DNA from: a virus
Length of the DNA: 60,977 bases
Reading direction: 5' to 3' (one strand)
Virus record (IMG/VR): IMGVR_UViG_3300021519_000001
Span: 1-60,977 of that record
The position numbers were made by a program, and so were the translations under genes. The notes under the pieces were generated by a model. The model searched no databases. It was not told the DNA's origin and saw only the letters and a list, made by a program, of their open reading frames with translations. This document shows, piece by piece, positions 1 through 60,977 of the stretch (its first letter is position 1; the number at the start of each line of letters is the position of its first letter).

Positions 1-127
1 GTGCCGAAGTAAACGGGCAAATAGACAAAGCAAACGTCTACAGTCGTCTTCGTGAAGGCTATGAACTAGTCCGTCTTGAAGAACTGCCCGAAGAGTACCA
101 AGGCATGATGCCTACCGTTGATGACGG
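1..127. repeat. Terminal direct repeat, left copy (circular closure)
   Basis: Bases 1-127 are identical to 60851-60977. The repeat lies inside one open reading frame that continues in frame across the join. The exact length of 127 matches a common maximum assembler k-mer, so this is more likely a circular-contig overlap than a biological terminal repeat. Confidence 0.97.
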
Positions 128-335
128 TAAGCATGCTGGAGTTGTTTCTGTTGGTGGACTTTTGCTTGCAAGAGTTCCCGATGAGACCATTGCAGAGAGA
201 AACGAGTATTACCGCCGTAAGGCTCAGGATCAGTTACATGCTGTTGACAACGAGATGATGCGAGAAAACGCACACTCTACAATGCGACTTCAGAATCCTG
301 AACGCAGTTCGCGCACAACATTCCGTCAACAGTAA
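1..335 (+). CDS. Conserved head-region protein, C-terminal part (gene spans the join)
   Basis: This is the 3' part of the gene that starts at 60721. Joining base 60850 to base 1 keeps the frame (first complete codon here at base 3) and gives a 154-residue protein. It is charged and helical-looking, with a conserved-looking stretch GFKHRWIR near residue 40 and an Arg/Gln-rich tail ending RSSRTTFRQQ. It lies between scaffold and decoration/major capsid genes, so a role in head assembly is inferred. I do not recognise the family. The next gene starts 36 bases downstream after an AGGAG site. Confidence 0.85.
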   Translation, partial: AEVNGQIDKANVYSRLREGYELVRLEELPEEYQGMMPTVDDGKHAGVVSVGGLLLARVPDETIAERNEYYRRKAQDQLHAVDNEMMRENAHSTMRLQNPERSSRTTFRQQ

Positions 336-370
336 AATGTTGATATTTTAAATTTTTGTAGGAGCTACAA

Positions 371-958
371 ATGGCAAACGTTAATAAGCCTTTTGGCCTG
401 CGTCCCATTGGTAACCTGTCTGCTACTGGAGCCCAGAAGCAGTATGGATATCAAATTGCGGATAATCAGTCCGGAGCAATTTACCAAGGCGACTTGGTTG
501 TCGTATACGACGGTTACATCATTAAGTATGACGAAGCTACGCATGCCGCCCCCACAGGCGTCTTCAACGGCTGTCAGTACAATGATCCCACACGTGCTAA
601 CAAGCCAACGTGGAAAAACTACTACCCCGGTAGTATTGACATCACCACAGGTCAGATCGATTGCGAAGTGTTGGATGATCCCAACCAACTGTTCTTGATC
701 CAAGCTGACGGTGCTGTTACTCAAGCCAATATTGGCAAAAATGCTGATCCTACTGCTTCCACAACTGGTAGCACAACGACTGGTATTTCTGCTGGTACTT
801 TGAAATCATCGTCTATTGCAAAAACTGCAGCTTTGACTTTCAAAATTGTAGGTATAAGCAATTCGCCCGACAACGCAATAGGTACCTATACAGTTGTTGT
901 TGTTAAACTTAATCAGCATCAGTACGGTAGCGTCGGTGTTGCATCTGACGGAGCATAA
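371..958 (+). CDS. Capsid decoration/stabilising-type protein
   Basis: This 195-residue protein starts MANVNKPFGLRP, an opening typical of phage proteins encoded directly before the major capsid gene. It is rich in Gly, Thr, Ser and Val with few Lys or Arg, as in a beta-rich shell protein. The start has a strong AGGAG site, and the stop is two bases before the capsid ATG, so the two are probably translated together. The position suggests an outer-shell decoration or cementing protein; this is inferred from context and composition, with no catalytic motif visible. Confidence 0.65.
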   Translation: MANVNKPFGLRPIGNLSATGAQKQYGYQIADNQSGAIYQGDLVVVYDGYIIKYDEATHAAPTGVFNGCQYNDPTRANKPTWKNYYPGSIDITTGQIDCEVLDDPNQLFLIQADGAVTQANIGKNADPTASTTGSTTTGISAGTLKSSSIAKTAALTFKIVGISNSPDNAIGTYTVVVVKLNQHQYGSVGVASDGA

Positions 959-960
959 TC

Positions 961-1872
961 ATGGCTATTACACGTTCCCAACTGGTAAAAGAACTTGAGC
1001 CCGGCCTGAACGCACTGTTCGGCTTAGAGTACAAGCGTTACGAAAACGAGCACGAAGAAATCTTCTCAATCGAGACTTCTGACCGTGCATTTGAAGAAGA
1101 GGTCATGTTGACTGGCTTCGGCTCCGCTCCAGTTAAGTCTGAGGGTGCCGGCGTTCAGTACGACACAGCACTGGAATCCTTCACAGCCCGCTACACACAC
1201 GAAACCGTTGCTATGGCTTTCGCGTTGACAGAGGAAGCTGTGGAAGATAACTTGTATGACCGCTTGTCAGGTCGTTACACCAAGGCTATGGCTCGTTCAA
1301 TGAGCTTCACAAAGCAAGTAAAAGCTGCTTCTGTGTTGAACAACGGTTTCACTGGCGGCAGTTATGCCGGCGGCGACGGCGTTGCATTGTTTGCAACCAA
1401 CCACCCAACTGCTTTGTCCGCCAACTATGCAAACACTCCCGCAGTGGCTGCAGACTTGAACGAGACATCGTTGGAGCAAGCTTTGATTGACATTGCAGCG
1501 TTTATCGACGAGCGTGGCTTGAAGGTTGCCTTGACTGGCCGCAAGATGATTGTTCCTAAGGAACTGCAGTTCACTGCAGAGCGCCTGATGAAGAGCACTT
1601 TGCGCACTAGCACAGCGGATAACGATGTGAACGCAATTGCGTCTATGGGCATGCTCCCAGAGGGTTACGCTGTCAACCACTACTTGACAGACGTCAACGC
1701 TTGGTTCATCATCACTGATGCACCTAACGGCTTGAAAATGTTCAATCGTTCACCTATCAAAACCGCTTTTGAAGGCGATTTTGACACAGGTAACGTGCGT
1801 TACAAAGCTCGTGAGCGTTACAGCTTCGGCTGGTCTGACCCACGTGGCGCTTACGGTTCACCCGGCGCTTAA
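961..1872 (+). CDS. Major capsid protein (HK97-fold, Mu gpT-like)
   Basis: This 303-residue protein resembles the Mu gpT-like branch of HK97-fold capsid proteins. An N-terminal segment LEPGLNALFGLEYKRY is followed by a helix-rich region, LTEEAVEDNLYDRLSGRY (near residues 86-103), a central ATNHPT segment, and a C-terminal RYSFGWSDPRGAYGSPG. The length fits the family. It follows the scaffold, join-spanning and decoration genes and is followed by a strong terminator, the usual arrangement for the most heavily expressed late gene. I see no protease-processed N-terminal delta domain. Confidence 0.9.
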   Translation: MAITRSQLVKELEPGLNALFGLEYKRYENEHEEIFSIETSDRAFEEEVMLTGFGSAPVKSEGAGVQYDTALESFTARYTHETVAMAFALTEEAVEDNLYDRLSGRYTKAMARSMSFTKQVKAASVLNNGFTGGSYAGGDGVALFATNHPTALSANYANTPAVAADLNETSLEQALIDIAAFIDERGLKVALTGRKMIVPKELQFTAERLMKSTLRTSTADNDVNAIASMGMLPEGYAVNHYLTDVNAWFIITDAPNGLKMFNRSPIKTAFEGDFDTGNVRYKARERYSFGWSDPRGAYGSPGA

Positions 1873-1893
1873 TCCATACGCAGTTTGCGTACT

Positions 1894-1919
1894 AAAGGCC
1901 ACCTTCGGGTGGCCTTTTT
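1894..1919 (+). terminator. Rho-independent terminator after major capsid gene
   Basis: A 10-base-pair stem (AAAGGCCACC / GGTGGCCTTT) with a stable UUCG tetraloop runs straight into a T tract. It starts 22 bases after the capsid stop codon and probably limits read-through into the following genes, giving capsid mRNA its own 3' end. Confidence 0.93.
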
Positions 1920-1986
1920 CTTGTCATAAAATTAAATTAGGATGGACTTGCAGCCGCTGTGGTTGCATAAATCTTAGGGGCACATC

Positions 1987-2208
1987 ATGAAATTTGAAAT
2001 GGAATTTGGCGTTTTTGGTAACAGCAAATTGGTAATTGAGACTCACGATTTTGACGTCATCGATATTTTTCAAAAGTTTGTGGAGTTTCAAGAACACTAC
2101 GGTTGGGCTGTTGAGTACGAAGCCACGGCTGTGCTTGATGACGAGTTTGAAGACGAAGATGAAGACGAAGTTGCGGCTGCTGAAGCCGAAGCTGCTAAAA
2201 CAGAGTGA
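1987..2208 (+). CDS. Small acidic protein of unknown function
   Basis: This 73-residue protein has an aromatic N-terminal half (MKFEMEFGVFG) and a very acidic C-terminal tail (EFEDEDEDE) followed by Ala/Glu repeats. AGGGG lies about seven bases before the ATG. It sits alone between two terminators, so it may be a separately added gene. The acidic tail could suit a DNA-mimic, chaperone or capsid-binding role, but no family was recognised. Confidence 0.6.
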   Translation: MKFEMEFGVFGNSKLVIETHDFDVIDIFQKFVEFQEHYGWAVEYEATAVLDDEFEDEDEDEVAAAEAEAAKTE

Positions 2209-2210
2209 TA

Positions 2211-2588
2211 TTAGGGGGCCACGGCCCCCTTCTTTTTGGCTTTTTTAACAAGCCGTTCGTCGTGATGATGTATGCGGTGGCAATTAGCGCAAAGCACAAT
2301 ACACTTCTTGACCTCTTCCATAGCCCGTTTGAACGCACGGTTTTTTATCAGCTTGTTGACTGAATCTTCTTTGGTGCTGCTGTCTATGTGGTGGAAATCA
2401 AATGTAGCTGGGTGGTTTTGCCCGCATTTTATGCAAGCTAATGTAGCTTTAAAGCTACGCCATTGATCTTTATATGCTTTGGCGGAAGCCTTGCTTGCTG
2501 CAATTACAATGGCTTTATTGTTAGCATAGTACGTACTTGCGTACGTCTTTTGTTTAGTTTGCTTAACAATTTTGTCTTTATACGGCAT
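2211..2588 (-). CDS. HNH endonuclease
   Basis: This 125-residue protein carries a complete zinc-stabilised HNH core: C52-x2-C55, the H66-H67 pair after FDF, then C100-x2-C103-H104 followed by H107-H108-H109. The first 50 residues are basic and Ala/Lys-rich and may bind DNA. Its size fits a free-standing HNH nuclease such as those that spread as homing genes in phage genomes. It is on the strand opposite to the surrounding late genes and overlaps the GNAT gene by 11 bases, so the two probably form one inserted cassette. Confidence 0.85.
   Translation of the reverse strand: MPYKDKIVKQTKQKTYASTYYANNKAIVIAASKASAKAYKDQWRSFKATLACIKCGQNHPATFDFHHIDSSTKEDSVNKLIKNRAFKRAMEEVKKCIVLCANCHRIHHHDERLVKKAKKKGAVAP
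2214..2237 (+). terminator. Terminator between convergent genes
   Basis: GGGGGCC and GGCCCCC form a stem around a two-base spacer (or a six-pair stem with a four-base loop), followed by TTCTTTTT. It ends the rightward small acidic gene and lies within the last codons of the leftward HNH gene, a compact convergent arrangement. Confidence 0.85.
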
Positions 2589-3018
2589 GTTTGATCCGGT
2601 ACTTCCAATATAGCGCCGTTTTTAAACCCCAAGGTTTAGATGGCTCAAACATTTTGAAACCCATAGCTATCAAACTGTTTGCAGATGCGGGGTTTTCATT
2701 AGTGTCCGTAATCACCCAATTCATGCCTAACGTTTTGGCTTTGCGAACCCGCGCTTTAATAAACCTTTTCTGAAGCCCGCGTCCACGATGAGCGCGTACA
2801 ACACCTGCCCGACAAAGATACATAGTGTCAGACCAACGACTAGAGGAAACAACACCAGCGAACCCAGCAGCCTCACCATTCTGTGTGTAAGCGACATACC
2901 AGTATCCTTGAGCGATTGGGTAAATTTTATCGTGGGGAAGACATGCTTTTTGAAGCAACGCCAACAACTGCACCACCTCTGGCTGGCGAGTATCGACAGG
3001 GACAATGCGGTATTTCAT
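2578..3018 (-). CDS. GNAT-family N-acetyltransferase
   Basis: I place the start at the ATG encoding MKYRIVPVDT, giving 146 residues; an upstream in-frame start at 3096 would add 26 hydrophobic residues of unlikely GNAT character. Motif A is clear: a beta strand YLCRAGVV followed by the acetyl-CoA loop RAHRGRGLQKRFI, then a strand and the late motif ANSLIAMGF. The substrate cannot be told; phage GNATs may modify host or virion proteins or small molecules. It pairs with the HNH gene as a leftward insertion in the structural block. Confidence 0.82.
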   Translation of the reverse strand: MKYRIVPVDTRQPEVVQLLALLQKACLPHDKIYPIAQGYWYVAYTQNGEAAGFAGVVSSSRWSDTMYLCRAGVVRAHRGRGLQKRFIKARVRKAKTLGMNWVITDTNENPASANSLIAMGFKMFEPSKPWGLKTALYWKYRIKHAV

Positions 3019-3109
3019 GCCCCCATAATGCCCGGGGATTGTGACAAGAAAAATAATTGTTGCGCACTTAAAAATACCGTGATATAAACATAGCAATCCG
3101 GGCTTTCCG

Positions 3110-3152
3110 GTGCATCAAACAGTCCCGGCTGACGACATACAGATTGATGCAC
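3110..3152. repeat. Nine-base inverted repeat upstream of structural gene
   Basis: GTGCATCAA (3110-3118) and TTGATGCAC (3144-3152) are exact inverted copies separated by 25 bases. CCGGG/CCCGG repeats lie within and just before the interval (about 3099-3129), so the transcript could fold into nested hairpins. It lies between the divergent GNAT gene and the rightward gene at 3177, and may be an operator or leader structure. Confidence 0.6.
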
Positions 3153-3176
3153 TTAACTTGTATGTAAGGAAAAATC

Positions 3177-3719
3177 ATGGCACGCACTACGTTCAGTGGC
3201 CCAGTACGATCAATGGGCGGTTTGTACCAACAAGGCCCCGGGGCCGTTCTCACACTCACTTCTAGCACTACGCTTGACCCTGTTACTCACGGCGGACGGC
3301 TTTTGGTTGTTGGCGGCTCTTTGGCCGCTGCTTTGACTTTAACGCTGCCCACTATCAACACCACCGCTGATGCTTCTACTGCTGGCCCGGGCCGCGATTA
3401 CAACACCCAAAACAATTTAGGTGTGCTGTATACCATTTGGATTTCCACCACGCTCAGCACTAGTTCTTTAAAAATTGCTACTGATGGTACTGACCGTTAT
3501 ATCGGTTCCTTGCTGTCGGTGGACACAGATTCGTCTGGTGCAATGGTAGGTTTTACTGCTAACGGCTCCAGCAATGACTTTATTAATTTGAATGGAACGA
3601 CCACTGGTGGCGTTGCAGGCACTTGGATTGAGATCCGCGCAATTGCCGCATTGAAGTACTGCGTCACTGGCGTAATCCTTGGTACTGGCACCGTGGCTAC
3701 GCCATTTGCAGACGCTTAA
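3177..3719 (+). CDS. Probable virion structural protein
   Basis: This 180-residue, Gly/Thr/Ser-rich protein begins MARTTFSGPVRSMGGLYQQG and has alternating hydrophobic stretches typical of beta-sandwich capsid or tail accessory proteins. AAGGA lies nine bases before the start. It is the first rightward gene after the HNH/GNAT insertion. A head decoration or fibre-base role is possible; I do not recognise a named family. Confidence 0.6.
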   Translation: MARTTFSGPVRSMGGLYQQGPGAVLTLTSSTTLDPVTHGGRLLVVGGSLAAALTLTLPTINTTADASTAGPGRDYNTQNNLGVLYTIWISTTLSTSSLKIATDGTDRYIGSLLSVDTDSSGAMVGFTANGSSNDFINLNGTTTGGVAGTWIEIRAIAALKYCVTGVILGTGTVATPFADA

Positions 3720-3728
3720 TTAACTCAA

Positions 3729-3745
3729 GGGGGCCATGGGCCCCC
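3729..3745 (+). terminator. GC-rich hairpin between structural genes
   Basis: GGGGGCC-ATG-GGCCCCC forms a perfect seven-pair stem. No T tract follows, so it is more likely a pause, processing or mRNA-stability element than a full terminator. The GGGGGCC stem is shared with the terminator at 2214. Confidence 0.5.
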
Positions 3746-3764
3746 AACTTAAAGGAGATTAATT

Positions 3765-4061
3765 ATGGGTTTTCAATTTGACGTAAAAGCAAAGAACATG
3801 ACCGCTACCGGTGCGTCCGGTATTGGTGTTCCTCGGGCGCGTGTTAAATCAATTTATATCGTTAATGGTGCAACAACAGGATCCGTTTCTTTCAAAGATG
3901 GCGGCGCAAGTGGCACTGAATTGATAAAAATTGACACGCCTGCCAGCACTACGGGTACAGGTTCAATGATGATATTAATTCCGGGTGATGGGGTTGTCTT
4001 TTTGGCGGACCCTTATTTGACCCTTACGACCGCCACATCGGTTACATTTTTCTACGGATAA
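3765..4061 (+). CDS. Small structural protein, unknown family
   Basis: This 98-residue protein has a strong AAGGAG site. It is beta-rich (VKSIYIVNG, GSVSFKDGG, SMMILIPGDGVVF), with no Cys and a Gly-Thr bias matching its neighbours. Its size and composition fit a head or tail accessory subunit, which is inferred from location within the structural operon. Confidence 0.6.
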   Translation: MGFQFDVKAKNMTATGASGIGVPRARVKSIYIVNGATTGSVSFKDGGASGTELIKIDTPASTTGTGSMMILIPGDGVVFLADPYLTLTTATSVTFFYG

Positions 4062-4071
4062 GGAGTCCAAA

Positions 4072-4254
4072 ATGGGACGAGCAACAAAAATGGCAGACGA
4101 TCAGTACCAAGGCGAAATTCAGCCCGGTGCTCAGAAACAAAACATGGCTAAAGGCGGCCCTAAGCAAACATCACGTAAGACAGTGGCTCCTTCTGGCTCC
4201 ACTACACCACGTGGTGTAGGCTTGGCTCGCAACAAGCCCTGCAAGATGTACTGA
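4072..4254 (+). CDS. Small basic protein, unknown function
   Basis: This 60-residue, Lys/Arg/Gly-rich protein ends RGVGLARNKPCKMY. AAGGAG precedes the ATG. A similar end (VRGVGAARARTAMIY) occurs in the 117-residue product at 4743, so the two genes may share a C-terminal module. It lies in a run of four tiny genes between structural and adaptor genes; possibly a minor internal head protein. Confidence 0.6.
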   Translation: MGRATKMADDQYQGEIQPGAQKQNMAKGGPKQTSRKTVAPSGSTTPRGVGLARNKPCKMY

Positions 4255-4255
4255 A

Positions 4256-4510
4256 ATGGCTAAGACTCCTGCTTGGCAGCGGAAAGAGGGCAAAAGTGCC
4301 AGTGGCGGTCTAAACGCCAAGGGCCGTGCTTCTTACAACAAAGCCAATCCGGGTAAACCCGGATTAAAGGCTCCGCAGCCAGAGGGGGGTCCTCGCAAAG
4401 ATAGCTTCTGTGCCCGTATGGAAGGCATGCGAAAGAAGAATACAAGCGAGAAGACCGCCAAGGATCCAGATAGCAGGATTAATAAAAGCTTACGGAAGTG
4501 GAAGTGCTAA
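4256..4510 (+). CDS. DUF6321-like small basic protein
   Basis: This 84-residue protein matches my memory of the phage family DUF6321: an opening AWQRKEGKSASGGLNAKGR, a central SFCARMEGMRKK, and an ending SRINKSLRKWKC. The function of the family is unknown. It starts two bases after the previous stop and abuts the next start without a gap, so it is a tightly coupled operon member. The strong positive charge fits a nucleic-acid-associated or internal head protein. Confidence 0.75.
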   Translation: MAKTPAWQRKEGKSASGGLNAKGRASYNKANPGKPGLKAPQPEGGPRKDSFCARMEGMRKKNTSEKTAKDPDSRINKSLRKWKC

Positions 4511-4759
4511 ATGGAACTGATGTTGTGGAACGTTGGCCTAACCGTTCTTATAGGTTTTGTTGGGTGGGTATTAAAGGATAAATCTGAAGAGCTTAACCGC
4601 CTTCAGATTTTGATAAACCGTACCCGCGAAGAACTTGCCAAAGAATACGTTACAAAGGCTGAAGTCCATGCGGACATTAACCGTGTTTTGGATAGACTAG
4701 ACAGGTTGGACGAAAAGTTAGACCGTTTAATGGGAGCAACAAATGCCCGCAGTCAGTAA
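4511..4759 (+). CDS. Small membrane-anchored coiled-coil protein
   Basis: This 82-residue protein has one N-terminal transmembrane segment (residues 2-21, MLWNVGLTVLIGFVGWVL) followed by a heptad-rich helix ending LDRLDRLDEKLDRLMG. The arrangement resembles small XhlA-like or spanin-like phage membrane proteins, though the main lysis genes lie 9 kb away. It begins directly after the preceding TAA and overlaps the next gene by 17 bases. Confidence 0.65.
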   Translation: MELMLWNVGLTVLIGFVGWVLKDKSEELNRLQILINRTREELAKEYVTKAEVHADINRVLDRLDRLDEKLDRLMGATNARSQ

Positions 4760-5096
4760 AAAACAAAAGAAGTTTATGGATGCAGCAGCGCACAATCCTG
4801 CATTTGCAAAAAAGGTTGGCATCCCACAGTCTGTGGCGATGGATTTTAGTAAGGCCAGTAAAGGCAAAAAATTTAGACAAGGTGGCGACATGAAACATGG
4901 ATACAAAGACGGCGGACTCGCAAAAAAAGGCGAAGGCATTGCCAAAAAAGGTTTTGCTAAAGGCGGCATGGTTGCTGGTGTAGGCCAGTCACAAGGCGAA
5001 ACGCTTAGCCAAAACGTTAAAAAGAGCGTTCAAGGCGATAAGGTTGCCGTTCGTGGTGTCGGTGCAGCACGTGCTCGCACAGCGATGATCTACTGA
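4743..5096 (+). CDS. Basic virion-region protein with GG motifs
   Basis: This 117-residue protein starts MPAVSKKQKKFMDAAAHNP, a recurrent opening in phage genomes. The Lys-rich centre contains Gly-Gly motifs (FRQGGDM, YKDGGLAKK, FAKGGMVAG) that recur in the large internal virion proteins of this genome. The end RGVGAARARTAMIY resembles that of the 60-residue gene at 4072. The overall charge is strongly basic. Role unknown; a packaged DNA-associated or internal head protein is inferred. Confidence 0.65.
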   Translation: MPAVSKKQKKFMDAAAHNPAFAKKVGIPQSVAMDFSKASKGKKFRQGGDMKHGYKDGGLAKKGEGIAKKGFAKGGMVAGVGQSQGETLSQNVKKSVQGDKVAVRGVGAARARTAMIY

Positions 5097-5097
5097 T

Positions 5098-5775
5098 ATG
5101 GCTGTTTCCGGCGTAACCAATTTTGATCTGCAGTTTGATGACCTCATAGCTGAGGCATATGAGCGCTGCGGTATTGAGGTGCGCGACGGTTACGACATGA
5201 AAACGGCGCTTCGCTCTGTTAATTTGATTTTTGCAGAGTGGGCAAACCGTGGTTTGAACCTTTGGACAATTGAGCAGCGCCAGCAGGTGTTGACGCCGGG
5301 CACGTATGAGTATGACCTGCCTTCAGACACCGTAGACGGCCTTTCAGCCGTGATTCGGACCAATGCAGGCCAGTCTACCCAGCAGGACATCACAATCGAC
5401 CGTATAGGCCGTGCTGAGTGGTTGCATGTGCCTAACAAGCTAACCCAGTCACGTCCTGCGCAGTACTATATCCAGCGCACAGTGCCGGCCAAGGTATTTT
5501 TGTATCCTTCTCCTGATTCAACGCAGACATGGACATTTGTCTACTATGCGATTCGCCGCATGGACAACGCGGGTGGGTTTACAAATACCGCAGACATTTC
5601 TTTTCGGTTCTTGCCTTGTTTAGCAGCAGCGTTGGCGTACTACTTGGCAGTGAAAAAAGCGCCTGATCGTGTCATGATGCTCAAGCAAATGTACGAAGAA
5701 GAGTTTATGCGTGCAGCTTCTGAAGACCGTGAGCGCTCGGGCTTCTTTGTGGTACCTACATATACGCAGAGGTAA
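5098..5775 (+). CDS. Head-tail adaptor protein (tail tubular A-like)
   Basis: This 225-residue protein shows the layout of podovirus adaptors: an N-terminal helical part (DLIAEAYERCGIEVRDGYD, ALRSVNLIFAEWANRGLNLW), a beta-rich middle (LTPGTYEYDLPSD) and a C-terminal helical hairpin (FRFLPCLAAALAYYLAVKKAPDRVMMLKQMYEEEFMRA). Such proteins bind below the portal as a ring. It begins one base after the preceding stop and is followed by a zinc-ribbon gene and a second adaptor-like gene. Exact family assignment needs structure comparison. Confidence 0.75.
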   Translation: MAVSGVTNFDLQFDDLIAEAYERCGIEVRDGYDMKTALRSVNLIFAEWANRGLNLWTIEQRQQVLTPGTYEYDLPSDTVDGLSAVIRTNAGQSTQQDITIDRIGRAEWLHVPNKLTQSRPAQYYIQRTVPAKVFLYPSPDSTQTWTFVYYAIRRMDNAGGFTNTADISFRFLPCLAAALAYYLAVKKAPDRVMMLKQMYEEEFMRAASEDRERSGFFVVPTYTQR

Positions 5776-5778
5776 CCC

Positions 5779-6108
5779 ATGGCGTATGTATCAGGCAAAT
5801 TTGCAATTGCGCTGTGCGACAGGTGCGGCCAACGATACAAACTTAATCGTCTTATCAAGGAATGGACAGGCTTTAAGGTCTGCCCTGAGTGCTATGAGCC
5901 CAAGCATCCACAGTTGGAGCCAAAGCGCTCAATAAATGAGCCACAGGCCTTGCAACAACCTCGACCAGAGAGTAGACTTGGAGTTACCGTCTACGTCGGG
6001 TTCACGGCTGATACTTCATTTGCTAGTATCGGAATGATGCCGATGCCTTATGCCAAACCATTAGTCGCTGCTGCGATTCTTGGAACAGTCAGAACGAGCA
6101 TCACATGA
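5779..6108 (+). CDS. Zinc-ribbon protein of the adaptor region
   Basis: This 109-residue protein has a clear four-cysteine zinc knuckle: C13-x2-C16 (CDRCGQ) and C35-x2-C38 (CPEC), followed by a Pro/Gln-rich linker and a Gly/Ala/Met-rich tail. The segment LCDRCGQRYKLNRL with WTGFKVCPECYEPKHPQ is a recurrent phage module lying beside adaptor genes. It overlaps the next gene by four bases (ATGA). Zinc binding is inferred from the cysteines; its role in virion assembly is unknown. Confidence 0.72.
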   Translation: MAYVSGKFAIALCDRCGQRYKLNRLIKEWTGFKVCPECYEPKHPQLEPKRSINEPQALQQPRPESRLGVTVYVGFTADTSFASIGMMPMPYAKPLVAAAILGTVRTSIT

Positions 6109-6947
6109 CATACACCGAATTAAAAGCTGCCATCATTGCTTACACCGAAAATCAGGGGTTTACAGCCACTGATTTGGCTACGTTTACAAAGCAAGCTGAG
6201 CAGCGGATTTACAACTCGGTTCAGATTGCCAACTTGCGCAAAAACGTGACGGGTGTTTTGTCTTCTGGCAACAAGTATTTGGCATGCCCTAACGATTACT
6301 TATCCAGCTATTCTTTGGCTGTTTATCCTTTTATCAGCACTACTGCAACAGGTACTTCAGGCCAATTTACAATTGTTGTTGCAAGCGCTTCTGGTATTGT
6401 TGTAGGTCAGTATGCTGCTGGATCAAACATTGGTACAGAAGCGGTAGTCACAGTGATCAATGGCACAACCATTACATTGAGTGTGGCAAATAGCGGTGCT
6501 ATATCCGGCGCGGTGACTTTCCAAGGCGACTACACGTACTTGTTGAATAAAGATGTGAACTTTATTCGTGAGGTGTATCCTAATCCGCGTGACATAGCAC
6601 TTCCTAAGTATTACGCTATTTTTGGCCCGCAATCGGCAAATGACGCTGAATTGTCGTTTATTTTAGGCCCTACTCCAGATGATAATTACTATGCTGAATT
6701 GCATTATTACTACTATCCACCGTCTATTGTGACTGCAGAAACAACGTGGCTGGGTGATAATTTTGACTCTGCACTTTTGTATGGTTGTTTGGTGGAAGCC
6801 TATACCTACATGAAGGGCGAGCAGGACATGATGGTTTTGTACGATACAAAGTACAAAGAAGCGTTGATGCTCCTGAAGAACTTGGGTGATGGTAAGCAGC
6901 GTGGTGATGCTTATCGTGATGGTCAAGTTAAATTGGCTGTGAGGTAA
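6105..6947 (+). CDS. Second head-tail adaptor-like protein with beta-rich insertion
   Basis: This 280-residue protein begins MTYTELKAAIIAYTEN and ends with a helical region (FDSALLYGCLVEAYTYMKGEQDMMVLYDTKYKEALMLL) typical of connector/adaptor proteins. A Thr/Val/Gly-rich segment at about residues 76-145 looks like an inserted beta-sandwich domain. The tyrosine-rich stretch LHYYYYPP precedes the last helices. It probably belongs to the same ring system as the gene at 5098. Confidence 0.68.
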   Translation: MTYTELKAAIIAYTENQGFTATDLATFTKQAEQRIYNSVQIANLRKNVTGVLSSGNKYLACPNDYLSSYSLAVYPFISTTATGTSGQFTIVVASASGIVVGQYAAGSNIGTEAVVTVINGTTITLSVANSGAISGAVTFQGDYTYLLNKDVNFIREVYPNPRDIALPKYYAIFGPQSANDAELSFILGPTPDDNYYAELHYYYYPPSIVTAETTWLGDNFDSALLYGCLVEAYTYMKGEQDMMVLYDTKYKEALMLLKNLGDGKQRGDAYRDGQVKLAVR

Positions 6948-6950
6948 TAA

Positions 6951-7367
6951 ATGATCACAGCAGGACTTACCAATAGTTTTAAGCAACAGTTGTTGCTGGG
7001 TGTGCATGATTTTTCAACGGATACGTTTAAGATTGCGTTGTATACGTCCTTGGCTACGCTAGGTCCTGACACAACTGTGTACAGCAGCACAAATGAAGTA
7101 TCTGGTACAGGGTACACCGCTCCGGGTCAAGCTTTAACAAGTGTCACTGTCCTTCTTTCACAGGGAGTGGCATATGTTAGTTTCACCAATCCTGCATGGG
7201 TAGGTTCAACTTTTACAACGCGTGGGGCATTGATTTACAACGCTACTAAGGCAGGAAAATCAGTTGGCGTGCTTAATTTTGGTGTAGACCAGACCATGTT
7301 AGGACAATCTTTTACCATTCAACTTCCGACAAACAACCCGGAAAACGCATTAATCCGCATCTCATAA
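6951..7367 (+). CDS. Structural protein, unknown family
   Basis: This 138-residue protein has opening MITAGLTNSFKQQLLLGVHDF and FKIALYTSLATLG, a pattern recurrent in phage virion proteins, then beta-rich sequence with VYSSTNEVSGTGY and AYVSFTNPAW. The length and lack of catalytic residues fit a head or tail accessory protein. It lies between the adaptors and fibre genes, three bases after the previous stop. Confidence 0.6.
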   Translation: MITAGLTNSFKQQLLLGVHDFSTDTFKIALYTSLATLGPDTTVYSSTNEVSGTGYTAPGQALTSVTVLLSQGVAYVSFTNPAWVGSTFTTRGALIYNATKAGKSVGVLNFGVDQTMLGQSFTIQLPTNNPENALIRIS

Positions 7368-7376
7368 GGAGCTTCT

Positions 7377-7940
7377 ATGACTATCGACAAAATGACCGCC
7401 ACCGACATGGTGCAAGCATCTACCAAATACAACACAATGCCTGAAGACACAATGGCTATCCACGGTACATACCATGCTGTTTGCTACAGCGTAGACGGTT
7501 TTATAAAGTGGGCCGATGACATTGAAAACTTGGTCACTACAGTGGGCAAGAACTTTACACTGGACACCACGCTGGGTAACACCGCTGGCGGCGCAGTTGT
7601 AATGGGTCTTAAGGGCACAGGTACAGCAGTTGTAGCTGATACGCAAGCCTCACACGCCACATGGTTAGAAGTTGGCCTAGCCAATGCCCCTACATACTCA
7701 GGCAACCGTCCTACGCCATCATTTAGCGCGGCTTCTGCTGGTAGCAAAGCAACATCTTCTGCGGTGTCGTTCTCCATTACCAGCACAGGAACAGTGGCCG
7801 GATGTTTTATCAACATTGGGGGTAGCGCAACTAAAGATTCAACGACTGGCACACTGTTCTCCGCTGGAGACTTCTCTAGTTCTAAGTCTGTTGTGTCTGG
7901 CGACACCATCGCTGTTACTTACACTGCTACATTGACATAA
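7377..7940 (+). CDS. Structural protein, unknown family
   Basis: This 187-residue protein has a short helical N-terminus (MTIDKMTATDMVQASTKYN), a middle part with GFIKWADDIENLVTTVGKNF, and a C-terminal half made almost wholly of small polar and hydrophobic residues in Ig-like beta pattern (AVSFSITSTGTVAGCFINIGG). AAGGAG lies at good spacing. I infer a fibre-attachment or virion-surface protein from composition and context. Confidence 0.6.
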   Translation: MTIDKMTATDMVQASTKYNTMPEDTMAIHGTYHAVCYSVDGFIKWADDIENLVTTVGKNFTLDTTLGNTAGGAVVMGLKGTGTAVVADTQASHATWLEVGLANAPTYSGNRPTPSFSAASAGSKATSSAVSFSITSTGTVAGCFINIGGSATKDSTTGTLFSAGDFSSSKSVVSGDTIAVTYTATLT

Positions 7941-7941
7941 C

Positions 7942-8961
7942 ATGGCTGGAGCCGCTTGGGGTGATAATGCTTGGGGCGACTTAGGTTGGGGTGGAGTTAC
8001 CACCTACGATGTAAGCGTTACTGAGTATTTGACCCCAGCTACGGCTTGGGGGGTTGGCACTTGGGGAACTGATCCTTGGGGCGGCACAGTCCCCATATTT
8101 GAGACTCAAGAAGCTACAGTTAATTTTGGGGCTTCAGTTACGGAAACAGCGGTCATAACAGATGCCCAGTCAGCTATTACGGCATTCTTGGGATCGGTTA
8201 CTGAAACTGCGGCTATATCTGAAACCAATGCGGCTACAACGGCATACACAAGCACAGTAACGGATAGCTTGGTTACCTCCACTACAGAAGTAGCGGGAGC
8301 CACGTTCCCAGTATCTATTACGGAAACAACGGCAACAAGTACAACCGAGGTGGTAGCGGCAACATTTGCCAAGTCAATTATTGAGACTGCGGCGACTTCT
8401 ACGACTGAAGCTGTAGCGGCTACGTTTGCTAGAAGTGTTGCTGAAACAGCGGCGCTGACAGATGCAAATACAGCGACTACGGCCTATACGACCACGGTAG
8501 CAGATTCGGTAGTAACAAGTACGTTGGAATCTGTACAAGTTGACTATACTGCTTCAGTCACGGAAACCAACCCGATTGTGTCGGTTGAGCAGGCTGTAGC
8601 CACGTTCTTGGGTAACATTACCGAGTCAATGGCTATATCGGAACAGCAGTTATTTAACTGGCTGGCTTCTATTGTTGAGACAATGGTTACGTCTGACGTT
8701 ACAACTGGCGGAACGTATTACCAAGAATTTATTACAGAACTTGCGGCAATTACCGAAACAAATGGCGGCGGTGCAAACTACCGATTAAGCCGGTCGGAAA
8801 CGATGGCTATAACAGAAACAAATAATGGACGATTCTTGTGGGAAATTATTGATGACACACAAGGCGTTACATGGCAGAATATCAGCAATCCACAAACACC
8901 GGGCTGGGCTGATGTGAGTAACACCGAAACGCCCGGTTGGACAGTAATTTCTACTCAGTAG
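7942..8961 (+). CDS. Repetitive virion/tail protein with 20-residue repeats
   Basis: This 339-residue protein has three parts: a Trp-Gly-rich N-terminus (AAWGDNAWGDLGWGG and AWGVGTWGTDPWGG), a run of about twelve 20-residue units of form S-V-T-E-T-A-x-I-T-(7-8 variable)-A-T-x-F (residues 65-300), and a C-terminal cap with WQNISNPQTPGW and GWTVISTQ. The regular period suggests a stacked beta structure forming a rod. It lies just upstream of the fibre genes; no enzymatic residue is visible. Probably a virion surface or fibre-shaft protein. Confidence 0.65.
   Translation: MAGAAWGDNAWGDLGWGGVTTYDVSVTEYLTPATAWGVGTWGTDPWGGTVPIFETQEATVNFGASVTETAVITDAQSAITAFLGSVTETAAISETNAATTAYTSTVTDSLVTSTTEVAGATFPVSITETTATSTTEVVAATFAKSIIETAATSTTEAVAATFARSVAETAALTDANTATTAYTTTVADSVVTSTLESVQVDYTASVTETNPIVSVEQAVATFLGNITESMAISEQQLFNWLASIVETMVTSDVTTGGTYYQEFITELAAITETNGGGANYRLSRSETMAITETNNGRFLWEIIDDTQGVTWQNISNPQTPGWADVSNTETPGWTVISTQ
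8134..8841 (+). repeat. Coding repeat, twelve units of about 60 bases
   Basis: Each unit encodes about 20 residues beginning SVTET or a variant (SITET, SIIET, TVTDS, SVAET, SIVET). Eleven units keep the period of 20 exactly or almost so, with one unit of 18 residues (225-242). The DNA copies have diverged more than the protein pattern, so selection seems to act on protein period rather than on DNA repeat spread. Confidence 0.85.
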
Positions 8962-8970
8962 GAGCAATAA

Positions 8971-9786
8971 ATGGCAAAGACATCCCTTATAGGTCTAACC
9001 CTTCCGGCCACAGGCACGTTGTCTGGCCAATGGGGTGACACGGTTAACAACGCCATCTCGCAGATTGTTGACGTTGCGGTGGCTGGTACGCAGACAATCT
9101 CCACCGATGCAGACATCACGCTGACTGTTACAGAAGGCACATACGCAAGCACAGGTCTGACGGCTAATAGCTCTCAGTATGCGGTTCTTTTATGGACGGC
9201 TGCTGGCACGGTTACTCGCACAATTACAGTCCCTGCCCAGTCTAAAACCTACGTAGTGATTAACAAAAGCAGTACCCAGTCAATTACCGTCCAAGGTGTA
9301 ACCGGAACAGGCGTTACTGTGGTTGCAGGTACACGGGCTATTGTGGCTTGGGATGGTACTAACTTTGTTAATGTGGGCGGTGGATTAGCTGCTGGCTCAA
9401 ATACGCAGGTTCAGTTTAATAATTCTGGTGCATTTGGCGCTTCTTCTGCTTTGACATGGGATGGCACAATCCTGTCAGCAACTAGGTTTGCAGGTGCTTT
9501 AAACGGTACTGTAGGTGCGACCACTCCTGCGGCGGGTGCGTTTACTACTCTTTCAGCTACAACTGCACTCCCTAATACATCAGGCGGTACAGGACAAAAC
9601 GGTGCGTTTACACAGTATGGTGTAACTTATGCCTCTACTACAACTGCATTGGCTACGACTGCGGCAGGCACAGCAGGGTATGTATTAACTGCTAACTCTG
9701 GCGCGGCCCCCACTTTTCAAGCAATTCCAGCCGCTGGCACATCCCAAGCCAAGGCCACAATGATCTCTTTCATCTTTGGTTTCTAA
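8971..9786 (+). CDS. Tail fibre-like protein
   Basis: This 271-residue protein starts MAKTSLIGLTLPATGTLSGQWGDTVN, a recurrent opening of phage fibre proteins, followed by a beta-rich Thr/Val/Gly domain. A collar-type module NTQVQFNNSGAFGASSALTWDG (from about residue 147) then leads to a GTVGATTPAAGAFTTLSATT segment common in trimeric fibres. It is first in a set of adhesin-type genes reaching to 13972. Confidence 0.75.
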   Translation: MAKTSLIGLTLPATGTLSGQWGDTVNNAISQIVDVAVAGTQTISTDADITLTVTEGTYASTGLTANSSQYAVLLWTAAGTVTRTITVPAQSKTYVVINKSSTQSITVQGVTGTGVTVVAGTRAIVAWDGTNFVNVGGGLAAGSNTQVQFNNSGAFGASSALTWDGTILSATRFAGALNGTVGATTPAAGAFTTLSATTALPNTSGGTGQNGAFTQYGVTYASTTTALATTAAGTAGYVLTANSGAAPTFQAIPAAGTSQAKATMISFIFGF

Positions 9787-9795
9787 GGAACTATC

Positions 9796-10191
9796 ATGGC
9801 AAATCCAAACCTCTTAGCCGCGACCACAGCATCCGGCACAACCACATACTACACGCCCGGTGGAACTACTGCTGTTGTGCTTGTAACTAACGCCGCTTCA
9901 AGCGGTCAAGTTTATAAGATCAACCAAATCGTAGCGGCCAACGTTAACGGCTCTGCGGCAGTGAATGCAACGGTGTCTATTTACACTAATGGCGCAGTAG
10001 CTCAAGGCTCTGCTCCTAGTGGCGGTACGGCTTACCCAATTGTGTCTACAGTTTCAGTGCCTGCAAATGCTTCATTGATTGTTGCAGACAAAACAACGGC
10101 TTTGTATTTGATGGAAGGCTCTTGCATTTCCATCACTTCAGGCACAGCCAGCGGTATCACATATTCAGTAAGCTACGAAGTAATTTCCTGA
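9796..10191 (+). CDS. Small beta-rich virion protein
   Basis: This 131-residue protein is made of alternating hydrophobic and Thr/Ser residues (TAVVLVTNAASSGQVYKINQIVAANVNGSAAVNATVSIYT), typical of a single jelly-roll or Ig-like fold. It is encoded ten bases after the fibre gene with AAGGA upstream. Probably a fibre-associated or virion-surface subunit; family not recognised. Confidence 0.6.
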   Translation: MANPNLLAATTASGTTTYYTPGGTTAVVLVTNAASSGQVYKINQIVAANVNGSAAVNATVSIYTNGAVAQGSAPSGGTAYPIVSTVSVPANASLIVADKTTALYLMEGSCISITSGTASGITYSVSYEVIS

Positions 10192-10203
10192 TCGGGGTAG
10201 AAG

Positions 10204-11406
10204 ATGTCCCAACGCTACCAAGCCGGCTTCATTACCGCCTCCTATAACGGGTTGAAAGTACCTGATGCGCCTACCATTGGCACGGCTACAGCCGGAGATG
10301 CGTCTGTATCTATAGCTTTTACAGCACCTGCTGATATAGGTGGTGGAGCTATTACGGGATACACAGCAATTGCCACTCCCGGCGGCGGTACGGGCACAGG
10401 CACATCTTCACCAATTACAGTTGGCGGCTTGTCCAATGGTACGGCGTACACACTTAAAGTGTTGGCTACAAATGCTTACGGGTCAGGCCCATTAAGTGCG
10501 GCCTCTAATAGCGTAACTCCTGCTCTTACTCCAACCGCTTTACCAATCTATATTGCTCAAGGCGCAAGTAGTTACATAACTTCCCCAACCGGCACTGTAA
10601 ATGGCACAGCTTATAAATTGATGGGGCCATCTTCAAATCAAGGTTTGGGCACTAGTACAACTTTAGATTCACACACTTATTACTGTACAGATGCTCTTGG
10701 CTATAACTGGTACATTGCCGCTAATTTAGGATATGGAACGCCAACACGTTGGAGTACTTATAATCGTATAGGATTTCCCGGAAGTGGCGCAAGTTCAAAC
10801 CCTGCATACACTACTGCTGATGGAATACCAATTTATTTTACTAATTTAAATGGAACCGTAATAAATTCTGGTACTAGTGCCAATGCAATTACGTTTACAA
10901 ATAATTACTCCGCTAGTAATAATCTTTTGAAACCCGGTTCATTTCAAACTGATGCGCTTGTTTTTAATAACGGTTCGGGGCCGGGTTTTGCAAATTGGTA
11001 TGCGGATGGCAACAAGGCCGCACAAACCTATCCGGGTATTGTCACAAACGCATTTACTAATTGGAATGGAGCATCAACTGTTCAAACCTATGATGGTGTT
11101 GGTCAAGGTAGTAATGACTGTGGCTATATGTGGTGGAGGCCGCCATTATTAACCAATGAAATTATGATAGATTTTGCGAATAGCTACAACAATCTCCCAT
11201 GTCGGTTGTGGTGCTGGAATAACAATACAGGCGCATTAGTTTTAGTTGTAAATTTTGGTAATTTCGGTTCTGTTAACACAGCCGCTGGCGCAATCAATGA
11301 CCCCTATAGTAGAACCATTATTGTTAAACACACCGAAGGGTTTGTTTATTTTATGGGTGATGGCGACCCAACAATTGCAGGTTCTCACTATTATCTGTAC
11401 AGATAA
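10204..11406 (+). CDS. FNIII-domain adhesin/tail fibre
   Basis: This 400-residue protein has a fibronectin type III domain at about residues 20-110, shown by VPDAPTIGTATAGDASVSIAFTAP, the NGTAY turn and ATNAYGSGPLSAASNSVTP. The remainder is a 290-residue Asn/Tyr/Gly-rich domain with aromatic repeats, suggestive of carbohydrate binding. The FNIII unit is closely similar to that in the next gene, so one probably arose by duplication. Host recognition is the likely role. Confidence 0.75.
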   Translation: MSQRYQAGFITASYNGLKVPDAPTIGTATAGDASVSIAFTAPADIGGGAITGYTAIATPGGGTGTGTSSPITVGGLSNGTAYTLKVLATNAYGSGPLSAASNSVTPALTPTALPIYIAQGASSYITSPTGTVNGTAYKLMGPSSNQGLGTSTTLDSHTYYCTDALGYNWYIAANLGYGTPTRWSTYNRIGFPGSGASSNPAYTTADGIPIYFTNLNGTVINSGTSANAITFTNNYSASNNLLKPGSFQTDALVFNNGSGPGFANWYADGNKAAQTYPGIVTNAFTNWNGASTVQTYDGVGQGSNDCGYMWWRPPLLTNEIMIDFANSYNNLPCRLWCWNNNTGALVLVVNFGNFGSVNTAAGAINDPYSRTIIVKHTEGFVYFMGDGDPTIAGSHYYLYR

Positions 11407-11430
11407 ATTTTTATACTTACAGGATACATA

Positions 11431-12546
11431 ATGCCTATTTATTCAGGAATGTGGACATCAAGGCAACAGATGCAGGCTCTTGCGGCTAGTCTTTGGCCTT
11501 CTGCTCCCGGTGCTCCCACCATTGGAACTGCTACGGCTGGGAATGCCTCTGCGTCTGTTACTTTTACAGCACCTAGCAATTTGGGTATTCCAGCAACCAT
11601 TACTGGCTACACAGTTACATCAAGCCCCGGTGGAATCACTGGTACAGGTTCAGCCTCCCCTATTACAGTATCTGGTTTGTCTAATGGGACGGCATACACG
11701 TTTACTGTAACCGCAACAAATGCATCAGGTACAGGGCCAGCAAGCGCGGCATCAAATAGCGTGACCCCTGTTCTAGCGTATATGGAATATTTGATTGTTG
11801 CTGGTGGTGGTGGCGGGTCAGGCGGAGGTGGTGGCGGTGGTGGTATGTTAACCGGAACAACTGTATTTTCAGGCTCTTACACAGTCACTGTAGGCGCTGG
11901 CGGAAGCCTAAATTATCAAGTTTATGGTAATGCCTCTCCCGGAACAAATTCTCTGATAACAGGACTAACTGCAATAGGCGGTGGTTTTGGTGCAGGGTCT
12001 ACCAATGTTGGCGGCTCTGGTGGTTCTGGCGGCGGTGCTTCAATTGGTTCTACAAGTACAGCGCAAGTTGTAGCAGGTGGAACGGCGACATCAGGGCAAG
12101 GATATAACGGCGGCACATCAACCAATACAGGTACTTACCAAGGCTGGCTAGGTGCTGGCGGTGGTGGGGCTGGTGCAGTTGGCGTTAGTGTTACAAACTA
12201 CGATACAGGAAATAGTTCGCCTTATGGCGGTCTTGGCGGAGCGGGCGCGGCATCGTCTATTGAGACAGGTTCTCCTGCTACTTATGCGGCTGGTGGTCAA
12301 GGTTACTACTCAAGCACCGTTAGCGGAGATGCCACAGGTAATTCAGGAAATGGTGGCGGTGGTTCTAGAACTGCTAATGCCGGAAGTCAAGGGTGGAATG
12401 GGGGTTCTGGTATTGTTGTCATTGCTTACCCAAATACGTATCCAGCCATTTCTTCAATTGGCGGTGGTTTAACATATACCCAACCAACTCGTGCTGGTTA
12501 TAGGGTATATAGATTTACTGCTGGTACAGGCACTATTACTTTCTAA
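11431..12546 (+). CDS. FNIII plus glycine-rich tail fibre protein
   Basis: This 371-residue protein has an FNIII domain (about residues 28-115) with APTIGTATAGNASASVTFTAP and SNGTAYTFTVTATNASGTGP, then a glycine-rich region beginning MEYLIVAGGGGGSGGGGG and continuing to GGSGIVVIAYP, then a short C-terminal strand pair ending RFTAGTGTITF. Gly-rich domains of this type occur in phage adhesin tips. The end organisation matches that of the gene at 12932. Receptor binding is inferred. Confidence 0.75.
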   Translation: MPIYSGMWTSRQQMQALAASLWPSAPGAPTIGTATAGNASASVTFTAPSNLGIPATITGYTVTSSPGGITGTGSASPITVSGLSNGTAYTFTVTATNASGTGPASAASNSVTPVLAYMEYLIVAGGGGGSGGGGGGGGMLTGTTVFSGSYTVTVGAGGSLNYQVYGNASPGTNSLITGLTAIGGGFGAGSTNVGGSGGSGGGASIGSTSTAQVVAGGTATSGQGYNGGTSTNTGTYQGWLGAGGGGAGAVGVSVTNYDTGNSSPYGGLGGAGAASSIETGSPATYAAGGQGYYSSTVSGDATGNSGNGGGGSRTANAGSQGWNGGSGIVVIAYPNTYPAISSIGGGLTYTQPTRAGYRVYRFTAGTGTITF

Positions 12547-12555
12547 GGAATAAAC

Positions 12556-12939
12556 ATGGCCCATTACGCATTTTTAGATTCAGACAACCGTGTTACCGAA
12601 GTCATTGTAGGCAAAGATGAAGGCGAAGGCGGTATTGATTGGGAGCAACACTACGGCGAGTTTCGTGGTCAGACTTGCAAGCGTACAAGCTACAACACTT
12701 ATGGCGGCGTTCATAACAACGGCGGCACACCATTACGTAAAAACTACGCTGGTATTGGCTACACATACGATGCTGGACGAGATGCTTTTATCCCGCCCAA
12801 GCCTTTTTTCTCTTGGGTATTAAACGAAACAAGTTGCACTTGGGAACCCCCAACACCAATGCCTGTTGAAGAAGGTAAAATTTTTCGTTGGAATGAGTCA
12901 ACCGTTTTATCTTCATGGGTTGAGGTGACTAATGTCTAA
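12556..12939 (+). CDS. Conserved fibre-associated protein
   Basis: This 127-residue protein has the pattern MAHYAFLDSDNRVTEVIVG, RTSYNTYGGVHNNGGTPLRK, NYAGIGYTYD and PPKPFFSWVLNETSCTWEPPTPMP, which I know as a widespread family in cyanophages and other aquatic phages. It lies between two fibre genes and overlaps the next by eight bases. A fibre accessory or assembly role is possible; its biochemical function is not established as far as I know. Confidence 0.75.
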   Translation: MAHYAFLDSDNRVTEVIVGKDEGEGGIDWEQHYGEFRGQTCKRTSYNTYGGVHNNGGTPLRKNYAGIGYTYDAGRDAFIPPKPFFSWVLNETSCTWEPPTPMPVEEGKIFRWNESTVLSSWVEVTNV

Positions 12940-13972
12940 GCAATATCCCGGTGGTCTAATAACCAAGACCCCCGTAACGCCCGGTGGCCCGTATCAAACA
13001 AGTACGGCTTCAGGTGTATGGACGCTAGAAGAACAAGCTTATTGGACAAAGCTAGGCCAATGGCCTACAGCAGGTAATGCTCTTCCAACAACAATTGATT
13101 TTCTTGTTATTGGTGGTGGTGGTTCTGGAGGTACTCAAAGTAATCGTGCGGGTGGTGGTGCGGGTGCTGGTGGCTATAGAACATCTTACGGCCCATCTGG
13201 TGGCGGGGGCGCGGCAGAATCTGCATTTGCATACACCCCTTCAACTAATTACACGGTAACAGTTGGCGCTGGCGGCGCAGCAATTACTGCGGCTCAAAAT
13301 GGAAATGTTGGTTCATCTTCAGTATTTAATGCTATTACTTCTGTTGGCGGCGGTGCAGGTGGTGGATATACTGAAGCTGGAGGCGGGTCTAAAAATGGCG
13401 CTTCAGGTGGAGGCTCAAGTGGTTATCAAACTGCTCAGAGCGGGCCTCCGGGAACAGGAACAGCAAACCAAGGTTATGCAGGCGGCACTGGTGTAGATGA
13501 TTATGGCAGTGGAGTCTCAGGTTTGGGCGGTGGCGGTGGCGGCGCAGGCGCTGTTGGGGGTAATGCAACAGGAACTTCTAGTGGCACGGCTGGCTCTGGT
13601 GGAACAGGTGTCGCATCAACTATTACTGGTACTTCTGTATTCCGAGCAGGTGGCGGTGGTGGTACTTGTTTAGGAAACCCCGGAACCCAAACTGCTGGTT
13701 CTGGTGGTGCTGGAGGCGGCGGGGCTGGCGCTAACACCAACATAACTCCAAATGGTGTAGCCGGGACTGCAAACACAGGTAGTGGCGGTGGCGGTGCTAA
13801 TAATAATTATGGTGGTTTATCTGGCGCTGGTGGTTCGGGTGTAGTTATTCTTAGATACGGTAGCACTCTCACAATCACAATTGGCGCTGGACTAACAGGC
13901 ACAACTGCTACAGATGGCGCTTTTAAGGTTACAACAATCACAGCAGGGACAGGTAATGTCTCTTGGGCGTAA
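12932..13972 (+). CDS. Glycine-rich tail fibre/adhesin
   Basis: This 346-residue protein has a 60-residue N-terminal part (YPGGLITKTPVTPGGPY, WTLEEQAYWTKLGQWP), a long glycine-rich region with GGGG runs and YTVTVGAGGAA, and an ending GGSGVVILRYG followed by ITAGTGNVSWA. It is a paralogue of the 11431 product in its Gly-rich and end parts but lacks FNIII. Long Gly runs could form a polyglycine lattice at the fibre tip. It is the last fibre gene before the lysis genes. Confidence 0.75.
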   Translation: MSKQYPGGLITKTPVTPGGPYQTSTASGVWTLEEQAYWTKLGQWPTAGNALPTTIDFLVIGGGGSGGTQSNRAGGGAGAGGYRTSYGPSGGGGAAESAFAYTPSTNYTVTVGAGGAAITAAQNGNVGSSSVFNAITSVGGGAGGGYTEAGGGSKNGASGGGSSGYQTAQSGPPGTGTANQGYAGGTGVDDYGSGVSGLGGGGGGAGAVGGNATGTSSGTAGSGGTGVASTITGTSVFRAGGGGGTCLGNPGTQTAGSGGAGGGGAGANTNITPNGVAGTANTGSGGGGANNNYGGLSGAGGSGVVILRYGSTLTITIGAGLTGTTATDGAFKVTTITAGTGNVSWA

Positions 13973-13977
13973 CAGCC

Positions 13978-14070
13978 ATGTGGGACTGGGCTGAAGCTTT
14001 CATTGCGGCGGCCTGTATAGCGGCCTTCGTCATCTTTGGCACTTACATGATTTTATGGATATGGCAATGA
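13978..14070 (+). CDS. Thirty-residue membrane peptide
   Basis: ATG at 13978 opens a 30-codon frame encoding one hydrophobic helix flanked by Trp residues (MWDWAEAFIAAACIAAF ... ILWIWQ). It fits exactly between the fibre stop and the following exported-protein gene. No strong ribosome site is visible. It could be a small holin- or antiholin-type peptide; that is inference from size and position only. Confidence 0.5.
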   Translation: MWDWAEAFIAAACIAAFVIFGTYMILWIWQ

Positions 14071-14073
14071 CTC

Positions 14074-14361
14074 ATGCGTTGGCTCATACTGTTACTGTTA
14101 TTGGGGCTGGTTGGAGCCGTAGCCAAGAATGGCTGTCATGTGCGCGAGTTCTATGGAATTGGCTACACAATTCACAACCCGTCCGAGCGTCACCAGCAGA
14201 TGTCTATGTGGCTGACAAACAATGCACAGCACTGCAAGGCTTCGGACTATGTGGTGATTTGGAACAACTTATCAGAGTGGGCTGGCGCGGCGGATTCGGC
14301 AGAGCTTAGAGCCAAAGTTGTTCATGGATACAAGGATGCACTTGAGCGTGAAAAGAAATGA
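14074..14361 (+). CDS. Exported small protein of the lysis region
   Basis: This 95-residue protein begins with a signal or anchor helix MRWLILLLLLGLVGAVA, followed by a soluble domain with Cys21 and Cys54, REFYGIGYTIHNPSERH, WLTNNAQHC and VIWNNLSEWAGAADS. The layout suggests a periplasmic or membrane-anchored product. It overlaps the next gene by four bases (ATGA). I do not recognise a named family; the location suggests involvement in lysis or entry exclusion. Confidence 0.65.
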   Translation: MRWLILLLLLGLVGAVAKNGCHVREFYGIGYTIHNPSERHQQMSMWLTNNAQHCKASDYVVIWNNLSEWAGAADSAELRAKVVHGYKDALEREKK

Positions 14362-14594
14362 TCGACACCATCAAATTATTTCCGACCGTTCAGCCGTCCG
14401 GGTATCCAGACAAGCATGACCTTGCCCAGAAGAAGCTAGAGAAACAGCACGAAATGAACAAGGCAAATGAGTTGGCTAAGAAACAGCAGACTCAGTTGCA
14501 GGACATAGGGTTTGAGATTTACTGTAAGAAGACAGTGCAAGACCGGCTCCGTATGGAGATATTTACAAACCGTAAGCTGGATATTTATGTATGA
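14358..14594 (+). CDS. Small charged protein
   Basis: This 78-residue protein is Lys/Gln/Glu-rich with a predicted helical middle (DLAQKKLEKQHEMNKANELAKKQQTQLQDI) and no membrane segment. It is coupled by ATGA overlaps to both neighbours, which are membrane or exported proteins. Function unknown; a cytoplasmic partner of the lysis proteins is only a guess. Confidence 0.6.
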   Translation: MIDTIKLFPTVQPSGYPDKHDLAQKKLEKQHEMNKANELAKKQQTQLQDIGFEIYCKKTVQDRLRMEIFTNRKLDIYV

Positions 14595-14863
14595 CCAAAA
14601 AGCCAGAAGCACCGATACCGGACACGAAAGAGAAGCTGACGCTGTACGTCACGCTAATGGTAAGCACCACCCTGTGCATCTGCGTCTTGGCTATGGTCGT
14701 GGCGTTTCTCCTTGGATTATGGGCAAAACAGGTGGACAACCACGAGATATTCAAGATGCTTTCACCCGCTTTTTCTACTCTTATAGGCGGCATGATTGGG
14801 TTCCTGTCTGGTATCAAACTGATGGCAGATGAACATAAACCGCATCACAAATGTAAGGAATAA
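14591..14863 (+). CDS. Two-helix membrane protein, holin candidate
   Basis: This 90-residue protein has a charged N-terminus, transmembrane helix 1 (about residues 17-43, LYVTLMVSTTLCICVLAMVVAFLLGLW), a short loop, a second apolar stretch (MLSPAFSTLIGGMIGFLSGI) and a His/Lys-rich tail. The topology and size fit a class II holin. It lies three genes upstream of the endolysin. Confidence 0.65.
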   Translation: MTKKPEAPIPDTKEKLTLYVTLMVSTTLCICVLAMVVAFLLGLWAKQVDNHEIFKMLSPAFSTLIGGMIGFLSGIKLMADEHKPHHKCKE

Positions 14864-14865
14864 CT

Positions 14866-15360
14866 ATGTTAGACATTCTTTCCGGAGGCTTATTAGGCTC
14901 CATTTTTGGCGGTGTGTTCCGTCTGGCCCCCGAGGTTCTGAAGTTCTTTGATAAGAAGAACGAGCGTCAGCATGAACTCAATATGTTTGCACGACAGTGT
15001 GAATTGGAAACGCTACGTGGTCAGCAGAAGTTGGCCGAGATTGGCGCACAACGTGAAGCCGCTGTTGACGTAGGTGTTATGGATGCGTTTCAGTCTGCCA
15101 TAGAACAACAAGCCACAATGGTAAAAGCCGCTGGTGGGTGGGCGGCTAGTCTGTCAGCTTCTGTGCGTCCTGTAGTTACATATTGGATTCTGTTGATTTG
15201 GACGTTCATTCACATCTGGTATGCGTGGTCAAGCATGAACTCAGGGCTTGATGCAACTGAAGTGTTTAAACTGTTCATGTCGCCTGATTTCTCAGCGTTG
15301 CTGGGCGGGACAATAAATTTCTGGTTTCTCGACCGTACTTTAGCTAAACGTGGGCTATGA
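14866..15360 (+). CDS. GTA-type three-helix holin
   Basis: This 164-residue protein resembles the 'Holin of 3TMs' family found in gene transfer agents and phages. It has an amphipathic or membrane N-terminus (MLDILSGGLLGSIFGGVFRLAPEVLKFFD), a charged helical middle, then WAASLSASVRPVVTYWILLIWTFIHIWYAW and a last hydrophobic segment LLGGTINFWFLDR. Its stop overlaps the endolysin start (ATGA), which supports a role in releasing or activating the endolysin. Confidence 0.75.
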   Translation: MLDILSGGLLGSIFGGVFRLAPEVLKFFDKKNERQHELNMFARQCELETLRGQQKLAEIGAQREAAVDVGVMDAFQSAIEQQATMVKAAGGWAASLSASVRPVVTYWILLIWTFIHIWYAWSSMNSGLDATEVFKLFMSPDFSALLGGTINFWFLDRTLAKRGL

Positions 15361-15800
15361 ACCTAGAGTTAGCCGCTGAACTGTGCCGCCGGTATGAGGG
15401 GTATCGGGCCAAGCCCTACCTTTGTCCGGCTGGTGTGGCTACGATTGGCTATGGTTCTACCTACTACGCAGACAAACGCAAGGTAACTTTGGAAGATGCA
15501 CCGATGGATGAACCCACAGCACGGGCGCTTTTAATGATTGAGTTAGAACATACGTACTTACCCGGTGTTCTGCGTAACTGTCCCGGCCTGATTACAGACG
15601 TTCGCAAGTGCAACGCCATCGTGGATTTTTGTTATAACTTGGGCACAGGACGCTTGCAGACTTCCACGTTAAAGAGGAAAATCAATGCCAATGATTGGGA
15701 AGGGGCAAAAGAACAACTGATGCTCTGGACTAAAGGTGGCGGTCGGGTACTGCCGGGGCTATTAAAACGACGCACGGCTGAGTGCGCCCTACTGGATTGA
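15357..15800 (+). CDS. Endolysin, GH24 lysozyme (muramidase)
   Basis: This 147-residue protein fits the GH24 lysozyme family, which cleaves the glycan backbone of peptidoglycan. The catalytic arrangement E-x8-(D/C)-x5-T is present as E14, C23 and T29 in RYEGYRAKPYLCPAGVATIGYG; the middle position is Cys, as in P21-type enzymes. Later family motifs include FCYNLGTG and ST-x-KRKIN, then a C-terminal LLKRRTAECALL helix. No signal sequence or SAR segment is evident, so it should need a holin, and one lies directly upstream. Confidence 0.92.
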   Translation: MNLELAAELCRRYEGYRAKPYLCPAGVATIGYGSTYYADKRKVTLEDAPMDEPTARALLMIELEHTYLPGVLRNCPGLITDVRKCNAIVDFCYNLGTGRLQTSTLKRKINANDWEGAKEQLMLWTKGGGRVLPGLLKRRTAECALLD

Positions 15801-15803
15801 CCG

Positions 15804-17912
15804 ATGCCATTACAAAAACTTCTTCTGAAACCGGGCGTCAACCGTGAAAATACTCGCTACACAAACGAGGGCGGGTGGTATCAGTCCGACAAGGTACGGT
15901 TTCGCCAAGGCACTCCTGAGAAGATTGGCGGTTGGGCGCGCATTTCCGTGTCTAGCTTCTTGGGCACTTGTCGCTCACTATGGAACTGGATTACGCTTGC
16001 CAACCTCAACCTGCTTGGCGTCGGCACAAACCTTAAGTTCTATATTGAAAACGGTGGGCAGTATTACGATATTACCCCTATTCGGTCTGCTGCAGTACTT
16101 AGCAACCCGTTTAAGACAACAAACTTAAGCACGACAGTTACCGTGACTCATGCCACGCATGGTGCAGTTAATGGTGACTTTGTCACGTTTAGCAACGTAG
16201 CTACAGTTGGCGGATTAAACTTAAATAACGAATACCAAATAACTCTTATCGATGGTAATTCTTACACCATCACAGCAGCCACTGCAGCTACTTCAACCGT
16301 TGCAGCAGGCGGAGGGACCACGGTCCAAGCTGTGTATGAAATCAACGTTGGTTTGCCTGTTGAAGTTCCGCTAACCGGCTGGGGTGCGGGCGCGTGGAAT
16401 GCGGGCAGTTGGGGTTTTGGTGGAACTTCCACTGCAGCTTTGCGTTTATGGAGCCAAAATAACTTTGGTGAGGATTTAATTCTTGGTTTCCGCGGTAGCC
16501 CCATTTACTATTGGGATGCTGCGTTTGGTTTGGCCCCATCAATAGTTACTATCACAATTGCTTCGCCTGCAGTGGTTACATCCACCATTAGTTTGCTTGA
16601 TAAAACCCCAATTATTTTGACTAACACAGGTTATCCTTCCGCTTTGCCTACAGGCTTAAGTGTAGGAACTATCTATTATGTTAAAGGTACGGGTGGAACA
16701 ACATTTAACTTATCTTTGACTGCGGGTGGGGCGGCAATTATTACATCAGGTACGCAATCAGGATCGCATTACATTTTGCCAAATGCAATTCCTGTAACAT
16801 CATTAGCGGGCGCATCTGATGTGCCGCTGATGCAGAACTTTATTTATGTATCTGATGTCAGTCGGTTTGTGTTTGCGTTTGGCACGAATGACCCGTTGTC
16901 TTCTACGCCAACAGTACAAGATCCTATGCTGATTCGCTGGTCGGATCAAGAATCTGTAGCAGATTGGACTCCAACAGCCACCAATCAAGCAGGCAGTGTG
17001 CGCTTGTCGCACGGCGCAACTATTGTTACAGCTATCCAGACCCGTCAGGAGATTGTGGTTTGGACTGACTCCACGCTGTACTCATTGCAATATCTTGGCC
17101 CACCCTACGTTTGGGGCGTTCAACTGCTAGGTGATAATATTTCTATTCTTGGCCAAAACGCCGTGGCTCAAGCATCTGGTGTCGTGTACTGGATGGGGAC
17201 AGATAAGTTCTATTCCTATGATGGCCGGGTCAATACGTTGAACTGCGACTTGCGCAAATTCATTTACCAAGACATTAACTTGGGGCAAAACCAACAAGTT
17301 TTTGGTAGCACAAACGAGGGCTTCAACGAAGTTTGGTGGTTCTATTGCTCGGCTAACAGCACGGCAATTGACAAATATGTGGTTTATAACTACCTTGAAA
17401 ATACTTGGTACTATGGCACAATGGGCCGCACCGCTTGGCTAGATTCGGGCCTAAGGGATTACCCTATTGCTGCAAACCCATTAACGGCTACAACAGGCAA
17501 TGTTGTTAATCAAGAATATGGCAATGATGACAATGGAACTGGTACTCCGGTTGCAATTGAAGCTTATATTTCTTCGTCTGAGTTTGATATTGGCGACGGC
17601 AATAACTTTGGTTTTGTTTGGCGCATGTTGCCTGACTTGACATTCTCCGGCTCTGATGCCAGCCCTACGCCGCAGCTTACGATGACTTTGTACCCAATGC
17701 AAAACTCTGGCTCTGGGACAGGCACACCGGTTGCGGCAAACGTTGATCAATTAACAGGCGCGCAATATGTAATCACTGAGGGCTTTACGGGTCAGGTTTA
17801 TACTCGTGTAAGGGGCCGTCAGATGATTTTAAAGATTGGCTCTAACCAGCTTGGAACAACGTGGCAGTTAGGCGCTACACGTATTGACCTCAGGCAGGAC
17901 GGCAGACGATGA
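15804..17912 (+). CDS. Tail nozzle/stabilisation-like structural protein
   Basis: This 702-residue protein begins LQKLLLKPGVNRENTRYTNEGGWYQSDKVRFRQGTPEKIGGW, an opening found on large podovirus tail proteins of the gp10/nozzle type. The rest is beta-rich, with probable propeller-like strands (WTDSTLYSLQYLG, SGVVYWMGTDKFYSYDG) and an inserted Thr/Val/Gly region around residues 110-170. The last 30 residues (YTRVRGRQMILKIGSN, ATRIDLRQDGRR) are basic. It overlaps the next gene by four bases. The nozzle role is inferred from size, opening motif and context. Confidence 0.6.
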   Translation: MPLQKLLLKPGVNRENTRYTNEGGWYQSDKVRFRQGTPEKIGGWARISVSSFLGTCRSLWNWITLANLNLLGVGTNLKFYIENGGQYYDITPIRSAAVLSNPFKTTNLSTTVTVTHATHGAVNGDFVTFSNVATVGGLNLNNEYQITLIDGNSYTITAATAATSTVAAGGGTTVQAVYEINVGLPVEVPLTGWGAGAWNAGSWGFGGTSTAALRLWSQNNFGEDLILGFRGSPIYYWDAAFGLAPSIVTITIASPAVVTSTISLLDKTPIILTNTGYPSALPTGLSVGTIYYVKGTGGTTFNLSLTAGGAAIITSGTQSGSHYILPNAIPVTSLAGASDVPLMQNFIYVSDVSRFVFAFGTNDPLSSTPTVQDPMLIRWSDQESVADWTPTATNQAGSVRLSHGATIVTAIQTRQEIVVWTDSTLYSLQYLGPPYVWGVQLLGDNISILGQNAVAQASGVVYWMGTDKFYSYDGRVNTLNCDLRKFIYQDINLGQNQQVFGSTNEGFNEVWWFYCSANSTAIDKYVVYNYLENTWYYGTMGRTAWLDSGLRDYPIAANPLTATTGNVVNQEYGNDDNGTGTPVAIEAYISSSEFDIGDGNNFGFVWRMLPDLTFSGSDASPTPQLTMTLYPMQNSGSGTGTPVAANVDQLTGAQYVITEGFTGQVYTRVRGRQMILKIGSNQLGTTWQLGATRIDLRQDGRR

Positions 17913-18568
17913 GTTACATCATCACGTCTGAAACGGAGCTTAGCAAAATTGCGGCTCCTAGCTTGCCCTTGGCAACAACGGAATATAACCGCCAGTATCA
18001 AGACCAACTAAATAACGTTTTGCGGTTGTACTTCAACCGGTTGGATAACTTGCTGGCGCAGTTGGTTACATCTTCAGGAGGCGCTGGAATACGGCTTCCT
18101 TACGGGGCTTTTTCAAACTTTACATCTCAAACAACGACAGTTAATACAGCTACGTTGATGTCCCTAAACACCACGGACTTCTCAAACACGGTAACTTTAG
18201 TTACTGGCTCAAAGATGACGGTAGCAAACGCCGGTATTTATAACTTGCAGTTTAGCGCGCAGTTACAGAATTTGGATAACGCACCGCAAGATGTATTTAT
18301 CTGGCTTAAACAAAATGGCACAGACATAGTCGGTTCTACAGGGAAAGTTGGTATGCCCGCTAGAAAAAGTGCGGGTGTTCCGTTTCACGACATCAAAGGT
18401 TGGAACTACTTTTTGTCTATGAGCGCAGGCGATTACGTGCAAATTTATTGGTCTACAACCAATGCATCTGTAACCATAGAAACTTATGCGGCTTCTGGGA
18501 CACCAACTAAACCGTCTACAGCATCCGTCGTAGCTACACTTTCATTTGTGTCGGCGCTGCCAACGTAA
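17909..18568 (+). CDS. Jelly-roll (C1q/TNF-like) virion protein
   Basis: This 219-residue protein has a helical N-terminus (YNRQYQDQLNNVLRLYFNRLDNLLAQL) followed by a single beta domain with YGAFSNFTSQTT, ITVANAGIYNLQFSAQLQN-like strands, VFIWLKQNGTDI and AGDYVQIYWST, which resembles C1q/TNF-type jelly rolls used in phage fibres. An N-terminal helix plus jelly roll suits a trimeric spike. It lies between the nozzle-like and internal virion genes. Confidence 0.65.
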   Translation: MSYIITSETELSKIAAPSLPLATTEYNRQYQDQLNNVLRLYFNRLDNLLAQLVTSSGGAGIRLPYGAFSNFTSQTTTVNTATLMSLNTTDFSNTVTLVTGSKMTVANAGIYNLQFSAQLQNLDNAPQDVFIWLKQNGTDIVGSTGKVGMPARKSAGVPFHDIKGWNYFLSMSAGDYVQIYWSTTNASVTIETYAASGTPTKPSTASVVATLSFVSALPT

Positions 18569-18604
18569 TACAATCAAACAAACATTTTCCCCCAAGGAAG
18601 TAAC

Positions 18605-21600
18605 ATGGCCACAGCACCTCAAGCCCCAATGGAAACGCCACAACAAGGCGCAAATCCTTTTGCTGATCCTAATACGATGGCGGTGTATGACCAAATGCGT
18701 CAATCTGTGTCACCTAAGGAATTTGGCGATCAAGTTTTAGCGGGTGCTGAACAGGTTGATCCACAGGAAGTCGCTAAGTTCAAGTCTGCTTTAGATCAAA
18801 TTCAAATGCCTCCCGAGGCGCTTGATCTACTCAACAACATGGTTGATGAGATTCTGGCCAACCCAAAGCAGTATGCCCAGATCCGTGCCAAGTACAAAGA
18901 GATGGGTGCGCCTGACGAAATCTTGCCAGAGCAGTTTGATGCGCATTTTTTCAGTGCTTTGAACATGGCCGTAGACCAAATGATTGGCGCGCCCAGTGGT
19001 GAGCAAGCATTTGCTAAAGGCGGCATTGCCGAACTGACTCCTGTCTCCAAGGCCATTTCTAATTATGGTCGCAACGGTGACACCATGCTGGCCCACATCA
19101 CACCTGCCGAAGCACGCATGCTTCGTCGCAAGGGCGGTAGCGGCACGATCAATCCCAAAACGGGACTGCCCGAGTTCTTTAACTTGTTTAAGGAAATTGG
19201 CAACGCGTTTAAAGCAGTGGGCAATGTTGTTAAGGATTTTGCAAGCAGCACCGTCGGTCGTATTATTACAACCGTGGCCCTTGGCTTCTTTTTAGGCCCT
19301 GCAGCAGCAAGCTTCATGGGCGTAACTTCTGCTGCTGGTATTGCAGCCGTGAGCGGTTTTGTAGGTAGTGCAGGTGCTACGCTGGCCGGTGGCGGTAACT
19401 TGAGCCAAGCTTTGAAAGCTGGAGCTATTGGTGGTTTAACTGCAGGCGCAACAGTTGGTGTAACAGGTGGCGCTGGTGCTTTTGAAGCAGGCAGTGCTAC
19501 AACCCCCGGAGCCGCGTTCCAAGGTCAGTTGGACAAGTTCAGCAACTTCATGACACCTACGGCTTCCGGTATCCAAGCACCAAGCATCACGCCTACTGGC
19601 CAAGCCACGGGCATGGCTCCAGTACCAAGTTTGACAACAGATAGCATCACAACAACTGGTGCGCGTGATGCTGCTATGGTCAATAATCCATTAGGAGCCC
19701 CGCCTGTCGACGCTTCTTTTGGTAATCCACAAATACCAAAAGTAGCTAGTTTTGGTAGTCCTGTACCCATGGTCAATCCTGACTTTTCACCTGTGACTGG
19801 TGCAGGGTCCGGGGCTCCCGGAACAACCTCATTTGGCAGCAATCCTGCGGTGCAGTTTGACAGAAGCATGATGCCCGACTCGTTTGGTGCGCCTTCTGCC
19901 AGTGCAACTACTGCTGCAACAGGCAACACTATTGCACCGCCTATTCAATCGGCCCCTCCAATCCAAGCAGGTCCTTATGCCACCCCCGGCATAGGAGATT
20001 CTTTGTCTACTGCCGGCAAAGGCATTATGCAAATGATGCCCGGCACAGAAGGTACTTTTTCTCAAGGTCTTGAAAACTTTACAAAAGGTGCTGGCGACTT
20101 ATTTAGTCCCGGACCTACTTCTGAACAACTCACTGCACGCGCCAAAGATATACTGGGTACAGATACGACAGGAAAAATGACGTATGCCGATGCCTTAAAA
20201 GCGGCAAACTCAGAAACTGGCGTTTTGCGTACTTACGGTCCTGCAACCGCTGCTGGTATTGCAGCAATCGGTGCTTTTGGTGGGTTTAGTCCATCTAAAG
20301 TACCTCAGTCCGCACTTAAAACAACACTGCTCGGGGGCCCCGGATCAGCAAAAGATTTGCTTAAAACAGATCCTTATCGTTTTTACATTCAGGGTTTACC
20401 CGGTGTTCAGTACTACAACGGTTCTGTGATCAAGCCTCCCGGCATGGCTACAGGCGGTGAAGTTCAGCATTTTGAAGATGGTGGACCTGCTACTGCTACT
20501 GATCAGCAAGTGGCGGATTGGTGGGCTACAAATAGCGATAAAGGTTATTCCGATAATCAAATTGCGGCAATGATGGATCAATATGGTGTTACGCCAGAGC
20601 AGTTTGCACGATCTATTGGTGCAAATGAATCAGTTGCAGCGGACATTGCTAGTCGTTATCAATCTGCAGAGAATGCCGGTACTGATCCAAGTATTCTTCT
20701 TGGAGGTGCGCCTGCAGGAACTACGACTACCACAACAAGTGGTGGCGGCAATGATGTAGTTACAAACGTTACAGGTGGTGGTGGTGGAATTACAGATTTG
20801 GTTACCGATGCGGGAACCACAAACGTTACAGGTGGTGGAATTACAGATTTGGGTACTGGCGGCGGTAACACACGCTCTGCTTCCGATCAAGCCATTTGGA
20901 ACTACTTTGCTAACAATACCAATTTGACAGATGCGCAAATTGTGGCGGCAATGAATGCCAATAAGTGGAATATCAATGATGTTGCCCGCGTTACTGGCAC
21001 AACAGCAAATCTTGATGACTTTAATCGCCGGATTGCTGCTGTTAATGCTGCAAACAATACCACCACAACAACCGTCAGCACCGGAACTGGAACAGGTACC
21101 ACTACACGTTCTGCTGCAGATCAAGCCATTTTTAATTTCTTTCTTACTCCCGGCCTAACTGACGCACAAATTGTTGCAGCAATGGATGCCAATAAATGGA
21201 CAATTGGCGATATTGCTCGTGTTACGGGCACCACTAGTCAGTTGGATGATTTTAATCGCCGGATTGCTGCTGTTAGAAATAAAACTACAGGTACAGGTAC
21301 AGGTATTAGCGTTAGCACCAACACAAGCATTATTAGGACTACAAATACAAGTACTAACACAAGTACCGGAACAAGCACTGGAGTTACCACAACCCCCGGC
21401 GGTTTAACTAGTATTCAAGCGCCTTGGTTCATCAACCCACAGACCTTTGCTCAAGGCACTAAAGGCGTCACTGTGCCGTCTTCTACTTTGCGCAATACAA
21501 CAAATCTTCCTACAGATGCGTTGTCCCGCACCATTCAAGGCGATCTGCAAGCGGCAGGCCCCACTGTTACCAACCAAACAATGCAAGAGTGGATGGATTC

Positions 21601-22255
21601 GCGTGGATGGAAACCTGAGCAAGTGGCTTATGCTACAGGCGCAGGTTTGCCTGAAGTACAAGGACGTTATTACGGGGCTAAAAATGCTGGTATTTTGCAA
21701 GGCAATGCGCCCAGCACTACTCCAATTACCCAGCCATACAACAATACGACCGGCATTACACAGCTAATGTCACCTACAGGTCCTTTGGGCGAGTTCAGCA
21801 CCCGCACGGTGACGCCCGTAACTCCCGTGCTTCCTACTGCGCCTACAACATCAGCGCTTCCTGCCGTGTCGTTTAATCGCACGGACATTCAGCGTATGCT
21901 GCCTAACATTCCAAACGCTAACCCAACAACACCATTAAATGTTTTGGCGGGTAATCCTAGCCAATATGGTGTAACAGGCTACACAGATGCTTACTCACCT
22001 TTTGCAAATCAAGCTAAATTAATGAACATGGGTGGTATTGCAGGATTGGCTCAAGGAGGTTATCCTAGACGGAACGGTCAAATTGAGGGCCCGGGGACCG
22101 AGACCTCTGATTCAATCCCTGCAATGCTGTCTGACGGCGAATTCGTAATGACTGCTAAGGCTGTTCGCGCAGCAGGCAAAGGCGACAGACGCGCAGGCGC
22201 AAAACGCATGTATGCGTTAATGCATCAACTTGAACAAAACGCAGCACGAGGTTAA
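18605..22255 (+). CDS. Large internal virion/ejection protein with domain repeats
   Basis: This 1216-residue protein has a helical N-terminus, a glycine/alanine-rich hydrophobic middle (about residues 215-300) that could interact with membranes, Thr/Gly-rich linkers, and four copies of a 45-65-residue helical module (629-1029). The C-terminus has MGGIAGLAQGGYPRR and SIPAMLSDGEFVMTAKAVRAAGKGD, a known ending of phage internal or tape-measure-like proteins. FAKGGIAEL and MATGGEVQHF motifs recur. It is first of four giant genes in the place where podoviruses encode DNA-ejection proteins. Confidence 0.72.
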   Translation: MATAPQAPMETPQQGANPFADPNTMAVYDQMRQSVSPKEFGDQVLAGAEQVDPQEVAKFKSALDQIQMPPEALDLLNNMVDEILANPKQYAQIRAKYKEMGAPDEILPEQFDAHFFSALNMAVDQMIGAPSGEQAFAKGGIAELTPVSKAISNYGRNGDTMLAHITPAEARMLRRKGGSGTINPKTGLPEFFNLFKEIGNAFKAVGNVVKDFASSTVGRIITTVALGFFLGPAAASFMGVTSAAGIAAVSGFVGSAGATLAGGGNLSQALKAGAIGGLTAGATVGVTGGAGAFEAGSATTPGAAFQGQLDKFSNFMTPTASGIQAPSITPTGQATGMAPVPSLTTDSITTTGARDAAMVNNPLGAPPVDASFGNPQIPKVASFGSPVPMVNPDFSPVTGAGSGAPGTTSFGSNPAVQFDRSMMPDSFGAPSASATTAATGNTIAPPIQSAPPIQAGPYATPGIGDSLSTAGKGIMQMMPGTEGTFSQGLENFTKGAGDLFSPGPTSEQLTARAKDILGTDTTGKMTYADALKAANSETGVLRTYGPATAAGIAAIGAFGGFSPSKVPQSALKTTLLGGPGSAKDLLKTDPYRFYIQGLPGVQYYNGSVIKPPGMATGGEVQHFEDGGPATATDQQVADWWATNSDKGYSDNQIAAMMDQYGVTPEQFARSIGANESVAADIASRYQSAENAGTDPSILLGGAPAGTTTTTTSGGGNDVVTNVTGGGGGITDLVTDAGTTNVTGGGITDLGTGGGNTRSASDQAIWNYFANNTNLTDAQIVAAMNANKWNINDVARVTGTTANLDDFNRRIAAVNAANNTTTTTVSTGTGTGTTTRSAADQAIFNFFLTPGLTDAQIVAAMDANKWTIGDIARVTGTTSQLDDFNRRIAAVRNKTTGTGTGISVSTNTSIIRTTNTSTNTSTGTSTGVTTTPGGLTSIQAPWFINPQTFAQGTKGVTVPSSTLRNTTNLPTDALSRTIQGDLQAAGPTVTNQTMQEWMDSRGWKPEQVAYATGAGLPEVQGRYYGAKNAGILQGNAPSTTPITQPYNNTTGITQLMSPTGPLGEFSTRTVTPVTPVLPTAPTTSALPAVSFNRTDIQRMLPNIPNANPTTPLNVLAGNPSQYGVTGYTDAYSPFANQAKLMNMGGIAGLAQGGYPRRNGQIEGPGTETSDSIPAMLSDGEFVMTAKAVRAAGKGDRRAGAKRMYALMHQLEQNAARG
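20489..21691 (+). repeat. Four-copy coding repeat in internal virion protein
   Basis: Copies at 20489-20680, 20867-21058, 21101-21283 and 21560-21691 encode modules of pattern DQ-x-I/V-x2-W/F-(F/W) ... DAQIVAAM-x-x-N-K-W ... V-A-R-x-T-G ... R. Copies 2 and 3 are nearly identical in protein; 1 and 4 are diverged. Thr/Gly-rich linkers (runs such as TTTTT) separate them. The layout suggests duplicated small helical domains on flexible linkers. Confidence 0.8.
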
Positions 22256-22258
22256 TTC

Positions 22259-23368
22259 ATGGCAGACGCAACAGTTTCCACCCAAGAACAGATAGTCCGG
22301 GAAGCCCCGGAGATTGAAGCCCAAAAACTGGCGCTTTTACAAAGCTCCAAGGCTCAAGTAGATGCAACCAACCTTGCTGCTCAGAAAGGTAATTTCCTGA
22401 CTCCAAACTATCAGATTGCGGGCATGACCCAAAATCAGATGGATGCCATTCGTGGCGGCGAAGCAGGCATTGGTGCATACCAGCCGTATCTATCAAATGC
22501 TGCAAACCAATTAGTTGCTGGCCAACAAACCACTGGTGCTGCTGTTAATACCTTGCAAGGTGCGGATACACGTAATCAGTTCGGTGCAGCGCAGGGTTTA
22601 GCAGGGCTCGCGGCTCAAGGGACTTTAGGCGCGGCTCAACCTATTGGGCAGGCGCAAATCTCCCAGTACATGAACCCCTACATGAATATTGCACTGCAGC
22701 AACAACTTGACGAAATGAATCGTCAAGCGCAGATTCAAGGTCAAGGTTTGCAGGCGCAAGCTACAAAAGCAGGTGCTTTTGGTGGTACCCGTGAGGGTAT
22801 TCAACGTGCTGAATTGGGCCGTAATTTAGCTCAAACACAAAATCAAGCGATTGCAAATGCTATGCAGCAAGGATATGGCCAAGCCTTGTCTACTGCACAG
22901 CAGCAACAGCAAAACCAGATGGCGGGGTACAACCAATTAAATAACATTGGTCAAGGTATTGGATCGTTGGCCACGGGCCAGTTTGGTATTGGTTCGCAGA
23001 TGGCTCAAGGCCTTGGCTCATTAGGCATGCAGCAAGGCAACTTGGGCACACAAGCAGCCGCTTTGGGTCAATCTGCACAAGGTATGGGCCAGCAGGATAC
23101 TAACTTCTTGTACAACTTGGGTGCGATGCAGCAAAAACAAACGCAGGCCGAATTGGATGCAGGTCGTCAAAACCAGTTGCAGCAAAATATGCAGCCATAT
23201 CAGCAGTTGGGATTCTTGTCTGATATCTACAAAGGCGCACCGTCTACTCAGATGGGTGTCACAACTTCTGCCCAACCCACTCCAAGCCCATTCCAGCAAA
23301 TTGCTGGTTTAGGCACAGGTATTTTGGCTACAACAGCGGCGGCAAAAACCGCTGGTGGCTTGTTTTAA
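22259..23368 (+). CDS. Gln/Ala-rich internal virion protein
   Basis: This 369-residue protein is rich in Gln, Ala and Gly, with long helical runs (AISQYMNPYMNIALQQQLDEMNRQ-like, QATKAGAFGGTREGIQRAELGRNLAQTQNQA) and repeated LGSLGMQQGNLGTQAAALGQ segments. The YMNPYMNIALQQQLDEMNR region recurs in phage internal virion proteins. It starts three bases after the 1216-residue gene and precedes two further large internal proteins. Confidence 0.68.
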   Translation: MADATVSTQEQIVREAPEIEAQKLALLQSSKAQVDATNLAAQKGNFLTPNYQIAGMTQNQMDAIRGGEAGIGAYQPYLSNAANQLVAGQQTTGAAVNTLQGADTRNQFGAAQGLAGLAAQGTLGAAQPIGQAQISQYMNPYMNIALQQQLDEMNRQAQIQGQGLQAQATKAGAFGGTREGIQRAELGRNLAQTQNQAIANAMQQGYGQALSTAQQQQQNQMAGYNQLNNIGQGIGSLATGQFGIGSQMAQGLGSLGMQQGNLGTQAAALGQSAQGMGQQDTNFLYNLGAMQQKQTQAELDAGRQNQLQQNMQPYQQLGFLSDIYKGAPSTQMGVTTSAQPTPSPFQQIAGLGTGILATTAAAKTAGGLF

Positions 23369-23377
23369 GGACGCATC

Positions 23378-25753
23378 ATGAAGAATGAGATTTTGAAGCG
23401 CGCCATGTTTGCGATGCCTCTGTCAAAAGAGTCACGTAACAGCGGCATCATGGCTGGGTTTGACGATGAAATGCCCGAAGAGATGCCTGAGGAGCCCGAA
23501 AGCGACATGCCACAGATGGCGCGCACGCCTCAGAATCCTGAAATCTTGATGAATACTTTGCGCGGTGATATGCGTTCTACGAATGCACGTGTGCAAGAAC
23601 TAGCGCAAATGGTTGGCGATCAGGCTGCGCAAGAAACGCCCCCAGAAGTTTTAGCTTTGCTGCAAGCGCAACTGGCCGCTCCTCAAGGCGGTATTGGTGC
23701 ATTGCCACAAGGTCAGCAGATGGCTCCGCCTCCTATGGGCATGCCCCCACAGGGCGATCAAGGCGGTATGCCACCACAAGGAATGCCTCCCGGAATGGAG
23801 GGCGCTGGCCCTTTTTCACAGGGCGGGGCTGAGCAGGCTCCGCCCACTCCTGATGGCATGCCTCCAGCACATGCCGCTGCTGGTATGCTCATTACGCCTC
23901 TTACACGTGCTGCTCAATTTATGGGCGATAAGGCCGCGCAGTATGGCCCTGCGTTGAACCAATATTTGGGCAACCTGACCATGCGCGCTCAACCAACAAT
24001 TCAGCGCATGACGGGTGGTAATCCTGCGATGCCCTTATCTGTGCAAGGACGAGAGACCTTGGTCCAAGGACCTGCCGGCACGATTGCTGAAGGTGTTGGA
24101 ACAAAGCTCGCTCCTTACACAACGATGGGTCCTTTGATGACCCCTACGTTTACTGAAGGCTTGAGGATGGGTGTGCAGCGCGCGGCACAAGAATACCCAC
24201 GTATGACAGAAGCTTTGTCTCGCATGTCTCCTGCTTTAGGTTTGGGTGCAGGGTCATTGATGGCATTACCTTTCATGAAGGATTCCAGCACTCCAATGAC
24301 CCCTGAGCAACAGGCTGCTTATGACGAAAAGATGGCGCAACTGAAGGCTATTGATCAAATGCCTTCGCCTTCTCGTACCCAACAAATGGCACAGCCCCCT
24401 GCTGCGCCTGCTGCATCCGCTGCAGAGAAGCCTGCATACAATCCCATGGGCATGACTGCCGCACAGCCAAATGATTTTGCTACACAAGCAGAAATCGATG
24501 CTCAAGCGCCTGCTAAATCTACTCAGGATTTCATCAAGACTGCGCTTAAGGAAAAAACCCGTGGTGAGCGGATTAAGGAAGGCTACGCAGAACTGTCACC
24601 TTTGTTCTCTGAGATTTTGGGCGACAACAAAGAAGATATGAAGACAAATGCGCTTTTGATGCTGGCAGATGCCGGCTTTAGATTGGGAGCAAGTCGTCAG
24701 CCTACGTTTGCCATGGCTGCAAGCGAAGCTGCAGCTAACTTGCCCAAGGGCTTTATGGCGCTTTTGGCACAGTCCAAGGACCGCGATCTCAAGATCAAGT
24801 CTGCTGCTTTGTCACAGGCGTTTACCGACGTTCAAGAGCAAGACAAGTACGCTCAGCAGACAAAGCTGGAAGTGCTCAAAGGCGATTTCCGTTTGTTGTT
24901 GGAAAAAGCCAAAAACGGCGGTGCTACTGTTGAGGACGGTGGTGCCGGTTTGCTTGTTGCCAAAACCAAACAAGGCGGATTTGCTGGTGTGTCGATCAAT
25001 CCGCAGGACCCAACAGTGCAGTCTGCTTTGCAGAGCCGCTGGACATTGCGCGACACAGACAACCCATTTGTCGAGAACCGCGGACAAGCGCCAACATCAG
25101 TGGAAACAGACAAAGCAGAGCGTGTTAAACTTACTTCAACGCTGCGTGCTTTGGACAACAGCTTGTCTACGCTTGATAACCTCAAGGGCACCTACACAAG
25201 TTTGTACAGTCCCGGCACGTGGTTTGTGGACAAAGTCAACAACTTGATTGTTCCTATTGATTTTACAGGGCTGGTACGTCCTAACGTGAATCAAGCAGAC
25301 GCTGCACAGCGCGTATCTTCTGGCATGAATTCCATCTTGAAAAGTATTGCTTCTGCCAACGACAGTGGCCGTGTTGCAGTGCAAGAGCAAGAATGGGCAC
25401 GCAAAACTGCTGAAAACATTTCTGATCCCAATGCATTCTTTCAGGACAAAGAATTGGCAGCTAAAGGTTTTACCAGTTTAGAAGCCATGCTGCGTAATGC
25501 ACGTCAGCAGACGTTGACACAGCTTGGGTATGAGAACAACGATTATGCAATGCGTACCCCAAACACGGGTACAAAAAACGATCCGTTTGTTATTCCTTCT
25601 GATAAAGACAGCCAACGCGTGATGTTTAACTTCCTTGGTAGTACCATTGGTAAGTTGCAGGATCCAAAAGCTATGGTTTATGTCCAGATGCCAAACAACA
25701 GCGTGCAACAATTTAATCCTACTCAATTGCGTGGCCTGATAGGAAACCAATAA
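23378..25753 (+). CDS. Internal virion protein
   Basis: This 791-residue protein has an acidic N-terminus (EMPEEMPEEPESDMP), a Pro/Gly/Met-rich region (about 100-165, APPPMGMPPQGDQGGMPPQG), and mainly helical sequence after residue 370 (KTALKEKTRGERIKEGYAEL). Low-complexity then helical is typical of podovirus ejection proteins. The stop TAA overlaps the next ATG by one base (TAATG), so the two are translationally coupled. No peptidase or glycosidase motif was found. Confidence 0.65.
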   Translation: MKNEILKRAMFAMPLSKESRNSGIMAGFDDEMPEEMPEEPESDMPQMARTPQNPEILMNTLRGDMRSTNARVQELAQMVGDQAAQETPPEVLALLQAQLAAPQGGIGALPQGQQMAPPPMGMPPQGDQGGMPPQGMPPGMEGAGPFSQGGAEQAPPTPDGMPPAHAAAGMLITPLTRAAQFMGDKAAQYGPALNQYLGNLTMRAQPTIQRMTGGNPAMPLSVQGRETLVQGPAGTIAEGVGTKLAPYTTMGPLMTPTFTEGLRMGVQRAAQEYPRMTEALSRMSPALGLGAGSLMALPFMKDSSTPMTPEQQAAYDEKMAQLKAIDQMPSPSRTQQMAQPPAAPAASAAEKPAYNPMGMTAAQPNDFATQAEIDAQAPAKSTQDFIKTALKEKTRGERIKEGYAELSPLFSEILGDNKEDMKTNALLMLADAGFRLGASRQPTFAMAASEAAANLPKGFMALLAQSKDRDLKIKSAALSQAFTDVQEQDKYAQQTKLEVLKGDFRLLLEKAKNGGATVEDGGAGLLVAKTKQGGFAGVSINPQDPTVQSALQSRWTLRDTDNPFVENRGQAPTSVETDKAERVKLTSTLRALDNSLSTLDNLKGTYTSLYSPGTWFVDKVNNLIVPIDFTGLVRPNVNQADAAQRVSSGMNSILKSIASANDSGRVAVQEQEWARKTAENISDPNAFFQDKELAAKGFTSLEAMLRNARQQTLTQLGYENNDYAMRTPNTGTKNDPFVIPSDKDSQRVMFNFLGSTIGKLQDPKAMVYVQMPNNSVQQFNPTQLRGLIGNQ

Positions 25754-28700
25754 TGCCAACCTTGATGAATTCCCGTGGTGAGATGGTGGACTTTGCAACC
25801 GGTGAGGTTGTTGGTCGTGCTGAGGGCGTTCCTACCACAACCACCGAGCCCCGTGCCGGTGGCGAGGCTGCGCAAGATGTACAAACACAAGGCGGGGACC
25901 GTGTTAGCGGCCTGCTAAACAATCTTTCATGGGGCTTTAATTCAGCCCTTTTTGCTATTCCTGATGCTGCTCAGCGCCTTATCGGCAAGGGCATGGGAAT
26001 GGATGAGAAACAAGTATTCCAATTCACCAATCTCTTCAACAAGGGCGTACAAGCCCCAAGGAACGTTGAAGAGCGCTACGCCCGCGCCGTAGGCGAAGGC
26101 GTTGGTGGAACCATGCCCTTCACTGGCATTCTTGCCTATGCTGGGTCAGTGAAACCGCTTGTCTCTGCGGCTACGCCCGCAACAGGCCTTCTTAAAGGAA
26201 TTGCAGATGATGCTATCAAATATGTTCAACAAAGTCCGAGAACGGCTGCAGCTTTGGATATCGCGTTTGGTGCAGGCTACGAAGGACTTCGTCAAACGGT
26301 TAAAGAAACAGTAGACGACAGCAACCCCTACAAGAAGATCTATGAAGAGTTGCTCCCTGCAGCAGCATTCATCGGTCTTCCTGTAGCTGCCGCAAACCTG
26401 CCCTCTGTGCGTGGTGTGAAGTGGATCTCTGACAAAATCAAAGGCGTATCAAGCGGTCTGGGTGAGATTGAAAAAGAAACACTGCAGGGCCTGCCCGGCA
26501 TGTACAAGCTGCCTATCATCAACGTGCTCCCAACCATACTGATGAAACGTGCGGAGAGCAAGTTGGCACAGGTGTTTGGCCCTATCTCCGAGAGCCCCGA
26601 AGCACAGCAAGCATTGAAGCAACTTGAAGCCGCCTTGGCGGATCCCCGCGTTGCAAATGCGGGTTTCATGTTTGATGCTGCTGAGAAGACAATGTATTCA
26701 CCTTTGGTGCAGCGCAAAGCAGAACTCCTGCAGCAGCTTGGCCCCAAGGAGTTGGAGATCACCAAAGAGCGCATCAACAAGAACCAGCAGGCGCTGGACA
26801 GTTTGTTCTCAAGCTTCTCTCCAGAAGCACGCAAGCCTATTCAAGAAGCGTTCACCGCGGCCCAAGCAGATCGTCAACAGTTCTTTGAGAGCTTGCTGAA
26901 GAACCAAAAGGACCTGACAGATGCGGAAGTAATGTCAATCTCCGAGCGCCTAGGACCACAGAACATTGATCTATTGAATGATGAACTGCGCGGTACTTTG
27001 ATGGCCCGTATGGAAATGGATGCCAAAGCACGCGGCAATATTTTGCGCCGCATGGGCTTGAAGCAGGCCGTGTCGCCAGAAGGTTTGCCAATGCCTACGC
27101 GTGATCAAGGTGTTTCCTTGTTCCCTGCCCGGGATATTGAGTCTGCTGCCAAAGAATTGATCTCCAAGTATTCCCCAGAGCGCCCATCAATGAGCGTGCA
27201 GATTCCTGAGCCTATTCGTTTGCTGCAAAAGTTTGTGCGCACACAGGAAATTGCTCGGGAAAAAGCCGAGGCAGATATGTTGGTGCAATTGACTGATCAA
27301 GCAATTGGTGATCAGCTTGCCGGCCTTGGTAAAACACTAGACCCTGACATGCTTTCAGGCCTACGGGATGCGGTGCTTTCTGCCGTCCGTGGTGAGAAAC
27401 CAAAGACCGGCCGCAAAACTGCAAGCCTGAGTGAATTGTTGCCTCTGCCTGATGCAAAGGGCAACATCTCCATTCGTGCGATTGTGCCGGGTCGCAATAT
27501 TGTGATTAACCCCACACAGCTTAAAGCCGATGCAGCACGTGTTGCTGAAGCAAATACAGCTATTGATTTGAATTTGCCAGAGGCGCTTGACTATTTGCAG
27601 TCTGCTATGCGTTTCCGCAATCAGTCTGTGATCAATTACAACGGCTCAATGAAGCGAGGTAGCAGCCGTATTCAGGATGCACAGCGTCACATCGACACAG
27701 GCAACGCCGTCTACAAGGACATTGAAGGCCTTGTGCTGAACAACGTCCCGCGGATCAAGCAAGAGTACGATGGCATGAAGATGGTCTTAGAGGACTATGC
27801 TGCTGCCTACGAAAAGAACCTTCCCCTGCTGTTGACACAGAAGACACGTGGCGGCGATGAATTCCTTTTGCCCAACGAACGCTTGCTCCAGACTGCTTTC
27901 TCCAGTGCCGACAACTTAAAACAGTTGCAGCTTGCTGTCAGTGGATCACCCCAAGCTACCTCCATCATGGAGCGAGGAACAATTGATTGGCTGCGTAGTA
28001 AAAACGTTGTTGGCGCTGACGGTTTGGTCGATCCCCAAAAGATCCGCCAAGTTTTGGACAAGAATAAAAACATTGTTGAAGCCCTGCCTGCTAACTTGCA
28101 AATGAAGCTGCAAGACGAAGTAAAGCTGGCTGATGATTTTGTAACCCGTTTGGGCGAGATCGATGCCCGCCGTGTAGGTGCTAAGGACCAAGAGCTTGAT
28201 AGCTTGCTTGCCAAAGCAACACGCCCCGGTGCTGACCCTGCACAAACACTGCAAACTGCCCTGCGTGATCCTGCAACTATGCAGACATTGGTGCGTGGTG
28301 TGGAAAAAGATCCAGAAATGCTGGCAGCCTTGCGCCGTTCTGTGTTTGACGTGGCAACTGGGGGTGCCCAAAAAGGTGGCGCGCTTAAGTCGTTTATCGA
28401 CAACAACGAAGGCTCGCTCAAGATACTGTTTAAAAATACAGCCCACTTGGACGACCTCAAAACATTGGCTGATTTGCAGCGCCGTGTGAATGCCTTTGCC
28501 GACGTAACTGGACAGATCCCTATTTTTGAAACTTCAGATCAGCAGTTAAAGCGTTTATTTGGCGCAGGTGTGCAGTTCCTCACAACCACGGCCCGCGAGG
28601 CCGCTGTAGGTCGTATAGCCCCCTCCACGGGTGCTTTGGCGGTAATGCTGCGTATGGCGGGTGGTTTGGAGAACCAGATTTACCAACGTATTTTCACCAG

Positions 28701-29127
28701 AGCTTTGGAAGACGCAGAGTTTGCCAAGCGGATCACGCATGTGGGCACACCACAGGATGCACAAAAGTTGGCGGCTGAGTTGGAGAAGATTGGCATTCCA
28801 AAGTCTGCCTACCTGCCCAACATGAAACGCGTTACCGCACAGACTGCCGCACAAACAGCAATCAGTGATCAGCCAGAAGCAGTCGGTAATATGCCCAGCC
28901 TGCCCGTGGTCCCCGGAACAAGCGCCCAGCAGATGCTGAAGAAGATGCCGCCTGCTCCGCCAACACGTGGAACAAACTTCAACCCCCGCCTGCCAACAGC
29001 GCCTGCTGTGCAGCCCGGAGGTGGTGCGGGCAATATTCCATTGATGTATCCTTCAATGTTCCCCAATGACCCGATCAGTGGATTGCTGCAGCAGCGCCAA
29101 GCCCAGCTACAAGGTCAACAAAGATAA
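25753..29127 (+). CDS. Very large internal virion/ejection protein
   Basis: This 1124-residue protein is mostly helical with charged coiled stretches (ITKERINKNQQALDSLFSSFS; QSVINYNGSMKRGSSRIQDAQRHID), an N-terminal region with a possible membrane-active hydrophobic patch (GVGGTMPFTGILAYAGSVKPLVSAATPATGLL, residues about 116-147) and a Pro-rich C-terminus (MPPAPPTRGTNFNPRLPTAP). It has no visible transglycosylase motif. It is the fourth giant virion gene; DNA ejection is inferred from the podovirus context. Confidence 0.65.
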   Translation: MPTLMNSRGEMVDFATGEVVGRAEGVPTTTTEPRAGGEAAQDVQTQGGDRVSGLLNNLSWGFNSALFAIPDAAQRLIGKGMGMDEKQVFQFTNLFNKGVQAPRNVEERYARAVGEGVGGTMPFTGILAYAGSVKPLVSAATPATGLLKGIADDAIKYVQQSPRTAAALDIAFGAGYEGLRQTVKETVDDSNPYKKIYEELLPAAAFIGLPVAAANLPSVRGVKWISDKIKGVSSGLGEIEKETLQGLPGMYKLPIINVLPTILMKRAESKLAQVFGPISESPEAQQALKQLEAALADPRVANAGFMFDAAEKTMYSPLVQRKAELLQQLGPKELEITKERINKNQQALDSLFSSFSPEARKPIQEAFTAAQADRQQFFESLLKNQKDLTDAEVMSISERLGPQNIDLLNDELRGTLMARMEMDAKARGNILRRMGLKQAVSPEGLPMPTRDQGVSLFPARDIESAAKELISKYSPERPSMSVQIPEPIRLLQKFVRTQEIAREKAEADMLVQLTDQAIGDQLAGLGKTLDPDMLSGLRDAVLSAVRGEKPKTGRKTASLSELLPLPDAKGNISIRAIVPGRNIVINPTQLKADAARVAEANTAIDLNLPEALDYLQSAMRFRNQSVINYNGSMKRGSSRIQDAQRHIDTGNAVYKDIEGLVLNNVPRIKQEYDGMKMVLEDYAAAYEKNLPLLLTQKTRGGDEFLLPNERLLQTAFSSADNLKQLQLAVSGSPQATSIMERGTIDWLRSKNVVGADGLVDPQKIRQVLDKNKNIVEALPANLQMKLQDEVKLADDFVTRLGEIDARRVGAKDQELDSLLAKATRPGADPAQTLQTALRDPATMQTLVRGVEKDPEMLAALRRSVFDVATGGAQKGGALKSFIDNNEGSLKILFKNTAHLDDLKTLADLQRRVNAFADVTGQIPIFETSDQQLKRLFGAGVQFLTTTAREAAVGRIAPSTGALAVMLRMAGGLENQIYQRIFTRALEDAEFAKRITHVGTPQDAQKLAAELEKIGIPKSAYLPNMKRVTAQTAAQTAISDQPEAVGNMPSLPVVPGTSAQQMLKKMPPAPPTRGTNFNPRLPTAPAVQPGGGAGNIPLMYPSMFPNDPISGLLQQRQAQLQGQQR

Positions 29128-29139
29128 CGGAGTTACGAC

Positions 29140-29511
29140 ATGGAAATGATTGGACGACTGGTTGCCACGCTGTTTTTGAGCCGCGAAATAGCGCACCGTG
29201 CGCACTTGGCCGCAACAGGCGCGGGCAGCTTCTCTAAACACATGGCCTTGGGTGAGTTTTACCCTGCAGTGGGTGAACATGGCGATACCATCACTGAAGC
29301 CTATCAGGGCCGCCACGGCTTGATTGAAATTCCCTATCTCAAGTACGAGGATGAGGGCGACATCATCAAGTGCTTGGAAAAGCAAATGGATGACATTGAA
29401 AAGCTGCGCTATAACGCAGTGGACAAGTCAGATACAGTCATTCAAAACCTGATTGATGATGCCCTTGCAACGTACTTAAGTACACTTTACAAACTGAGGT
29501 TCTTACGATGA
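29140..29511 (+). CDS. DUF5856-like helical protein
   Basis: This 123-residue protein matches my memory of DUF5856 phage proteins: LVATLFLSREIAHRAHL, FSKHMALGEFY, a helix ending EAYQGRHGLIEIPYL, and a C-terminal pair of helices with DDALATYLSTLYKLRFL. His and Glu placement gives a ferritin-like look, though metal binding is untested. The function is unknown. It is the second-last gene of the late block and overlaps the next by four bases. Confidence 0.65.
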   Translation: MEMIGRLVATLFLSREIAHRAHLAATGAGSFSKHMALGEFYPAVGEHGDTITEAYQGRHGLIEIPYLKYEDEGDIIKCLEKQMDDIEKLRYNAVDKSDTVIQNLIDDALATYLSTLYKLRFLR

Positions 29512-29666
29512 AAAAAGAAGTCTGGGATAAAGCGCGACCAAAAGGTTTGGGCAAACCAAAAGCCCTGACTCCCGCCAAGAAAGCATCTGCCAAGGCGGCT
29601 GCAAAAAAAGCGGGCAGACCCTACCCAAATTTAGTTGACAACATGCGCGCAGCACGTGCAAAATGA
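29508..29666 (+). CDS. Small basic conserved phage protein
   Basis: A 52-residue frame that starts in an ATGA overlap with the previous gene. It is Lys/Ala-rich, with KEVWDKARPKGLGKPKALTP and an end GRPYPNLVDNMRAARAK. I know this pattern from many phages, where it is annotated hypothetical. The charge suggests DNA or RNA binding or packaging as an internal head peptide. It is the last gene before the late terminator. Confidence 0.7.
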   Translation: MKKEVWDKARPKGLGKPKALTPAKKASAKAAAKKAGRPYPNLVDNMRAARAK

Positions 29667-29700
29667 TTTTGTTAGTTGAGGTTGCCTAGGTTGGATTTAG

Positions 29701-29732
29701 GCCCCGAGGCTCACGCTTCGGGGCTATTTTTT
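29701..29732 (+). terminator. Terminator at the end of the late block
   Basis: GCCCCGA-(gctcacg-containing loop)-TTCGGGGC followed by TATTTTTT forms a GC-rich stem and T tract. It ends the rightward structural transcription about 35 bases past the last stop codon and overlaps the final codons of the leftward nuclease gene. Confidence 0.88.
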
Positions 29733-30412
29733 ATGAAGCTTTCAACCCTGCGCATCCACATGTCCTTATAGTTGTCAAACTCACGGCCACATGTCACAAA
29801 CTCCTGTGTCTCGCCGTTCTGAGCAACCATCATGATCACCCCTTGCTCAATCTTGGTTCCATGCGATACATCGTGCGCCAAGGCATACGCCGCAAGCTGC
29901 ACAAAGTAGTCCTCAATCCACTTGCGCTGCTTCATTTTGTTGGTCTGCTTAAAATCAATAATTGCAGAGTGATCTTTGTACACACCAATGCAGTCTGACG
30001 TGCCGGCATACTTCTCGGGGTAGTACAGCGGTATCTCTGTGCCCCACACTTCGTTCACGTGCGGCATGAACGTTTCAATCAACTTATACCCCATCCAGTA
30101 TCCCTTGACCGCGAGCCAAGTGCGCGGGGTCTCTAGCGGTCTGTTCAGCAGCAGTCTTTCCACAACACCGTGCATGTGCGTGCCCACAGTTGCTGCATCA
30201 TTTCTGATACGGTCCGCTTCTTCCAAACCAACCCTCGCGGCCCACGCATCGAGGTGTGATTTATCTTTTGTGCCCGACAGGATGGTTGTCACACTGGGCA
30301 CGGCCGGCTGCCCATCCAACGTATAAGTGCGCCCTTGCTCAGAGTCGATGCGTACTAGTTTGGGATAGACGTACTTCTTGCGTATTGGTATGAGTTGCAT
30401 CATTTGATCCAT
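29711..30412 (-). CDS. RecB/Cas4-type PD-(D/E)XK nuclease
   Basis: This protein of up to 233 residues shows the exonuclease core: GTHMHGVVE (His near 79-81), G138TSD with D140, then I-I-D153-F-K155, and the QLAAYALA helix with the conserved Gln. This is the arrangement of RecB-family and Cas4-type nucleases, which act on DNA ends in recombination or processing. The stop of the helicase gene overlaps the fourth codon (ATGA at 30403), so translation may start at 30403 rather than 30412. Coupling to a helicase suggests joint action on DNA. Confidence 0.87.
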   Translation of the reverse strand: MDQMMQLIPIRKKYVYPKLVRIDSEQGRTYTLDGQPAVPSVTTILSGTKDKSHLDAWAARVGLEEADRIRNDAATVGTHMHGVVERLLLNRPLETPRTWLAVKGYWMGYKLIETFMPHVNEVWGTEIPLYYPEKYAGTSDCIGVYKDHSAIIDFKQTNKMKQRKWIEDYFVQLAAYALAHDVSHGTKIEQGVIMMVAQNGETQEFVTCGREFDNYKDMWMRRVESFIKNSPEA

Positions 30413-31851
30413 TCTTTGATTTCTTCGCCAAGCACAGCGCTTGCGATATTGATTTTGTTGCGTAGCGCCTTGACGATGTGCTCATCCACGGTGTTGGGCG
30501 ATACAAAGTCGATGTAAGTCACCTTGTCTGTCTGCCCGATACGGTGCGCCCTGTCCTCTGACTGCAAACGCTTTTCTAAGTCAAAGCTATTGCTGTAGTA
30601 AATCACAGTCTTTGCCTCTGTCAAGGTAATGCCGTAGCCGCCGGTGCTTGGGTTGCCCACAAAGAAACGCAAATCTGAGTTTGGATCTTGGAATTGTGTA
30701 ACGATCTCTTGGCGATCCTCAGCTTCCGTGTCTCCGTAGTATGTAGCTACAGAGGTCATGCCGTATTCTTTTTGAATGGCAAGCCGAATGTTTTCTATGT
30801 CCCGTCGGTAATTGGCCCAGATGATTACTTTTCCACTACATTCTTCAAGAGTACCAATCAATTCGTTCACACGATTGTTTGGGATATCGATCTGCTGCCC
30901 GTCGTCAAGCTTGACGTGACCACAGCAAATCTGGTGCAGCCGCATGATCTGAGTCAGCGCATTGTTGGTGGACATCAGGTTGCCATCAACCATAGCAAGA
31001 GCCATCAGTTTCATTTGGTTGTAGTACGTGGTTTGTTCCTTGGTGAGTTCAATCTCACGCCTAACGAACACCTTGTCAGGGAGGTCCAAGCATTCGTCCT
31101 TGGTCACGCGAAATGAGAAGCGGTTGAGCTTTTGCTGCAACTCATCCAAGTGTCTGTAGCCCACGATCTGCTTGAACGTATGTGTAGGCATCTTGCGCTC
31201 AACCAGAATGGCATAGCGTGCTTGGAATGCGTAGTAGCTGTAGCTGTTTAAGCATTCCGGCCCGAGGAACTCGCACTGGCTGTACAGATCAAGCGGTGAC
31301 TTGGTTACAGGGGAGCCTGTTGCAATTCTCCTGTACCGCGCATCACGGGCCACCTTGATAATGCTCTTGGTGCGCTTGGCTGTTGGGGTCTTAATCGTCG
31401 TGCTTTCATCGACGGCCATGAATGCGTTTGTCACTCTCAAAAATGTGCGCGCATGGGCTACACCTTTCTCTGTGCTGAATGCTTCAATGTTCATGATCAG
31501 GATGCGCATGGTGTCCACGGCATTCATCATCTTGTCCATTTGCTCACGCTCCGCCTTGCGAGGCGTAGGCGACCAACAGGCCACAGTCGTCGGAACGTGC
31601 TCTGGCATATGCTTTGGCAATTCGGATGTATACCAATTGCGGTATACCCCCTTTGGCGCTACGATAAGCATGGAGTTGATCTTGCCCTTGTCGTATAGCA
31701 TGGCTGCGTTGTTGATGAGCATAAAGCTCTTTCCCGTGCCCATCTCTGCAAACAATGCAACTTCTTTTTCCTCCCAGAAGCGCTGCAGAAATGCAGCTTG
31801 GTGGACGAACGGTTTGTTCTTGAACGGGTACTGGTTTAAAAAATAATCCAT
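30400..31851 (-). CDS. SNF2-family (SF2) helicase/ATPase
   Basis: This 483-residue protein contains all the expected motifs: Walker A AEMGTGKS (35-42), a DEST variant of the DEAx box (148-151), ATGSPVTK motif III (177-184), motif V region VGNPSTGGYGITL, and motif VI SEDRAHRIGQ, the SNF2 signature. It lacks accessory domains, so it is a minimal phage translocase. It is the first gene of the leftward pair, divergent from the replication operon, and probably works in early DNA metabolism with the downstream nuclease. Confidence 0.93.
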   Translation of the reverse strand: MDYFLNQYPFKNKPFVHQAAFLQRFWEEKEVALFAEMGTGKSFMLINNAAMLYDKGKINSMLIVAPKGVYRNWYTSELPKHMPEHVPTTVACWSPTPRKAEREQMDKMMNAVDTMRILIMNIEAFSTEKGVAHARTFLRVTNAFMAVDESTTIKTPTAKRTKSIIKVARDARYRRIATGSPVTKSPLDLYSQCEFLGPECLNSYSYYAFQARYAILVERKMPTHTFKQIVGYRHLDELQQKLNRFSFRVTKDECLDLPDKVFVRREIELTKEQTTYYNQMKLMALAMVDGNLMSTNNALTQIMRLHQICCGHVKLDDGQQIDIPNNRVNELIGTLEECSGKVIIWANYRRDIENIRLAIQKEYGMTSVATYYGDTEAEDRQEIVTQFQDPNSDLRFFVGNPSTGGYGITLTEAKTVIYYSNSFDLEKRLQSEDRAHRIGQTDKVTYIDFVSPNTVDEHIVKALRNKINIASAVLGEEIKEWIK

Positions 31852-31876
31852 ATCTTTCTAACTTTCTTTTTAAAAA

Positions 31877-31908
31877 GGTGTTGACACACCCAAAACACAG
31901 TGTACACT
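31877..31908 (+). promoter_or_regulatory. Rightward sigma-70 promoter with palindromes
   Basis: TTGACA (31881-31886), a 16-base spacer and TACACT (31903-31908) form a good host-type promoter for the replication operon. The -35 lies inside GGTGT-TGAC-ACACC (31877-31890), and the -10 lies inside AGTGTACACT (31899-31908). Both palindromes share GTGT/ACAC arms and could be regulator sites, acting also on the divergent helicase gene. Confidence 0.75.
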
Positions 31909-31941
31909 AAATGCACGTTTAAAGAAAGGATAGCGTAAAAC

Positions 31942-32292
31942 ATGTCAACAACTACTGAGCATTTCCCTCTGGTGTACGTCGTACAAGAGATGCCAAATCA
32001 TGATATTGCAGGGGCAATGAAATTTGGAGACCCAACGGTGTTACTGCCGTCAAATGTCCAGATTGCATTTTCCACAGTACCGACAGTCAGGCTGCTAAGG
32101 CGAAAGCTTCGCAGCTTCTCTGACCGTGACTTTTTGCTTTTAGCCGGAGACCCCGTGGCCATCGGGCTTGCATGCGCAGTTGCTGCAGCATACAACTCAG
32201 GCCGATTTAGTGTTTTAAAGTGGGATCGTCGTGAAAAGATGTATATCCCAGTTAAGATTGATATCACAGAGAATGGAGAAAGAGATGACTAA
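31942..32292 (+). CDS. First gene of the replication operon, unknown function
   Basis: This 116-residue protein has FPLVYVVQEMPNHDIAGAMKFGD at the start, a basic central segment (VRLLRRKLRSFSDRDF) and a hydrophobic stretch with VAIGLACAVAAAYNSGRF, ending KIDITENGERDD. AGAAAGGATAG upstream is the recurrent leader of this genome. It directly follows the early promoter. No family was recognised. Confidence 0.65.
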   Translation: MSTTTEHFPLVYVVQEMPNHDIAGAMKFGDPTVLLPSNVQIAFSTVPTVRLLRRKLRSFSDRDFLLLAGDPVAIGLACAVAAAYNSGRFSVLKWDRREKMYIPVKIDITENGERDD

Positions 32293-32839
32293 CGTCAATA
32301 TATTTGAAGAAGATGCAGGCGCACTGCAAGTCAAGAACGAAGACCTGTCTTCCGTTGGCGCTTTGGCTAAACGAGCCAAGGAGTTGGAAAAGGAAATTGA
32401 TGACATTGAAGATGTGCTCAAAGAGCGCAAGGAACAACAACGCAAGTTGTTAGAGGACACCATCCCTGCAATGCTTGATGGCCTTGGCATGAAGTCTTTT
32501 AAGATGGCTGATGGCAGCCAGATCGACATCAAGCCTTTCTATAGTGCAAGCATCAAGGAAGAAAAGCGCGCTCAAGCTTACGAGTGGCTGCGCGAGCATG
32601 GCTTTGATGACATCATTAAGAACACTGTGTCAGTGCGGTTTGGTCGTGGTGAAGACCAACTGTGCGACACATTACTGAGCGATCTGCGTGAGAAAAACTA
32701 TCCAGTTGAGCAAGCGCAGAAAATCGAACCCCAGACCTTGAAAGCTTGGGTTCGAGAGCAAGTGGAACGCGGCAACGAGTTCCCAACCGAGCTATTTGGC
32801 GCATACGTGGGCCAAAAAGCAACCATCAAATCAGCATGA
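32285..32839 (+). CDS. Early protein with coiled coil, beside the SSB gene
   Basis: I place the start at 32285, after GGAGAAAG, which gives 184 residues and an eight-base overlap with the previous gene; 32273 is an alternative. An N-terminal coiled coil (ALAKRAKELEKEIDDIEDVLKERKEQQRKLLEDTIPAML) is followed by a folded part with SFKMADGSQIDIKPFYSASI and a C-terminal LKAWVREQVERG. Such genes often precede phage single-strand-binding genes, which suggests a replication or recombination partner role, but the function is unknown. Confidence 0.7.
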   Translation: MTNVNIFEEDAGALQVKNEDLSSVGALAKRAKELEKEIDDIEDVLKERKEQQRKLLEDTIPAMLDGLGMKSFKMADGSQIDIKPFYSASIKEEKRAQAYEWLREHGFDDIIKNTVSVRFGRGEDQLCDTLLSDLREKNYPVEQAQKIEPQTLKAWVREQVERGNEFPTELFGAYVGQKATIKSA

Positions 32840-32854
32840 TCTAAGGAAATTAAA

Positions 32855-33622
32855 ATGGCTAAAAACGAAGTAGCAGTAAAAGAGACCAACGCTTTGGCAT
32901 TGGCAGGTGACTTTGAGCAGGACGCTCAGAGTGGTTTTGAGAACATGAGTCAGGACGATTTTGCCCTGCCCTTCTTGAAGCTTTTAACAAATACAAGCCC
33001 TGAGGTAGGCGAGGTTGACGGTGCATTGCCCGGCATGATCCTCAACAGCGTCACGGGTCAGTTGTATGACGGCAAAAAAGGCATCATGGTGCTGCCTGTA
33101 GCTTATGTACGTCAGTACATTGAGTGGGCTCCACGTGGTTCAGGCTCTGGCGCGCCGATGAATATCTATCCCGCCACGTCTGATATTTTAAGCCGCACGC
33201 ACCGCGAACCGGGCGAGAACAAGGACTACCTCGATAACGGCAACTACATCGAGAACACGGCCAACCACTACATCATGATCATCAACGAGTCAGGTATCCC
33301 TGAGCCGGCATTGATCACAATGAAGTCAACGCAACTCAAAAAGTCGCGCAAGTGGAACAGCATGATGATGTCCACAAAGATGATGGGCACCAACGGTCCT
33401 TTCACTCCTCCCATGTACTCACAGGTGTATCGCCTGACGACACAAGCTGAATCCAATGACAAGGGCAAGTGGTTCGGATGGGAAGTTGAGAAGATCGGTC
33501 CTGTAGAAGACATGAACGCTTACAAGGCTGCCAAGTCCTTCTCTGCTTCTGTTGGTTCAGGCGAAGTAAAGGTCAAGCACGAGCACGAGAGCGCACCAAA
33601 CGCTAACGACGTCCCGTTCTGA
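32855..33622 (+). CDS. Single-stranded DNA-binding-type protein
   Basis: This 255-residue protein ends with EHESAPNANDVPF, close to the acidic DxPF tail by which bacterial SSBs recruit partners. The body has beta-rich segments (GKKGIMVLPVAYVRQYIEWAPRG, NTANHYIMIINESG, WFGWEVEKIGPV). It lies between early genes and the primase. Overall fold is not provable by eye; ssDNA binding is inferred from the tail and context. It begins after AAGGA. Confidence 0.68.
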   Translation: MAKNEVAVKETNALALAGDFEQDAQSGFENMSQDDFALPFLKLLTNTSPEVGEVDGALPGMILNSVTGQLYDGKKGIMVLPVAYVRQYIEWAPRGSGSGAPMNIYPATSDILSRTHREPGENKDYLDNGNYIENTANHYIMIINESGIPEPALITMKSTQLKKSRKWNSMMMSTKMMGTNGPFTPPMYSQVYRLTTQAESNDKGKWFGWEVEKIGPVEDMNAYKAAKSFSASVGSGEVKVKHEHESAPNANDVPF

Positions 33623-33627
33623 TTTCC

Positions 33628-33695
33628 GGGGCCGAATTCGGTGTCGGACTCTGAGGGTTCTCAGTGATGATCAGCCGTAGCCGTTAGTAGGCCCC
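33628..33695 (+). ncRNA. Structured intergenic element, possible RNA
   Basis: In the 91-base gap before the primase, GGGGCC (33628) and GGCCCC (33690) can close a 68-base domain. Inside are CCGAATTCGG (33632-33641) and a hairpin CTGAG-GGTT-CTCAG (33651-33664). The primase ATG follows 18 bases after the closing stem with a weak ribosome site, so a leader RNA controlling primase translation or a replication-linked structure is possible. No known riboswitch or tRNA pattern fits. Confidence 0.4.
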
Positions 33696-33713
33696 ACCTT
33701 TATAGAGTGAAGC

Positions 33714-35246
33714 ATGACCGACATAACAAAATTCAAAGCGATATTCAGCGGTCTGGATATAGCTTACGGAACCTACCGTATTAACAAGGAGCGCGGTGAT
33801 GGCAAACAAGCAGGGCAAGCTACCGTGGTCAGGAAACCGCCGACTGATGACCTATGGGTACAGCATTTGGATGGTGTTGACCCTTCCCTTGGCATTATTC
33901 CTATTCGTGCCGATAACAGTTGTATTTGGGGTTGCATTGATATTGATCAATACCCTTTGGACCATAAAGGCTTGGTGGAAAAGGTTGCGCAGCTAAAGCT
34001 GCCAATGGTTGTCTGCCGTAGCAAATCAGGAGGAGCACATGTCTTTTTATTTTCTAAGGAGCCTGCTCCGGCGCGGGAATTTCAGGAGTATCTCAAAAAT
34101 GCTGCAGCGCTCTTGGGTGAAGCCGGAAGAGAGATATTCCCCAAACAATCAGAGATTCTTGTTGAGCGCGGCGACACCGGAAACTTTCTCAACCTACCGT
34201 ACTTCGGGGGCGACAACGGCACGCGGTATGCATTCAATGCCGACGGGTCCGCGGCCACGCTTGAAGAGTTCTATGCACTCTATGAAGCCGCCGTCCAAGA
34301 GTTGCCGCTCGTTGTTCCAGAAGCGCCGAAACAAGCGGAGAGTCCCGTCAAAGATGGTCCGCCTTGCCTACAGGCTTTGTGCGCCCAAGGCTTTCCCGAG
34401 GGCACCCGTAACAATGGACTATTTAACATTGGAGTCTTTCTTAAGCGCGCATTCCCCGCTGCTTGGGAAGACAAGATGGTCGAGTACAACTTCAAGTATG
34501 TATCCCCGCCCCTGCCTAACAATGAAGTCCAAATTCTTGTTAAACAAGTCGGCAAGAAAGAATACCTTTATAAGTGCAAAGACGCGCCGCTCAATAGCTT
34601 TTGCAACTCGGGCCTATGTCGATCACGCAAATATGGCATCGGAACCAATGGTCCTGATGCGCCTCAGATAGCAGCGCTGTCCAAGTACGCCAGTGAACCA
34701 CCCCTGTGGTTCTTGGATGTCAACGGACGCAGAGTCGAGTTGGACACCGAGAGTTTGTTCACGCAGGTGGCTTTTCAAAAGGCATGCTTAGAAAAACTTA
34801 ACGTGCTGCCGCCCACTCTTCGCAAGCAAGATTGGGAACAGATGCTGAACGCCCTTCTCAAAGAAATGGTGGAGACAGAACAAATCACCGACGCACCAGA
34901 GGACACAAGCATCACTGGCCGCTTCATGGATCTGCTTGAAGAATTCACCACCCACATGCAAGAGGCAATGGACCGCGAAGAGATGCTCATGGGCCGCCCA
35001 TGGACGGATGTCGATGAAGCAAAAACCTACTTCCGGATCAAGGACCTTGAAGCACACCTGAAGCGTAACAACTTCATTGGCCTGACAGCCCCCAAGATGG
35101 CTCAACGCCTTCGCGACATGGGTGGAGAGCCCATTCCGCTTTTCCTCAAAGGCCGTACTGTGCGCTGTTGGCGTATTCCGCGCTTCCAGAAACAGGACGC
35201 ACCATTCGAGTCACAAACTAAACGAACTGCAGGGAGCCCATTCTGA
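33714..35246 (+). CDS. Archaeo-eukaryotic-type (AEP) DNA primase
   Basis: This 510-residue protein carries the AEP catalytic pattern: D76-I-D78 in CIDIDQY and the S105-G-G-A-H109 motif in CRSKSGGAHVFLF, then FLNLPYF. This resembles TOTE/RepB-like AEP primases. A cysteine cluster at about residues 287-303 (CKDAPLNSFCNSGLC) suggests a zinc knuckle, and the C-terminal third is helical and may bind DNA. It would prime synthesis for the Pol A product. The stop and next start overlap (TGATG). Confidence 0.87.
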   Translation: MTDITKFKAIFSGLDIAYGTYRINKERGDGKQAGQATVVRKPPTDDLWVQHLDGVDPSLGIIPIRADNSCIWGCIDIDQYPLDHKGLVEKVAQLKLPMVVCRSKSGGAHVFLFSKEPAPAREFQEYLKNAAALLGEAGREIFPKQSEILVERGDTGNFLNLPYFGGDNGTRYAFNADGSAATLEEFYALYEAAVQELPLVVPEAPKQAESPVKDGPPCLQALCAQGFPEGTRNNGLFNIGVFLKRAFPAAWEDKMVEYNFKYVSPPLPNNEVQILVKQVGKKEYLYKCKDAPLNSFCNSGLCRSRKYGIGTNGPDAPQIAALSKYASEPPLWFLDVNGRRVELDTESLFTQVAFQKACLEKLNVLPPTLRKQDWEQMLNALLKEMVETEQITDAPEDTSITGRFMDLLEEFTTHMQEAMDREEMLMGRPWTDVDEAKTYFRIKDLEAHLKRNNFIGLTAPKMAQRLRDMGGEPIPLFLKGRTVRCWRIPRFQKQDAPFESQTKRTAGSPF

Positions 35247-35494
35247 TGCTGAAAATTACCGGACACGACGATGCAATCATTGGCCCTGCCTTCATCTGGG
35301 GTAACGGCGAACGTATATCAGTTCTGGTATACGACGCAGAGGCTATTCGCACAACGCTGATGGAACGCGACAACATGGATGCGGACGAAGCACGCGAATA
35401 CATTGAGTTCAATATCGAGGGCGCTTACATGGGCCCCGACACCCCCATCCTTGTTTGGATGGAAGATTTGTGGGATGAGGAGTATGACGAATGA
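35246..35494 (+). CDS. Small acidic replication-operon protein
   Basis: This 82-residue acidic protein has ERISVLVYDAEAIRTTLMERDNMDADEAREYIEFNIEGAYMGPDTPILVWMEDL. The DADEAREYIEFNIEGAYMG pattern recurs in phage genomes as an unnamed conserved protein. It overlaps the primase stop by one base and the next gene by four. Function unknown; co-transcription with primase and helicase suggests a replication-linked role. Confidence 0.7.
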   Translation: MLKITGHDDAIIGPAFIWGNGERISVLVYDAEAIRTTLMERDNMDADEAREYIEFNIEGAYMGPDTPILVWMEDLWDEEYDE

Positions 35495-35718
35495 AAACAA
35501 TAATTCATGTCAACCAACACGTTGTAAAAGCCAATAAGAAAAACGGGACTAACGATCCTGTGCTGACTGTTAAAACATACAAGGCCAACAGATATGCGCA
35601 CAGCGTAGAAATTGTTGGCCCTTCTAAAGTTGTCTACAGCCCAGACAAGGCCTTGTCCTGTGGCGCTCACGTATGGATTGAAACCCACGCTGAAGTTTTA
35701 GTGCGTGAGGAACCATGA
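35491..35718 (+). CDS. Conserved small protein of the replication operon
   Basis: This 75-residue protein has MKTIIHVNQHVVKANKKNG, VLTVKTYKANRYAHSVEIVG and KALSCGAHVWIETHAEV. I know close relatives in many phages and mobile elements as hypothetical proteins. It looks like a compact beta domain with a single Cys. It is coupled by ATGA overlaps to both neighbours. Confidence 0.72.
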   Translation: MKTIIHVNQHVVKANKKNGTNDPVLTVKTYKANRYAHSVEIVGPSKVVYSPDKALSCGAHVWIETHAEVLVREEP

Positions 35719-37214
35719 CTGATATACGCAAGGTCTTTGGGCCGCCCGGGTCAGGGAAAACTACGTACCTTTTAAATGTTGTTGACCGTGAGTTGGCAGC
35801 CGATCTGTCTTCAATGCAGATCGGCTATTTTTCTTTTACCAAGAAAGCAGCGACAGAGGCCAAGGACCGAGCGATTGCAAAGTTTCCTGCATTGAATGCG
35901 CGCACTGACTTCCCCTATTTCCGAACCCTGCACAGCTTGGCTTTCCACTGCCTAGCCGTTAAGGTGGACTTCATGATGAAGCCCGCGGATTACCGAGAGT
36001 TTGCAGCGCAGGCCGGCATTCAAATGAATGTGGTCCAAGAAGATGATGTGGACATGGCCAAGGCCGACAACCCGATCTTGAACGAGATTAATCTTGCCCG
36101 CATCCGCGGAGTAGATCTGCGTGAACACTACAACCAGTGTGGCCTTGATATCGAATGGCATCACTTTGAATTTGTCGAAAGATCGTATCGGCACTACAAA
36201 CGTAGTAAAGAACTACTTGACTTCACCGACCTGCTAGAAATGATTGTGGTGCAGCCCGAGCGTCTTCCATCTTTGGAAGTGCTGATTGTTGACGAAGCAC
36301 AGGATTTGTCACGTTTGCAGTGGCAGCTTGTCGAATCCCTCGCTAAAAAATCCAAACGGGTATTCCTCGCCGGCGACGACGATCAGGCAGTGTTCACTTG
36401 GGCAGGGGCAGATGTCAAGAGCTTCTTGTCATTTGAAGGCCAGATTACAGTTCTTGATCAGTCCTACCGCGTCCCATCAATCGTTCACAAACTTGCTAAC
36501 AAAGTTGTGGAGCAAATTAAAGAGCGGCAAGAAAAAGAATGGAAGCCCCGCGACTACGAGGGCGCTGTCATGACCTACTACCGGTTTGAAGATGTGCCGA
36601 TTGATGACGGCCAATGGCTCATCATGGGCAGCACCAACTATCTTTTGAACCCTGTGCATGAATGGCTCAGAGCCTCTGGAATCCTTTTTGAGCGCTCAGG
36701 GGTACCAAGCCTTAGCCACCCTCTTTTAAAAGCCGTACAGACGTGGGAAAAGCTGCGCAAAGGGGAGTTCCTGTATGGCGATAAGATCAAAAACGTCTAC
36801 AAGTACATTGGTGGGGAGTTCATTGCCCGAGGACACCGGACCTTCAAGGGTGACCCGCTGGTTGAATACAGCATCAAGGATCTGCAGAATGGCTTTGGCC
36901 TACAGACCGATGCAATCTGGCACCAAGCCCTTTCCCGCATCAGCGAAGACAAGCGTGATTACCTGACCGCAGTTCTGCGCCGCGGAACAAAGCTCTCAAC
37001 CATGGGCCGGATCAAACTGTCCACGATCCACGGAGCCAAGGGTGGGGAGGCGGATAATGTGCTGCTGCTCATGGATCTGAGCCCTAAGTTTGCAAAAGAG
37101 TACGCAACTAACGGGGATAACGTTCATCGACTCTTTTATGTGGGAATAACCCGCGCAAAAAAGACCTTGCATTTAGTTTTACCCAAACATATTGAAAAAG
37201 GCTTCAAAATATGA
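35715..37214 (+). CDS. SF1 UvrD/Rep-family DNA helicase
   Basis: This 499-residue protein has motif I FGPPGSGKTT (8-17), motif II VDEAQD (192-197), motif III LAGDDDQAVFTWAGA (219-232), motif V STIHGAKGGEADNV and motif VI RLFYVGITRAKKTLHLV. It is shorter than bacterial UvrD and lacks large 1B/2B insertions, as usual in phage versions. It overlaps the DNA polymerase gene by four bases, so it probably unwinds DNA for that polymerase. Confidence 0.94.
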   Translation: MTDIRKVFGPPGSGKTTYLLNVVDRELAADLSSMQIGYFSFTKKAATEAKDRAIAKFPALNARTDFPYFRTLHSLAFHCLAVKVDFMMKPADYREFAAQAGIQMNVVQEDDVDMAKADNPILNEINLARIRGVDLREHYNQCGLDIEWHHFEFVERSYRHYKRSKELLDFTDLLEMIVVQPERLPSLEVLIVDEAQDLSRLQWQLVESLAKKSKRVFLAGDDDQAVFTWAGADVKSFLSFEGQITVLDQSYRVPSIVHKLANKVVEQIKERQEKEWKPRDYEGAVMTYYRFEDVPIDDGQWLIMGSTNYLLNPVHEWLRASGILFERSGVPSLSHPLLKAVQTWEKLRKGEFLYGDKIKNVYKYIGGEFIARGHRTFKGDPLVEYSIKDLQNGFGLQTDAIWHQALSRISEDKRDYLTAVLRRGTKLSTMGRIKLSTIHGAKGGEADNVLLLMDLSPKFAKEYATNGDNVHRLFYVGITRAKKTLHLVLPKHIEKGFKI

Positions 37215-39076
37215 AAACAGTTCCACTTTTCCCCACTCCCACAGAATGGGTGGCTCCGGAAGTGTTTCCAAACCTTTCAACAGCGAAAGAGATTGCAATT
37301 GACCTTGAAACATGCGACCCCAACTTGGAATCCATGGGCCCGGGATGGGCTAGGAACGACGGTTTCGTTGTCGGCTACGCCCTTGCCGTCGATGGATGGT
37401 CTGGATATTTTCCGGTGGCGCATCAGGGTGGTGGAAATCTGGACAGACGCAGAGTGGAGAGATGGATCACGGACGTACTGGCTTACCCTTCCGATAAGGT
37501 TATGCATAACGCCGCCTATGACTTGGGGTGGCTACAAGCAAGTGGTTTTAAGGTCAACGGACGGATCGTTGATACCATGCTCGCGGCCCCTATTCTTGAC
37601 GAAAACCGTTTCAGCTATTCTCTCAACGCCTTGGGATTTGACTACCTCCAAGAAGCCAAGTCCGAGCAAGGGCTCAAACAAGCCGCTGCAGACTTCGGAG
37701 TCCATCCGAAAAAAGAACTTTGGAAACTACCCGCCATGTATGTGGGAGAGTACGCTGAACAGGATGCAGCGCTCACACTGAAACTGTGGCAAGCATTTAA
37801 GATCCGCATGCGTCAGGATGAAGTCGAATCCATCTTCAATCTCGAAACAGAAGCCTTTCCCGTCCTGCACAACATGACAAGCCGCGGCATCCGGTTTGAC
37901 CGCAGCAAATGTGAGCAGTTGATTGAGCAATTGATCGCCCGTGAGAAACAAATCCACAAGGACCTCAAGTCACTTGTCGGATCCAACGTCGATATCTGGG
38001 CCGCACAAAGCATCGCCCTAGCGTTTGACAAGCTTCACCTGCCCTATGCAAAGACCGAGAACGGCCAACCAAGCTTTACAAAAGGCTTCTTGGATGGTTG
38101 TGAGCATCCGATTGCCAAGATGATTGTGGAAGCGCGCGAGACCAACAAAACGCACAGCACCTTCCTGCAGCCGTACCTTCACTTCAGTGAAAAGACAGGG
38201 CGAATCCATCCGCACGTCAACCAGATGCGCTCCGATGATGGCGGCACTGTCACCGGCCGTCTGTCCATGGCCAATCCTAATTTGCAGCAAGTCCCTGCCC
38301 GCCACGAGATCATCGGCCCCATGGTGCGCAGCCTGTTTCTTCCCGAAGAGGGCGAGATGTGGGCATCAAATGACTTCTCTTCACAGGAACCAAGGCTCTT
38401 AGTCCACTACGCGTCCCTGCTCGATTTACCCGGAGCCGACAAGATGGTGGGTGCCTATCAGAACGACCCCAACACCGATTTCCACCAGATGGTTGCCGAT
38501 ATGGCCGGCATCAAACGTAAAGCTGCCAAGACCATTGGCTTGGGCTTGATGTACGGCATGGGCAAGAACAAATTGGCAGCGCAACTGGACCTAAACCTTG
38601 ATGAAGCGTCAGAACTTATCGACCAATTCCACAGGAATGTTCCGTTCCTGAAAGGCACCGTCAACGCCGTAATGAAAAGGATCGAGCATCCCGCATCCAA
38701 CGGATCCATCCGCACCCTTCTTGGACGTAAGTGCCGGTTCCCACTTTGGGAGCCAATGGAGTGGGGCGTGAACAAAGCGCTGCCTCGTGAGCAAGCCATC
38801 ATGGAATATGGTCAGAGGATCAAGCGCGCAGGCACTTACAAGGGATTGAACCGCCTCATCCAAGGCTCGGCAGCAGACCAGACAAAGGCAGCAATGGTTG
38901 CATTAGCGCGGGAGGGGATCATGCCCATGCTGCAGGTTCATGATGAACTGGCATTGAGCGTCAAGACAAAAGAAGAAGCGCAGCGTGCAGCAAAGATTAT
39001 GGCAACGTGCGTCAACATGCAAATCCCCAGTCGGTGCGATGTGGAAGTCGGACCAAGCTGGGGAGAAGCAAAGTAA
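37211..39076 (+). CDS. Family A DNA polymerase with proofreading exonuclease
   Basis: This 621-residue protein has a 3'-5' exonuclease domain (D31-L-E33; HNAAYDLGWL; YAEQDAALTLKLW) and polymerase motifs A (DFSSQEPR from D388), B (RKAAKTIGLGLMYG, residues 436-449) and C (H577-D578-E579). There is no 5'-3' nuclease domain. The residue aligned with E. coli Phe762 is Leu444. Its TAA directly abuts the stop of the convergent gene with no gap. It is the main replicative polymerase by inference. Confidence 0.95.
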   Translation: MKTVPLFPTPTEWVAPEVFPNLSTAKEIAIDLETCDPNLESMGPGWARNDGFVVGYALAVDGWSGYFPVAHQGGGNLDRRRVERWITDVLAYPSDKVMHNAAYDLGWLQASGFKVNGRIVDTMLAAPILDENRFSYSLNALGFDYLQEAKSEQGLKQAAADFGVHPKKELWKLPAMYVGEYAEQDAALTLKLWQAFKIRMRQDEVESIFNLETEAFPVLHNMTSRGIRFDRSKCEQLIEQLIAREKQIHKDLKSLVGSNVDIWAAQSIALAFDKLHLPYAKTENGQPSFTKGFLDGCEHPIAKMIVEARETNKTHSTFLQPYLHFSEKTGRIHPHVNQMRSDDGGTVTGRLSMANPNLQQVPARHEIIGPMVRSLFLPEEGEMWASNDFSSQEPRLLVHYASLLDLPGADKMVGAYQNDPNTDFHQMVADMAGIKRKAAKTIGLGLMYGMGKNKLAAQLDLNLDEASELIDQFHRNVPFLKGTVNAVMKRIEHPASNGSIRTLLGRKCRFPLWEPMEWGVNKALPREQAIMEYGQRIKRAGTYKGLNRLIQGSAADQTKAAMVALAREGIMPMLQVHDELALSVKTKEEAQRAAKIMATCVNMQIPSRCDVEVGPSWGEAK

Positions 39077-39604
39077 TCAGCGGATACGCCCTTCAAGGCG
39101 GTCTGCTACCAACTTGGCGTAGCCGGCGATATCTAACCAGTGGTCAACCACATCAGGATTGCCGTTCACAATGCGGCCAATCTTGTGAATGATCATGTCC
39201 ATGGCTTCGGCCTGATCGTGTGCCAACGTCTTGTCACGATTGTTCAAAGCATTCTGTACAACACGTTTCAACATCTGCATGACTTCAGCGCCCTCGATAA
39301 ACTTGCCGTACTCCACGGCCCGAGCGTCAAGGGTCACGTCTACCTCATCAGGGAAGTCAAACATCTCAATCTCCAACGGTGCGCTGCCGGCAGCGCTCTG
39401 CTGTGCAGGGGCAAGCGTGGCCAACTGCTCAGACCTCTTGGGGAACACAAAGCCTGCCTTCTTCATCGTGTTGCGTAGAACATAGATGGATTGCTTGGTC
39501 AGGCCAAATCGCACTGCTACTTCATTTGGCGCTGCAGCGGGATTACTCTGCATAAATGAGCGAGCTTTTGCGGTTTTTGTATTTTTACGTTTAGTTGCTT
39601 TCAT
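39077..39604 (-). CDS. DUF6378-like protein with helix-turn-helix
   Basis: This 175-residue protein has a basic N-terminus, a probable helix-turn-helix (NEVAVRFGLTKQSIYVLRNTMKKAG) and a C-terminal domain with MDMIIHKIGRIVNGNPDVVDHWLDIAGYAKLVADRL, matching my memory of DUF6378, a MazG-like small helical domain. DNA binding is inferred from the first part; a nucleotide-related function for the second is uncertain. It is the last gene of the leftward operon; start and previous stop overlap (ATGA). Confidence 0.72.
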   Translation of the reverse strand: MKATKRKNTKTAKARSFMQSNPAAAPNEVAVRFGLTKQSIYVLRNTMKKAGFVFPKRSEQLATLAPAQQSAAGSAPLEIEMFDFPDEVDVTLDARAVEYGKFIEGAEVMQMLKRVVQNALNNRDKTLAHDQAEAMDMIIHKIGRIVNGNPDVVDHWLDIAGYAKLVADRLEGRIR

Positions 39605-39765
39605 ATTGGACTCTCTTCATATTGCGATAAATCGCGTTGGGTTGGTTTAGGAAAGAACTTTGGATCAAGTCTCGTGAATGGCCACCACGCCATCAACTCT
39701 TCTTGACTCAAAGGTTTTTGCGGCTCTTTAAGTTGCAGCTTCTTCTGATTTTGTGAACACTTCAT
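39601..39765 (-). CDS. Small conserved protein, leftward operon
   Basis: A 54-codon frame (MKCSQNQKKLQLKEPQ ...) whose part LDPKFFPKPTQRDLSQYEESPI looks like a recurrent phage motif. The stop overlaps the next start as ATGA. From the first ATG it overlaps the upstream gene by 38 bases; the ATG at 39693 (MAWWPF), preceded by AAGAAGAG, would avoid most overlap and give 30 residues. Function unknown. Confidence 0.55.
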   Translation of the reverse strand: MKCSQNQKKLQLKEPQKPLSQEELMAWWPFTRLDPKFFPKPTQRDLSQYEESPI

Positions 39766-39910
39766 AATATTTCTTTGGCATTGGTGCTTTTTTTTCTAAC
39801 TGCTTGCGCAGCCATTCAGCACCTCCTAATTGGTTAAAAATCATCCACTGTCTATCCGACATCCTTACTTGTCTTCCGATCAGTGGCTCGGGTGGTTTGG
39901 GTCTTGGCAT
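39728..39910 (-). CDS. Small helical protein, leftward operon
   Basis: This 60-residue protein has PEPLIGRQVRMSDRQWMIFNQLGGAEWLRKQLEKKAP, a pattern I know from ribbon-helix/HTH-like small phage proteins. AGGAA lies upstream. It overlaps its upstream neighbour by 59 bases in another frame. DNA binding is possible from size and charge, not proven. Confidence 0.62.
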   Translation of the reverse strand: MPRPKPPEPLIGRQVRMSDRQWMIFNQLGGAEWLRKQLEKKAPMPKKYYEVFTKSEEAAT

Positions 39911-40088
39911 GTTGTAATAAATTCCTTGTTGTTAATCGTTTGGTCCAGCAACTGGCGCAATGCCATTTCGTTGCACTTAATTCCACTCCCCCCTCAGGCG
40001 GGCGAGGCTGCATGCAGTTGTTACATAACTGGTATTTATGCACCGGCTGCTTGCTCCCCAATTGCAAGTGTCTGGTTGTGAAGCTCAT
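39852..40088 (-). CDS. Small zinc-binding protein
   Basis: This 78-residue protein has C22-x2-C25 (LCNNCMQ) and C44-x2-C47 (CASC) separated by PRPPEGGVELSATKWH, a four-cysteine zinc knuckle. AAGAAAGAGGATG lies upstream of the ATG but is inside the glycosyltransferase gene, which it overlaps by 53 bases. The C-terminal 30 residues are basic. It may bind DNA or a protein partner. Confidence 0.6.
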   Translation of the reverse strand: MSFTTRHLQLGSKQPVHKYQLCNNCMQPRPPEGGVELSATKWHCASCWTKRLTTRNLLQHAKTQTTRATDRKTSKDVG

Positions 40089-40758
40089 GTTCCATCCTCT
40101 TTCTTAAAAACTCTTCATAATCACCTTCGTACTTCTTCACCCCGAAGTGATCACACGTGTAAGCCACATCAACAAAGATCTTGAACCCTGCATCCGTTAG
40201 CTTCTTGCAAAGCTGCACATCCTCCGAAATCAATCCCCCATCAATGATCTGCAGATCACAGATCAAGCGCCGAGGCTTGTCCTCAAAGTAAGGCGTCGAT
40301 TGCTCCCAAACAGCCGTCATGGCCGCACGAGAAAGGCGCAAGAATCCAGTGCCAATGCACTCGACCTCTAGCAGATTCACATACGGGTTCCAACTGTGCT
40401 TCCAAGGGTCCTCAGGACGCAGGTTATAGCGCTCCTCCTCCACCTTCATCGGAACAGGAACACCCACCACGTCCACGGGATGATCAATCAAATCAAAGAA
40501 AGCCTGTGCGTCAAAGGATTGGTCCGAATCAATGAAAACAATGTCGTCCACCCCCGCGTCATAGGCTTCCCCAAACAGATTGCTTCTAGCCTTTTGCAGC
40601 AGCGCCTCACCCATCCAAAAGTTAAGATTCAACTCCAAGTCAGGCCTTTCCACCGCAGCGCGCTGAAAGATCACGGCCATCGTGACCGCAAAGTCACAGA
40701 CAACCTTGCCGTCATAAGACGGGCAAAGAATGGCAACTTTTCGTTTAGTAAAGCTCAC
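40036..40758 (-). CDS. GT-A-fold glycosyltransferase-like protein
   Basis: This 240-residue protein starts at GTG, after GGAACATGAAAC. It opens with KRKVAILCPSYDGKVV, and the DxD motif that binds nucleotide-sugar metal occurs as D77-S-D79 in DDIVFIDSDQSF; a later ECIGTGFLRLSRAAM and SEDVQLCKKLTDAGF are family A glycosyltransferase features. It could modify phage DNA bases, host surface sugars or virion proteins; there is no companion base-hydroxymethylase to decide. It stands out among tiny genes. Confidence 0.8.
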   Translation of the reverse strand: MSFTKRKVAILCPSYDGKVVCDFAVTMAVIFQRAAVERPDLELNLNFWMGEALLQKARSNLFGEAYDAGVDDIVFIDSDQSFDAQAFFDLIDHPVDVVGVPVPMKVEEERYNLRPEDPWKHSWNPYVNLLEVECIGTGFLRLSRAAMTAVWEQSTPYFEDKPRRLICDLQIIDGGLISEDVQLCKKLTDAGFKIFVDVAYTCDHFGVKKYEGDYEEFLRKRMEHELHNQTLAIGEQAAGA

Positions 40759-40957
40759 GTTTCATGTTCCTGATAACAATCGTAAAACCGCTTATTGTGT
40801 CAGGGCCAAAAACCTTCATCTTCTCGATTTCCCTAGCCACCTCTTCAAGGACCAAGTTACGAATCTTTTCACTGACCTCGTTCCTGTCTAACTGCGCTTC
40901 GACCATCTGGCGCTTACGCCAACCCATGGCCTTTTCCCATATGCTTAGTTCTTTCAT
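40745..40957 (-). CDS. Small helical protein
   Basis: This 70-residue protein has an N-terminal helix (MKELSIWEKAMGWRKRQMVEAQL) and heptad-like SEKIRNLVLEEVAREIEKMKVFG, then beta residues TIVIRNMKREL. A strong AAAGGAG lies ten bases upstream. It overlaps the glycosyltransferase start by 14 bases. Function unknown. Confidence 0.6.
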   Translation of the reverse strand: MKELSIWEKAMGWRKRQMVEAQLDRNEVSEKIRNLVLEEVAREIEKMKVFGPDTISGFTIVIRNMKRELY

Positions 40958-41124
40958 GTATTGCGCTCCTTTAATTTGGCTTCAACATCTCGGATTGTTT
41001 GAATCAAAGCCGCGCGCAAGGCTTGGTCTTTCTTTTCACCCACATTCCAAATCTCTTTGCGCTCTTCCTCCGTCAGCCCCTTCCAAGGGCGCACGTATTC
41101 CTGAATATCGTCGTCATCTTTCAT
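40954..41124 (-). CDS. Small acidic helical protein
   Basis: A 56-residue frame with a very strong GAAGGAGG site. It starts KDDDDIQEYVRPWKGLTEEERKEIW and ends in a charged helix ALRAALIQTIRDVEAKLKERNT. The ends overlap neighbours as ATGA on both sides. The overlap pattern and ribosome site support that it is real; function unknown. Confidence 0.65.
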   Translation of the reverse strand: MKDDDDIQEYVRPWKGLTEEERKEIWNVGEKKDQALRAALIQTIRDVEAKLKERNT

Positions 41125-41276
41125 TTGTCCTCCTTCAGCTTGTCGTTTGCCAGTTCCATCATGCGTCGATAGATCTCAGGATCCTTCTCTTTAAGCCGCC
41201 CCAAAAACAGCGGCAGCCATGTTTCATCAGTCGGCAAATTGCGCATCAATTCACCTAATTCTTTGTATGTGGTCAT
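41121..41276 (-). CDS. Small helical protein
   Basis: A 51-residue frame (MTTYKELGELMRNLPTDETWLPLF ... ANDKLKEDK) with AGGGGA upstream and ATGA overlaps at both ends. Two short amphipathic helices are likely. Function unknown; supported by operon fit. Confidence 0.62.
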   Translation of the reverse strand: MTTYKELGELMRNLPTDETWLPLFLGRLKEKDPEIYRRMMELANDKLKEDK

Positions 41277-41491
41277 GCTTGTCCCCTTGCTCGGATTTTG
41301 AATGCCATATCTTTTATATGTTCATCAGTAACTATGTTGTCGTAAACATAGTCACACATCTTTGCACACGCCTCACGCTCATGCTGTGCTACTAGCTTGG
41401 CAAATGCCCATAAAGGTTCATATCCACTGTCACCAGTTGCGTACTGCCAACCAGTTTGTTTTGCCATCTCAATCATTTCATCTTGTGTCAT
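41273..41491 (-). CDS. Conserved small protein, leftward operon
   Basis: This 72-residue protein has WAFAKLVAQHEREACAKMCDYVYDN and ends AFKIRARGQA. The REACAK-x-CD ... IRARG pattern recurs in many phages as an unnamed small protein. It is linked by ATGA overlaps to both neighbours. Two Cys lie in the central helix. Function unknown. Confidence 0.7.
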   Translation of the reverse strand: MTQDEMIEMAKQTGWQYATGDSGYEPLWAFAKLVAQHEREACAKMCDYVYDNIVTDEHIKDMAFKIRARGQA

Positions 41492-41685
41492 AGCTTCTCC
41501 TCATACTTGCTGCACTCTTCCAACCAAATAGGGTCAAAGTTCCACGGCCAATGGAACCAACCCTTCTGCGCTGCCCTAGCATTGCCAGAGATTTGCGCCT
41601 TAGGCTCCAAGCATTGGATGTGATGCGTCATGGGCAAAGGATCGCGGTTCACGCACTTGTGGCAGTCAGGCTTGCTCATACTCAT
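41488..41685 (-). CDS. Cys-containing small protein
   Basis: This 65-residue protein has C8-x2-C11 (CHKCVNR) and later C25 and C58, with a Trp-rich GWFHWPWNFDPIWLEEC end. I know this arrangement from unnamed conserved phage proteins. Metal binding is probable from the CxxC and later Cys. It overlaps its upstream gene by 20 bases and the downstream gene by four. Confidence 0.7.
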   Translation of the reverse strand: MSMSKPDCHKCVNRDPLPMTHHIQCLEPKAQISGNARAAQKGWFHWPWNFDPIWLEECSKYEEKL

Positions 41686-41863
41686 CCTTTATCTTCTGAC
41701 GATTGATCATGGCCTGCATGGGATCGGTGTCACCCATCAGCACTTCAAGCAGCAGCCTATCTATTGCCTTCAATTGCTTTTCCAATGCCGCGTTCTTGGT
41801 AACCATCTCACCACAAGCGGCAACATATGGCCGCAGCAGTTCTAGTTCTCTTTGCTCAGTCAT
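41666..41863 (-). CDS. Small coiled-coil protein
   Basis: This 65-residue protein is mainly one coiled helix (LRPYVAACGEMVTKNAALEKQLKAIDRLLLEVLMG) with a charged tail. The start overlaps the previous stop as ATGA. Function unknown. Confidence 0.63.
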   Translation of the reverse strand: MTEQRELELLRPYVAACGEMVTKNAALEKQLKAIDRLLLEVLMGDTDPMQAMINRQKIKDEYEQA

Positions 41864-42051
41864 AATTGCCTCGCTTTCATCATTGCATCTGCATAGTGGT
41901 AAGCCATGGATGCCGCATCATTTATATTGAACGACTCCGCATCGTTCATTTCCTTAATAGCCATAGGCAAAGCGGCAGCAGCGAAGTAATCGCGCAGCGC
42001 CATACCTTTGATATGGCTTAGGTGTGAGTTTGGAAATGCAAATTCAGTCAT
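41860..42051 (-). CDS. Conserved small protein with LRDYFAAAA motif
   Basis: This 63-residue protein has GMALRDYFAAAALPMAIKEM and AAASMAYHYADAMMKAR-like helices. The LRDYFAA ... AY-x-x-ADAM pattern is very widespread in phages and prophages. Its role is not established to my knowledge. It is coupled by ATGA overlaps to both neighbours. Confidence 0.72.
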   Translation of the reverse strand: MTEFAFPNSHLSHIKGMALRDYFAAAALPMAIKEMNDAESFNINDAASMAYHYADAMMKARQL

Positions 42052-42308
42052 ACAACGCGCCTCATCTCTTCAAAATAAACAGGCGCATCATGTTCAATGC
42101 GAAAAATCACATCCGGATGCAAAACCCCGCTCAAGTCCACATTACTGTTAGGCAAAAACACCGAAATCAACGTCCATACCTCCGGATAGTCCGGCTCCAA
42201 CTTCAGGCCCGACATGGGCTCAACAGAGCCAACTTCCGCCGGCTCATACTCAAAAAAACATTTGAGGTCAAGCCCTAATTCATCACATTCGTACAAGAAT
42301 TCGTACAT
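42048..42308 (-). CDS. Small acidic protein, unknown function
   Basis: This 86-residue protein has LKCFFEYEPAEVGSVEPMSGLKLEPDYPEVWTLISVFL, resembling an unnamed family with an EYxPAExGS...LEPDYPE core seen in phages. It is acidic and beta-rich. TGGGGTG lies just upstream of the start. It begins three bases after its upstream neighbour. Confidence 0.68.
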   Translation of the reverse strand: MYEFLYECDELGLDLKCFFEYEPAEVGSVEPMSGLKLEPDYPEVWTLISVFLPNSNVDLSGVLHPDVIFRIEHDAPVYFEEMRRVV

Positions 42309-42311
42309 ACA

Positions 42312-42557
42312 TCACCCCACAGTTAAAATTATTAAAATGCCCACAATCAACGAACCTATCGTCACCGGCCACAAAGGCACAGGACGATGGATTGAGGACC
42401 ATCCCATCAAAGCTGCCTGAACAAACTCCTCAGACGATGTCATCTCAGGAGGCTTTGGTTGGTACAGCAGCCCTATCTGTACCTTGCCCGTGTTAAAAGG
42501 CGTTACACGCCCGTTTGCGCTGCTCACAGAGATACATTCATTGGCATTAGTGATCAT
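42312..42557 (-). CDS. Small C-terminally membrane-anchored protein
   Basis: This 81-residue protein has a polar N-terminal half and one C-terminal hydrophobic helix (PLWPVTIGSLIVGILIILTVG), so it may be tail-anchored in the inner membrane. It overlaps the upstream gene by 11 bases. Possible roles include superinfection exclusion, but there is no direct evidence. Confidence 0.62.
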   Translation of the reverse strand: MITNANECISVSSANGRVTPFNTGKVQIGLLYQPKPPEMTSSEEFVQAALMGWSSIHRPVPLWPVTIGSLIVGILIILTVG

Positions 42558-42795
42558 AGGATGCCCCCATTCTTTTCTTGGCCTTCAACGCATCCTCATA
42601 CGCATGCTCAAACCCTTCCAAAAACTTGTCCAACGGCACATCCAACTCAGCAGTCAAAATGGCTGAAGCAACAAGGCACGCGAACCACGCGTCAGCAGGC
42701 TTGACAAAAGTAGTTGCGCAAAAGTTAAGCAGAGTCTGCGCATTGTCCATGATTTGTCCGATGTCTTTATCCACATCGTCCGTCTGTTTAGTCAT
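42547..42795 (-). CDS. First gene of the leftward small-gene operon
   Basis: This 82-residue protein has an acidic helical start (DDVDKDIGQIMDNAQTLLNFCAT) and helices through VPLDKFLEGFEHAYEDALKAKKR. Its start follows the recurrent AGAAAGGATAG leader on this strand and lies 60 bases from a promoter at 42855-42883. Function unknown. Confidence 0.68.
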   Translation of the reverse strand: MTKQTDDVDKDIGQIMDNAQTLLNFCATTFVKPADAWFACLVASAILTAELDVPLDKFLEGFEHAYEDALKAKKRMGASYDH

Positions 42796-42854
42796 ATCAC
42801 TATCCTTTCTTTGTTAATGAAGTTTGTCCGCCTTTTATCTAAGTGGACAGGGTT

Positions 42855-42883
42855 ATTATCATGCTTTTATCTAGTTAGGTCAA
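42855..42883 (-). promoter_or_regulatory. Leftward sigma-70 promoter
   Basis: Read on the minus strand, TTGACC (42883-42878), a 17-base spacer and GATAAT (42860-42855) form a good promoter. It drives the fifteen-gene leftward operon beginning at 42795. AGATAAAAG occurs in the spacer and again 3' of the -10. Confidence 0.78.
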
Positions 42884-43291
42884 TTACTTGGAATGTACTA
42901 TTTCCTAGGGGTTTTCCCTTGGTTAGGGGTTGGGGGTGTTCCGTATAGCGGTGCTGGGTGGATATACAGTGGTTTATGGGGGAGGGGGGATGGGCCGCGG
43001 ACCGAGGGTCAAAAAGGGGAAAAATGGCTCAAAAAGTAATACTAAGGTTTAGGTGCTATAGACCTTTTAGGGGTAAGGTATGTTTTTTTTTTTATTTTTG
43101 TGAGATTTGGCGTAATAGACGTAATGGTGTAAGAACTGAATGAAATCAATACGTTATCAGCATTCGGCAAATTACGTCTGGAGATTCAGTGTAATATTTC
43201 TAGGGGGGCTCCGCGAGATGAAAAGTAAAAAAATAAAAACACACTACACCCTCCAAAAGTTCTATAGGGAGCCCTGATTGCTCTTTGTTGG
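42884..43291. other. Noncoding control region between divergent operons
   Basis: No convincing gene is seen in these 408 bases. It holds G-rich runs at about 42907-42935 and 42979-43001, a short hairpin ACCTT/AAGGT (43062-43079) followed by a run of eleven T at 43082-43093, and AT-rich sequence to 43250. The strand bias and T run suggest a transcription barrier, and the AT-rich part could be an origin; neither is proved. Short frames here lack coding character. Confidence 0.6.
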
Positions 43292-43320
43292 TTGACTCTG
43301 AGGGCGACACGCGATATACT
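43292..43320 (+). promoter_or_regulatory. Promoter for the small-terminase operon
   Basis: TTGACT (43292-43297), a 17-base spacer and TATACT (43315-43320) form a strong host-type promoter. The first ATG follows 29 bases downstream, after GGGAG. Confidence 0.8.
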
Positions 43321-43348
43321 CGTGGTAGTTCTTTTACGGGAGTTAATG

Positions 43349-43564
43349 ATGGTACATATTGATCAGGGAATAGCCCTGCCAACCAATCGATCCAAATATC
43401 CTTTTGGGGAGATGGAGGCGGGCGATAGCATCCTGTTTGGCGTTCGCAAGCAGGCAGAGAGTTGTCGTGTGGCTGCCCTTCGATTCACACGTGTGCATCA
43501 GCCCAAATGGGTATTTACGCTGCGCAAGGTGGACAATGGTTGGCGTTTGTGGAGAATCAGCTAA
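43349..43564 (+). CDS. Conserved small protein upstream of terminase small subunit
   Basis: I use the ATG at 43349, six bases after GGGAG, giving 71 residues (MVHIDQGIALPTNRSKYPFGEME ...). The pattern KYPFGEMEAGDSILFG and VHQPKWVFTLRKVDNGWRLWRI resembles a compact beta domain recurrent in phages. The stop overlaps the terminase start by one base (TAATG). Function unknown; DNA-related by association only. Confidence 0.75.
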   Translation: MVHIDQGIALPTNRSKYPFGEMEAGDSILFGVRKQAESCRVAALRFTRVHQPKWVFTLRKVDNGWRLWRIS

Positions 43565-44232
43565 TGGCCAAGAAAGACGTCTACAACGTTCCACCGGTTA
43601 TGCCGGACAAAGCACAAAAGCGAATGACTACAGAAGTGGCTCCGCTGCGGCAGCAGCGTAGGAAGCTGACGCCTAAGGAATGGACCTTTGTTACCGAGCT
43701 TGTGAGTGGTGACGGACGGGTGACCATGAAAGAGGCTGCCATAAGGGCCGGATACAAGTCCACCAGCGCTTCTGTCATGGCATGGAAGCTTACCCACCCC
43801 GACATCAATCCACACGTTGTAGCGGCCATTCAAGCCTATCGTGCTGAGTTGGCATCCAAATACAACACGTCTTACGAGCGCCACATGCGTGATTTGCAAA
43901 CCATTCGCGATAAAGCTTTGGATGCCGGTGCATTTGCTGCAGCAGTCCAAGCAGAGTATCGTAGGGGTCAAGCCTTGGGAACGATCTATGTGGAGCGCAA
44001 AGAGATCCGCCACGGCACAATTGACAGCATGAGCAAGGAAGAAGTGCAGCGCAAGCTTGACGAGCTTAAAAAGCTGTATGGTGGGCCTCCACCCACTGCC
44101 TTGATCGATGCGGACACGGGAGTGGTGATTGAAAGTGCAGCAAGAGAAAAAGACCCCGATTTCGACGCGGGAGTGGAGCAGCCTCCGCCTGACATCTTTG
44201 AGCAAGATTTGGGAGGATCAGATGACACCTGA
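43564..44232 (+). CDS. terS: Terminase small subunit
   Basis: The start at 43564 overlaps the previous stop and follows GGAG, giving 222 residues. It has a helix-turn-helix-like N-terminal part (LTPKEWTFVTELVSGDGRVTMKEAAIRAGYKSTSASVMAWKLTHPDINPHVV) and a helical oligomerisation part (ELASKYNTSYERHMRDLQTIRDKALDAGAFAAAVQAEYRRGQALG), matching the Terminase_2 type of small subunits that recognise packaging sites. It is separated from the large subunit by 6 kb of small genes, which is unusual. Confidence 0.85.
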   Translation: MAKKDVYNVPPVMPDKAQKRMTTEVAPLRQQRRKLTPKEWTFVTELVSGDGRVTMKEAAIRAGYKSTSASVMAWKLTHPDINPHVVAAIQAYRAELASKYNTSYERHMRDLQTIRDKALDAGAFAAAVQAEYRRGQALGTIYVERKEIRHGTIDSMSKEEVQRKLDELKKLYGGPPPTALIDADTGVVIESAAREKDPDFDAGVEQPPPDIFEQDLGGSDDT

Positions 44233-44626
44233 AGCTAGGTTTTCGATAAGAGTACGAGAGGGCCTTTCACGTTGCAATATTGAACGCATTGAAAATCGCG
44301 TCAACCTTGGCATTCCTGACATGTTGGTGGGTGTTGGGGATCGGTTTATTCCAATCGAATTGAAAGTGGTGGCTAGGGGTTTAAAGGTGGGCTTGCGGCC
44401 ACATCAGATTGCTTTCATGATTCGGCATACTGTTCAGCACAGGCCCTGCTTTGTGCTTGTGCTTGACATGGGTAACACACTACGCCCTTCAACCATTCGC
44501 TTGTACCATGGGCGCGATGCCATGCAATTGGCTGCAGAGGGCCTAAGGCTTATCCCGATACAGTCTTGGCCATCGCGTGGCATGCCTTGGGGGGAACTAG
44601 AGGAAACCCTAGGTTTAGTAAAATAA
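44222..44626 (+). CDS. VRR-NUC domain nuclease
   Basis: With the ATG at 44222 after GGAGG, this is a 134-residue protein. RVNLGIPDMLVGVGDRFIPIELKVV gives the G-x-PD ... E-x-K nuclease core, followed by GLRPHQIAFMIRH, the conserved Gln helix of stand-alone VRR-NUC proteins. Such enzymes act on branched or replicating DNA, for example resolving Holliday junctions. It overlaps the terminase small subunit by 11 bases, suggesting a role in processing DNA before packaging. Confidence 0.85.
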   Translation: MTPEARFSIRVREGLSRCNIERIENRVNLGIPDMLVGVGDRFIPIELKVVARGLKVGLRPHQIAFMIRHTVQHRPCFVLVLDMGNTLRPSTIRLYHGRDAMQLAAEGLRLIPIQSWPSRGMPWGELEETLGLVK

Positions 44627-44639
44627 ATGTAAATAAGTG

Positions 44640-44667
44640 TTGCAAGGTACAAAAACCTTGTTATACT
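44640..44667 (+). promoter_or_regulatory. Promoter with palindromic operator in spacer
   Basis: TTGCAA (44640-44645), a 16-base spacer and TATACT (44662-44667). The perfect inverted repeat CAAGGT-ACAAAA-ACCTTG (44643-44660) overlaps the end of the -35 and fills the spacer, the position of a classical repressor site. A GCCGG/CCGG hairpin follows in the leader at about 44674-44690. Confidence 0.75.
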
Positions 44668-44715
44668 GGCGATGCCGGTGCTTGATCCGGTGACCTTAGA
44701 AAGAAGAGAGCAGAT

Positions 44716-44955
44716 ATGAAATTATCAGTTGATTTACTTGACAATCATGTCAAGAGTGCAGTCGTCGACATTGGTGCAAACAATGGCTATGTTGAGGTCT
44801 TTGTATCGGGGGGTGTTGTGCATCTCAATGTGTTTAATAAAGGTGGTGACGTAGTCCATGACTATGCCATCACCACTGCAGACCTAAGGAAGAACTTGGG
44901 TAAAGGTTCCACTACCCCTAAGTTTGAGCCCGCTCAAGAACACTACGAAGACTAG
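44716..44955 (+). CDS. Small accessory protein
   Basis: This 79-residue protein has MKLSVDLLDNHVKSAVVDIGANNGYVEVFVSGGVVHLNVF, a beta-rich core, with an acidic tail. The ribosome leader AGAAAGAAGAGAG precedes it. It is the first gene after the operator-bearing promoter. No family recognised. Confidence 0.65.
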   Translation: MKLSVDLLDNHVKSAVVDIGANNGYVEVFVSGGVVHLNVFNKGGDVVHDYAITTADLRKNLGKGSTTPKFEPAQEHYED

Positions 44956-44968
44956 AAAGGATAGAGAA

Positions 44969-45127
44969 ATGACTCAGTTGACGATTGATTTAAGCGAATC
45001 GGACGATGCAATGATTCGCGCAAATGCCCGTAGTGCGGTGGCCAATGGTGAATACTATGGCGACTTTGATTATGCTTATGAATGCGAGTGGCGTTATTTT
45101 GAAGACGACCTTGCATATCAAAATTGA
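44969..45127 (+). CDS. Small acidic accessory protein
   Basis: The start is set at 44969 by the leader AGAAAGGATAGAGAA immediately upstream; an upstream start would overlap the previous gene. The 52 residues are acidic with many Tyr (NGEYYGDFDYAYECEWRYFEDD). This composition could suit a DNA mimic, but there is no direct evidence. Confidence 0.62.
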   Translation: MTQLTIDLSESDDAMIRANARSAVANGEYYGDFDYAYECEWRYFEDDLAYQN

Positions 45128-45149
45128 TTAACTTAGAAAGGATAGAGAA

Positions 45150-45398
45150 ATGGAACGTACTGACGTGTGGTTTGGTTCAATGACTCATGGCAACTTTTCT
45201 GTTGGCCGTGACGATGAAGAGCAAATGGTGGTCATTCATTCAATCGATGAGCGCTCGTTTATGCTTGCCGATGATGCGGACGATTACATGTTTGAGAAAG
45301 GCTATGACAGTTACGTTGTTCCTTCTGAATTCACTGGAACAATTGTATTTTCAAAAGAGTATGTGAGATTGTTAAGAACAGAAAGGATAGAGAAATGA
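45150..45398 (+). CDS. Small acidic accessory protein
   Basis: This 82-residue protein follows CTTAGAAAGGATAGAGAA. It has a beta-rich first half (WFGSMTHGNFSVGRDDEEQMVVIHSIDE) and DDADDYMFEKGYDSYVV. Its last codons (RTERIEK) are encoded by the next gene's ribosome leader, with which it overlaps. Function unknown. Confidence 0.64.
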   Translation: MERTDVWFGSMTHGNFSVGRDDEEQMVVIHSIDERSFMLADDADDYMFEKGYDSYVVPSEFTGTIVFSKEYVRLLRTERIEK

Positions 45399-45799
45399 AA
45401 ACATACAAAGTGATTGCCCGTTCAATCCATTACATGACGGCCGAGATTCAAGCTGATAATGAAGATAAGGCTTGGGCGCTTGCAGCAGAAATGGACGCGC
45501 TGCTGTTCAGCACAGTTTTTGATAAAGATACTTGCTGTGATTGGGAAATTTATAAGGTGGAAGAAGTAGCACCGGTGCTGCGCAGCCTTACCCCTGAAGA
45601 GCTTGCTTTTGTTGACGCATATCTGAAATGTGTGGCCGTTGCTGATCGCGAAGATGTCGTTCGCTTTGTTCGCGCCACTAGTGAAGAGCGCAGCAGCCGA
45701 GAATTTTACGATTCAATGTCTGATGTGTACACGTCAATTTGCGATGCCAAGGAAATGTGGTATTTCGCTGTTGATTTTGCTAAGGAGAGTACAAAATGA
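45395..45799 (+). CDS. Accessory protein with DpnD/PcfM-like N-terminus
   Basis: This 134-residue protein begins MKTYKVIARSIHYMTAEIQADNEDKAWALAAEMD, which resembles the small DpnD-PcfM-like fold of mobile elements. The second half is helical and acidic (LTPEELAFVDAYLKCVAVADREDVVRFV). It starts after AGAAAGGATAGAGAA. Function unknown. Confidence 0.62.
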   Translation: MKTYKVIARSIHYMTAEIQADNEDKAWALAAEMDALLFSTVFDKDTCCDWEIYKVEEVAPVLRSLTPEELAFVDAYLKCVAVADREDVVRFVRATSEERSSREFYDSMSDVYTSICDAKEMWYFAVDFAKESTK

Positions 45800-45957
45800 T
45801 AGTGTCTGAATTAATGGCTGCGCTCGCTAATTTGCCGCAAGATTTGCCCATCGTGATATGGGATGCCGGCACCCGTTTAGGGCTTGCTCATGTTGACGAT
45901 AGCTTTATTGAAGACGAATACCCGCGCGTTGAGTTCAACACCGACCGCGACGATTAA
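45796..45957 (+). CDS. Small acidic protein
   Basis: A 53-residue frame in ATGA overlap with the previous stop. It has SELMAALANLPQDLPIVIWDAGTRLGLAHVDDSF, a common small phage pattern (helix then LPQDLPV strand), and an acidic tail. Coupled translation is likely. Function unknown. Confidence 0.68.
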   Translation: MIVSELMAALANLPQDLPIVIWDAGTRLGLAHVDDSFIEDEYPRVEFNTDRDD

Positions 45958-45974
45958 CTTAGAAAGAATAGAAA

Positions 45975-46220
45975 ATGCCAATCTATAAATATGACGTGTG
46001 CTTTCCTAACTCTCAAAGTGTGATTCGCACCTTCCCTTCCCTTACTCGCGCTCGTGACTTTATGCGCGTTATGTCCGCCGATGACTTGCCTTTTTTGGTG
46101 ATGCCATGGGACGAAAACAGTAGCCCCTTAATTGTGCGACGCGTGAAAACCCCTAGAAAATATCACACACAAAAGGCCGTAAAGCTTGATATAATTGGTC
46201 CCTCACAACAGAAAGGATAG
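45975..46220 (+). CDS. Small accessory protein
   Basis: This 81-residue protein has a leader AGAAAGAATAGAA. It contains a compact N-terminal part (YKYDVCFPNSQSVIRTFPSLTRARDFMRVMS) and a basic C-terminus (RRVKTPRKYHTQKAVK). Its last codons overlap the promoter and ribosome leader of the next gene. Function unknown. Confidence 0.6.
   Translation: MPIYKYDVCFPNSQSVIRTFPSLTRARDFMRVMSADDLPFLVMPWDENSSPLIVRRVKTPRKYHTQKAVKLDIIGPSQQKG
46187..46195 (+). promoter_or_regulatory. Extended -10 promoter candidate
   Basis: TG-A-TATAAT is a perfect extended -10 element inside the end of the preceding gene, 28 bases before the next ATG. No clear -35 hexamer was found at 16-18 bases upstream, as is common for extended -10 promoters. 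Confidence 0.6.
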
Positions 46221-46223
46221 AGT

Positions 46224-46928
46224 ATGTTAAAAACAGTCAGAATCAGCGCGAACAGCAAAACCGGCCCAATTGCAGTTACTTATCGCAGTGGGGAACATGA
46301 AACCTATGGCACATGTCCGACTAGCTGCAGCCTTCACCCCAAAAGTGAAACCGGCACGGCCCAAATTGACAGCGAATATCTACAGGCCGTTTTCGACAGC
46401 GTCCCGCGTGGTGGTCAAGCTTGGACCTATTCACATTTCACGGCCGAGGCGCTCCCCTTCCCTCAGCCAAATAAAACAGTGATAAACGCAAGCTGCGACA
46501 CAACGGCCGAGGCGGTGCGGGCTTTTGAATTAGGCCGTCCCGCTGTGTATGCTGCGCCCTTGGAAACCGCGGACCAGTGGCCGCAGAAAATCCACGGCAT
46601 TAATTTTGTGCAGTGCCCTGCAGAGCTTGCCGACAATTTCAGTTGTCAACAGTGCGGCGGTGGCCGTCCCTTGTGTGCGCGTCCCTTCCGCGAATTTGTC
46701 GTTGTTTTTGTTGCCCATGGCACCGGAAAAAAGAAAGTAGGAAAAGACGAAAAAGGCGGGTGTTATGCTGCAAGTGGACCGGTAGCGATACAGTGGCACA
46801 AAACCCGAACTACTGGCGCGCCTAATGATGCTGCAGCCCTTCGCGAATTTGTGCGGACTCTCCCGCATGGTTCTTTTTTGCGCCACCATATCGCGGGCGA
46901 TTGCGGCCTAGAATTGGGGGCCCCTTGA
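46224..46928 (+). CDS. Cys-rich accessory protein
   Basis: This 234-residue protein contains TGPIAVTYRSGEHETYGTCPTSCSLHP (near residues 13-39), a central region with NASCDTTAEAVRAF, and CQQCGGGRPLCARPF (about 141-155), giving several CxxC-type pairs that may bind metal or Fe-S. The VTYRSGEH ... CPTSC pattern recurs in phages without a known role. It has its own extended -10 promoter and an AGAAAGGATAGAG leader. The end RHHIAGDCGLELGAP is followed by a possible micropeptide. Confidence 0.65.
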   Translation: MLKTVRISANSKTGPIAVTYRSGEHETYGTCPTSCSLHPKSETGTAQIDSEYLQAVFDSVPRGGQAWTYSHFTAEALPFPQPNKTVINASCDTTAEAVRAFELGRPAVYAAPLETADQWPQKIHGINFVQCPAELADNFSCQQCGGGRPLCARPFREFVVVFVAHGTGKKKVGKDEKGGCYAASGPVAIQWHKTRTTGAPNDAAALREFVRTLPHGSFLRHHIAGDCGLELGAP

Positions 46929-46987
46929 TAATCGTAGTCGTTTTAATCTTATTGGTGTTGTGGTGGTTCCTTGATAATTGGGGATAA
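46925..46987 (+). CDS. Possible TTG-start membrane micropeptide
   Basis: A TTG that overlaps the previous TGA opens 20 codons encoding one hydrophobic helix (IIVVVLILLVLWWFLDNWG). GGGGG lies about six bases upstream. It could be a small membrane effector or simply a chance frame; the strong hydrophobicity and overlap make it worth noting. Confidence 0.35.
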   Translation: MIIVVVLILLVLWWFLDNWG

Positions 46988-47035
46988 CACCTAGAAAATA
47001 AAGTAAAAATATAGTAAAAAGAGTAAATAATGAAC

Positions 47036-47066
47036 TACAATTCAAGCACCGGCACAAATAACCGGT
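47036..47066 (+). promoter_or_regulatory. -10 candidate and leader hairpin before DUF932 gene
   Basis: TACAAT (47036-47041) is followed seven bases later by ACCGG-(nine bases)-CCGGT (47048-47066), a leader hairpin, then AGAAAGAATAG and ATG at 47094. The order -10, hairpin, ribosome leader is the same as at 44662, 48794 and 49310. Confidence 0.5.
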
Positions 47067-47093
47067 ATTCATTAACTTAACAGAAAGAATAGT

Positions 47094-48050
47094 ATGGCTC
47101 ACATGATCGACACAACAACAGGCACCGCAGCAATAGCGTATTCAGGGCTCACACCTTGGCACTCACTAGGGCAACAGCTAACAGCAGGCGCGACAATTCA
47201 GGAATGGACACAACAGGCAGGCCTTGCCTATGATGTGCTTGAGAGTCCCGTTTTATTTAAAACATTGTCCACAAGTGCCCCCCAAGCATGGGCGGATCGA
47301 AAAGTTTTGCATCGGAGCGATACGGGCGCGCCCTTGGCTGTAGTTTCACGCGGGTATAACGTAGTGCAGCCCGCGCAAGTAATGGGGTTTTTTAGTAAGC
47401 TTGTGGATCTTGGCGGGTTCACTATGGAAACCGCGGGCGCTTTAAGTTATGGCCGGAGAGTTTGGGCCTTGGCTAAGGTTAACGAGGGGGCCGATATCGT
47501 AGAAGGCGATACAGTGCGCCCTTATGTTTTGCTTGGCACGTCATACGATGGAACCATGGCCACAATTGCCAAGTTCACCAGTGTTCGCGTGGTATGCAAT
47601 AACACAATTACAGCAGCAATAAACAGCGGTGAATCGCAAATTAGGGTTTTGCACAGTGAGCGCTTTGACGCGGATGATGTCCGGCTGCAGCTAGGAATCG
47701 TCGCGAATCAGTGGGAGCGGTTCCTAGTGCAATCCCGCAAGTTAGCCGGTGAAAGTATGACGGCCGAACAGGCGGACGAATTTGTAACCGAATTATTGAA
47801 GCCCTATCACACCGGCAAAATTGAGATTAAAGACAGTCGCGCATTCAAGCGAATTATTGAATTATTTAACGGGCGCGCCATTGGTTCCGATATTGTGGGC
47901 GTGGCCGGCACGCGGTGGGCGGCCTTGAATGCTGTAACTGAATTGGTGGATCATGAGCGCGGACGATCTGACAATACCCGCATTGAATCTGCTTGGTTTG
48001 GAACCGGTGCAGCTCTTAAAAATAGGGCCCTTGAATTGCTCTCGGGTTAA
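47094..48050 (+). CDS. DUF932 phage/plasmid-like protein
   Basis: This 318-residue protein has the features of DUF932: an N-terminal TPWHSLGQQL, SRGYNVVQPAQVMGFFSKLVD, ETAGALSYGRRVWALAKV, YVLLGTSYDGTMA, a central VRVVCNNTITAA, and a C-terminal ALNAVTELVDHERG. The family is common on plasmids and phages and may protect incoming DNA or act in early takeover; the activity is not settled. Followed by palindromes and tandem terminators, it forms its own unit. Confidence 0.85.
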   Translation: MAHMIDTTTGTAAIAYSGLTPWHSLGQQLTAGATIQEWTQQAGLAYDVLESPVLFKTLSTSAPQAWADRKVLHRSDTGAPLAVVSRGYNVVQPAQVMGFFSKLVDLGGFTMETAGALSYGRRVWALAKVNEGADIVEGDTVRPYVLLGTSYDGTMATIAKFTSVRVVCNNTITAAINSGESQIRVLHSERFDADDVRLQLGIVANQWERFLVQSRKLAGESMTAEQADEFVTELLKPYHTGKIEIKDSRAFKRIIELFNGRAIGSDIVGVAGTRWAALNAVTELVDHERGRSDNTRIESAWFGTGAALKNRALELLSG

Positions 48051-48066
48051 CCATAAAACGGGAGGG

Positions 48067-48081
48067 GCGATATTATATCGC
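48067..48081. repeat. Perfect palindrome GCGATAT-T-ATATCGC
   Basis: The 15-base inverted repeat lies 17 bases after the DUF932 stop and is followed by TTTT; GAGGG and CCCTC flank it and extend the stem. It could act as a weak terminator or regulator site. Confidence 0.75.
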
Positions 48082-48097
48082 TTTTCCCTCTGTAAGG

Positions 48098-48116
48098 TTA
48101 TGCAAAATTTGCATAA
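48098..48116. repeat. Nineteen-base palindrome TTATGCAAAATTTGCATAA
   Basis: TTATGCAAA and TTTGCATAA flank one A. Perfect and AT-rich, it is shaped like a protein-binding operator rather than a terminator. A half-copy TTATGCAAA occurs at 50265, over the promoter before the large terminase gene. Confidence 0.75.
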
Positions 48117-48190
48117 AGTGGCCGGTAAAGTAAACCCTATAAACTAGGCCCTCGGCCCCTGCTGATCGACGCGTCAATCGTGGCGCATGG

Positions 48191-48224
48191 ACCACGGCCC
48201 GCGCTCTGCGGGCCGTGGTTTTTG
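48191..48224 (+). terminator. First of two tandem terminators
   Basis: A perfect 12-pair stem (ACCACGGCCCGC / GCGGGCCGTGGT) with loop GCTCT is followed by five T. Its strength suggests full insulation of the DUF932 unit from downstream genes. Confidence 0.92.
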
Positions 48225-48246
48225 TTCTTTGGGCCGTGGCCCATGG

Positions 48247-48276
48247 CCCGCGGGCCGTTAGGCCCGCGGGGTTTTT
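48247..48276 (+). terminator. Second of two tandem terminators
   Basis: CCCGCGGGCC-GTTA-GGCCCGCGGG forms a perfect ten-pair stem, followed by GTTTTT. It lies 22 bases after the first. Confidence 0.9.
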
Positions 48277-48318
48277 CTCTCTGCTGCCGGTTTTGTTTTC
48301 TTTGATTTTTTCCCTTGA

Positions 48319-48347
48319 ATGGTGGTGGCGGGGGTGGGTGGGCCCGC
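48319..48347. repeat. G-rich 29-base direct repeat, copy 1
   Basis: This 29-base element with GGTGG, GGGGG and GGGTGGG runs is identical to 50063-50091. It may form a G-quadruplex on the plus strand. It lies between tandem terminators and the next promoter. Confidence 0.9.
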
Positions 48348-48369
48348 TGATCTTTTTTTGTTTTATTTG

Positions 48370-48397
48370 TTGCAATCGGCTGGCGCAGTGCTATAAT
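48370..48397 (+). promoter_or_regulatory. Promoter for small accessory genes
   Basis: TTGCAA (48370-48375), a 16-base spacer and TATAAT (48392-48397), with TG-C before the -10 (extended). The ribosome leader CTTAGAAAGGATAGAGAG and ATG follow at 48426. The -35 and spacing match the promoter at 44640. Confidence 0.8.
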
Positions 48398-48425
48398 TTA
48401 GGCTCAACTTAGAAAGGATAGAGAG

Positions 48426-48608
48426 ATGACCGATCAGGAAAAAATTGATTTGCTTGGCGAGGCCTTGAACAATCTTATGCAGTCCGCTGACACTTACATT
48501 GTCGATGGATCTTGGATTGATGAATTGACCCTTGACATTGAAACCGCTAGGGCTTTGCTTAAGAGCATGCCGCCTAAGTCTTGGAACGTGGAGAACTCAA
48601 ATGATTGA
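48426..48608 (+). CDS. Small acidic helical protein
   Basis: This 60-residue protein (MTDQEKIDLLGEALNNLMQSADTYIVD ...) is helical and acidic, with TLDIETARALLKSMP at the end. It follows the strong promoter at 48370 and the recurrent leader, and overlaps the next gene by eight bases. Function unknown. Confidence 0.65.
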   Translation: MTDQEKIDLLGEALNNLMQSADTYIVDGSWIDELTLDIETARALLKSMPPKSWNVENSND

Positions 48609-48798
48609 TGACGCAGATATCCCCCGTTTGGCCGTGCACGTTTCCCGTTGTTGCGAATGGGATGGCGAAGACATTTGCGCCGTGTTCCTTGAAGCTTTGA
48701 CCGATGCTAATTTCCATTCATTAAGGGAAATATTAGAAGAGACAATCAAAAAAGAATTTCAGGAACATGTGTACAAACCCAGTAAAACCGATGTATAA
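48601..48798 (+). CDS. Small acidic protein
   Basis: The start is set at 48601 after GGAG, giving 65 residues. It has VHVSRCCEWDGEDICAVFLEALTDANFHSLREILEETIKKEF, an acidic helical domain with a Cys pair. The end of the frame overlaps the TATAAT of the next promoter. Function unknown. Confidence 0.65.
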   Translation: MIDDADIPRLAVHVSRCCEWDGEDICAVFLEALTDANFHSLREILEETIKKEFQEHVYKPSKTDV

Positions 48799-48823
48799 TT
48801 CAACTGTCTAATCGGCCGATTAG
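48794..48823 (+). promoter_or_regulatory. -10 element followed by 16-base palindrome
   Basis: TATAAT (48794-48799) is followed eight bases later by the perfect palindrome CTAATCGGCCGATTAG (48808-48823), just where transcription should start. It may be an operator or form a leader hairpin. AGAAAGAAGAGAG and ATG follow at 48853. Confidence 0.65.
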
Positions 48824-48852
48824 ATACAACCCTAGAAAGAAGAGAGAACGCA

Positions 48853-49302
48853 ATGAGCAACCCAGTAACACCCTTCCGCAATAATCTGTTTGCATCCCGT
48901 GGCATGGATATCCAGTCCGCACTGGACTATGCAGAGATGATGATTAATACTTTAAGTTCCACTGATCAAGTGGCCGTCCGGACTGCATTCGGTGTTGTGA
49001 TCAACACCATCGAAAGTGCAGTGACCCAGTCCCAAGGCCCGAGCCCCGAAAAGTTGGCCATCATTGCTTTGATCGATGAACGGATCGACGCGCACAAATT
49101 GATCCGCGAAGATGCCATCGGTGATGTTGTCGATGCCCACATCGATAACCTTGATGACAAGATCAGTGACTGGATGTCAAATAACTTTGATGTCACCGAT
49201 TACAACGTGGACGATGCGATTGAATCGTGGATGGAAAATAACCTAGACGAGAAAGTAAGCGAAGCAATTGGTAATGTTGAATTTAATGTTACTGTTCGTT
49301 AA
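48853..49302 (+). CDS. Accessory protein with acidic C-terminus
   Basis: This 149-residue protein has an N-terminal helical part (MDIQSALDYAEMMINTLSSTDQVAVRTAFGVVINTIESA) and an acidic C-terminal half with repeated D/E-x-DDAI-like units (IGDVVDAHIDNLDDKISDWM; YNVDDAIESWMENNLDEKVSEAI). Its upstream control is the palindrome-bearing promoter. No family was recognised. Confidence 0.65.
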   Translation: MSNPVTPFRNNLFASRGMDIQSALDYAEMMINTLSSTDQVAVRTAFGVVINTIESAVTQSQGPSPEKLAIIALIDERIDAHKLIREDAIGDVVDAHIDNLDDKISDWMSNNFDVTDYNVDDAIESWMENNLDEKVSEAIGNVEFNVTVR

Positions 49303-49306
49303 TACG

Positions 49307-49342
49307 TGATATAATCCATGCACTGGGTCAACCGATCCAGTG
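49307..49342 (+). promoter_or_regulatory. Extended -10 and leader hairpin
   Basis: TG-A-TATAAT (49307-49315) is followed by CACTGG-(ten bases)-CCAGTG (49321-49342), a six-pair leader hairpin, then AGAAAGAAGAGAG and the ATG at 49366. Confidence 0.68.
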
Positions 49343-49365
49343 CAACTTTAGAAAGAAGAGAGATC

Positions 49366-49827
49366 ATGAACCGCAAGACAAATCCATTGATCAACGCGAT
49401 CAATAATGCAACAGAACAGTCCCGCAAAGAGGGACACAATTTAATCGCTAGAGCTAAAATCCTAGATGAAGCACGTATGAAAATCAGAGTGAATTACTCT
49501 GGGGTTTTCAAGGATCTAGATTTGAGCGTGCATAACTTGTTTGTTCGTACAAGTTATTACAAGCCCACAATTACTGTGAACATGAATGCTTTGGAATCAT
49601 TCAAAGACACCCAGTTACTGGGCCTGCTTGAATTCTTTTCAAGCAAGACCGAAAAGGTTACAACCCGTGATTGGGCTAACTATTTAAACAGGGATTACAG
49701 TTTTGAACTGGACGATGTGCTTGTCAACATTTCTGCATACGTTCGGACCGATAGCCCAACCTGCAGAAAAGTACAGACAGGAATTAAGGTTGAAGAGATC
49801 CCCCAGTACGAACTGGTCTGTGACTAG
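49366..49827 (+). CDS. Accessory protein, last before terminase region
   Basis: The start is set at 49366 by the AGAAAGAAGAGAG leader; the longer frame from 49318 would be translated from the hairpin. The 153 residues have a basic helical start (NRKTNPLINAINNATEQSRKEGHNLIARAKI), then KPTITVNMNALESFKDTQLLGLLEFFSSK and ISAYVRTDSPTCRKVQTGIKVEEIPQ. Its stop is inside a 28-base palindrome. Function unknown. Confidence 0.65.
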   Translation: MNRKTNPLINAINNATEQSRKEGHNLIARAKILDEARMKIRVNYSGVFKDLDLSVHNLFVRTSYYKPTITVNMNALESFKDTQLLGLLEFFSSKTEKVTTRDWANYLNRDYSFELDDVLVNISAYVRTDSPTCRKVQTGIKVEEIPQYELVCD

Positions 49828-50000
49828 ACCGGCCGGACCGGTCCGGCCGGTCTGGTTTGTTCACCAGTAAGCGCTGGTCTAGCTTGTATGTACATACAAG
49901 CTAGAAATCACAAACAAGAAGGCAGCCGAACTGGCTGCCTTTTTTGTCAGCCGTCACTCTACCCTACTGGGTAGAGTATCACAGGGCCCGAGGGCCCTGT
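49826..50000. repeat. Cluster of palindromes before large terminase gene
   Basis: In 175 bases: a perfect 28-base GC palindrome (49826-49853, AGACCGGCCGGACC and its complement), CTGGT/ACCAG (49852-49867), a perfect 26-base palindrome (49879-49904, CTAGCTTGTATGT and complement), the terminator (49921-49945), ACTCTACCC-TACT-GGGTAGAGT (49956-49977) and ACAGGGCCC-GA-GGGCCCTGT (49981-50000). Several could form cruciforms. Packaging site, origin, or multiple insulation are all possible. Confidence 0.9.
49921..49945 (+). terminator. Terminator GGCAGCC-GAACT-GGCTGCC-T6
   Basis: A perfect seven-pair stem with a five-base loop is followed by six T. It separates accessory genes from the late block. Confidence 0.93.
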
Positions 50001-50062
50001 AGCCCTAGCATACTATCCTTACGCGCGCCTTACGCTTTCCCTTTTTCTATTATTCTTCCCTC

Positions 50063-50091
50063 ATGGTGGTGGCGGGGGTGGGTGGGCCCGC
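50063..50091. repeat. G-rich 29-base direct repeat, copy 2
   Basis: Identical to 48319-48347. Both copies follow a terminator-rich stretch and a T/C-rich run ending in TTCCCT, and both come before a gene start on the plus strand. It lies 199 bases upstream of the large terminase gene. Confidence 0.9.
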
Positions 50092-50236
50092 GTGTACCTC
50101 TTGTCTACGTATAGGGATGACTTTAGTTAGAGGGGGAGGGCCATAAACAGCCCGTCAAGCGCAGCCGAAACCTTCGCCCTGTTTCTGCCAAATTTAGAAC
50201 CTTTTTAAACTTGGTCTCCCCAAAACACCCCCCTTG

Positions 50237-50265
50237 TTGTTTTAAATGCAATCAGGGGTTATATT
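50237..50265 (+). promoter_or_regulatory. Late promoter candidate before large terminase
   Basis: TTGTTT (50237-50242), a 17-base spacer and TATATT (50260-50265). TTATGCAAATTT (50265-50276) follows directly and shares nine bases with the palindrome at 48098, so the same factor may act here. Confidence 0.5.
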
Positions 50266-50289
50266 TATGCAAATTTCAAAACGTGGCCT

Positions 50290-51759
50290 ATGCACTCTAC
50301 AAAACCCGATGACGTACAAGACGAACAGCTTCGCCTAGAGCTACGCTTAAAACTCTTGGAGGCGCAGGAACGTGCAACCACTGATTTCCTGTCTTTCTGT
50401 CAATACGTCTGGCCCGAGATGCTTGTTGGGGAACACCACAAACGTATCGCCAAGGCCCTTGATCGTGTAATAACCGGCGAGTGCAAACGCCTGATGATTG
50501 CGATGCCTCCCCGTCATGGCAAGTCCCAGCTTGGCAGCTACCTGTTCCCGGCGTATCTTATGGGTAGAAACCCTGACACCAAACTTATTGTCGGCTCCCA
50601 CACCGCGGAGCTTGCTCAACGCTTTGGTAGGATGATCCGTAACCTTGTTGACGACGAGAAATACAAAGAGTTGTTCCCAAAGATGGCCCTGTCAGTTGAC
50701 AGTAAGGCTGCCGGTCGGTGGAACACGTCTCAAGGCGGTGAAGCGTTTTTTATTGGTAAGGGCGGTGCGATGACGGGCCGTGGTGGTAATGTTGTTGTAC
50801 TTGACGATATTTTGGACGAGCAGGATGCTGTGTCTGAAACTGCGATGGAGAACACGTGGGAGTGGTACACGTCCGGTCCTCGCCAGCGTTTGCAACCGGG
50901 CGGTGCAATCATTGTCATTAATACTCGGTGGAAGACCGACGACCTTTCTGGCCGCTTGCTCAAGCAGCAGGGCTATTTAAAGTCAGACCAGTGGGAGGTG
51001 TTGGAGTTCCCTGCCATTTTGCCTAGTGGTAAACCCTTGTGGCCCGATTACTGGAGCCTTGATGAGTTAGAAAAAGTCAAGGTATCTATTGGTTTGAAGA
51101 AGTGGAACGCCCAGTGGCAGCAGCAGCCAACGAATGATGAAGGTGCGATCCTGAAGCGTAACTGGTGGCGCAAGTGGAAGTACGATGATCCACCAGAGTG
51201 TGAGTATCTGATTCAGGTATACGACACGGCGTACTCAAAGAAAGAGACTGCTGACTTCTCTGTTATTAGTACGTGGGGCGTGTTCTATCCTGATGCTGAC
51301 TCTGGTGCAAATTTGATGCTGCTTAATGTGCGCAAAGGCCGTTGGGATTTTCCTGAGCTAAAGCGCATGGCTAAAGATGAATACATGTATTGGAAGCCGG
51401 ACAATGTTTTGATTGAGGCAAAAGCTACTGGCACGCCCTTGCAGCAGGAACTGCGTAAAATGGGTATTCCTGTCACGATGTTCTCCCCGGGCGGCCGTAG
51501 GTCTGGTCAGGACAAAGTCAGCCGCGCCAATGCCGTGGCCCCGCTCCTTGAGTCTGGAATGATCTGGTATCCAGAGGGACAGGAGTGGGCCGAGGACCTT
51601 GTAGAGGAATGTGCGGCTTTTCCTAATGGGAACAATGACGACCAAGTGGATACTGCGGTGATGGCTTGGACAAGATTTCGTGCGGGTAACTTTATTGCGT
51701 TGGACACGGATGATAATGAAGAAGACGAGCCGGATACAACACCTGTTGAGTATTATTGA
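50290..51759 (+). CDS. terL: Terminase large subunit
   Basis: This 489-residue protein has Walker A MPPRHGKS (72-79), Walker B NVVVLDD (D172-D173), motif III VINTRWKTDDLSG, and the RNase H-type nuclease residues in YDTAYSKKETADFS, VLIEAKATG and NDDQVDT. It is the motor that packages DNA into the prohead and cuts it. It starts the late block and is 6 kb from its small subunit. GC-rich neighbours upstream may hold the cut site. Confidence 0.96.
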   Translation: MHSTKPDDVQDEQLRLELRLKLLEAQERATTDFLSFCQYVWPEMLVGEHHKRIAKALDRVITGECKRLMIAMPPRHGKSQLGSYLFPAYLMGRNPDTKLIVGSHTAELAQRFGRMIRNLVDDEKYKELFPKMALSVDSKAAGRWNTSQGGEAFFIGKGGAMTGRGGNVVVLDDILDEQDAVSETAMENTWEWYTSGPRQRLQPGGAIIVINTRWKTDDLSGRLLKQQGYLKSDQWEVLEFPAILPSGKPLWPDYWSLDELEKVKVSIGLKKWNAQWQQQPTNDEGAILKRNWWRKWKYDDPPECEYLIQVYDTAYSKKETADFSVISTWGVFYPDADSGANLMLLNVRKGRWDFPELKRMAKDEYMYWKPDNVLIEAKATGTPLQQELRKMGIPVTMFSPGGRRSGQDKVSRANAVAPLLESGMIWYPEGQEWAEDLVEECAAFPNGNNDDQVDTAVMAWTRFRAGNFIALDTDDNEEDEPDTTPVEYY

Positions 51760-51804
51760 AATGCCGCATAAAATGTCTTGAATATTTGACGAGGACCTCG
51801 GACC

Positions 51805-54800
51805 ATGGCCCAACAGACGTTTGAAGAGATAGTTGCTGCTGTAAAGCAAGCGGAGAGCCGCGGCAAGCGCTACAAGGATGACGGTAAAACTCTGACCACC
51901 AGTCCCAAGGGTGCCCTTGGTGAGATGCAGGTCATGCCCAAGACCATTACAAATCCCGGCTTTGGTGTAACCCCTGCTAAGGATAAGTCCCCGGACGAGA
52001 TTGCGCGTGTAGGTCGTGACTATTTGCAGGCCATGAAGCAAAAGTATGGTGATACGGACAAAGCTTTGGTTGCGTATAACATGGGCCCGGGAGCCACGGA
52101 CAAATGGTTAGCTGCTGGTGCTGATCCAAAGAAACTGCCGGAAGAAACCAGAACGTATGTTCAGCGCGTCAATGGATTGCTTGGCGGAAATGTTTCACGT
52201 GAAACATCTGTTGCAAAGACAGAACCTACTCCTGCCGAAGAGATCATGACCAAGGCCCTTCCTGCGGGGACCACGGCCCAAGCTATGCCAAAAGACGAAG
52301 TCAAGACTTTGGCAAAGATGGATGTCAAGGAAATGCCTGCCAGTTATCAAGCCGCTTTTGCTTTAGCGGCTTTGGCAGATGCGCAGGACGAAGAAGACGA
52401 CAGGGTATACAACGAGAACAAGGGCACGGAAACGGAAGCTTTCTTTGCCAACTACAAGCCTGTCAATCATTTGGCATCGCTTGATTTAAGCGTCAAACCT
52501 TTAACGTTCAAAGAAGGTGGGGAAGTAGATGCTGAAGATTTAAGCAAACCATCCTTTGGCAATCCTAATATCAGAAAGCAAGGCGAGGCAGCAAGGAGAC
52601 TTGCTGCTTTGCGGGATGTCAACACATTACCCGACCCTAAAACATATGCCGTAGCTTCTGGTCTGATGGGCACGGCCCCTGATCAGATGGGGTTCAGTGT
52701 GATGCATCCTAAGTACAAAGAGATTATGGATGTAGCCAATCCTGCTTTTGCGGCGGGTACAGCGCTGCAAATTGCCCCTGTTGCACAGGGTCCCGGCATG
52801 GGACGTATGGTGGGTGCAGCGGAAAAAGCTTTGGAGCCAGCGGTGCGTAGGACGCTGGAAGGTGGAGGTAAGGCTTCGCAAATGTTGCAAGATTTGGCGG
52901 CTCCTCCTTCGCAAATGTTTGTTCGTGCAAGGCCGGAAGCAGCAGCGCGGCACGCGGACCTGCAGGCGCAAGGCTTGTCACCAGAACAAATCCGTGCGCA
53001 GAATTTAACTTTGGTTGATAACCGCGGTAATTTGCTGGAAGAGATCAGTGATGCGCCGGCAGTTTTGCAGCAAAAGACTGCCTCTGTTCCACGTATGTAC
53101 TACGATATGTTAAAGCATCCCGAACTTCAAAGCATTTATCCAGCATATGACATGCCTGATGTGCGGATAGGAACAACAAGGCGCAAAAATGCCCCGTTAG
53201 CTGCGGCGTCTTTTGGGGAGAAAGAAGGAATTCAAGGAACAGTGCGTAGTTTGCCGGGTGATGATGTTAGGGGCACGGTCCGCGGAACTTTATTGCACGA
53301 GGGCCAGCATGCAATCCAGTCCATGGAAGGCTTTACAGAGGGTGCAAACCCTAGTTCTTTTGTTGCTTACGTTAAAGCAAAGCGCGGTATATACGATGCT
53401 GATCCTACGGTCAACGAAAATGTTATTCGAGAAATGGAGAGGGTGTATCCAAATTTGTCTGACATTACAGACAGGATAGGGCAGGATCTTAAAGCTAGGT
53501 ATGGCAAAGTTTTTCCTTCAGACAAACGCATGGGAGAAGCTTTGTACAGGCACATGCCGGGGGAGGTGCAGGCAGAGTTGGCTCGTATTCGCAGTAACTT
53601 GACGCCGGACGAGCTTAAAGCAACGCCGCTTGAAGTGTCTATGCAGCAATTAAATATTAATCCTGCCAATATTTTAGAAATGAACAAAATGGGTTCACGC
53701 CTTGACAGGCAGATTGGTGATCTGGAATATGATGTTTATGGCTACGCGCAAGGCGGTCCTGTGTATCGTGCAGATGGCAGTCCTGAAGAAGGCGAGCGCA
53801 AGTTAGACCGTGAAACAATGGATATGTTGCGCAGGCAAGGTACATCTCCTGCGTCGTTACAACGAGTGGCTCCTCCTGCTGACATAAGTTCTTCTGCGGC
53901 AGGTTTGCCCGGATTGATGTTGTTTGCCGATCCACGCATTGACCAGACTAATGCGTATGGCTACATGTTGGATGGTGGGGATGATACAAAAAACCGTGCC
54001 ATGGCTCAGGCAATGTTTTTAAACAAAAGTAGATCAGAAGACTACCCCGATACGATTGCGCATGAAACAGAACATTTGTTGGCACGTCAGAATTTAGGAT
54101 CTGCGGCTAATATTAATAGTAAGTTTGATGAGTTGATAGGGAATAAGGGCACTTCTCGTCTTAATTTTGTTAGAGACGCCGTTAAAGCTGCCCCTTACTT
54201 AAAAGAAAAATACGACCTGCAGTCTAGCTATCTTGATCCAAAAATGTTTGAGTATCAATCTAAATTTGGTTTGGGCAAAAACCTTTTGTATGAGCAATTG
54301 GCTTCTTTAGCTGCGTTGGAGCAGCGCCACAAGATAGATTTGACCAAAGATCCGGAGTTGCGTAAGACTTTGTTCTCACGTCCCGATGTCCGCGAGACGT
54401 ATAACGCCCTTACTGGTCTGCGTCAAACGCGCCTAGACCCACGGGACTTGCCCCCACACACACGCGTACCTGAACCCGGCATGTTAGATGCAGTTAAAAA
54501 GGTTTTTAAGCGTGCCGATGGCGGGATGGTGTACCGCGCAGACGGAAGTCCTGAAGAAGGCGAGCGTTTGACCCCGCAGCAGATAGAACGAATCGCGGCC
54601 CAAGAATCAGCAGAGCGTGAAGCAGCAAGCAATGCTGCATTTATTGCGCAGAAGTCCGGTATTGGTCGCAAGGCAGGCCCTGTTTCTCAAGCGTTGCAGT
54701 CTGGTCAGGGGCAGATAGAGTTTCTTAAAGGCATGACCAACGTACCGCAGAATATTTTGGGTGCGCCGATGGATATTTCCAACATGATTGCCGGCATATA

Positions 54801-56559
54801 CGGTGGTAATGTTGAAAAGCCGTTTATGGGCAGTGAGTATCTGAAGGAAAAATCACGGGCCGCGGGCCTAGGGTTTACCCCATCTACCGACCCAACGCTG
54901 GCTGGTTTCTACGGTGCTGGTGATTTAGGTAGTAACCTTGTCAATCCTGCCGGCGTTGCGCGCACGGGTGTAAAAGCAGCGGAAAAAACAGGGGAAGCAG
55001 CCAAGATGTTGGCCCGTGATTTCCAAGGTTACAACCAGCAGTTGGCTGTTCCCGGTGCTTCGTATGCGGTTCGTAATAAGGGCACACCTGTTGCTATGAC
55101 AGGGCTTCCATTTTTGCCTAATGTTGATGAAGCAGAAAAGGTAGTCAAGAATGTGACAATTGGCCAAATGAAAGAACCTTTGGCAGTAAAGGATAAATCT
55201 TTAAACGATTGGTTTTCAAAAACGGTTACGCGATATCTTCGTTCAGATTTTGCAACACCTCAAGATCAGTTGGTCAGGGCTGCAGAGGAGGGCAAGATGT
55301 TGCACCTTGCTCCTAAGGAATTTTCTGATTCGGCAGAAGATCAAGCACTTAAACATTTTTTAGGCCGTAGACAATCTGATTTAGAGTACATGCGTCAAGC
55401 AGAAGGGTTTGGTAAATCCAATATGGCAACGCAGCCATATGGACAACGTATAGAAGACATAACAGATATTTCTGCGTATCCGGAAAGGGTGGGGGATTTA
55501 ACACCTAACAGGGTGCCTGCAAGCATGCGCAATCTTGTAGAAACTCAGCCCGAAGCACGGGTAACGGATTTTGCGCCCAACATAGTAGAAAACCTAAAGT
55601 TAGAACAGTTGCGGGACAAGATGCTGGATGTTCGTCAATCAGGAGGAACATATGGGGCATATGGCCAGCCTGCCGCTAAAATACCTTCAGAGTTTTTGTT
55701 ACCAGACGATACCTTGGCAAAATTAAATGTTGCAGCAGCTTCTAATCGGATGGCGCGGTATACAAAGTGGCAAGATGAAACTAGGCAGAAGATGGCCACT
55801 ACGGCTCTGCGCTCGGATCCTGAGTTTCCAAGAGCGGAGTTACAGGAAGGTAAGTTTTTAGGTGTTGCATTGCCTAATATTAAGAAAAACCCACAAATTA
55901 AACAACTGGTTACTGATGTGGGATGCGATGGTGGGTGGTGCACAAGGTACACACCAAACGCTGAAGCCTATGCCTCTGGGTTTAGTCGACTGCATGTGAT
56001 AGTAACGGGAGAAGGCAAACAAGCGCGCCCTGTTGCCCAGTTTGCTATTGCTGATTCTGGCCCATCCTATGATACAAAGCGTTTTTCTATTACTGAGGTA
56101 AAAGAAAAAGGAAACACAAAAGATTTTGCAAACAATCCAGCGCTTCCCGCAATTCAAGAATACATCCAGTACCTTGACAAAACATACGGTGGCCTTGATT
56201 ATGTGGACAATTTAAAAGGGCTACGTTTGACAGCCTTGCCTGAATACCCAATGCAACTGTTAGATTTGTTTAAACCTACTGTTCAACAAAGAAGGATGTT
56301 GGAAAACAAATATGGTAGTGAGGAAAACGGCTTAAGGGCAGTCAGGGACAAAGCAGTTGATTTAAACAATGGATCTCGGTTCATGACGGGAAATGAGGAC
56401 AAGGTTGCTAATACGCTTGAGCAAGCTATGCAACTACTTGTCGGTCCAAAAGAAACCTTAGCACGCCGAATCCAAATGAATTTATTTGGACTTCCCAAAG
56501 AAAAGGCGCATGGGGGTATGATCGAGCGCCAACCCAACGATAACCGCAGATATCTGTAA
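51805..56559 (+). CDS. Polyvalent protein: transglycosylase plus HExxH domains
   Basis: This 1584-residue protein has an N-terminal SLT lytic transglycosylase domain: catalytic E17 in KQAES, GEMQVMP (residues about 39-45), then AYNMGPGATDKWL. Two zinc-peptidase-type motifs follow: H498-E-G-Q-H502 and H753-E-T-E-H757. VYRADGSPEEGER occurs twice (about residues 653 and 910), and the C-terminus has GCDGGWCTRYTPNAEAYASGFSRLHVIV, similar to folds in polyvalent proteins. Located between terminase and portal, it is probably packaged and injected with DNA to open the wall and act on host proteins. Confidence 0.75.
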   Translation: MAQQTFEEIVAAVKQAESRGKRYKDDGKTLTTSPKGALGEMQVMPKTITNPGFGVTPAKDKSPDEIARVGRDYLQAMKQKYGDTDKALVAYNMGPGATDKWLAAGADPKKLPEETRTYVQRVNGLLGGNVSRETSVAKTEPTPAEEIMTKALPAGTTAQAMPKDEVKTLAKMDVKEMPASYQAAFALAALADAQDEEDDRVYNENKGTETEAFFANYKPVNHLASLDLSVKPLTFKEGGEVDAEDLSKPSFGNPNIRKQGEAARRLAALRDVNTLPDPKTYAVASGLMGTAPDQMGFSVMHPKYKEIMDVANPAFAAGTALQIAPVAQGPGMGRMVGAAEKALEPAVRRTLEGGGKASQMLQDLAAPPSQMFVRARPEAAARHADLQAQGLSPEQIRAQNLTLVDNRGNLLEEISDAPAVLQQKTASVPRMYYDMLKHPELQSIYPAYDMPDVRIGTTRRKNAPLAAASFGEKEGIQGTVRSLPGDDVRGTVRGTLLHEGQHAIQSMEGFTEGANPSSFVAYVKAKRGIYDADPTVNENVIREMERVYPNLSDITDRIGQDLKARYGKVFPSDKRMGEALYRHMPGEVQAELARIRSNLTPDELKATPLEVSMQQLNINPANILEMNKMGSRLDRQIGDLEYDVYGYAQGGPVYRADGSPEEGERKLDRETMDMLRRQGTSPASLQRVAPPADISSSAAGLPGLMLFADPRIDQTNAYGYMLDGGDDTKNRAMAQAMFLNKSRSEDYPDTIAHETEHLLARQNLGSAANINSKFDELIGNKGTSRLNFVRDAVKAAPYLKEKYDLQSSYLDPKMFEYQSKFGLGKNLLYEQLASLAALEQRHKIDLTKDPELRKTLFSRPDVRETYNALTGLRQTRLDPRDLPPHTRVPEPGMLDAVKKVFKRADGGMVYRADGSPEEGERLTPQQIERIAAQESAEREAASNAAFIAQKSGIGRKAGPVSQALQSGQGQIEFLKGMTNVPQNILGAPMDISNMIAGIYGGNVEKPFMGSEYLKEKSRAAGLGFTPSTDPTLAGFYGAGDLGSNLVNPAGVARTGVKAAEKTGEAAKMLARDFQGYNQQLAVPGASYAVRNKGTPVAMTGLPFLPNVDEAEKVVKNVTIGQMKEPLAVKDKSLNDWFSKTVTRYLRSDFATPQDQLVRAAEEGKMLHLAPKEFSDSAEDQALKHFLGRRQSDLEYMRQAEGFGKSNMATQPYGQRIEDITDISAYPERVGDLTPNRVPASMRNLVETQPEARVTDFAPNIVENLKLEQLRDKMLDVRQSGGTYGAYGQPAAKIPSEFLLPDDTLAKLNVAAASNRMARYTKWQDETRQKMATTALRSDPEFPRAELQEGKFLGVALPNIKKNPQIKQLVTDVGCDGGWCTRYTPNAEAYASGFSRLHVIVTGEGKQARPVAQFAIADSGPSYDTKRFSITEVKEKGNTKDFANNPALPAIQEYIQYLDKTYGGLDYVDNLKGLRLTALPEYPMQLLDLFKPTVQQRRMLENKYGSEENGLRAVRDKAVDLNNGSRFMTGNEDKVANTLEQAMQLLVGPKETLARRIQMNLFGLPKEKAHGGMIERQPNDNRRYL

Positions 56560-56568
56560 GGACACAAC

Positions 56569-58953
56569 ATGCCAATTGAAAAGAACATGACAATCGACGA
56601 CTTGCCTGAGGGCGATGTCGCCGTTGAGATGGAAGATGAATTGCCCTCGGATATTGACATTGAGTTTGATACAGAAACCGGTGAAGTTGTTGTAAACATT
56701 GGCGCAGAAGACGACGATGTGGCCTATGACAGCAACTTAGCCGAGATCATTGAGCCGGATGTTTTGCAGCTTATTTCTTCTGACTTGATGTCGTTGTTTG
56801 ATGCTGACAAGTCTTCACGCAAAGAGTGGGAAGAGCAGTACAGCAAGGGCATGAAGATGCTGGGCTTCACGTTTGAAGAGCGTACCAAGCCATTCAAGGG
56901 CGCGTGCGGCGTGCAGCACCCACTTTTGACCGAGAGTATTGTTCAATTCCAAGCCCAAGCGCTTAAAGAATTGATGCCCGCGGGCGGCCCTGTTCGTACA
57001 CAGGTGCTGGGCAAAGAAACACGTGAGAAGTTGATGCAGGCAGACCGCGTCAAGGACTTCATGAACTACCAAATCACCACGGTGATGGAAGAGTACACAC
57101 CTGACTTTGATCAGTTGCTGTTCTATGTTGGCTTTGGTGGCTCGGCGTTTAAGAAGGTTTACTACGACGAGGCCAAGGGCCGCATGGTCAGTGCTTTGGT
57201 GCTGCCAGATAATCTGTATATACCGTATACGGGCTCATCGGTGATGAGCGAATGCCAACGAATCACGCACCGCGTTCCGATGTCCACCAACGATTACCGC
57301 AAGGCGGTCATTCGTGGTCAGTACTTGGATACAGCGCAGATGACGACGGCGGCAGAGACGGGCCAGAGCATTATCAAGAAGGAAGTTGACCGCACAACAG
57401 GCGTTGATCCTACGGGTGTGGAAGAAGAGATCTGTTTGTTAGAGTTCTTGGTTGATCTAGACATCCGCGGCTTTGAGCACAAGGATGAAGACGGCGAAGA
57501 GACGGGTATCAAGCTGCCATACATCGTCACCATTGATGAGATCTCCCAGTCTGTTGTAGGCGTGCGCCGCAACTGGAAAGAGGGCGATTCTCTGTTTGCG
57601 CGTAAGCAGTACTATGTGCATTACTTGCTGGTCCAAGGCCCCGGAGCTTATGGCTTGGGCTTCTTGCATTTGGTTGGTGGTCTTACTAAGACAGCTACTT
57701 CTGCACTGCAGCAATTGGTGGACGCTGGAACGCTCGCTAACCTTCCTGCAGGCTTTAAAGCCAAGGGTGCGCGTATTGCAAACGACGATACACCTTTGTC
57801 GCCCGGTGAGTTCAGGGATATGGACGCTGGTGGTGCGGAGTTGTCTGCATCTTTGTTGCCATTGCCATACAAAGAGCCAAGCCAGACGCTATTTGCGCTA
57901 CTAGGTTTCTGCGTAGATGCTGGTCGCCGTTTGGCAAGCATTACCGACATGCAAGTTGGTGACAGCAACCAGAATGCTGCTGTTGGAACGACGATTGCGT
58001 TGCTTGAAAAAGGCAGTGCGGTCATGTCTGCAATTCACAAGCGTTTGCATTACAGCCAACGCATGGAATTTCAATTGTTGGCCAAAGGTTTTGCAGAGTA
58101 TTTGCCTACTGAGTACCCATACGATGTGCCCGGGGAGAGCCGCAAGATCAAGGCACGTGACTTTGACGACCGCATCGATGTTTTGCCTGTTTCTGACCCC
58201 AACATCTTCTCTGTTGCCCAGCGTATCACGATGGCGCAAACCCAGTTGCAATTGGCTCAGAGCGCACCGCAGATGCACAACATGTATGAGGCTTACTACC
58301 GCATGTATGAGGCTATTGGTGTGCGGGACATTGACACCATCTTGAACAGCCAGCAAATTGATAAGCCAAAGGATCCTGCAAGCGAAAACGCACAGGCATT
58401 GGACGGCTCACCGCTCAAAGCTTTTGCCGGCCAGCAGCATGATGCGCACATCATGACGCATATCTTGTTTGGTATGAGCCCAATGATGGGCGGTATGCCT
58501 AACGTGGCGGTTACTCTGCAGAAACACATCTTTGATCACATCCGTTTGAAGGCGGAAGAAGAGGTGGAAGCGGAGTTGTTCCAGCAGTACGGCACAGATC
58601 CTGACCAGCTTATCTCATCTTTGCAGCGTGAAGCGATGATTGCAATCAAGGTTGCGCAGGGCTTCCAAGAAGTCAAGGCTTTGCAGGTTCAATTACAGGG
58701 CCCACAGACTGATCCTTTGGTGGAATTGAAGAAGCAAGAACTATCCCAAAGCGCTCAGCGCGACCAAGCCAAGCTGCAGATGGATCAACAACGTCTTGGA
58801 TTGGACCAACAGAAGGAACAAGCGGATACACAGTTTGATTCTGCTCGTTTGGCACTGCAACAAGCAGCGGCTGCACAGAAGAACTCACAAGATGCAATCA
58901 GAAATGCCCAACAAGGAGCAAAAAATGCAAACCAAAGCAGCAAAAAGTCCTAA
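56569..58953 (+). CDS. Portal protein (P22-like)
   Basis: This 794-residue protein has an acidic N-terminal region, KSSRKEWEEQYSKGMKMLGF, PFKGACGVQHPLLTESIVQFQAQALKELMPAGGPVRTQV, then YYVHYLLVQGPGAYGLGFLHLVGGLTKTATSALQQLVDAG, a helix-rich crown and a Gln/Ala/Lys-rich C-terminal coiled tail (KQELSQSAQRDQAKLQMDQQRLGL). The order matches large P22-like portals with a barrel. It lies after the polyvalent protein and before head genes. Confidence 0.88.
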   Translation: MPIEKNMTIDDLPEGDVAVEMEDELPSDIDIEFDTETGEVVVNIGAEDDDVAYDSNLAEIIEPDVLQLISSDLMSLFDADKSSRKEWEEQYSKGMKMLGFTFEERTKPFKGACGVQHPLLTESIVQFQAQALKELMPAGGPVRTQVLGKETREKLMQADRVKDFMNYQITTVMEEYTPDFDQLLFYVGFGGSAFKKVYYDEAKGRMVSALVLPDNLYIPYTGSSVMSECQRITHRVPMSTNDYRKAVIRGQYLDTAQMTTAAETGQSIIKKEVDRTTGVDPTGVEEEICLLEFLVDLDIRGFEHKDEDGEETGIKLPYIVTIDEISQSVVGVRRNWKEGDSLFARKQYYVHYLLVQGPGAYGLGFLHLVGGLTKTATSALQQLVDAGTLANLPAGFKAKGARIANDDTPLSPGEFRDMDAGGAELSASLLPLPYKEPSQTLFALLGFCVDAGRRLASITDMQVGDSNQNAAVGTTIALLEKGSAVMSAIHKRLHYSQRMEFQLLAKGFAEYLPTEYPYDVPGESRKIKARDFDDRIDVLPVSDPNIFSVAQRITMAQTQLQLAQSAPQMHNMYEAYYRMYEAIGVRDIDTILNSQQIDKPKDPASENAQALDGSPLKAFAGQQHDAHIMTHILFGMSPMMGGMPNVAVTLQKHIFDHIRLKAEEEVEAELFQQYGTDPDQLISSLQREAMIAIKVAQGFQEVKALQVQLQGPQTDPLVELKKQELSQSAQRDQAKLQMDQQRLGLDQQKEQADTQFDSARLALQQAAAAQKNSQDAIRNAQQGAKNANQSSKKS

Positions 58954-59068
58954 AAAAGCGCCCAAGGAAATGTCCGGAGCGCCAAAACGTGTAAAAACAC
59001 CACAAAATGACCCACGAGTCACGTATGTTTACCGAAAAGATGCATTTAAGAAGGTAAAACTAGCGTAA
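58925..59068 (+). CDS. Small basic protein after portal
   Basis: A 47-residue, Lys-rich frame (MQTKAAKSPKKAPKEMSG ... VYRKDAFKKVKLA) with GGAG six bases upstream, overlapping the portal end by 29 bases. The charge suggests DNA association. A close fit to the operon supports it. Confidence 0.6.
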   Translation: MQTKAAKSPKKAPKEMSGAPKRVKTPQNDPRVTYVYRKDAFKKVKLA

Positions 59069-59070
59069 TA

Positions 59071-59087
59071 GTGTGCATAATGCACAC
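59071..59087. repeat. Palindrome GTGTGCAT-A-ATGCACAC
   Basis: A perfect 17-base inverted repeat between the small basic gene and the next gene. No T run follows directly, so it is more likely a protein site or RNA processing hairpin than a terminator. Confidence 0.75.
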
Positions 59088-59134
59088 ATAACCTTCGGAC
59101 AGGGGTCTATCTGTCTGCTTCATTGGAGTTATCC

Positions 59135-59320
59135 ATGCTTGAATTTGCAGAGAAAGTCATATTTGCCATTCGCAGGCTTGAAAACGAGACTAAAGACTTC
59201 GTTAGCAGCGGCAATGTCAAATCGATGGAGCAGTACAAACATTTGATGGGCAGGTTAGAGGGTTATTCGTTTGTTCAGGAAGCCATACAGGATGTCTTGA
59301 ACAAGAACTCTGATCTATAA
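59135..59320 (+). CDS. Small helical protein of the head operon
   Basis: The ATG at 59135 follows TTGGAGTT. The 61 residues (MLEFAEKVIFAIRRLENETKDFVSSGN ... QEAIQDVLNKNSDL) form two helices. The size and place suggest a head assembly accessory. Function unknown. Confidence 0.65.
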   Translation: MLEFAEKVIFAIRRLENETKDFVSSGNVKSMEQYKHLMGRLEGYSFVQEAIQDVLNKNSDL

Positions 59321-59331
59321 AGGACCAACAG

Positions 59332-59790
59332 ATGGAAATGACTGCATTAGAGAAACGATGGGCTGAGGAAGCGGTTGAAAAAGCCGCCGCTGAAGCTTCT
59401 GCTGCTGAGGCTGCCAAGATTGAAGCGGCAGAAGAAGAGCAGAGGGTTGAAAACATCAAGGAACACCTTCCACAGCCTACAGGTTGGCGGATTGTGGTGT
59501 TGCCCTACAGAGGCGCTAAGAAAACCAAGGGCGGCATTGAATTAGCCGAAGAAACCTTGGAACGACAGCAACTCACTACCACTTGCGCATACGTTTTGGC
59601 CGTTGGCCCACTTGCCTACAAAGACACCGACAAGTTCCCGGACGGTCCTTGGTGTAAAGAAGGCGATTGGATCATTTTTGGCCGTTACGCGGGCGCACGA
59701 ATGGGCATCAATGGTGGAGAAATCCGTATTCTCAATGACGATGAAATTCTGGCTCGCATTAGCGATCCAGAAGACATTCTGCACATGTAA
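59332..59790 (+). CDS. GroES-like co-chaperonin
   Basis: This 152-residue protein has a 45-residue Ala/Glu-rich N-terminal extension, then a Cpn10 domain: PTGWRIVVLPYRGAKKTKGGIELAEET (roof and mobile-loop region), AYVLAVGPLAYKD, CKEGDWIIFGRYAGARMGINGGEIRILNDDEILARI. Phage co-chaperonins such as T4 gp31 replace GroES to fold capsid protein; position beside scaffold and capsid genes agrees. The extension is unusual. It overlaps nothing and starts after AGGA. Confidence 0.85.
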   Translation: MEMTALEKRWAEEAVEKAAAEASAAEAAKIEAAEEEQRVENIKEHLPQPTGWRIVVLPYRGAKKTKGGIELAEETLERQQLTTTCAYVLAVGPLAYKDTDKFPDGPWCKEGDWIIFGRYAGARMGINGGEIRILNDDEILARISDPEDILHM

Positions 59791-59798
59791 GGAAACAT

Positions 59799-60716
59799 AT
59801 GACACAAGTAATGAACGATTCGCAACTTGAGTTTGACCTTGGAGAAGGTGAAAAAGCCACAGACGTGAGTTTTGACCGTCCTGAGAATGACGAGGGTCCT
59901 GCGGCACCTGAACCAGAAGCTAATATTTTCCAAAAGCCTGAACAGGAGTCTGCTCCTAAGAATGAATTGGATGAAGTTAGTGAAGGTGTGCAAAAACGCA
60001 TCTCTAAACTTACTGCGCGCATGCGCGAAGCCGAGCGCCGTGAGCAAGCAGCCCTTGAGTACGCTAAAGGCCTGCAAAACCAGACACAAACGCTGCAGCA
60101 AAAGCTTGTACAGACGGACTACAGCCGTTTGAACGAAGCTAAAACACGTCTGGAGACCCAGCAAGTCCAGTTGCGCCAGATCATTGCCAAGGCACGTGAA
60201 GAAAACGATGTCAACACTGAGTTGGAAGCACAAGAGCGCTTGTCTGCTTTGGGTGGTGAGCAGCGTCAAGTAGCAGGTTGGTTGCAGTCGCAGCAAGAAG
60301 TTGTGCAGCAGCAGCAATATCAGCAAGCGCAACCAGCACCTGTTCAACAACAGCCTCAGCGCCCTGTTCCTAGCCCTCGTGCAGAGGAATGGGCAGAGCA
60401 GAACTCTTGGTTTGGACAAGACCGAGTGATGACTTATGCTGCTTGGGGCATACATCAAACACTTGTTGAACAAGAAGGTGTTGACCCCAGTTCAGATGAG
60501 TACTATACTGAACTTGACAAACGTGTTCGGAGTACTTTTCCAGACAAGTTTAGCCAATCCAGACAACAGCGTTCCGCGCCTGCTGTTGCCCCTGCCGCCC
60601 GTAGTTCGGGAATAAATAGTGCGCGCCGTACTGTCCGGCTTTCGCCGAGTCAGGTTGCTATAGCAAAAAAACTGGGCGTTCCTCTTGAAGAGTATGCCAA
60701 GTATGTTAAGGAGTGA
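59799..60716 (+). CDS. Scaffolding protein
   Basis: This 305-residue protein is acidic at the N-terminus, has a central coiled coil (EGVQKRISKLTARMREAERREQAALEYAKGLQNQTQTLQQKL, NEAKTRLETQQVQLRQI), a Gln/Pro-rich linker (QQQQYQQAQPAPVQQQPQ) and a C-terminal Arg-rich ending that fits a capsid-binding helix-turn-helix (RRTVRLSPSQVAIAKKLGVPLEEYAKYVKE). This is the classic layout of podovirus scaffolds. AAGGAA precedes the start. Confidence 0.85.
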   Translation: MTQVMNDSQLEFDLGEGEKATDVSFDRPENDEGPAAPEPEANIFQKPEQESAPKNELDEVSEGVQKRISKLTARMREAERREQAALEYAKGLQNQTQTLQQKLVQTDYSRLNEAKTRLETQQVQLRQIIAKAREENDVNTELEAQERLSALGGEQRQVAGWLQSQQEVVQQQQYQQAQPAPVQQQPQRPVPSPRAEEWAEQNSWFGQDRVMTYAAWGIHQTLVEQEGVDPSSDEYYTELDKRVRSTFPDKFSQSRQQRSAPAVAPAARSSGINSARRTVRLSPSQVAIAKKLGVPLEEYAKYVKE

Positions 60717-60720
60717 AACA

Positions 60721-60977
60721 ATGACTAAAGTTACTATCGACAAAGCCCCTCGCGCAACCCGCGATACGGAAAAACGTCGCCGTCCTTGGACCCCTCCCTC
60801 ACGTCTTGACGCGCCTCCTGCCCCCGAAGGGTTTAAGCATCGTTGGATCCGTGCCGAAGTAAACGGGCAAATAGACAAAGCAAACGTCTACAGTCGTCTT
60901 CGTGAAGGCTATGAACTAGTCCGTCTTGAAGAACTGCCCGAAGAGTACCAAGGCATGATGCCTACCGTTGATGACGG
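60721..60977 (+). CDS. Conserved head-region protein, N-terminal part (gene spans the join)
   Basis: ATG at 60721 follows AAGGAG four bases after the scaffold stop. The reading frame runs off the window and continues at base 1 to 335, giving 154 residues in the circle. The N-terminus is Arg/Pro-rich (KRRRPWTPPSRLDAPPAPEGFKHRWIR). A head-completion or assembly role is inferred from neighbours only. Confidence 0.85.
   Translation, partial: MTKVTIDKAPRATRDTEKRRRPWTPPSRLDAPPAPEGFKHRWIRAEVNGQIDKANVYSRLREGYELVRLEELPEEYQGMMPTVDD
60851..60977. repeat. Terminal direct repeat, right copy
   Basis: Identical to bases 1-127; see left copy. The unique circle is 60,850 bases. Confidence 0.97.

Follow-up and report, generated by a model that had tools for sequence, protein, structure and literature searches.

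A putative virion cargo protein with exchangeable modules and a conserved C-terminal tag, encoded between the terminase and portal genes of an aquatic phage group

Why a protein with a lytic transglycosylase domain should be encoded next to the DNA-packaging motor is the question raised by the ORF at 51805-56559 (+) of the IMG/VR virus record IMGVR_UViG_3300021519_000001. The window analyzed here is this whole record of 60,977 nt. The ORF is open and intact, and its product has 1584 residues. It is flanked upstream by TerL (50290-51759, +; phrog_38, 6e-113) and downstream by the portal gene (56569-58953, +; phrog_1216, 2.6e-37), which form the left and right borders of what we call the cargo slot. 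The portal gene starts 9 nt after the stop codon of the ORF, and is followed by a GroES-like gene and then by a conserved gene of the capsid-assembly region. Apart from the SLT domain of the cargo protein, one murein hydrolase was found in the window, a phage-lysozyme endolysin (15357-15800). Pfam and PHROGs recognized no murein hydrolase among the ejection-region genes at 18605-29127. The first-pass annotation had remarked that the transglycosylase adjoins motor and portal; this holds, and no second virion murein hydrolase was found in that region by these two collections. The slot is fixed, the transglycosylase is N-terminal, hinge-joined modules are swapped, and a conserved tag is found also on single-domain ORFs. 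We lean toward reading the product as an exchangeable polyvalent cargo associated with the virion, whose C-terminal tag serves loading or docking and whose hinges are mostly fusion scars.

The motifs named by the first-pass annotation are all present at the residues given, namely GEMQVMP at 39, AYNMGPG at 90, HEGQH at 498, HETEH at 753, and GWCTR at 1377, and the duplicated segment it listed is real, with VYRADGSPEEGER at residues 653 and 909. Its list lacked two further GG joints, at residues 235-241 and 1567-1584, as well as the conserved terminal tag formed by the last 15 residues. The following features are all on the plus strand. Module A, the SLT lytic transglycosylase, spans residues 1-130 (51805-52194), with E17 in AESRG, GEMQVMP, and AYNMGPG; Pfam PF01464 matches residues 7-105 (E 1.6e-12, 47.5 bits vs a cut-off of 21.3), and both the catalytic Glu and the AYN-GPG motif of SLT lytic transglycosylases are present. 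Nothing beyond SLT was recognized in the protein by Pfam, NCBIfam, or PHROGs. The first GG hinge, FKEGGEV (residues 235-241, 52507-52527), leads into module C, or M1 (residues 238-649, 52516-53751), which hosts the first HExxH. The second hinge, YAQGGPVYRADGSPEEGER (residues 647-665, 53743-53799), leads into module E, or M2 (residues 652-905, 53758-54519), with the second HExxH. The third hinge, RADGGMVYRADGSPEEGER (residues 903-921, 54511-54567), coincides in position with the tag that ends stand-alone M2 homologues. A helical region with a low-confidence model (residues 922-1100, 54568-55104) contains a second frequent breakpoint near residues 1060-1100 and is followed by the PcfJ-like C module (residues 1101-1555, 55105-56469; GWCTR at 55933-55947). 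The tag, GGMIERQPNDNRRYL, occupies residues 1570-1584 (56512-56556). SLT, HExxH, and PcfJ-like modules are thus functionally unlike domains in one polypeptide, which is encoded by a mobile element near virion or late genes, its gene lying between TerL and portal both here and in every near-clade locus that reaches both flanks. This domain mix and late-gene position bear out the earlier description as a polyvalent protein. Elsewhere in the window, several GG hinge-like motifs occur only in two ORFs: 18605-22255 (1216 aa, ejection region; three motifs vs 0.31 expected) and 4743-5096 (117 aa, matching virion structural families; three motifs vs 0.13 expected).

Three queries, namely the whole protein, module M2, and the C-terminal module, were used to scan IMG/VR and yielded loci L002-L120; E-values of these loci apply to the candidate stretches only. 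The near-clade relatives are all metagenomic contigs. Wherever a contig reaches far enough, the order is TerL, a tagged ORF, sometimes a second tagged ORF, and portal. Selection by the tag pattern gave 45 distinct complete slot ORFs of 920-2000 residues with 26 module architectures, a count that depends on the hinge pattern used for splitting and on the clustering thresholds. The most constant module is SLT, the N-terminal cluster at the module A position being present in 41 of the 45. It comes in two sequence types, and some relatives have the second type in place of that of the window. The window architecture is A-C-E-B (SLT, HEGQH, HETEH, PcfJ-like). L014 (A-C-D) has lost the second HExxH and has a different C module, L010 (A-F-B) has HEVTH in place of HEGQH, L091 (A-B) is without HExxH, and L007 (A-C-E-H) has a third C module. 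A conserved HELQSD motif marks this third type (L007, L013, L026, L029, and L037; e.g., L007:4235-6934), which had no family match.

TerL is ca. 79-99% identical in relatives with different cargo. Specifically, TerL and portal are 99.1% and 99.0% identical in L035, 98.6% and 99.6% in L053, and 98.0% and 97.3% in L095, whereas only 17%, 15%, and 15% of the window cargo, respectively, find a match of at least 60% identity. Interior homology ends within 20 residues of an 'xAxGGxV' hinge in 46% of cases vs 7% at random, a descriptive figure as the pairs are non-independent. Hence, cargo modules are swapped like cassettes among near-identical phages and are joined at GG hinges. Assembly chimerism was judged an unlikely source of the shuffling, because the joints are in frame and share only short exact stretches, and because architectures were seen repeatedly in contigs from different samples.

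We then inspected the two HExxH modules. Two HExxH motifs in such a protein greatly exceed chance: shuffling predicts 0.006 in the window protein, and 0.31 in the 45 related ORFs, which have 47. In M1, HEGQH is located at residues 498-502 (53296-53310, +), and the presumed third ligand is E587 at 53563-53565 (PGEV). In M2, HETEH is located at residues 753-757 (54061-54075, +), and the presumed third ligand is E830 at 54292-54294 (LLYEQLA). The H, E, H, and E587 of M1 are invariant over 21 rows, including HEVTH/HEMTH modules of 26-28% identity; the HE..H and E830 of M2 (alignment columns H104, E105, H108, and E181) are invariant over 14 rows, down to 32%, and stand-alone M2-type ORFs retain HE..H and the third Glu as well. 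Overall, the presumed metal ligands of both modules are kept down to 26-35% identity, a zincin-like pattern of HExxH and third Glu. M2 is also found as separate tagged ORFs. M1 is replaced in relatives by HEVTH/HEMTH modules or is absent, and some cargo variants are entirely without HExxH. The AF2 model of the protein has a mean pLDDT of 48.7, with M1 poorly and M2 fairly modelled (mostly 75-94 within residues 669-879). In it, a small sheet is followed by helices that carry HExxH and the third Glu, respectively, with low confidence for M1, which agrees with the zincin arrangement described in passages of Iyer et al. (2017, J Bacteriol, PMC5512222). A PDB fold search with the HExxH-module model gave no match and is uninformative because the poorly modelled M1 drags the query; profiles A2 and A3 had no relevant match among PDB sequences. 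Homology between the two modules was rejected, as the M1 and M2 profiles align solely at the RADGSPEEGE hinge. A catalytic zincin is well supported by conservation, but not by fold. Peptidase activity is credible because both modules keep their presumed metal ligands, and cleavage of host proteins may be one option among several. The peptidase idea of the first-pass annotation, for which loss of the motifs in homologues would have been fatal, thus stands as far as conservation goes (HExxH, E587, and E830); as to a zincin fold, M1 was modelled poorly and the fairly modelled M2 had no PDB match.

The same modules might instead cut the polypeptide at its GG hinges and so release separate effectors, whether ahead of packaging, inside the head, or once in the host. 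In the proposal of Iyer et al. (PMC5512222), polyvalent proteins are processed by zincin-like peptidases, and these authors report that P1 DdrB is packaged in processed form; the hinges do recur between domains and resemble one another. We nevertheless find such a polyprotein unlikely: HExxH is missing in cis from 13 of the 45 complete slot ORFs, yet each of these carries one to three GG motifs, tag included, and single-domain ORFs have the GG motif at their very end. Because these 13 variants keep hinges and tag, cis cleavage, to judge from the sequences, cannot be the general purpose of the hinges; trans cleavage at them is possible.

The complete slot ORFs end in versions of GGMIERQPNDNRRYL with the consensus GG-x-[IV]-ER-x3-DNR[RK]Y[LM]. 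Among L002-L042, which were fetched by the whole-protein search, the tag is present in every ORF with an intact 3' end. Over 33 distinct DNA versions, G1, G2, E5, R6, R12, and Y14 are invariant while synonymous sites vary, and the median dN/dS is 0.14; therefore, selection acts on the protein. The C-module profiles A4 and A8 align over their last 22 columns only, i.e., over the tag. A second tagged ORF is present in the slots of L011, L056-L060, L081, L085-L088, L090, and L099, and each ORF of such a two-gene slot has its own tag in different codons. In L057, the large ORF ends in GGMVERRSDDRKYL and a 260-aa zincin-like ORF in GGAVERQTADHRKYL. The second ORFs of L011 (7751-8476) and L099 (1203-1928), ca. 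241 aa each and beside a polyvalent ORF, have a weak endolysin match (phrog_938, 1.2e-5). In distant phages, whose TerL is ca. 50% identical, the slot holds one stand-alone zincin-like ORF with a diverged GG tail (FANGGAVPHAGNNKLI, YAEGGYVPQAGNNKLI, FKKGGSVDKPLPGGHKII, or YSEGGFVDKPLSGGSKLI). The hinge after M2 aligns exactly with the tag of stand-alone M2 proteins (KLKKLMGFADGGAVERQ vs AVKKVFKRADGGMVYRAD), and the hinges therefore look like former tags left after gene fusion. Diverse cargo with one common short terminal peptide, the hallmark of T4-type internal proteins, is thus found here, which suggests that the tail peptide may be a loading signal for proteins carried into the host.

The tag abuts the ribosome-binding site of the portal gene, so that its conservation at the DNA level may partly reflect regulation or a recombination border. 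The two-gene slots speak against this being the whole story. A stricter version holds that hinges and tag have no function in the protein, being short conserved in-frame recombination sites, with the conserved end a fixed flank of the portal gene. It would account for the duplication seen also in the DNA (47 nt, 83% identical, copies 768 nt apart), the continuation of the tag into the TAAGGA ribosome-binding region, and the coincidence of breakpoints and hinges. It is improbable in view of the six tag residues that stay invariant while synonymous sites vary, of the two-gene slots, where both ORFs are tagged with different codons and one is thus not beside the portal gene, and of the distant tails, which keep GGxV and a hydrophobic end despite different sequence. 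Very unlikely is a conventional ejection protein like T7 gp16, with transglycosylase, DNA-channel structural domains, and degenerate HExxH motifs: T7 gp16 does have an N-terminal transglycosylase (PMC8954989), but the window has a separate DNA-ejection-protein match (22259-23368, phrog_4287) and further large proteins within 18605-29127, channel proteins would hardly be rebuilt so freely among phages with 99% identical portals, and the HExxH motifs are retained in the modules carrying them.

We hence return to an exchangeable cargo of the virion. Its delivery at infection is suggested by the late gene position, by an SLT domain without a separate lysis role, as an endolysin exists, by the portable C-terminal peptide, and by the fast exchange of the other modules. 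The tag would direct cargo synthesized late to the procapsid, and perhaps to the portal in particular, and the protein would leave the virion together with the DNA. The SLT domain would aid murein crossing, and the remaining modules would be active inside the host cell during early infection, those with HExxH as peptidases. The hinges, mostly scars of fused tagged genes, would now serve as flexible linkers and in-frame joints, which would make effector swapping possible. Lineages would exchange effectors, probably under host-defence pressure, and keep the entry enzyme and the tag. If this cargo reading is right, the effectors of the phage group are readable from one locus, as TerL-portal ORFs ending in the tag; the tag is a second natural packaging signal beside that of T4; early effectors that counter unknown host defences can be drawn from this slot of abundant aquatic phages; and a virion protein evolves by cassettes, as polymorphic toxins do. 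More tentatively, the C-terminal GG peptide could be a general address tag that loads TerL-portal effectors, with hinges as fossil tags. Were that true, a large group of phages, freshwater and marine alike, would use it, and fusing it to a protein would lead to packaging and delivery of that protein.

To place the slot in a wider group, we looked at relatives of portal and TerL. Those in the phage collection are Phage DSL-LC04, which is metagenome-assembled (PMC10611076), the pelagiphages HTVC027P and HTVC023P, and phage 023Pt_psg01; Roseobacter, Caulobacter, and Planktothrix phages are more distant. In HTVC027P, HTVC023P, and 023Pt_psg01, the TerL-portal slot is occupied by one or two proteins without annotation, and the Roseobacter, Caulobacter, and Planktothrix relatives have no protein gene there. 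Phage records searched for full relatives gave SLT matches only, among the matches listed. In a portal-profile census, the TerL-portal gap contained either next to nothing or as much as 6.1 kb; in the phage group of the window, this gap is as a rule a cargo slot. GGx[VIMLAS] was found in the last 25 residues of 38 of 77 slot ORFs (at least 100 aa) vs 77 of 773 other ORFs, ca. 25-30 of these 77 being homologues of GroES that contain GGE[IV]R, and in 26 of 66 TerL-region ORFs, which have GG tails of their own. The TerL C-termini (window 50290-51759 and L002-L279) close with RFR[QA]G[GN]F[IV]..., then an acidic stretch, then YY; G[GN]x[VIML] with a terminal aromatic pair is seen in 107 of 126 distinct tails. 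This layout resembles that of the cargo tag and, speculatively, might indicate a common docking partner such as the portal.

Portal relatives are found in MAG bins of many phyla and therefore name no host, and a genome-contig search with the C module for a host gave nothing. Nine of the loci (L208, L218, L222-L224, L226, L240, L253, and L274) come from one MAG, Maricaulis sp. IN14; this bin seems to contain phage sequence, because many of its contigs carry portals of the group.

As to the C module, its profile matches the Pfam-positive PcfJ protein of DSL-LC04 (hhalign 97.9%, E 5.8e-13), and BFVD returned a PcfJ-like match (E 5.8e-21). The PcfJ kinship raised earlier for the GWCTR domain is thereby supported. 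Pfam PcfJ (PF14284) itself did not match the window protein at E<=10. Nor did MPTase-PolyVal (PF18818) or LPD23 (PF18838), common but not obligatory members of polyvalent proteins, at the same cut-off; the slot relative L119 has a sub-threshold LPD23 match (0.0017). As profile and fold similarity is present and a direct PF14284 match is absent, the C module is similar to PcfJ-like proteins but is not counted as a Pfam PcfJ member. Its AF2 model is confident (pLDDT mostly 85-96) and has a GNAT-like order of strands and helices, the best PDB match being HAT1 (E 0.01, prob 0.97). The CoA-binding motif [QR]xxGx[GA] is intact in the C2 type only (QMNGNG) and reads EVKEKG in the window. A comparison with the window's own GNAT gave no profile match. 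The GNAT likeness, based on the model, is a lead rather than a result.

The closest functional parallel, by analogy, would be the T4 internal proteins, diverse defence proteins that have only a capsid targeting sequence in common (PMC3012670). In both cases highly diverse cargo carries one short peptide, which in T4 directs encapsidation. The T4 signal is established and resides on small separate proteins, whereas the window tag, which has a putative role, sits at the C-terminus, in most cases of a single large fusion. Polyvalent proteins, as described in passages of Iyer et al. (PMC5512222), likewise combine several unlike enzymatic domains in a chain, with a zincin-type HExxH hub, a lysozyme-type domain, and a place among virion genes. 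These passages describe domain architectures; no discussion of PcfJ, SLT, linkers, or GG motifs was found in them, and they do not describe a common terminal tag or a fixed slot between TerL and portal that is remodelled in near-identical phages. An N-terminal transglycosylase is also found in T7 gp16 and other ejection proteins (PMC8954989), among which domain swapping is known; the window cargo differs from T7 gp16 in gene position, HExxH and PcfJ-like modules, and much faster module turnover. The PcfJ-like protein of DSL-LC04 (OR003939, WJZ48068.1) occupies the same TerL-portal slot, its C-terminal domain is recognized as PcfJ (Pfam 5.2e-9), and it contains GG motifs along with the element RAEGSPEYGE; it differs in having 825 residues, no recognized SLT or HExxH module, and the end GGVNKYD. 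The slot ORFs of HTVC027P, HTVC023P, and 023Pt_psg01 have GG motifs, several with a GG tail, but no clear similarity to the window cargo among the tblastn matches listed. In the literature searched, which left out many subscription papers, we found no earlier description of hinge or tag; the phage papers among it do not use 'PcfJ-like', and the HTVC027P transcriptome paper leaves the slot genes unnamed in its main text.

Other parts of the window gave a few observations of their own. Just downstream of the capsid gene are two minus-strand genes, one with a GNAT acetyltransferase match (2578-3096, -; Pfam 2.8e-6) and the other HNH-like by eye (2211-2588, -). The ca. 4 kb at 41300-45100 have hardly any convincing gene, with ORFs overlapping in several frames, and the GC skew at 40001-42000 is strongly negative (-0.21).
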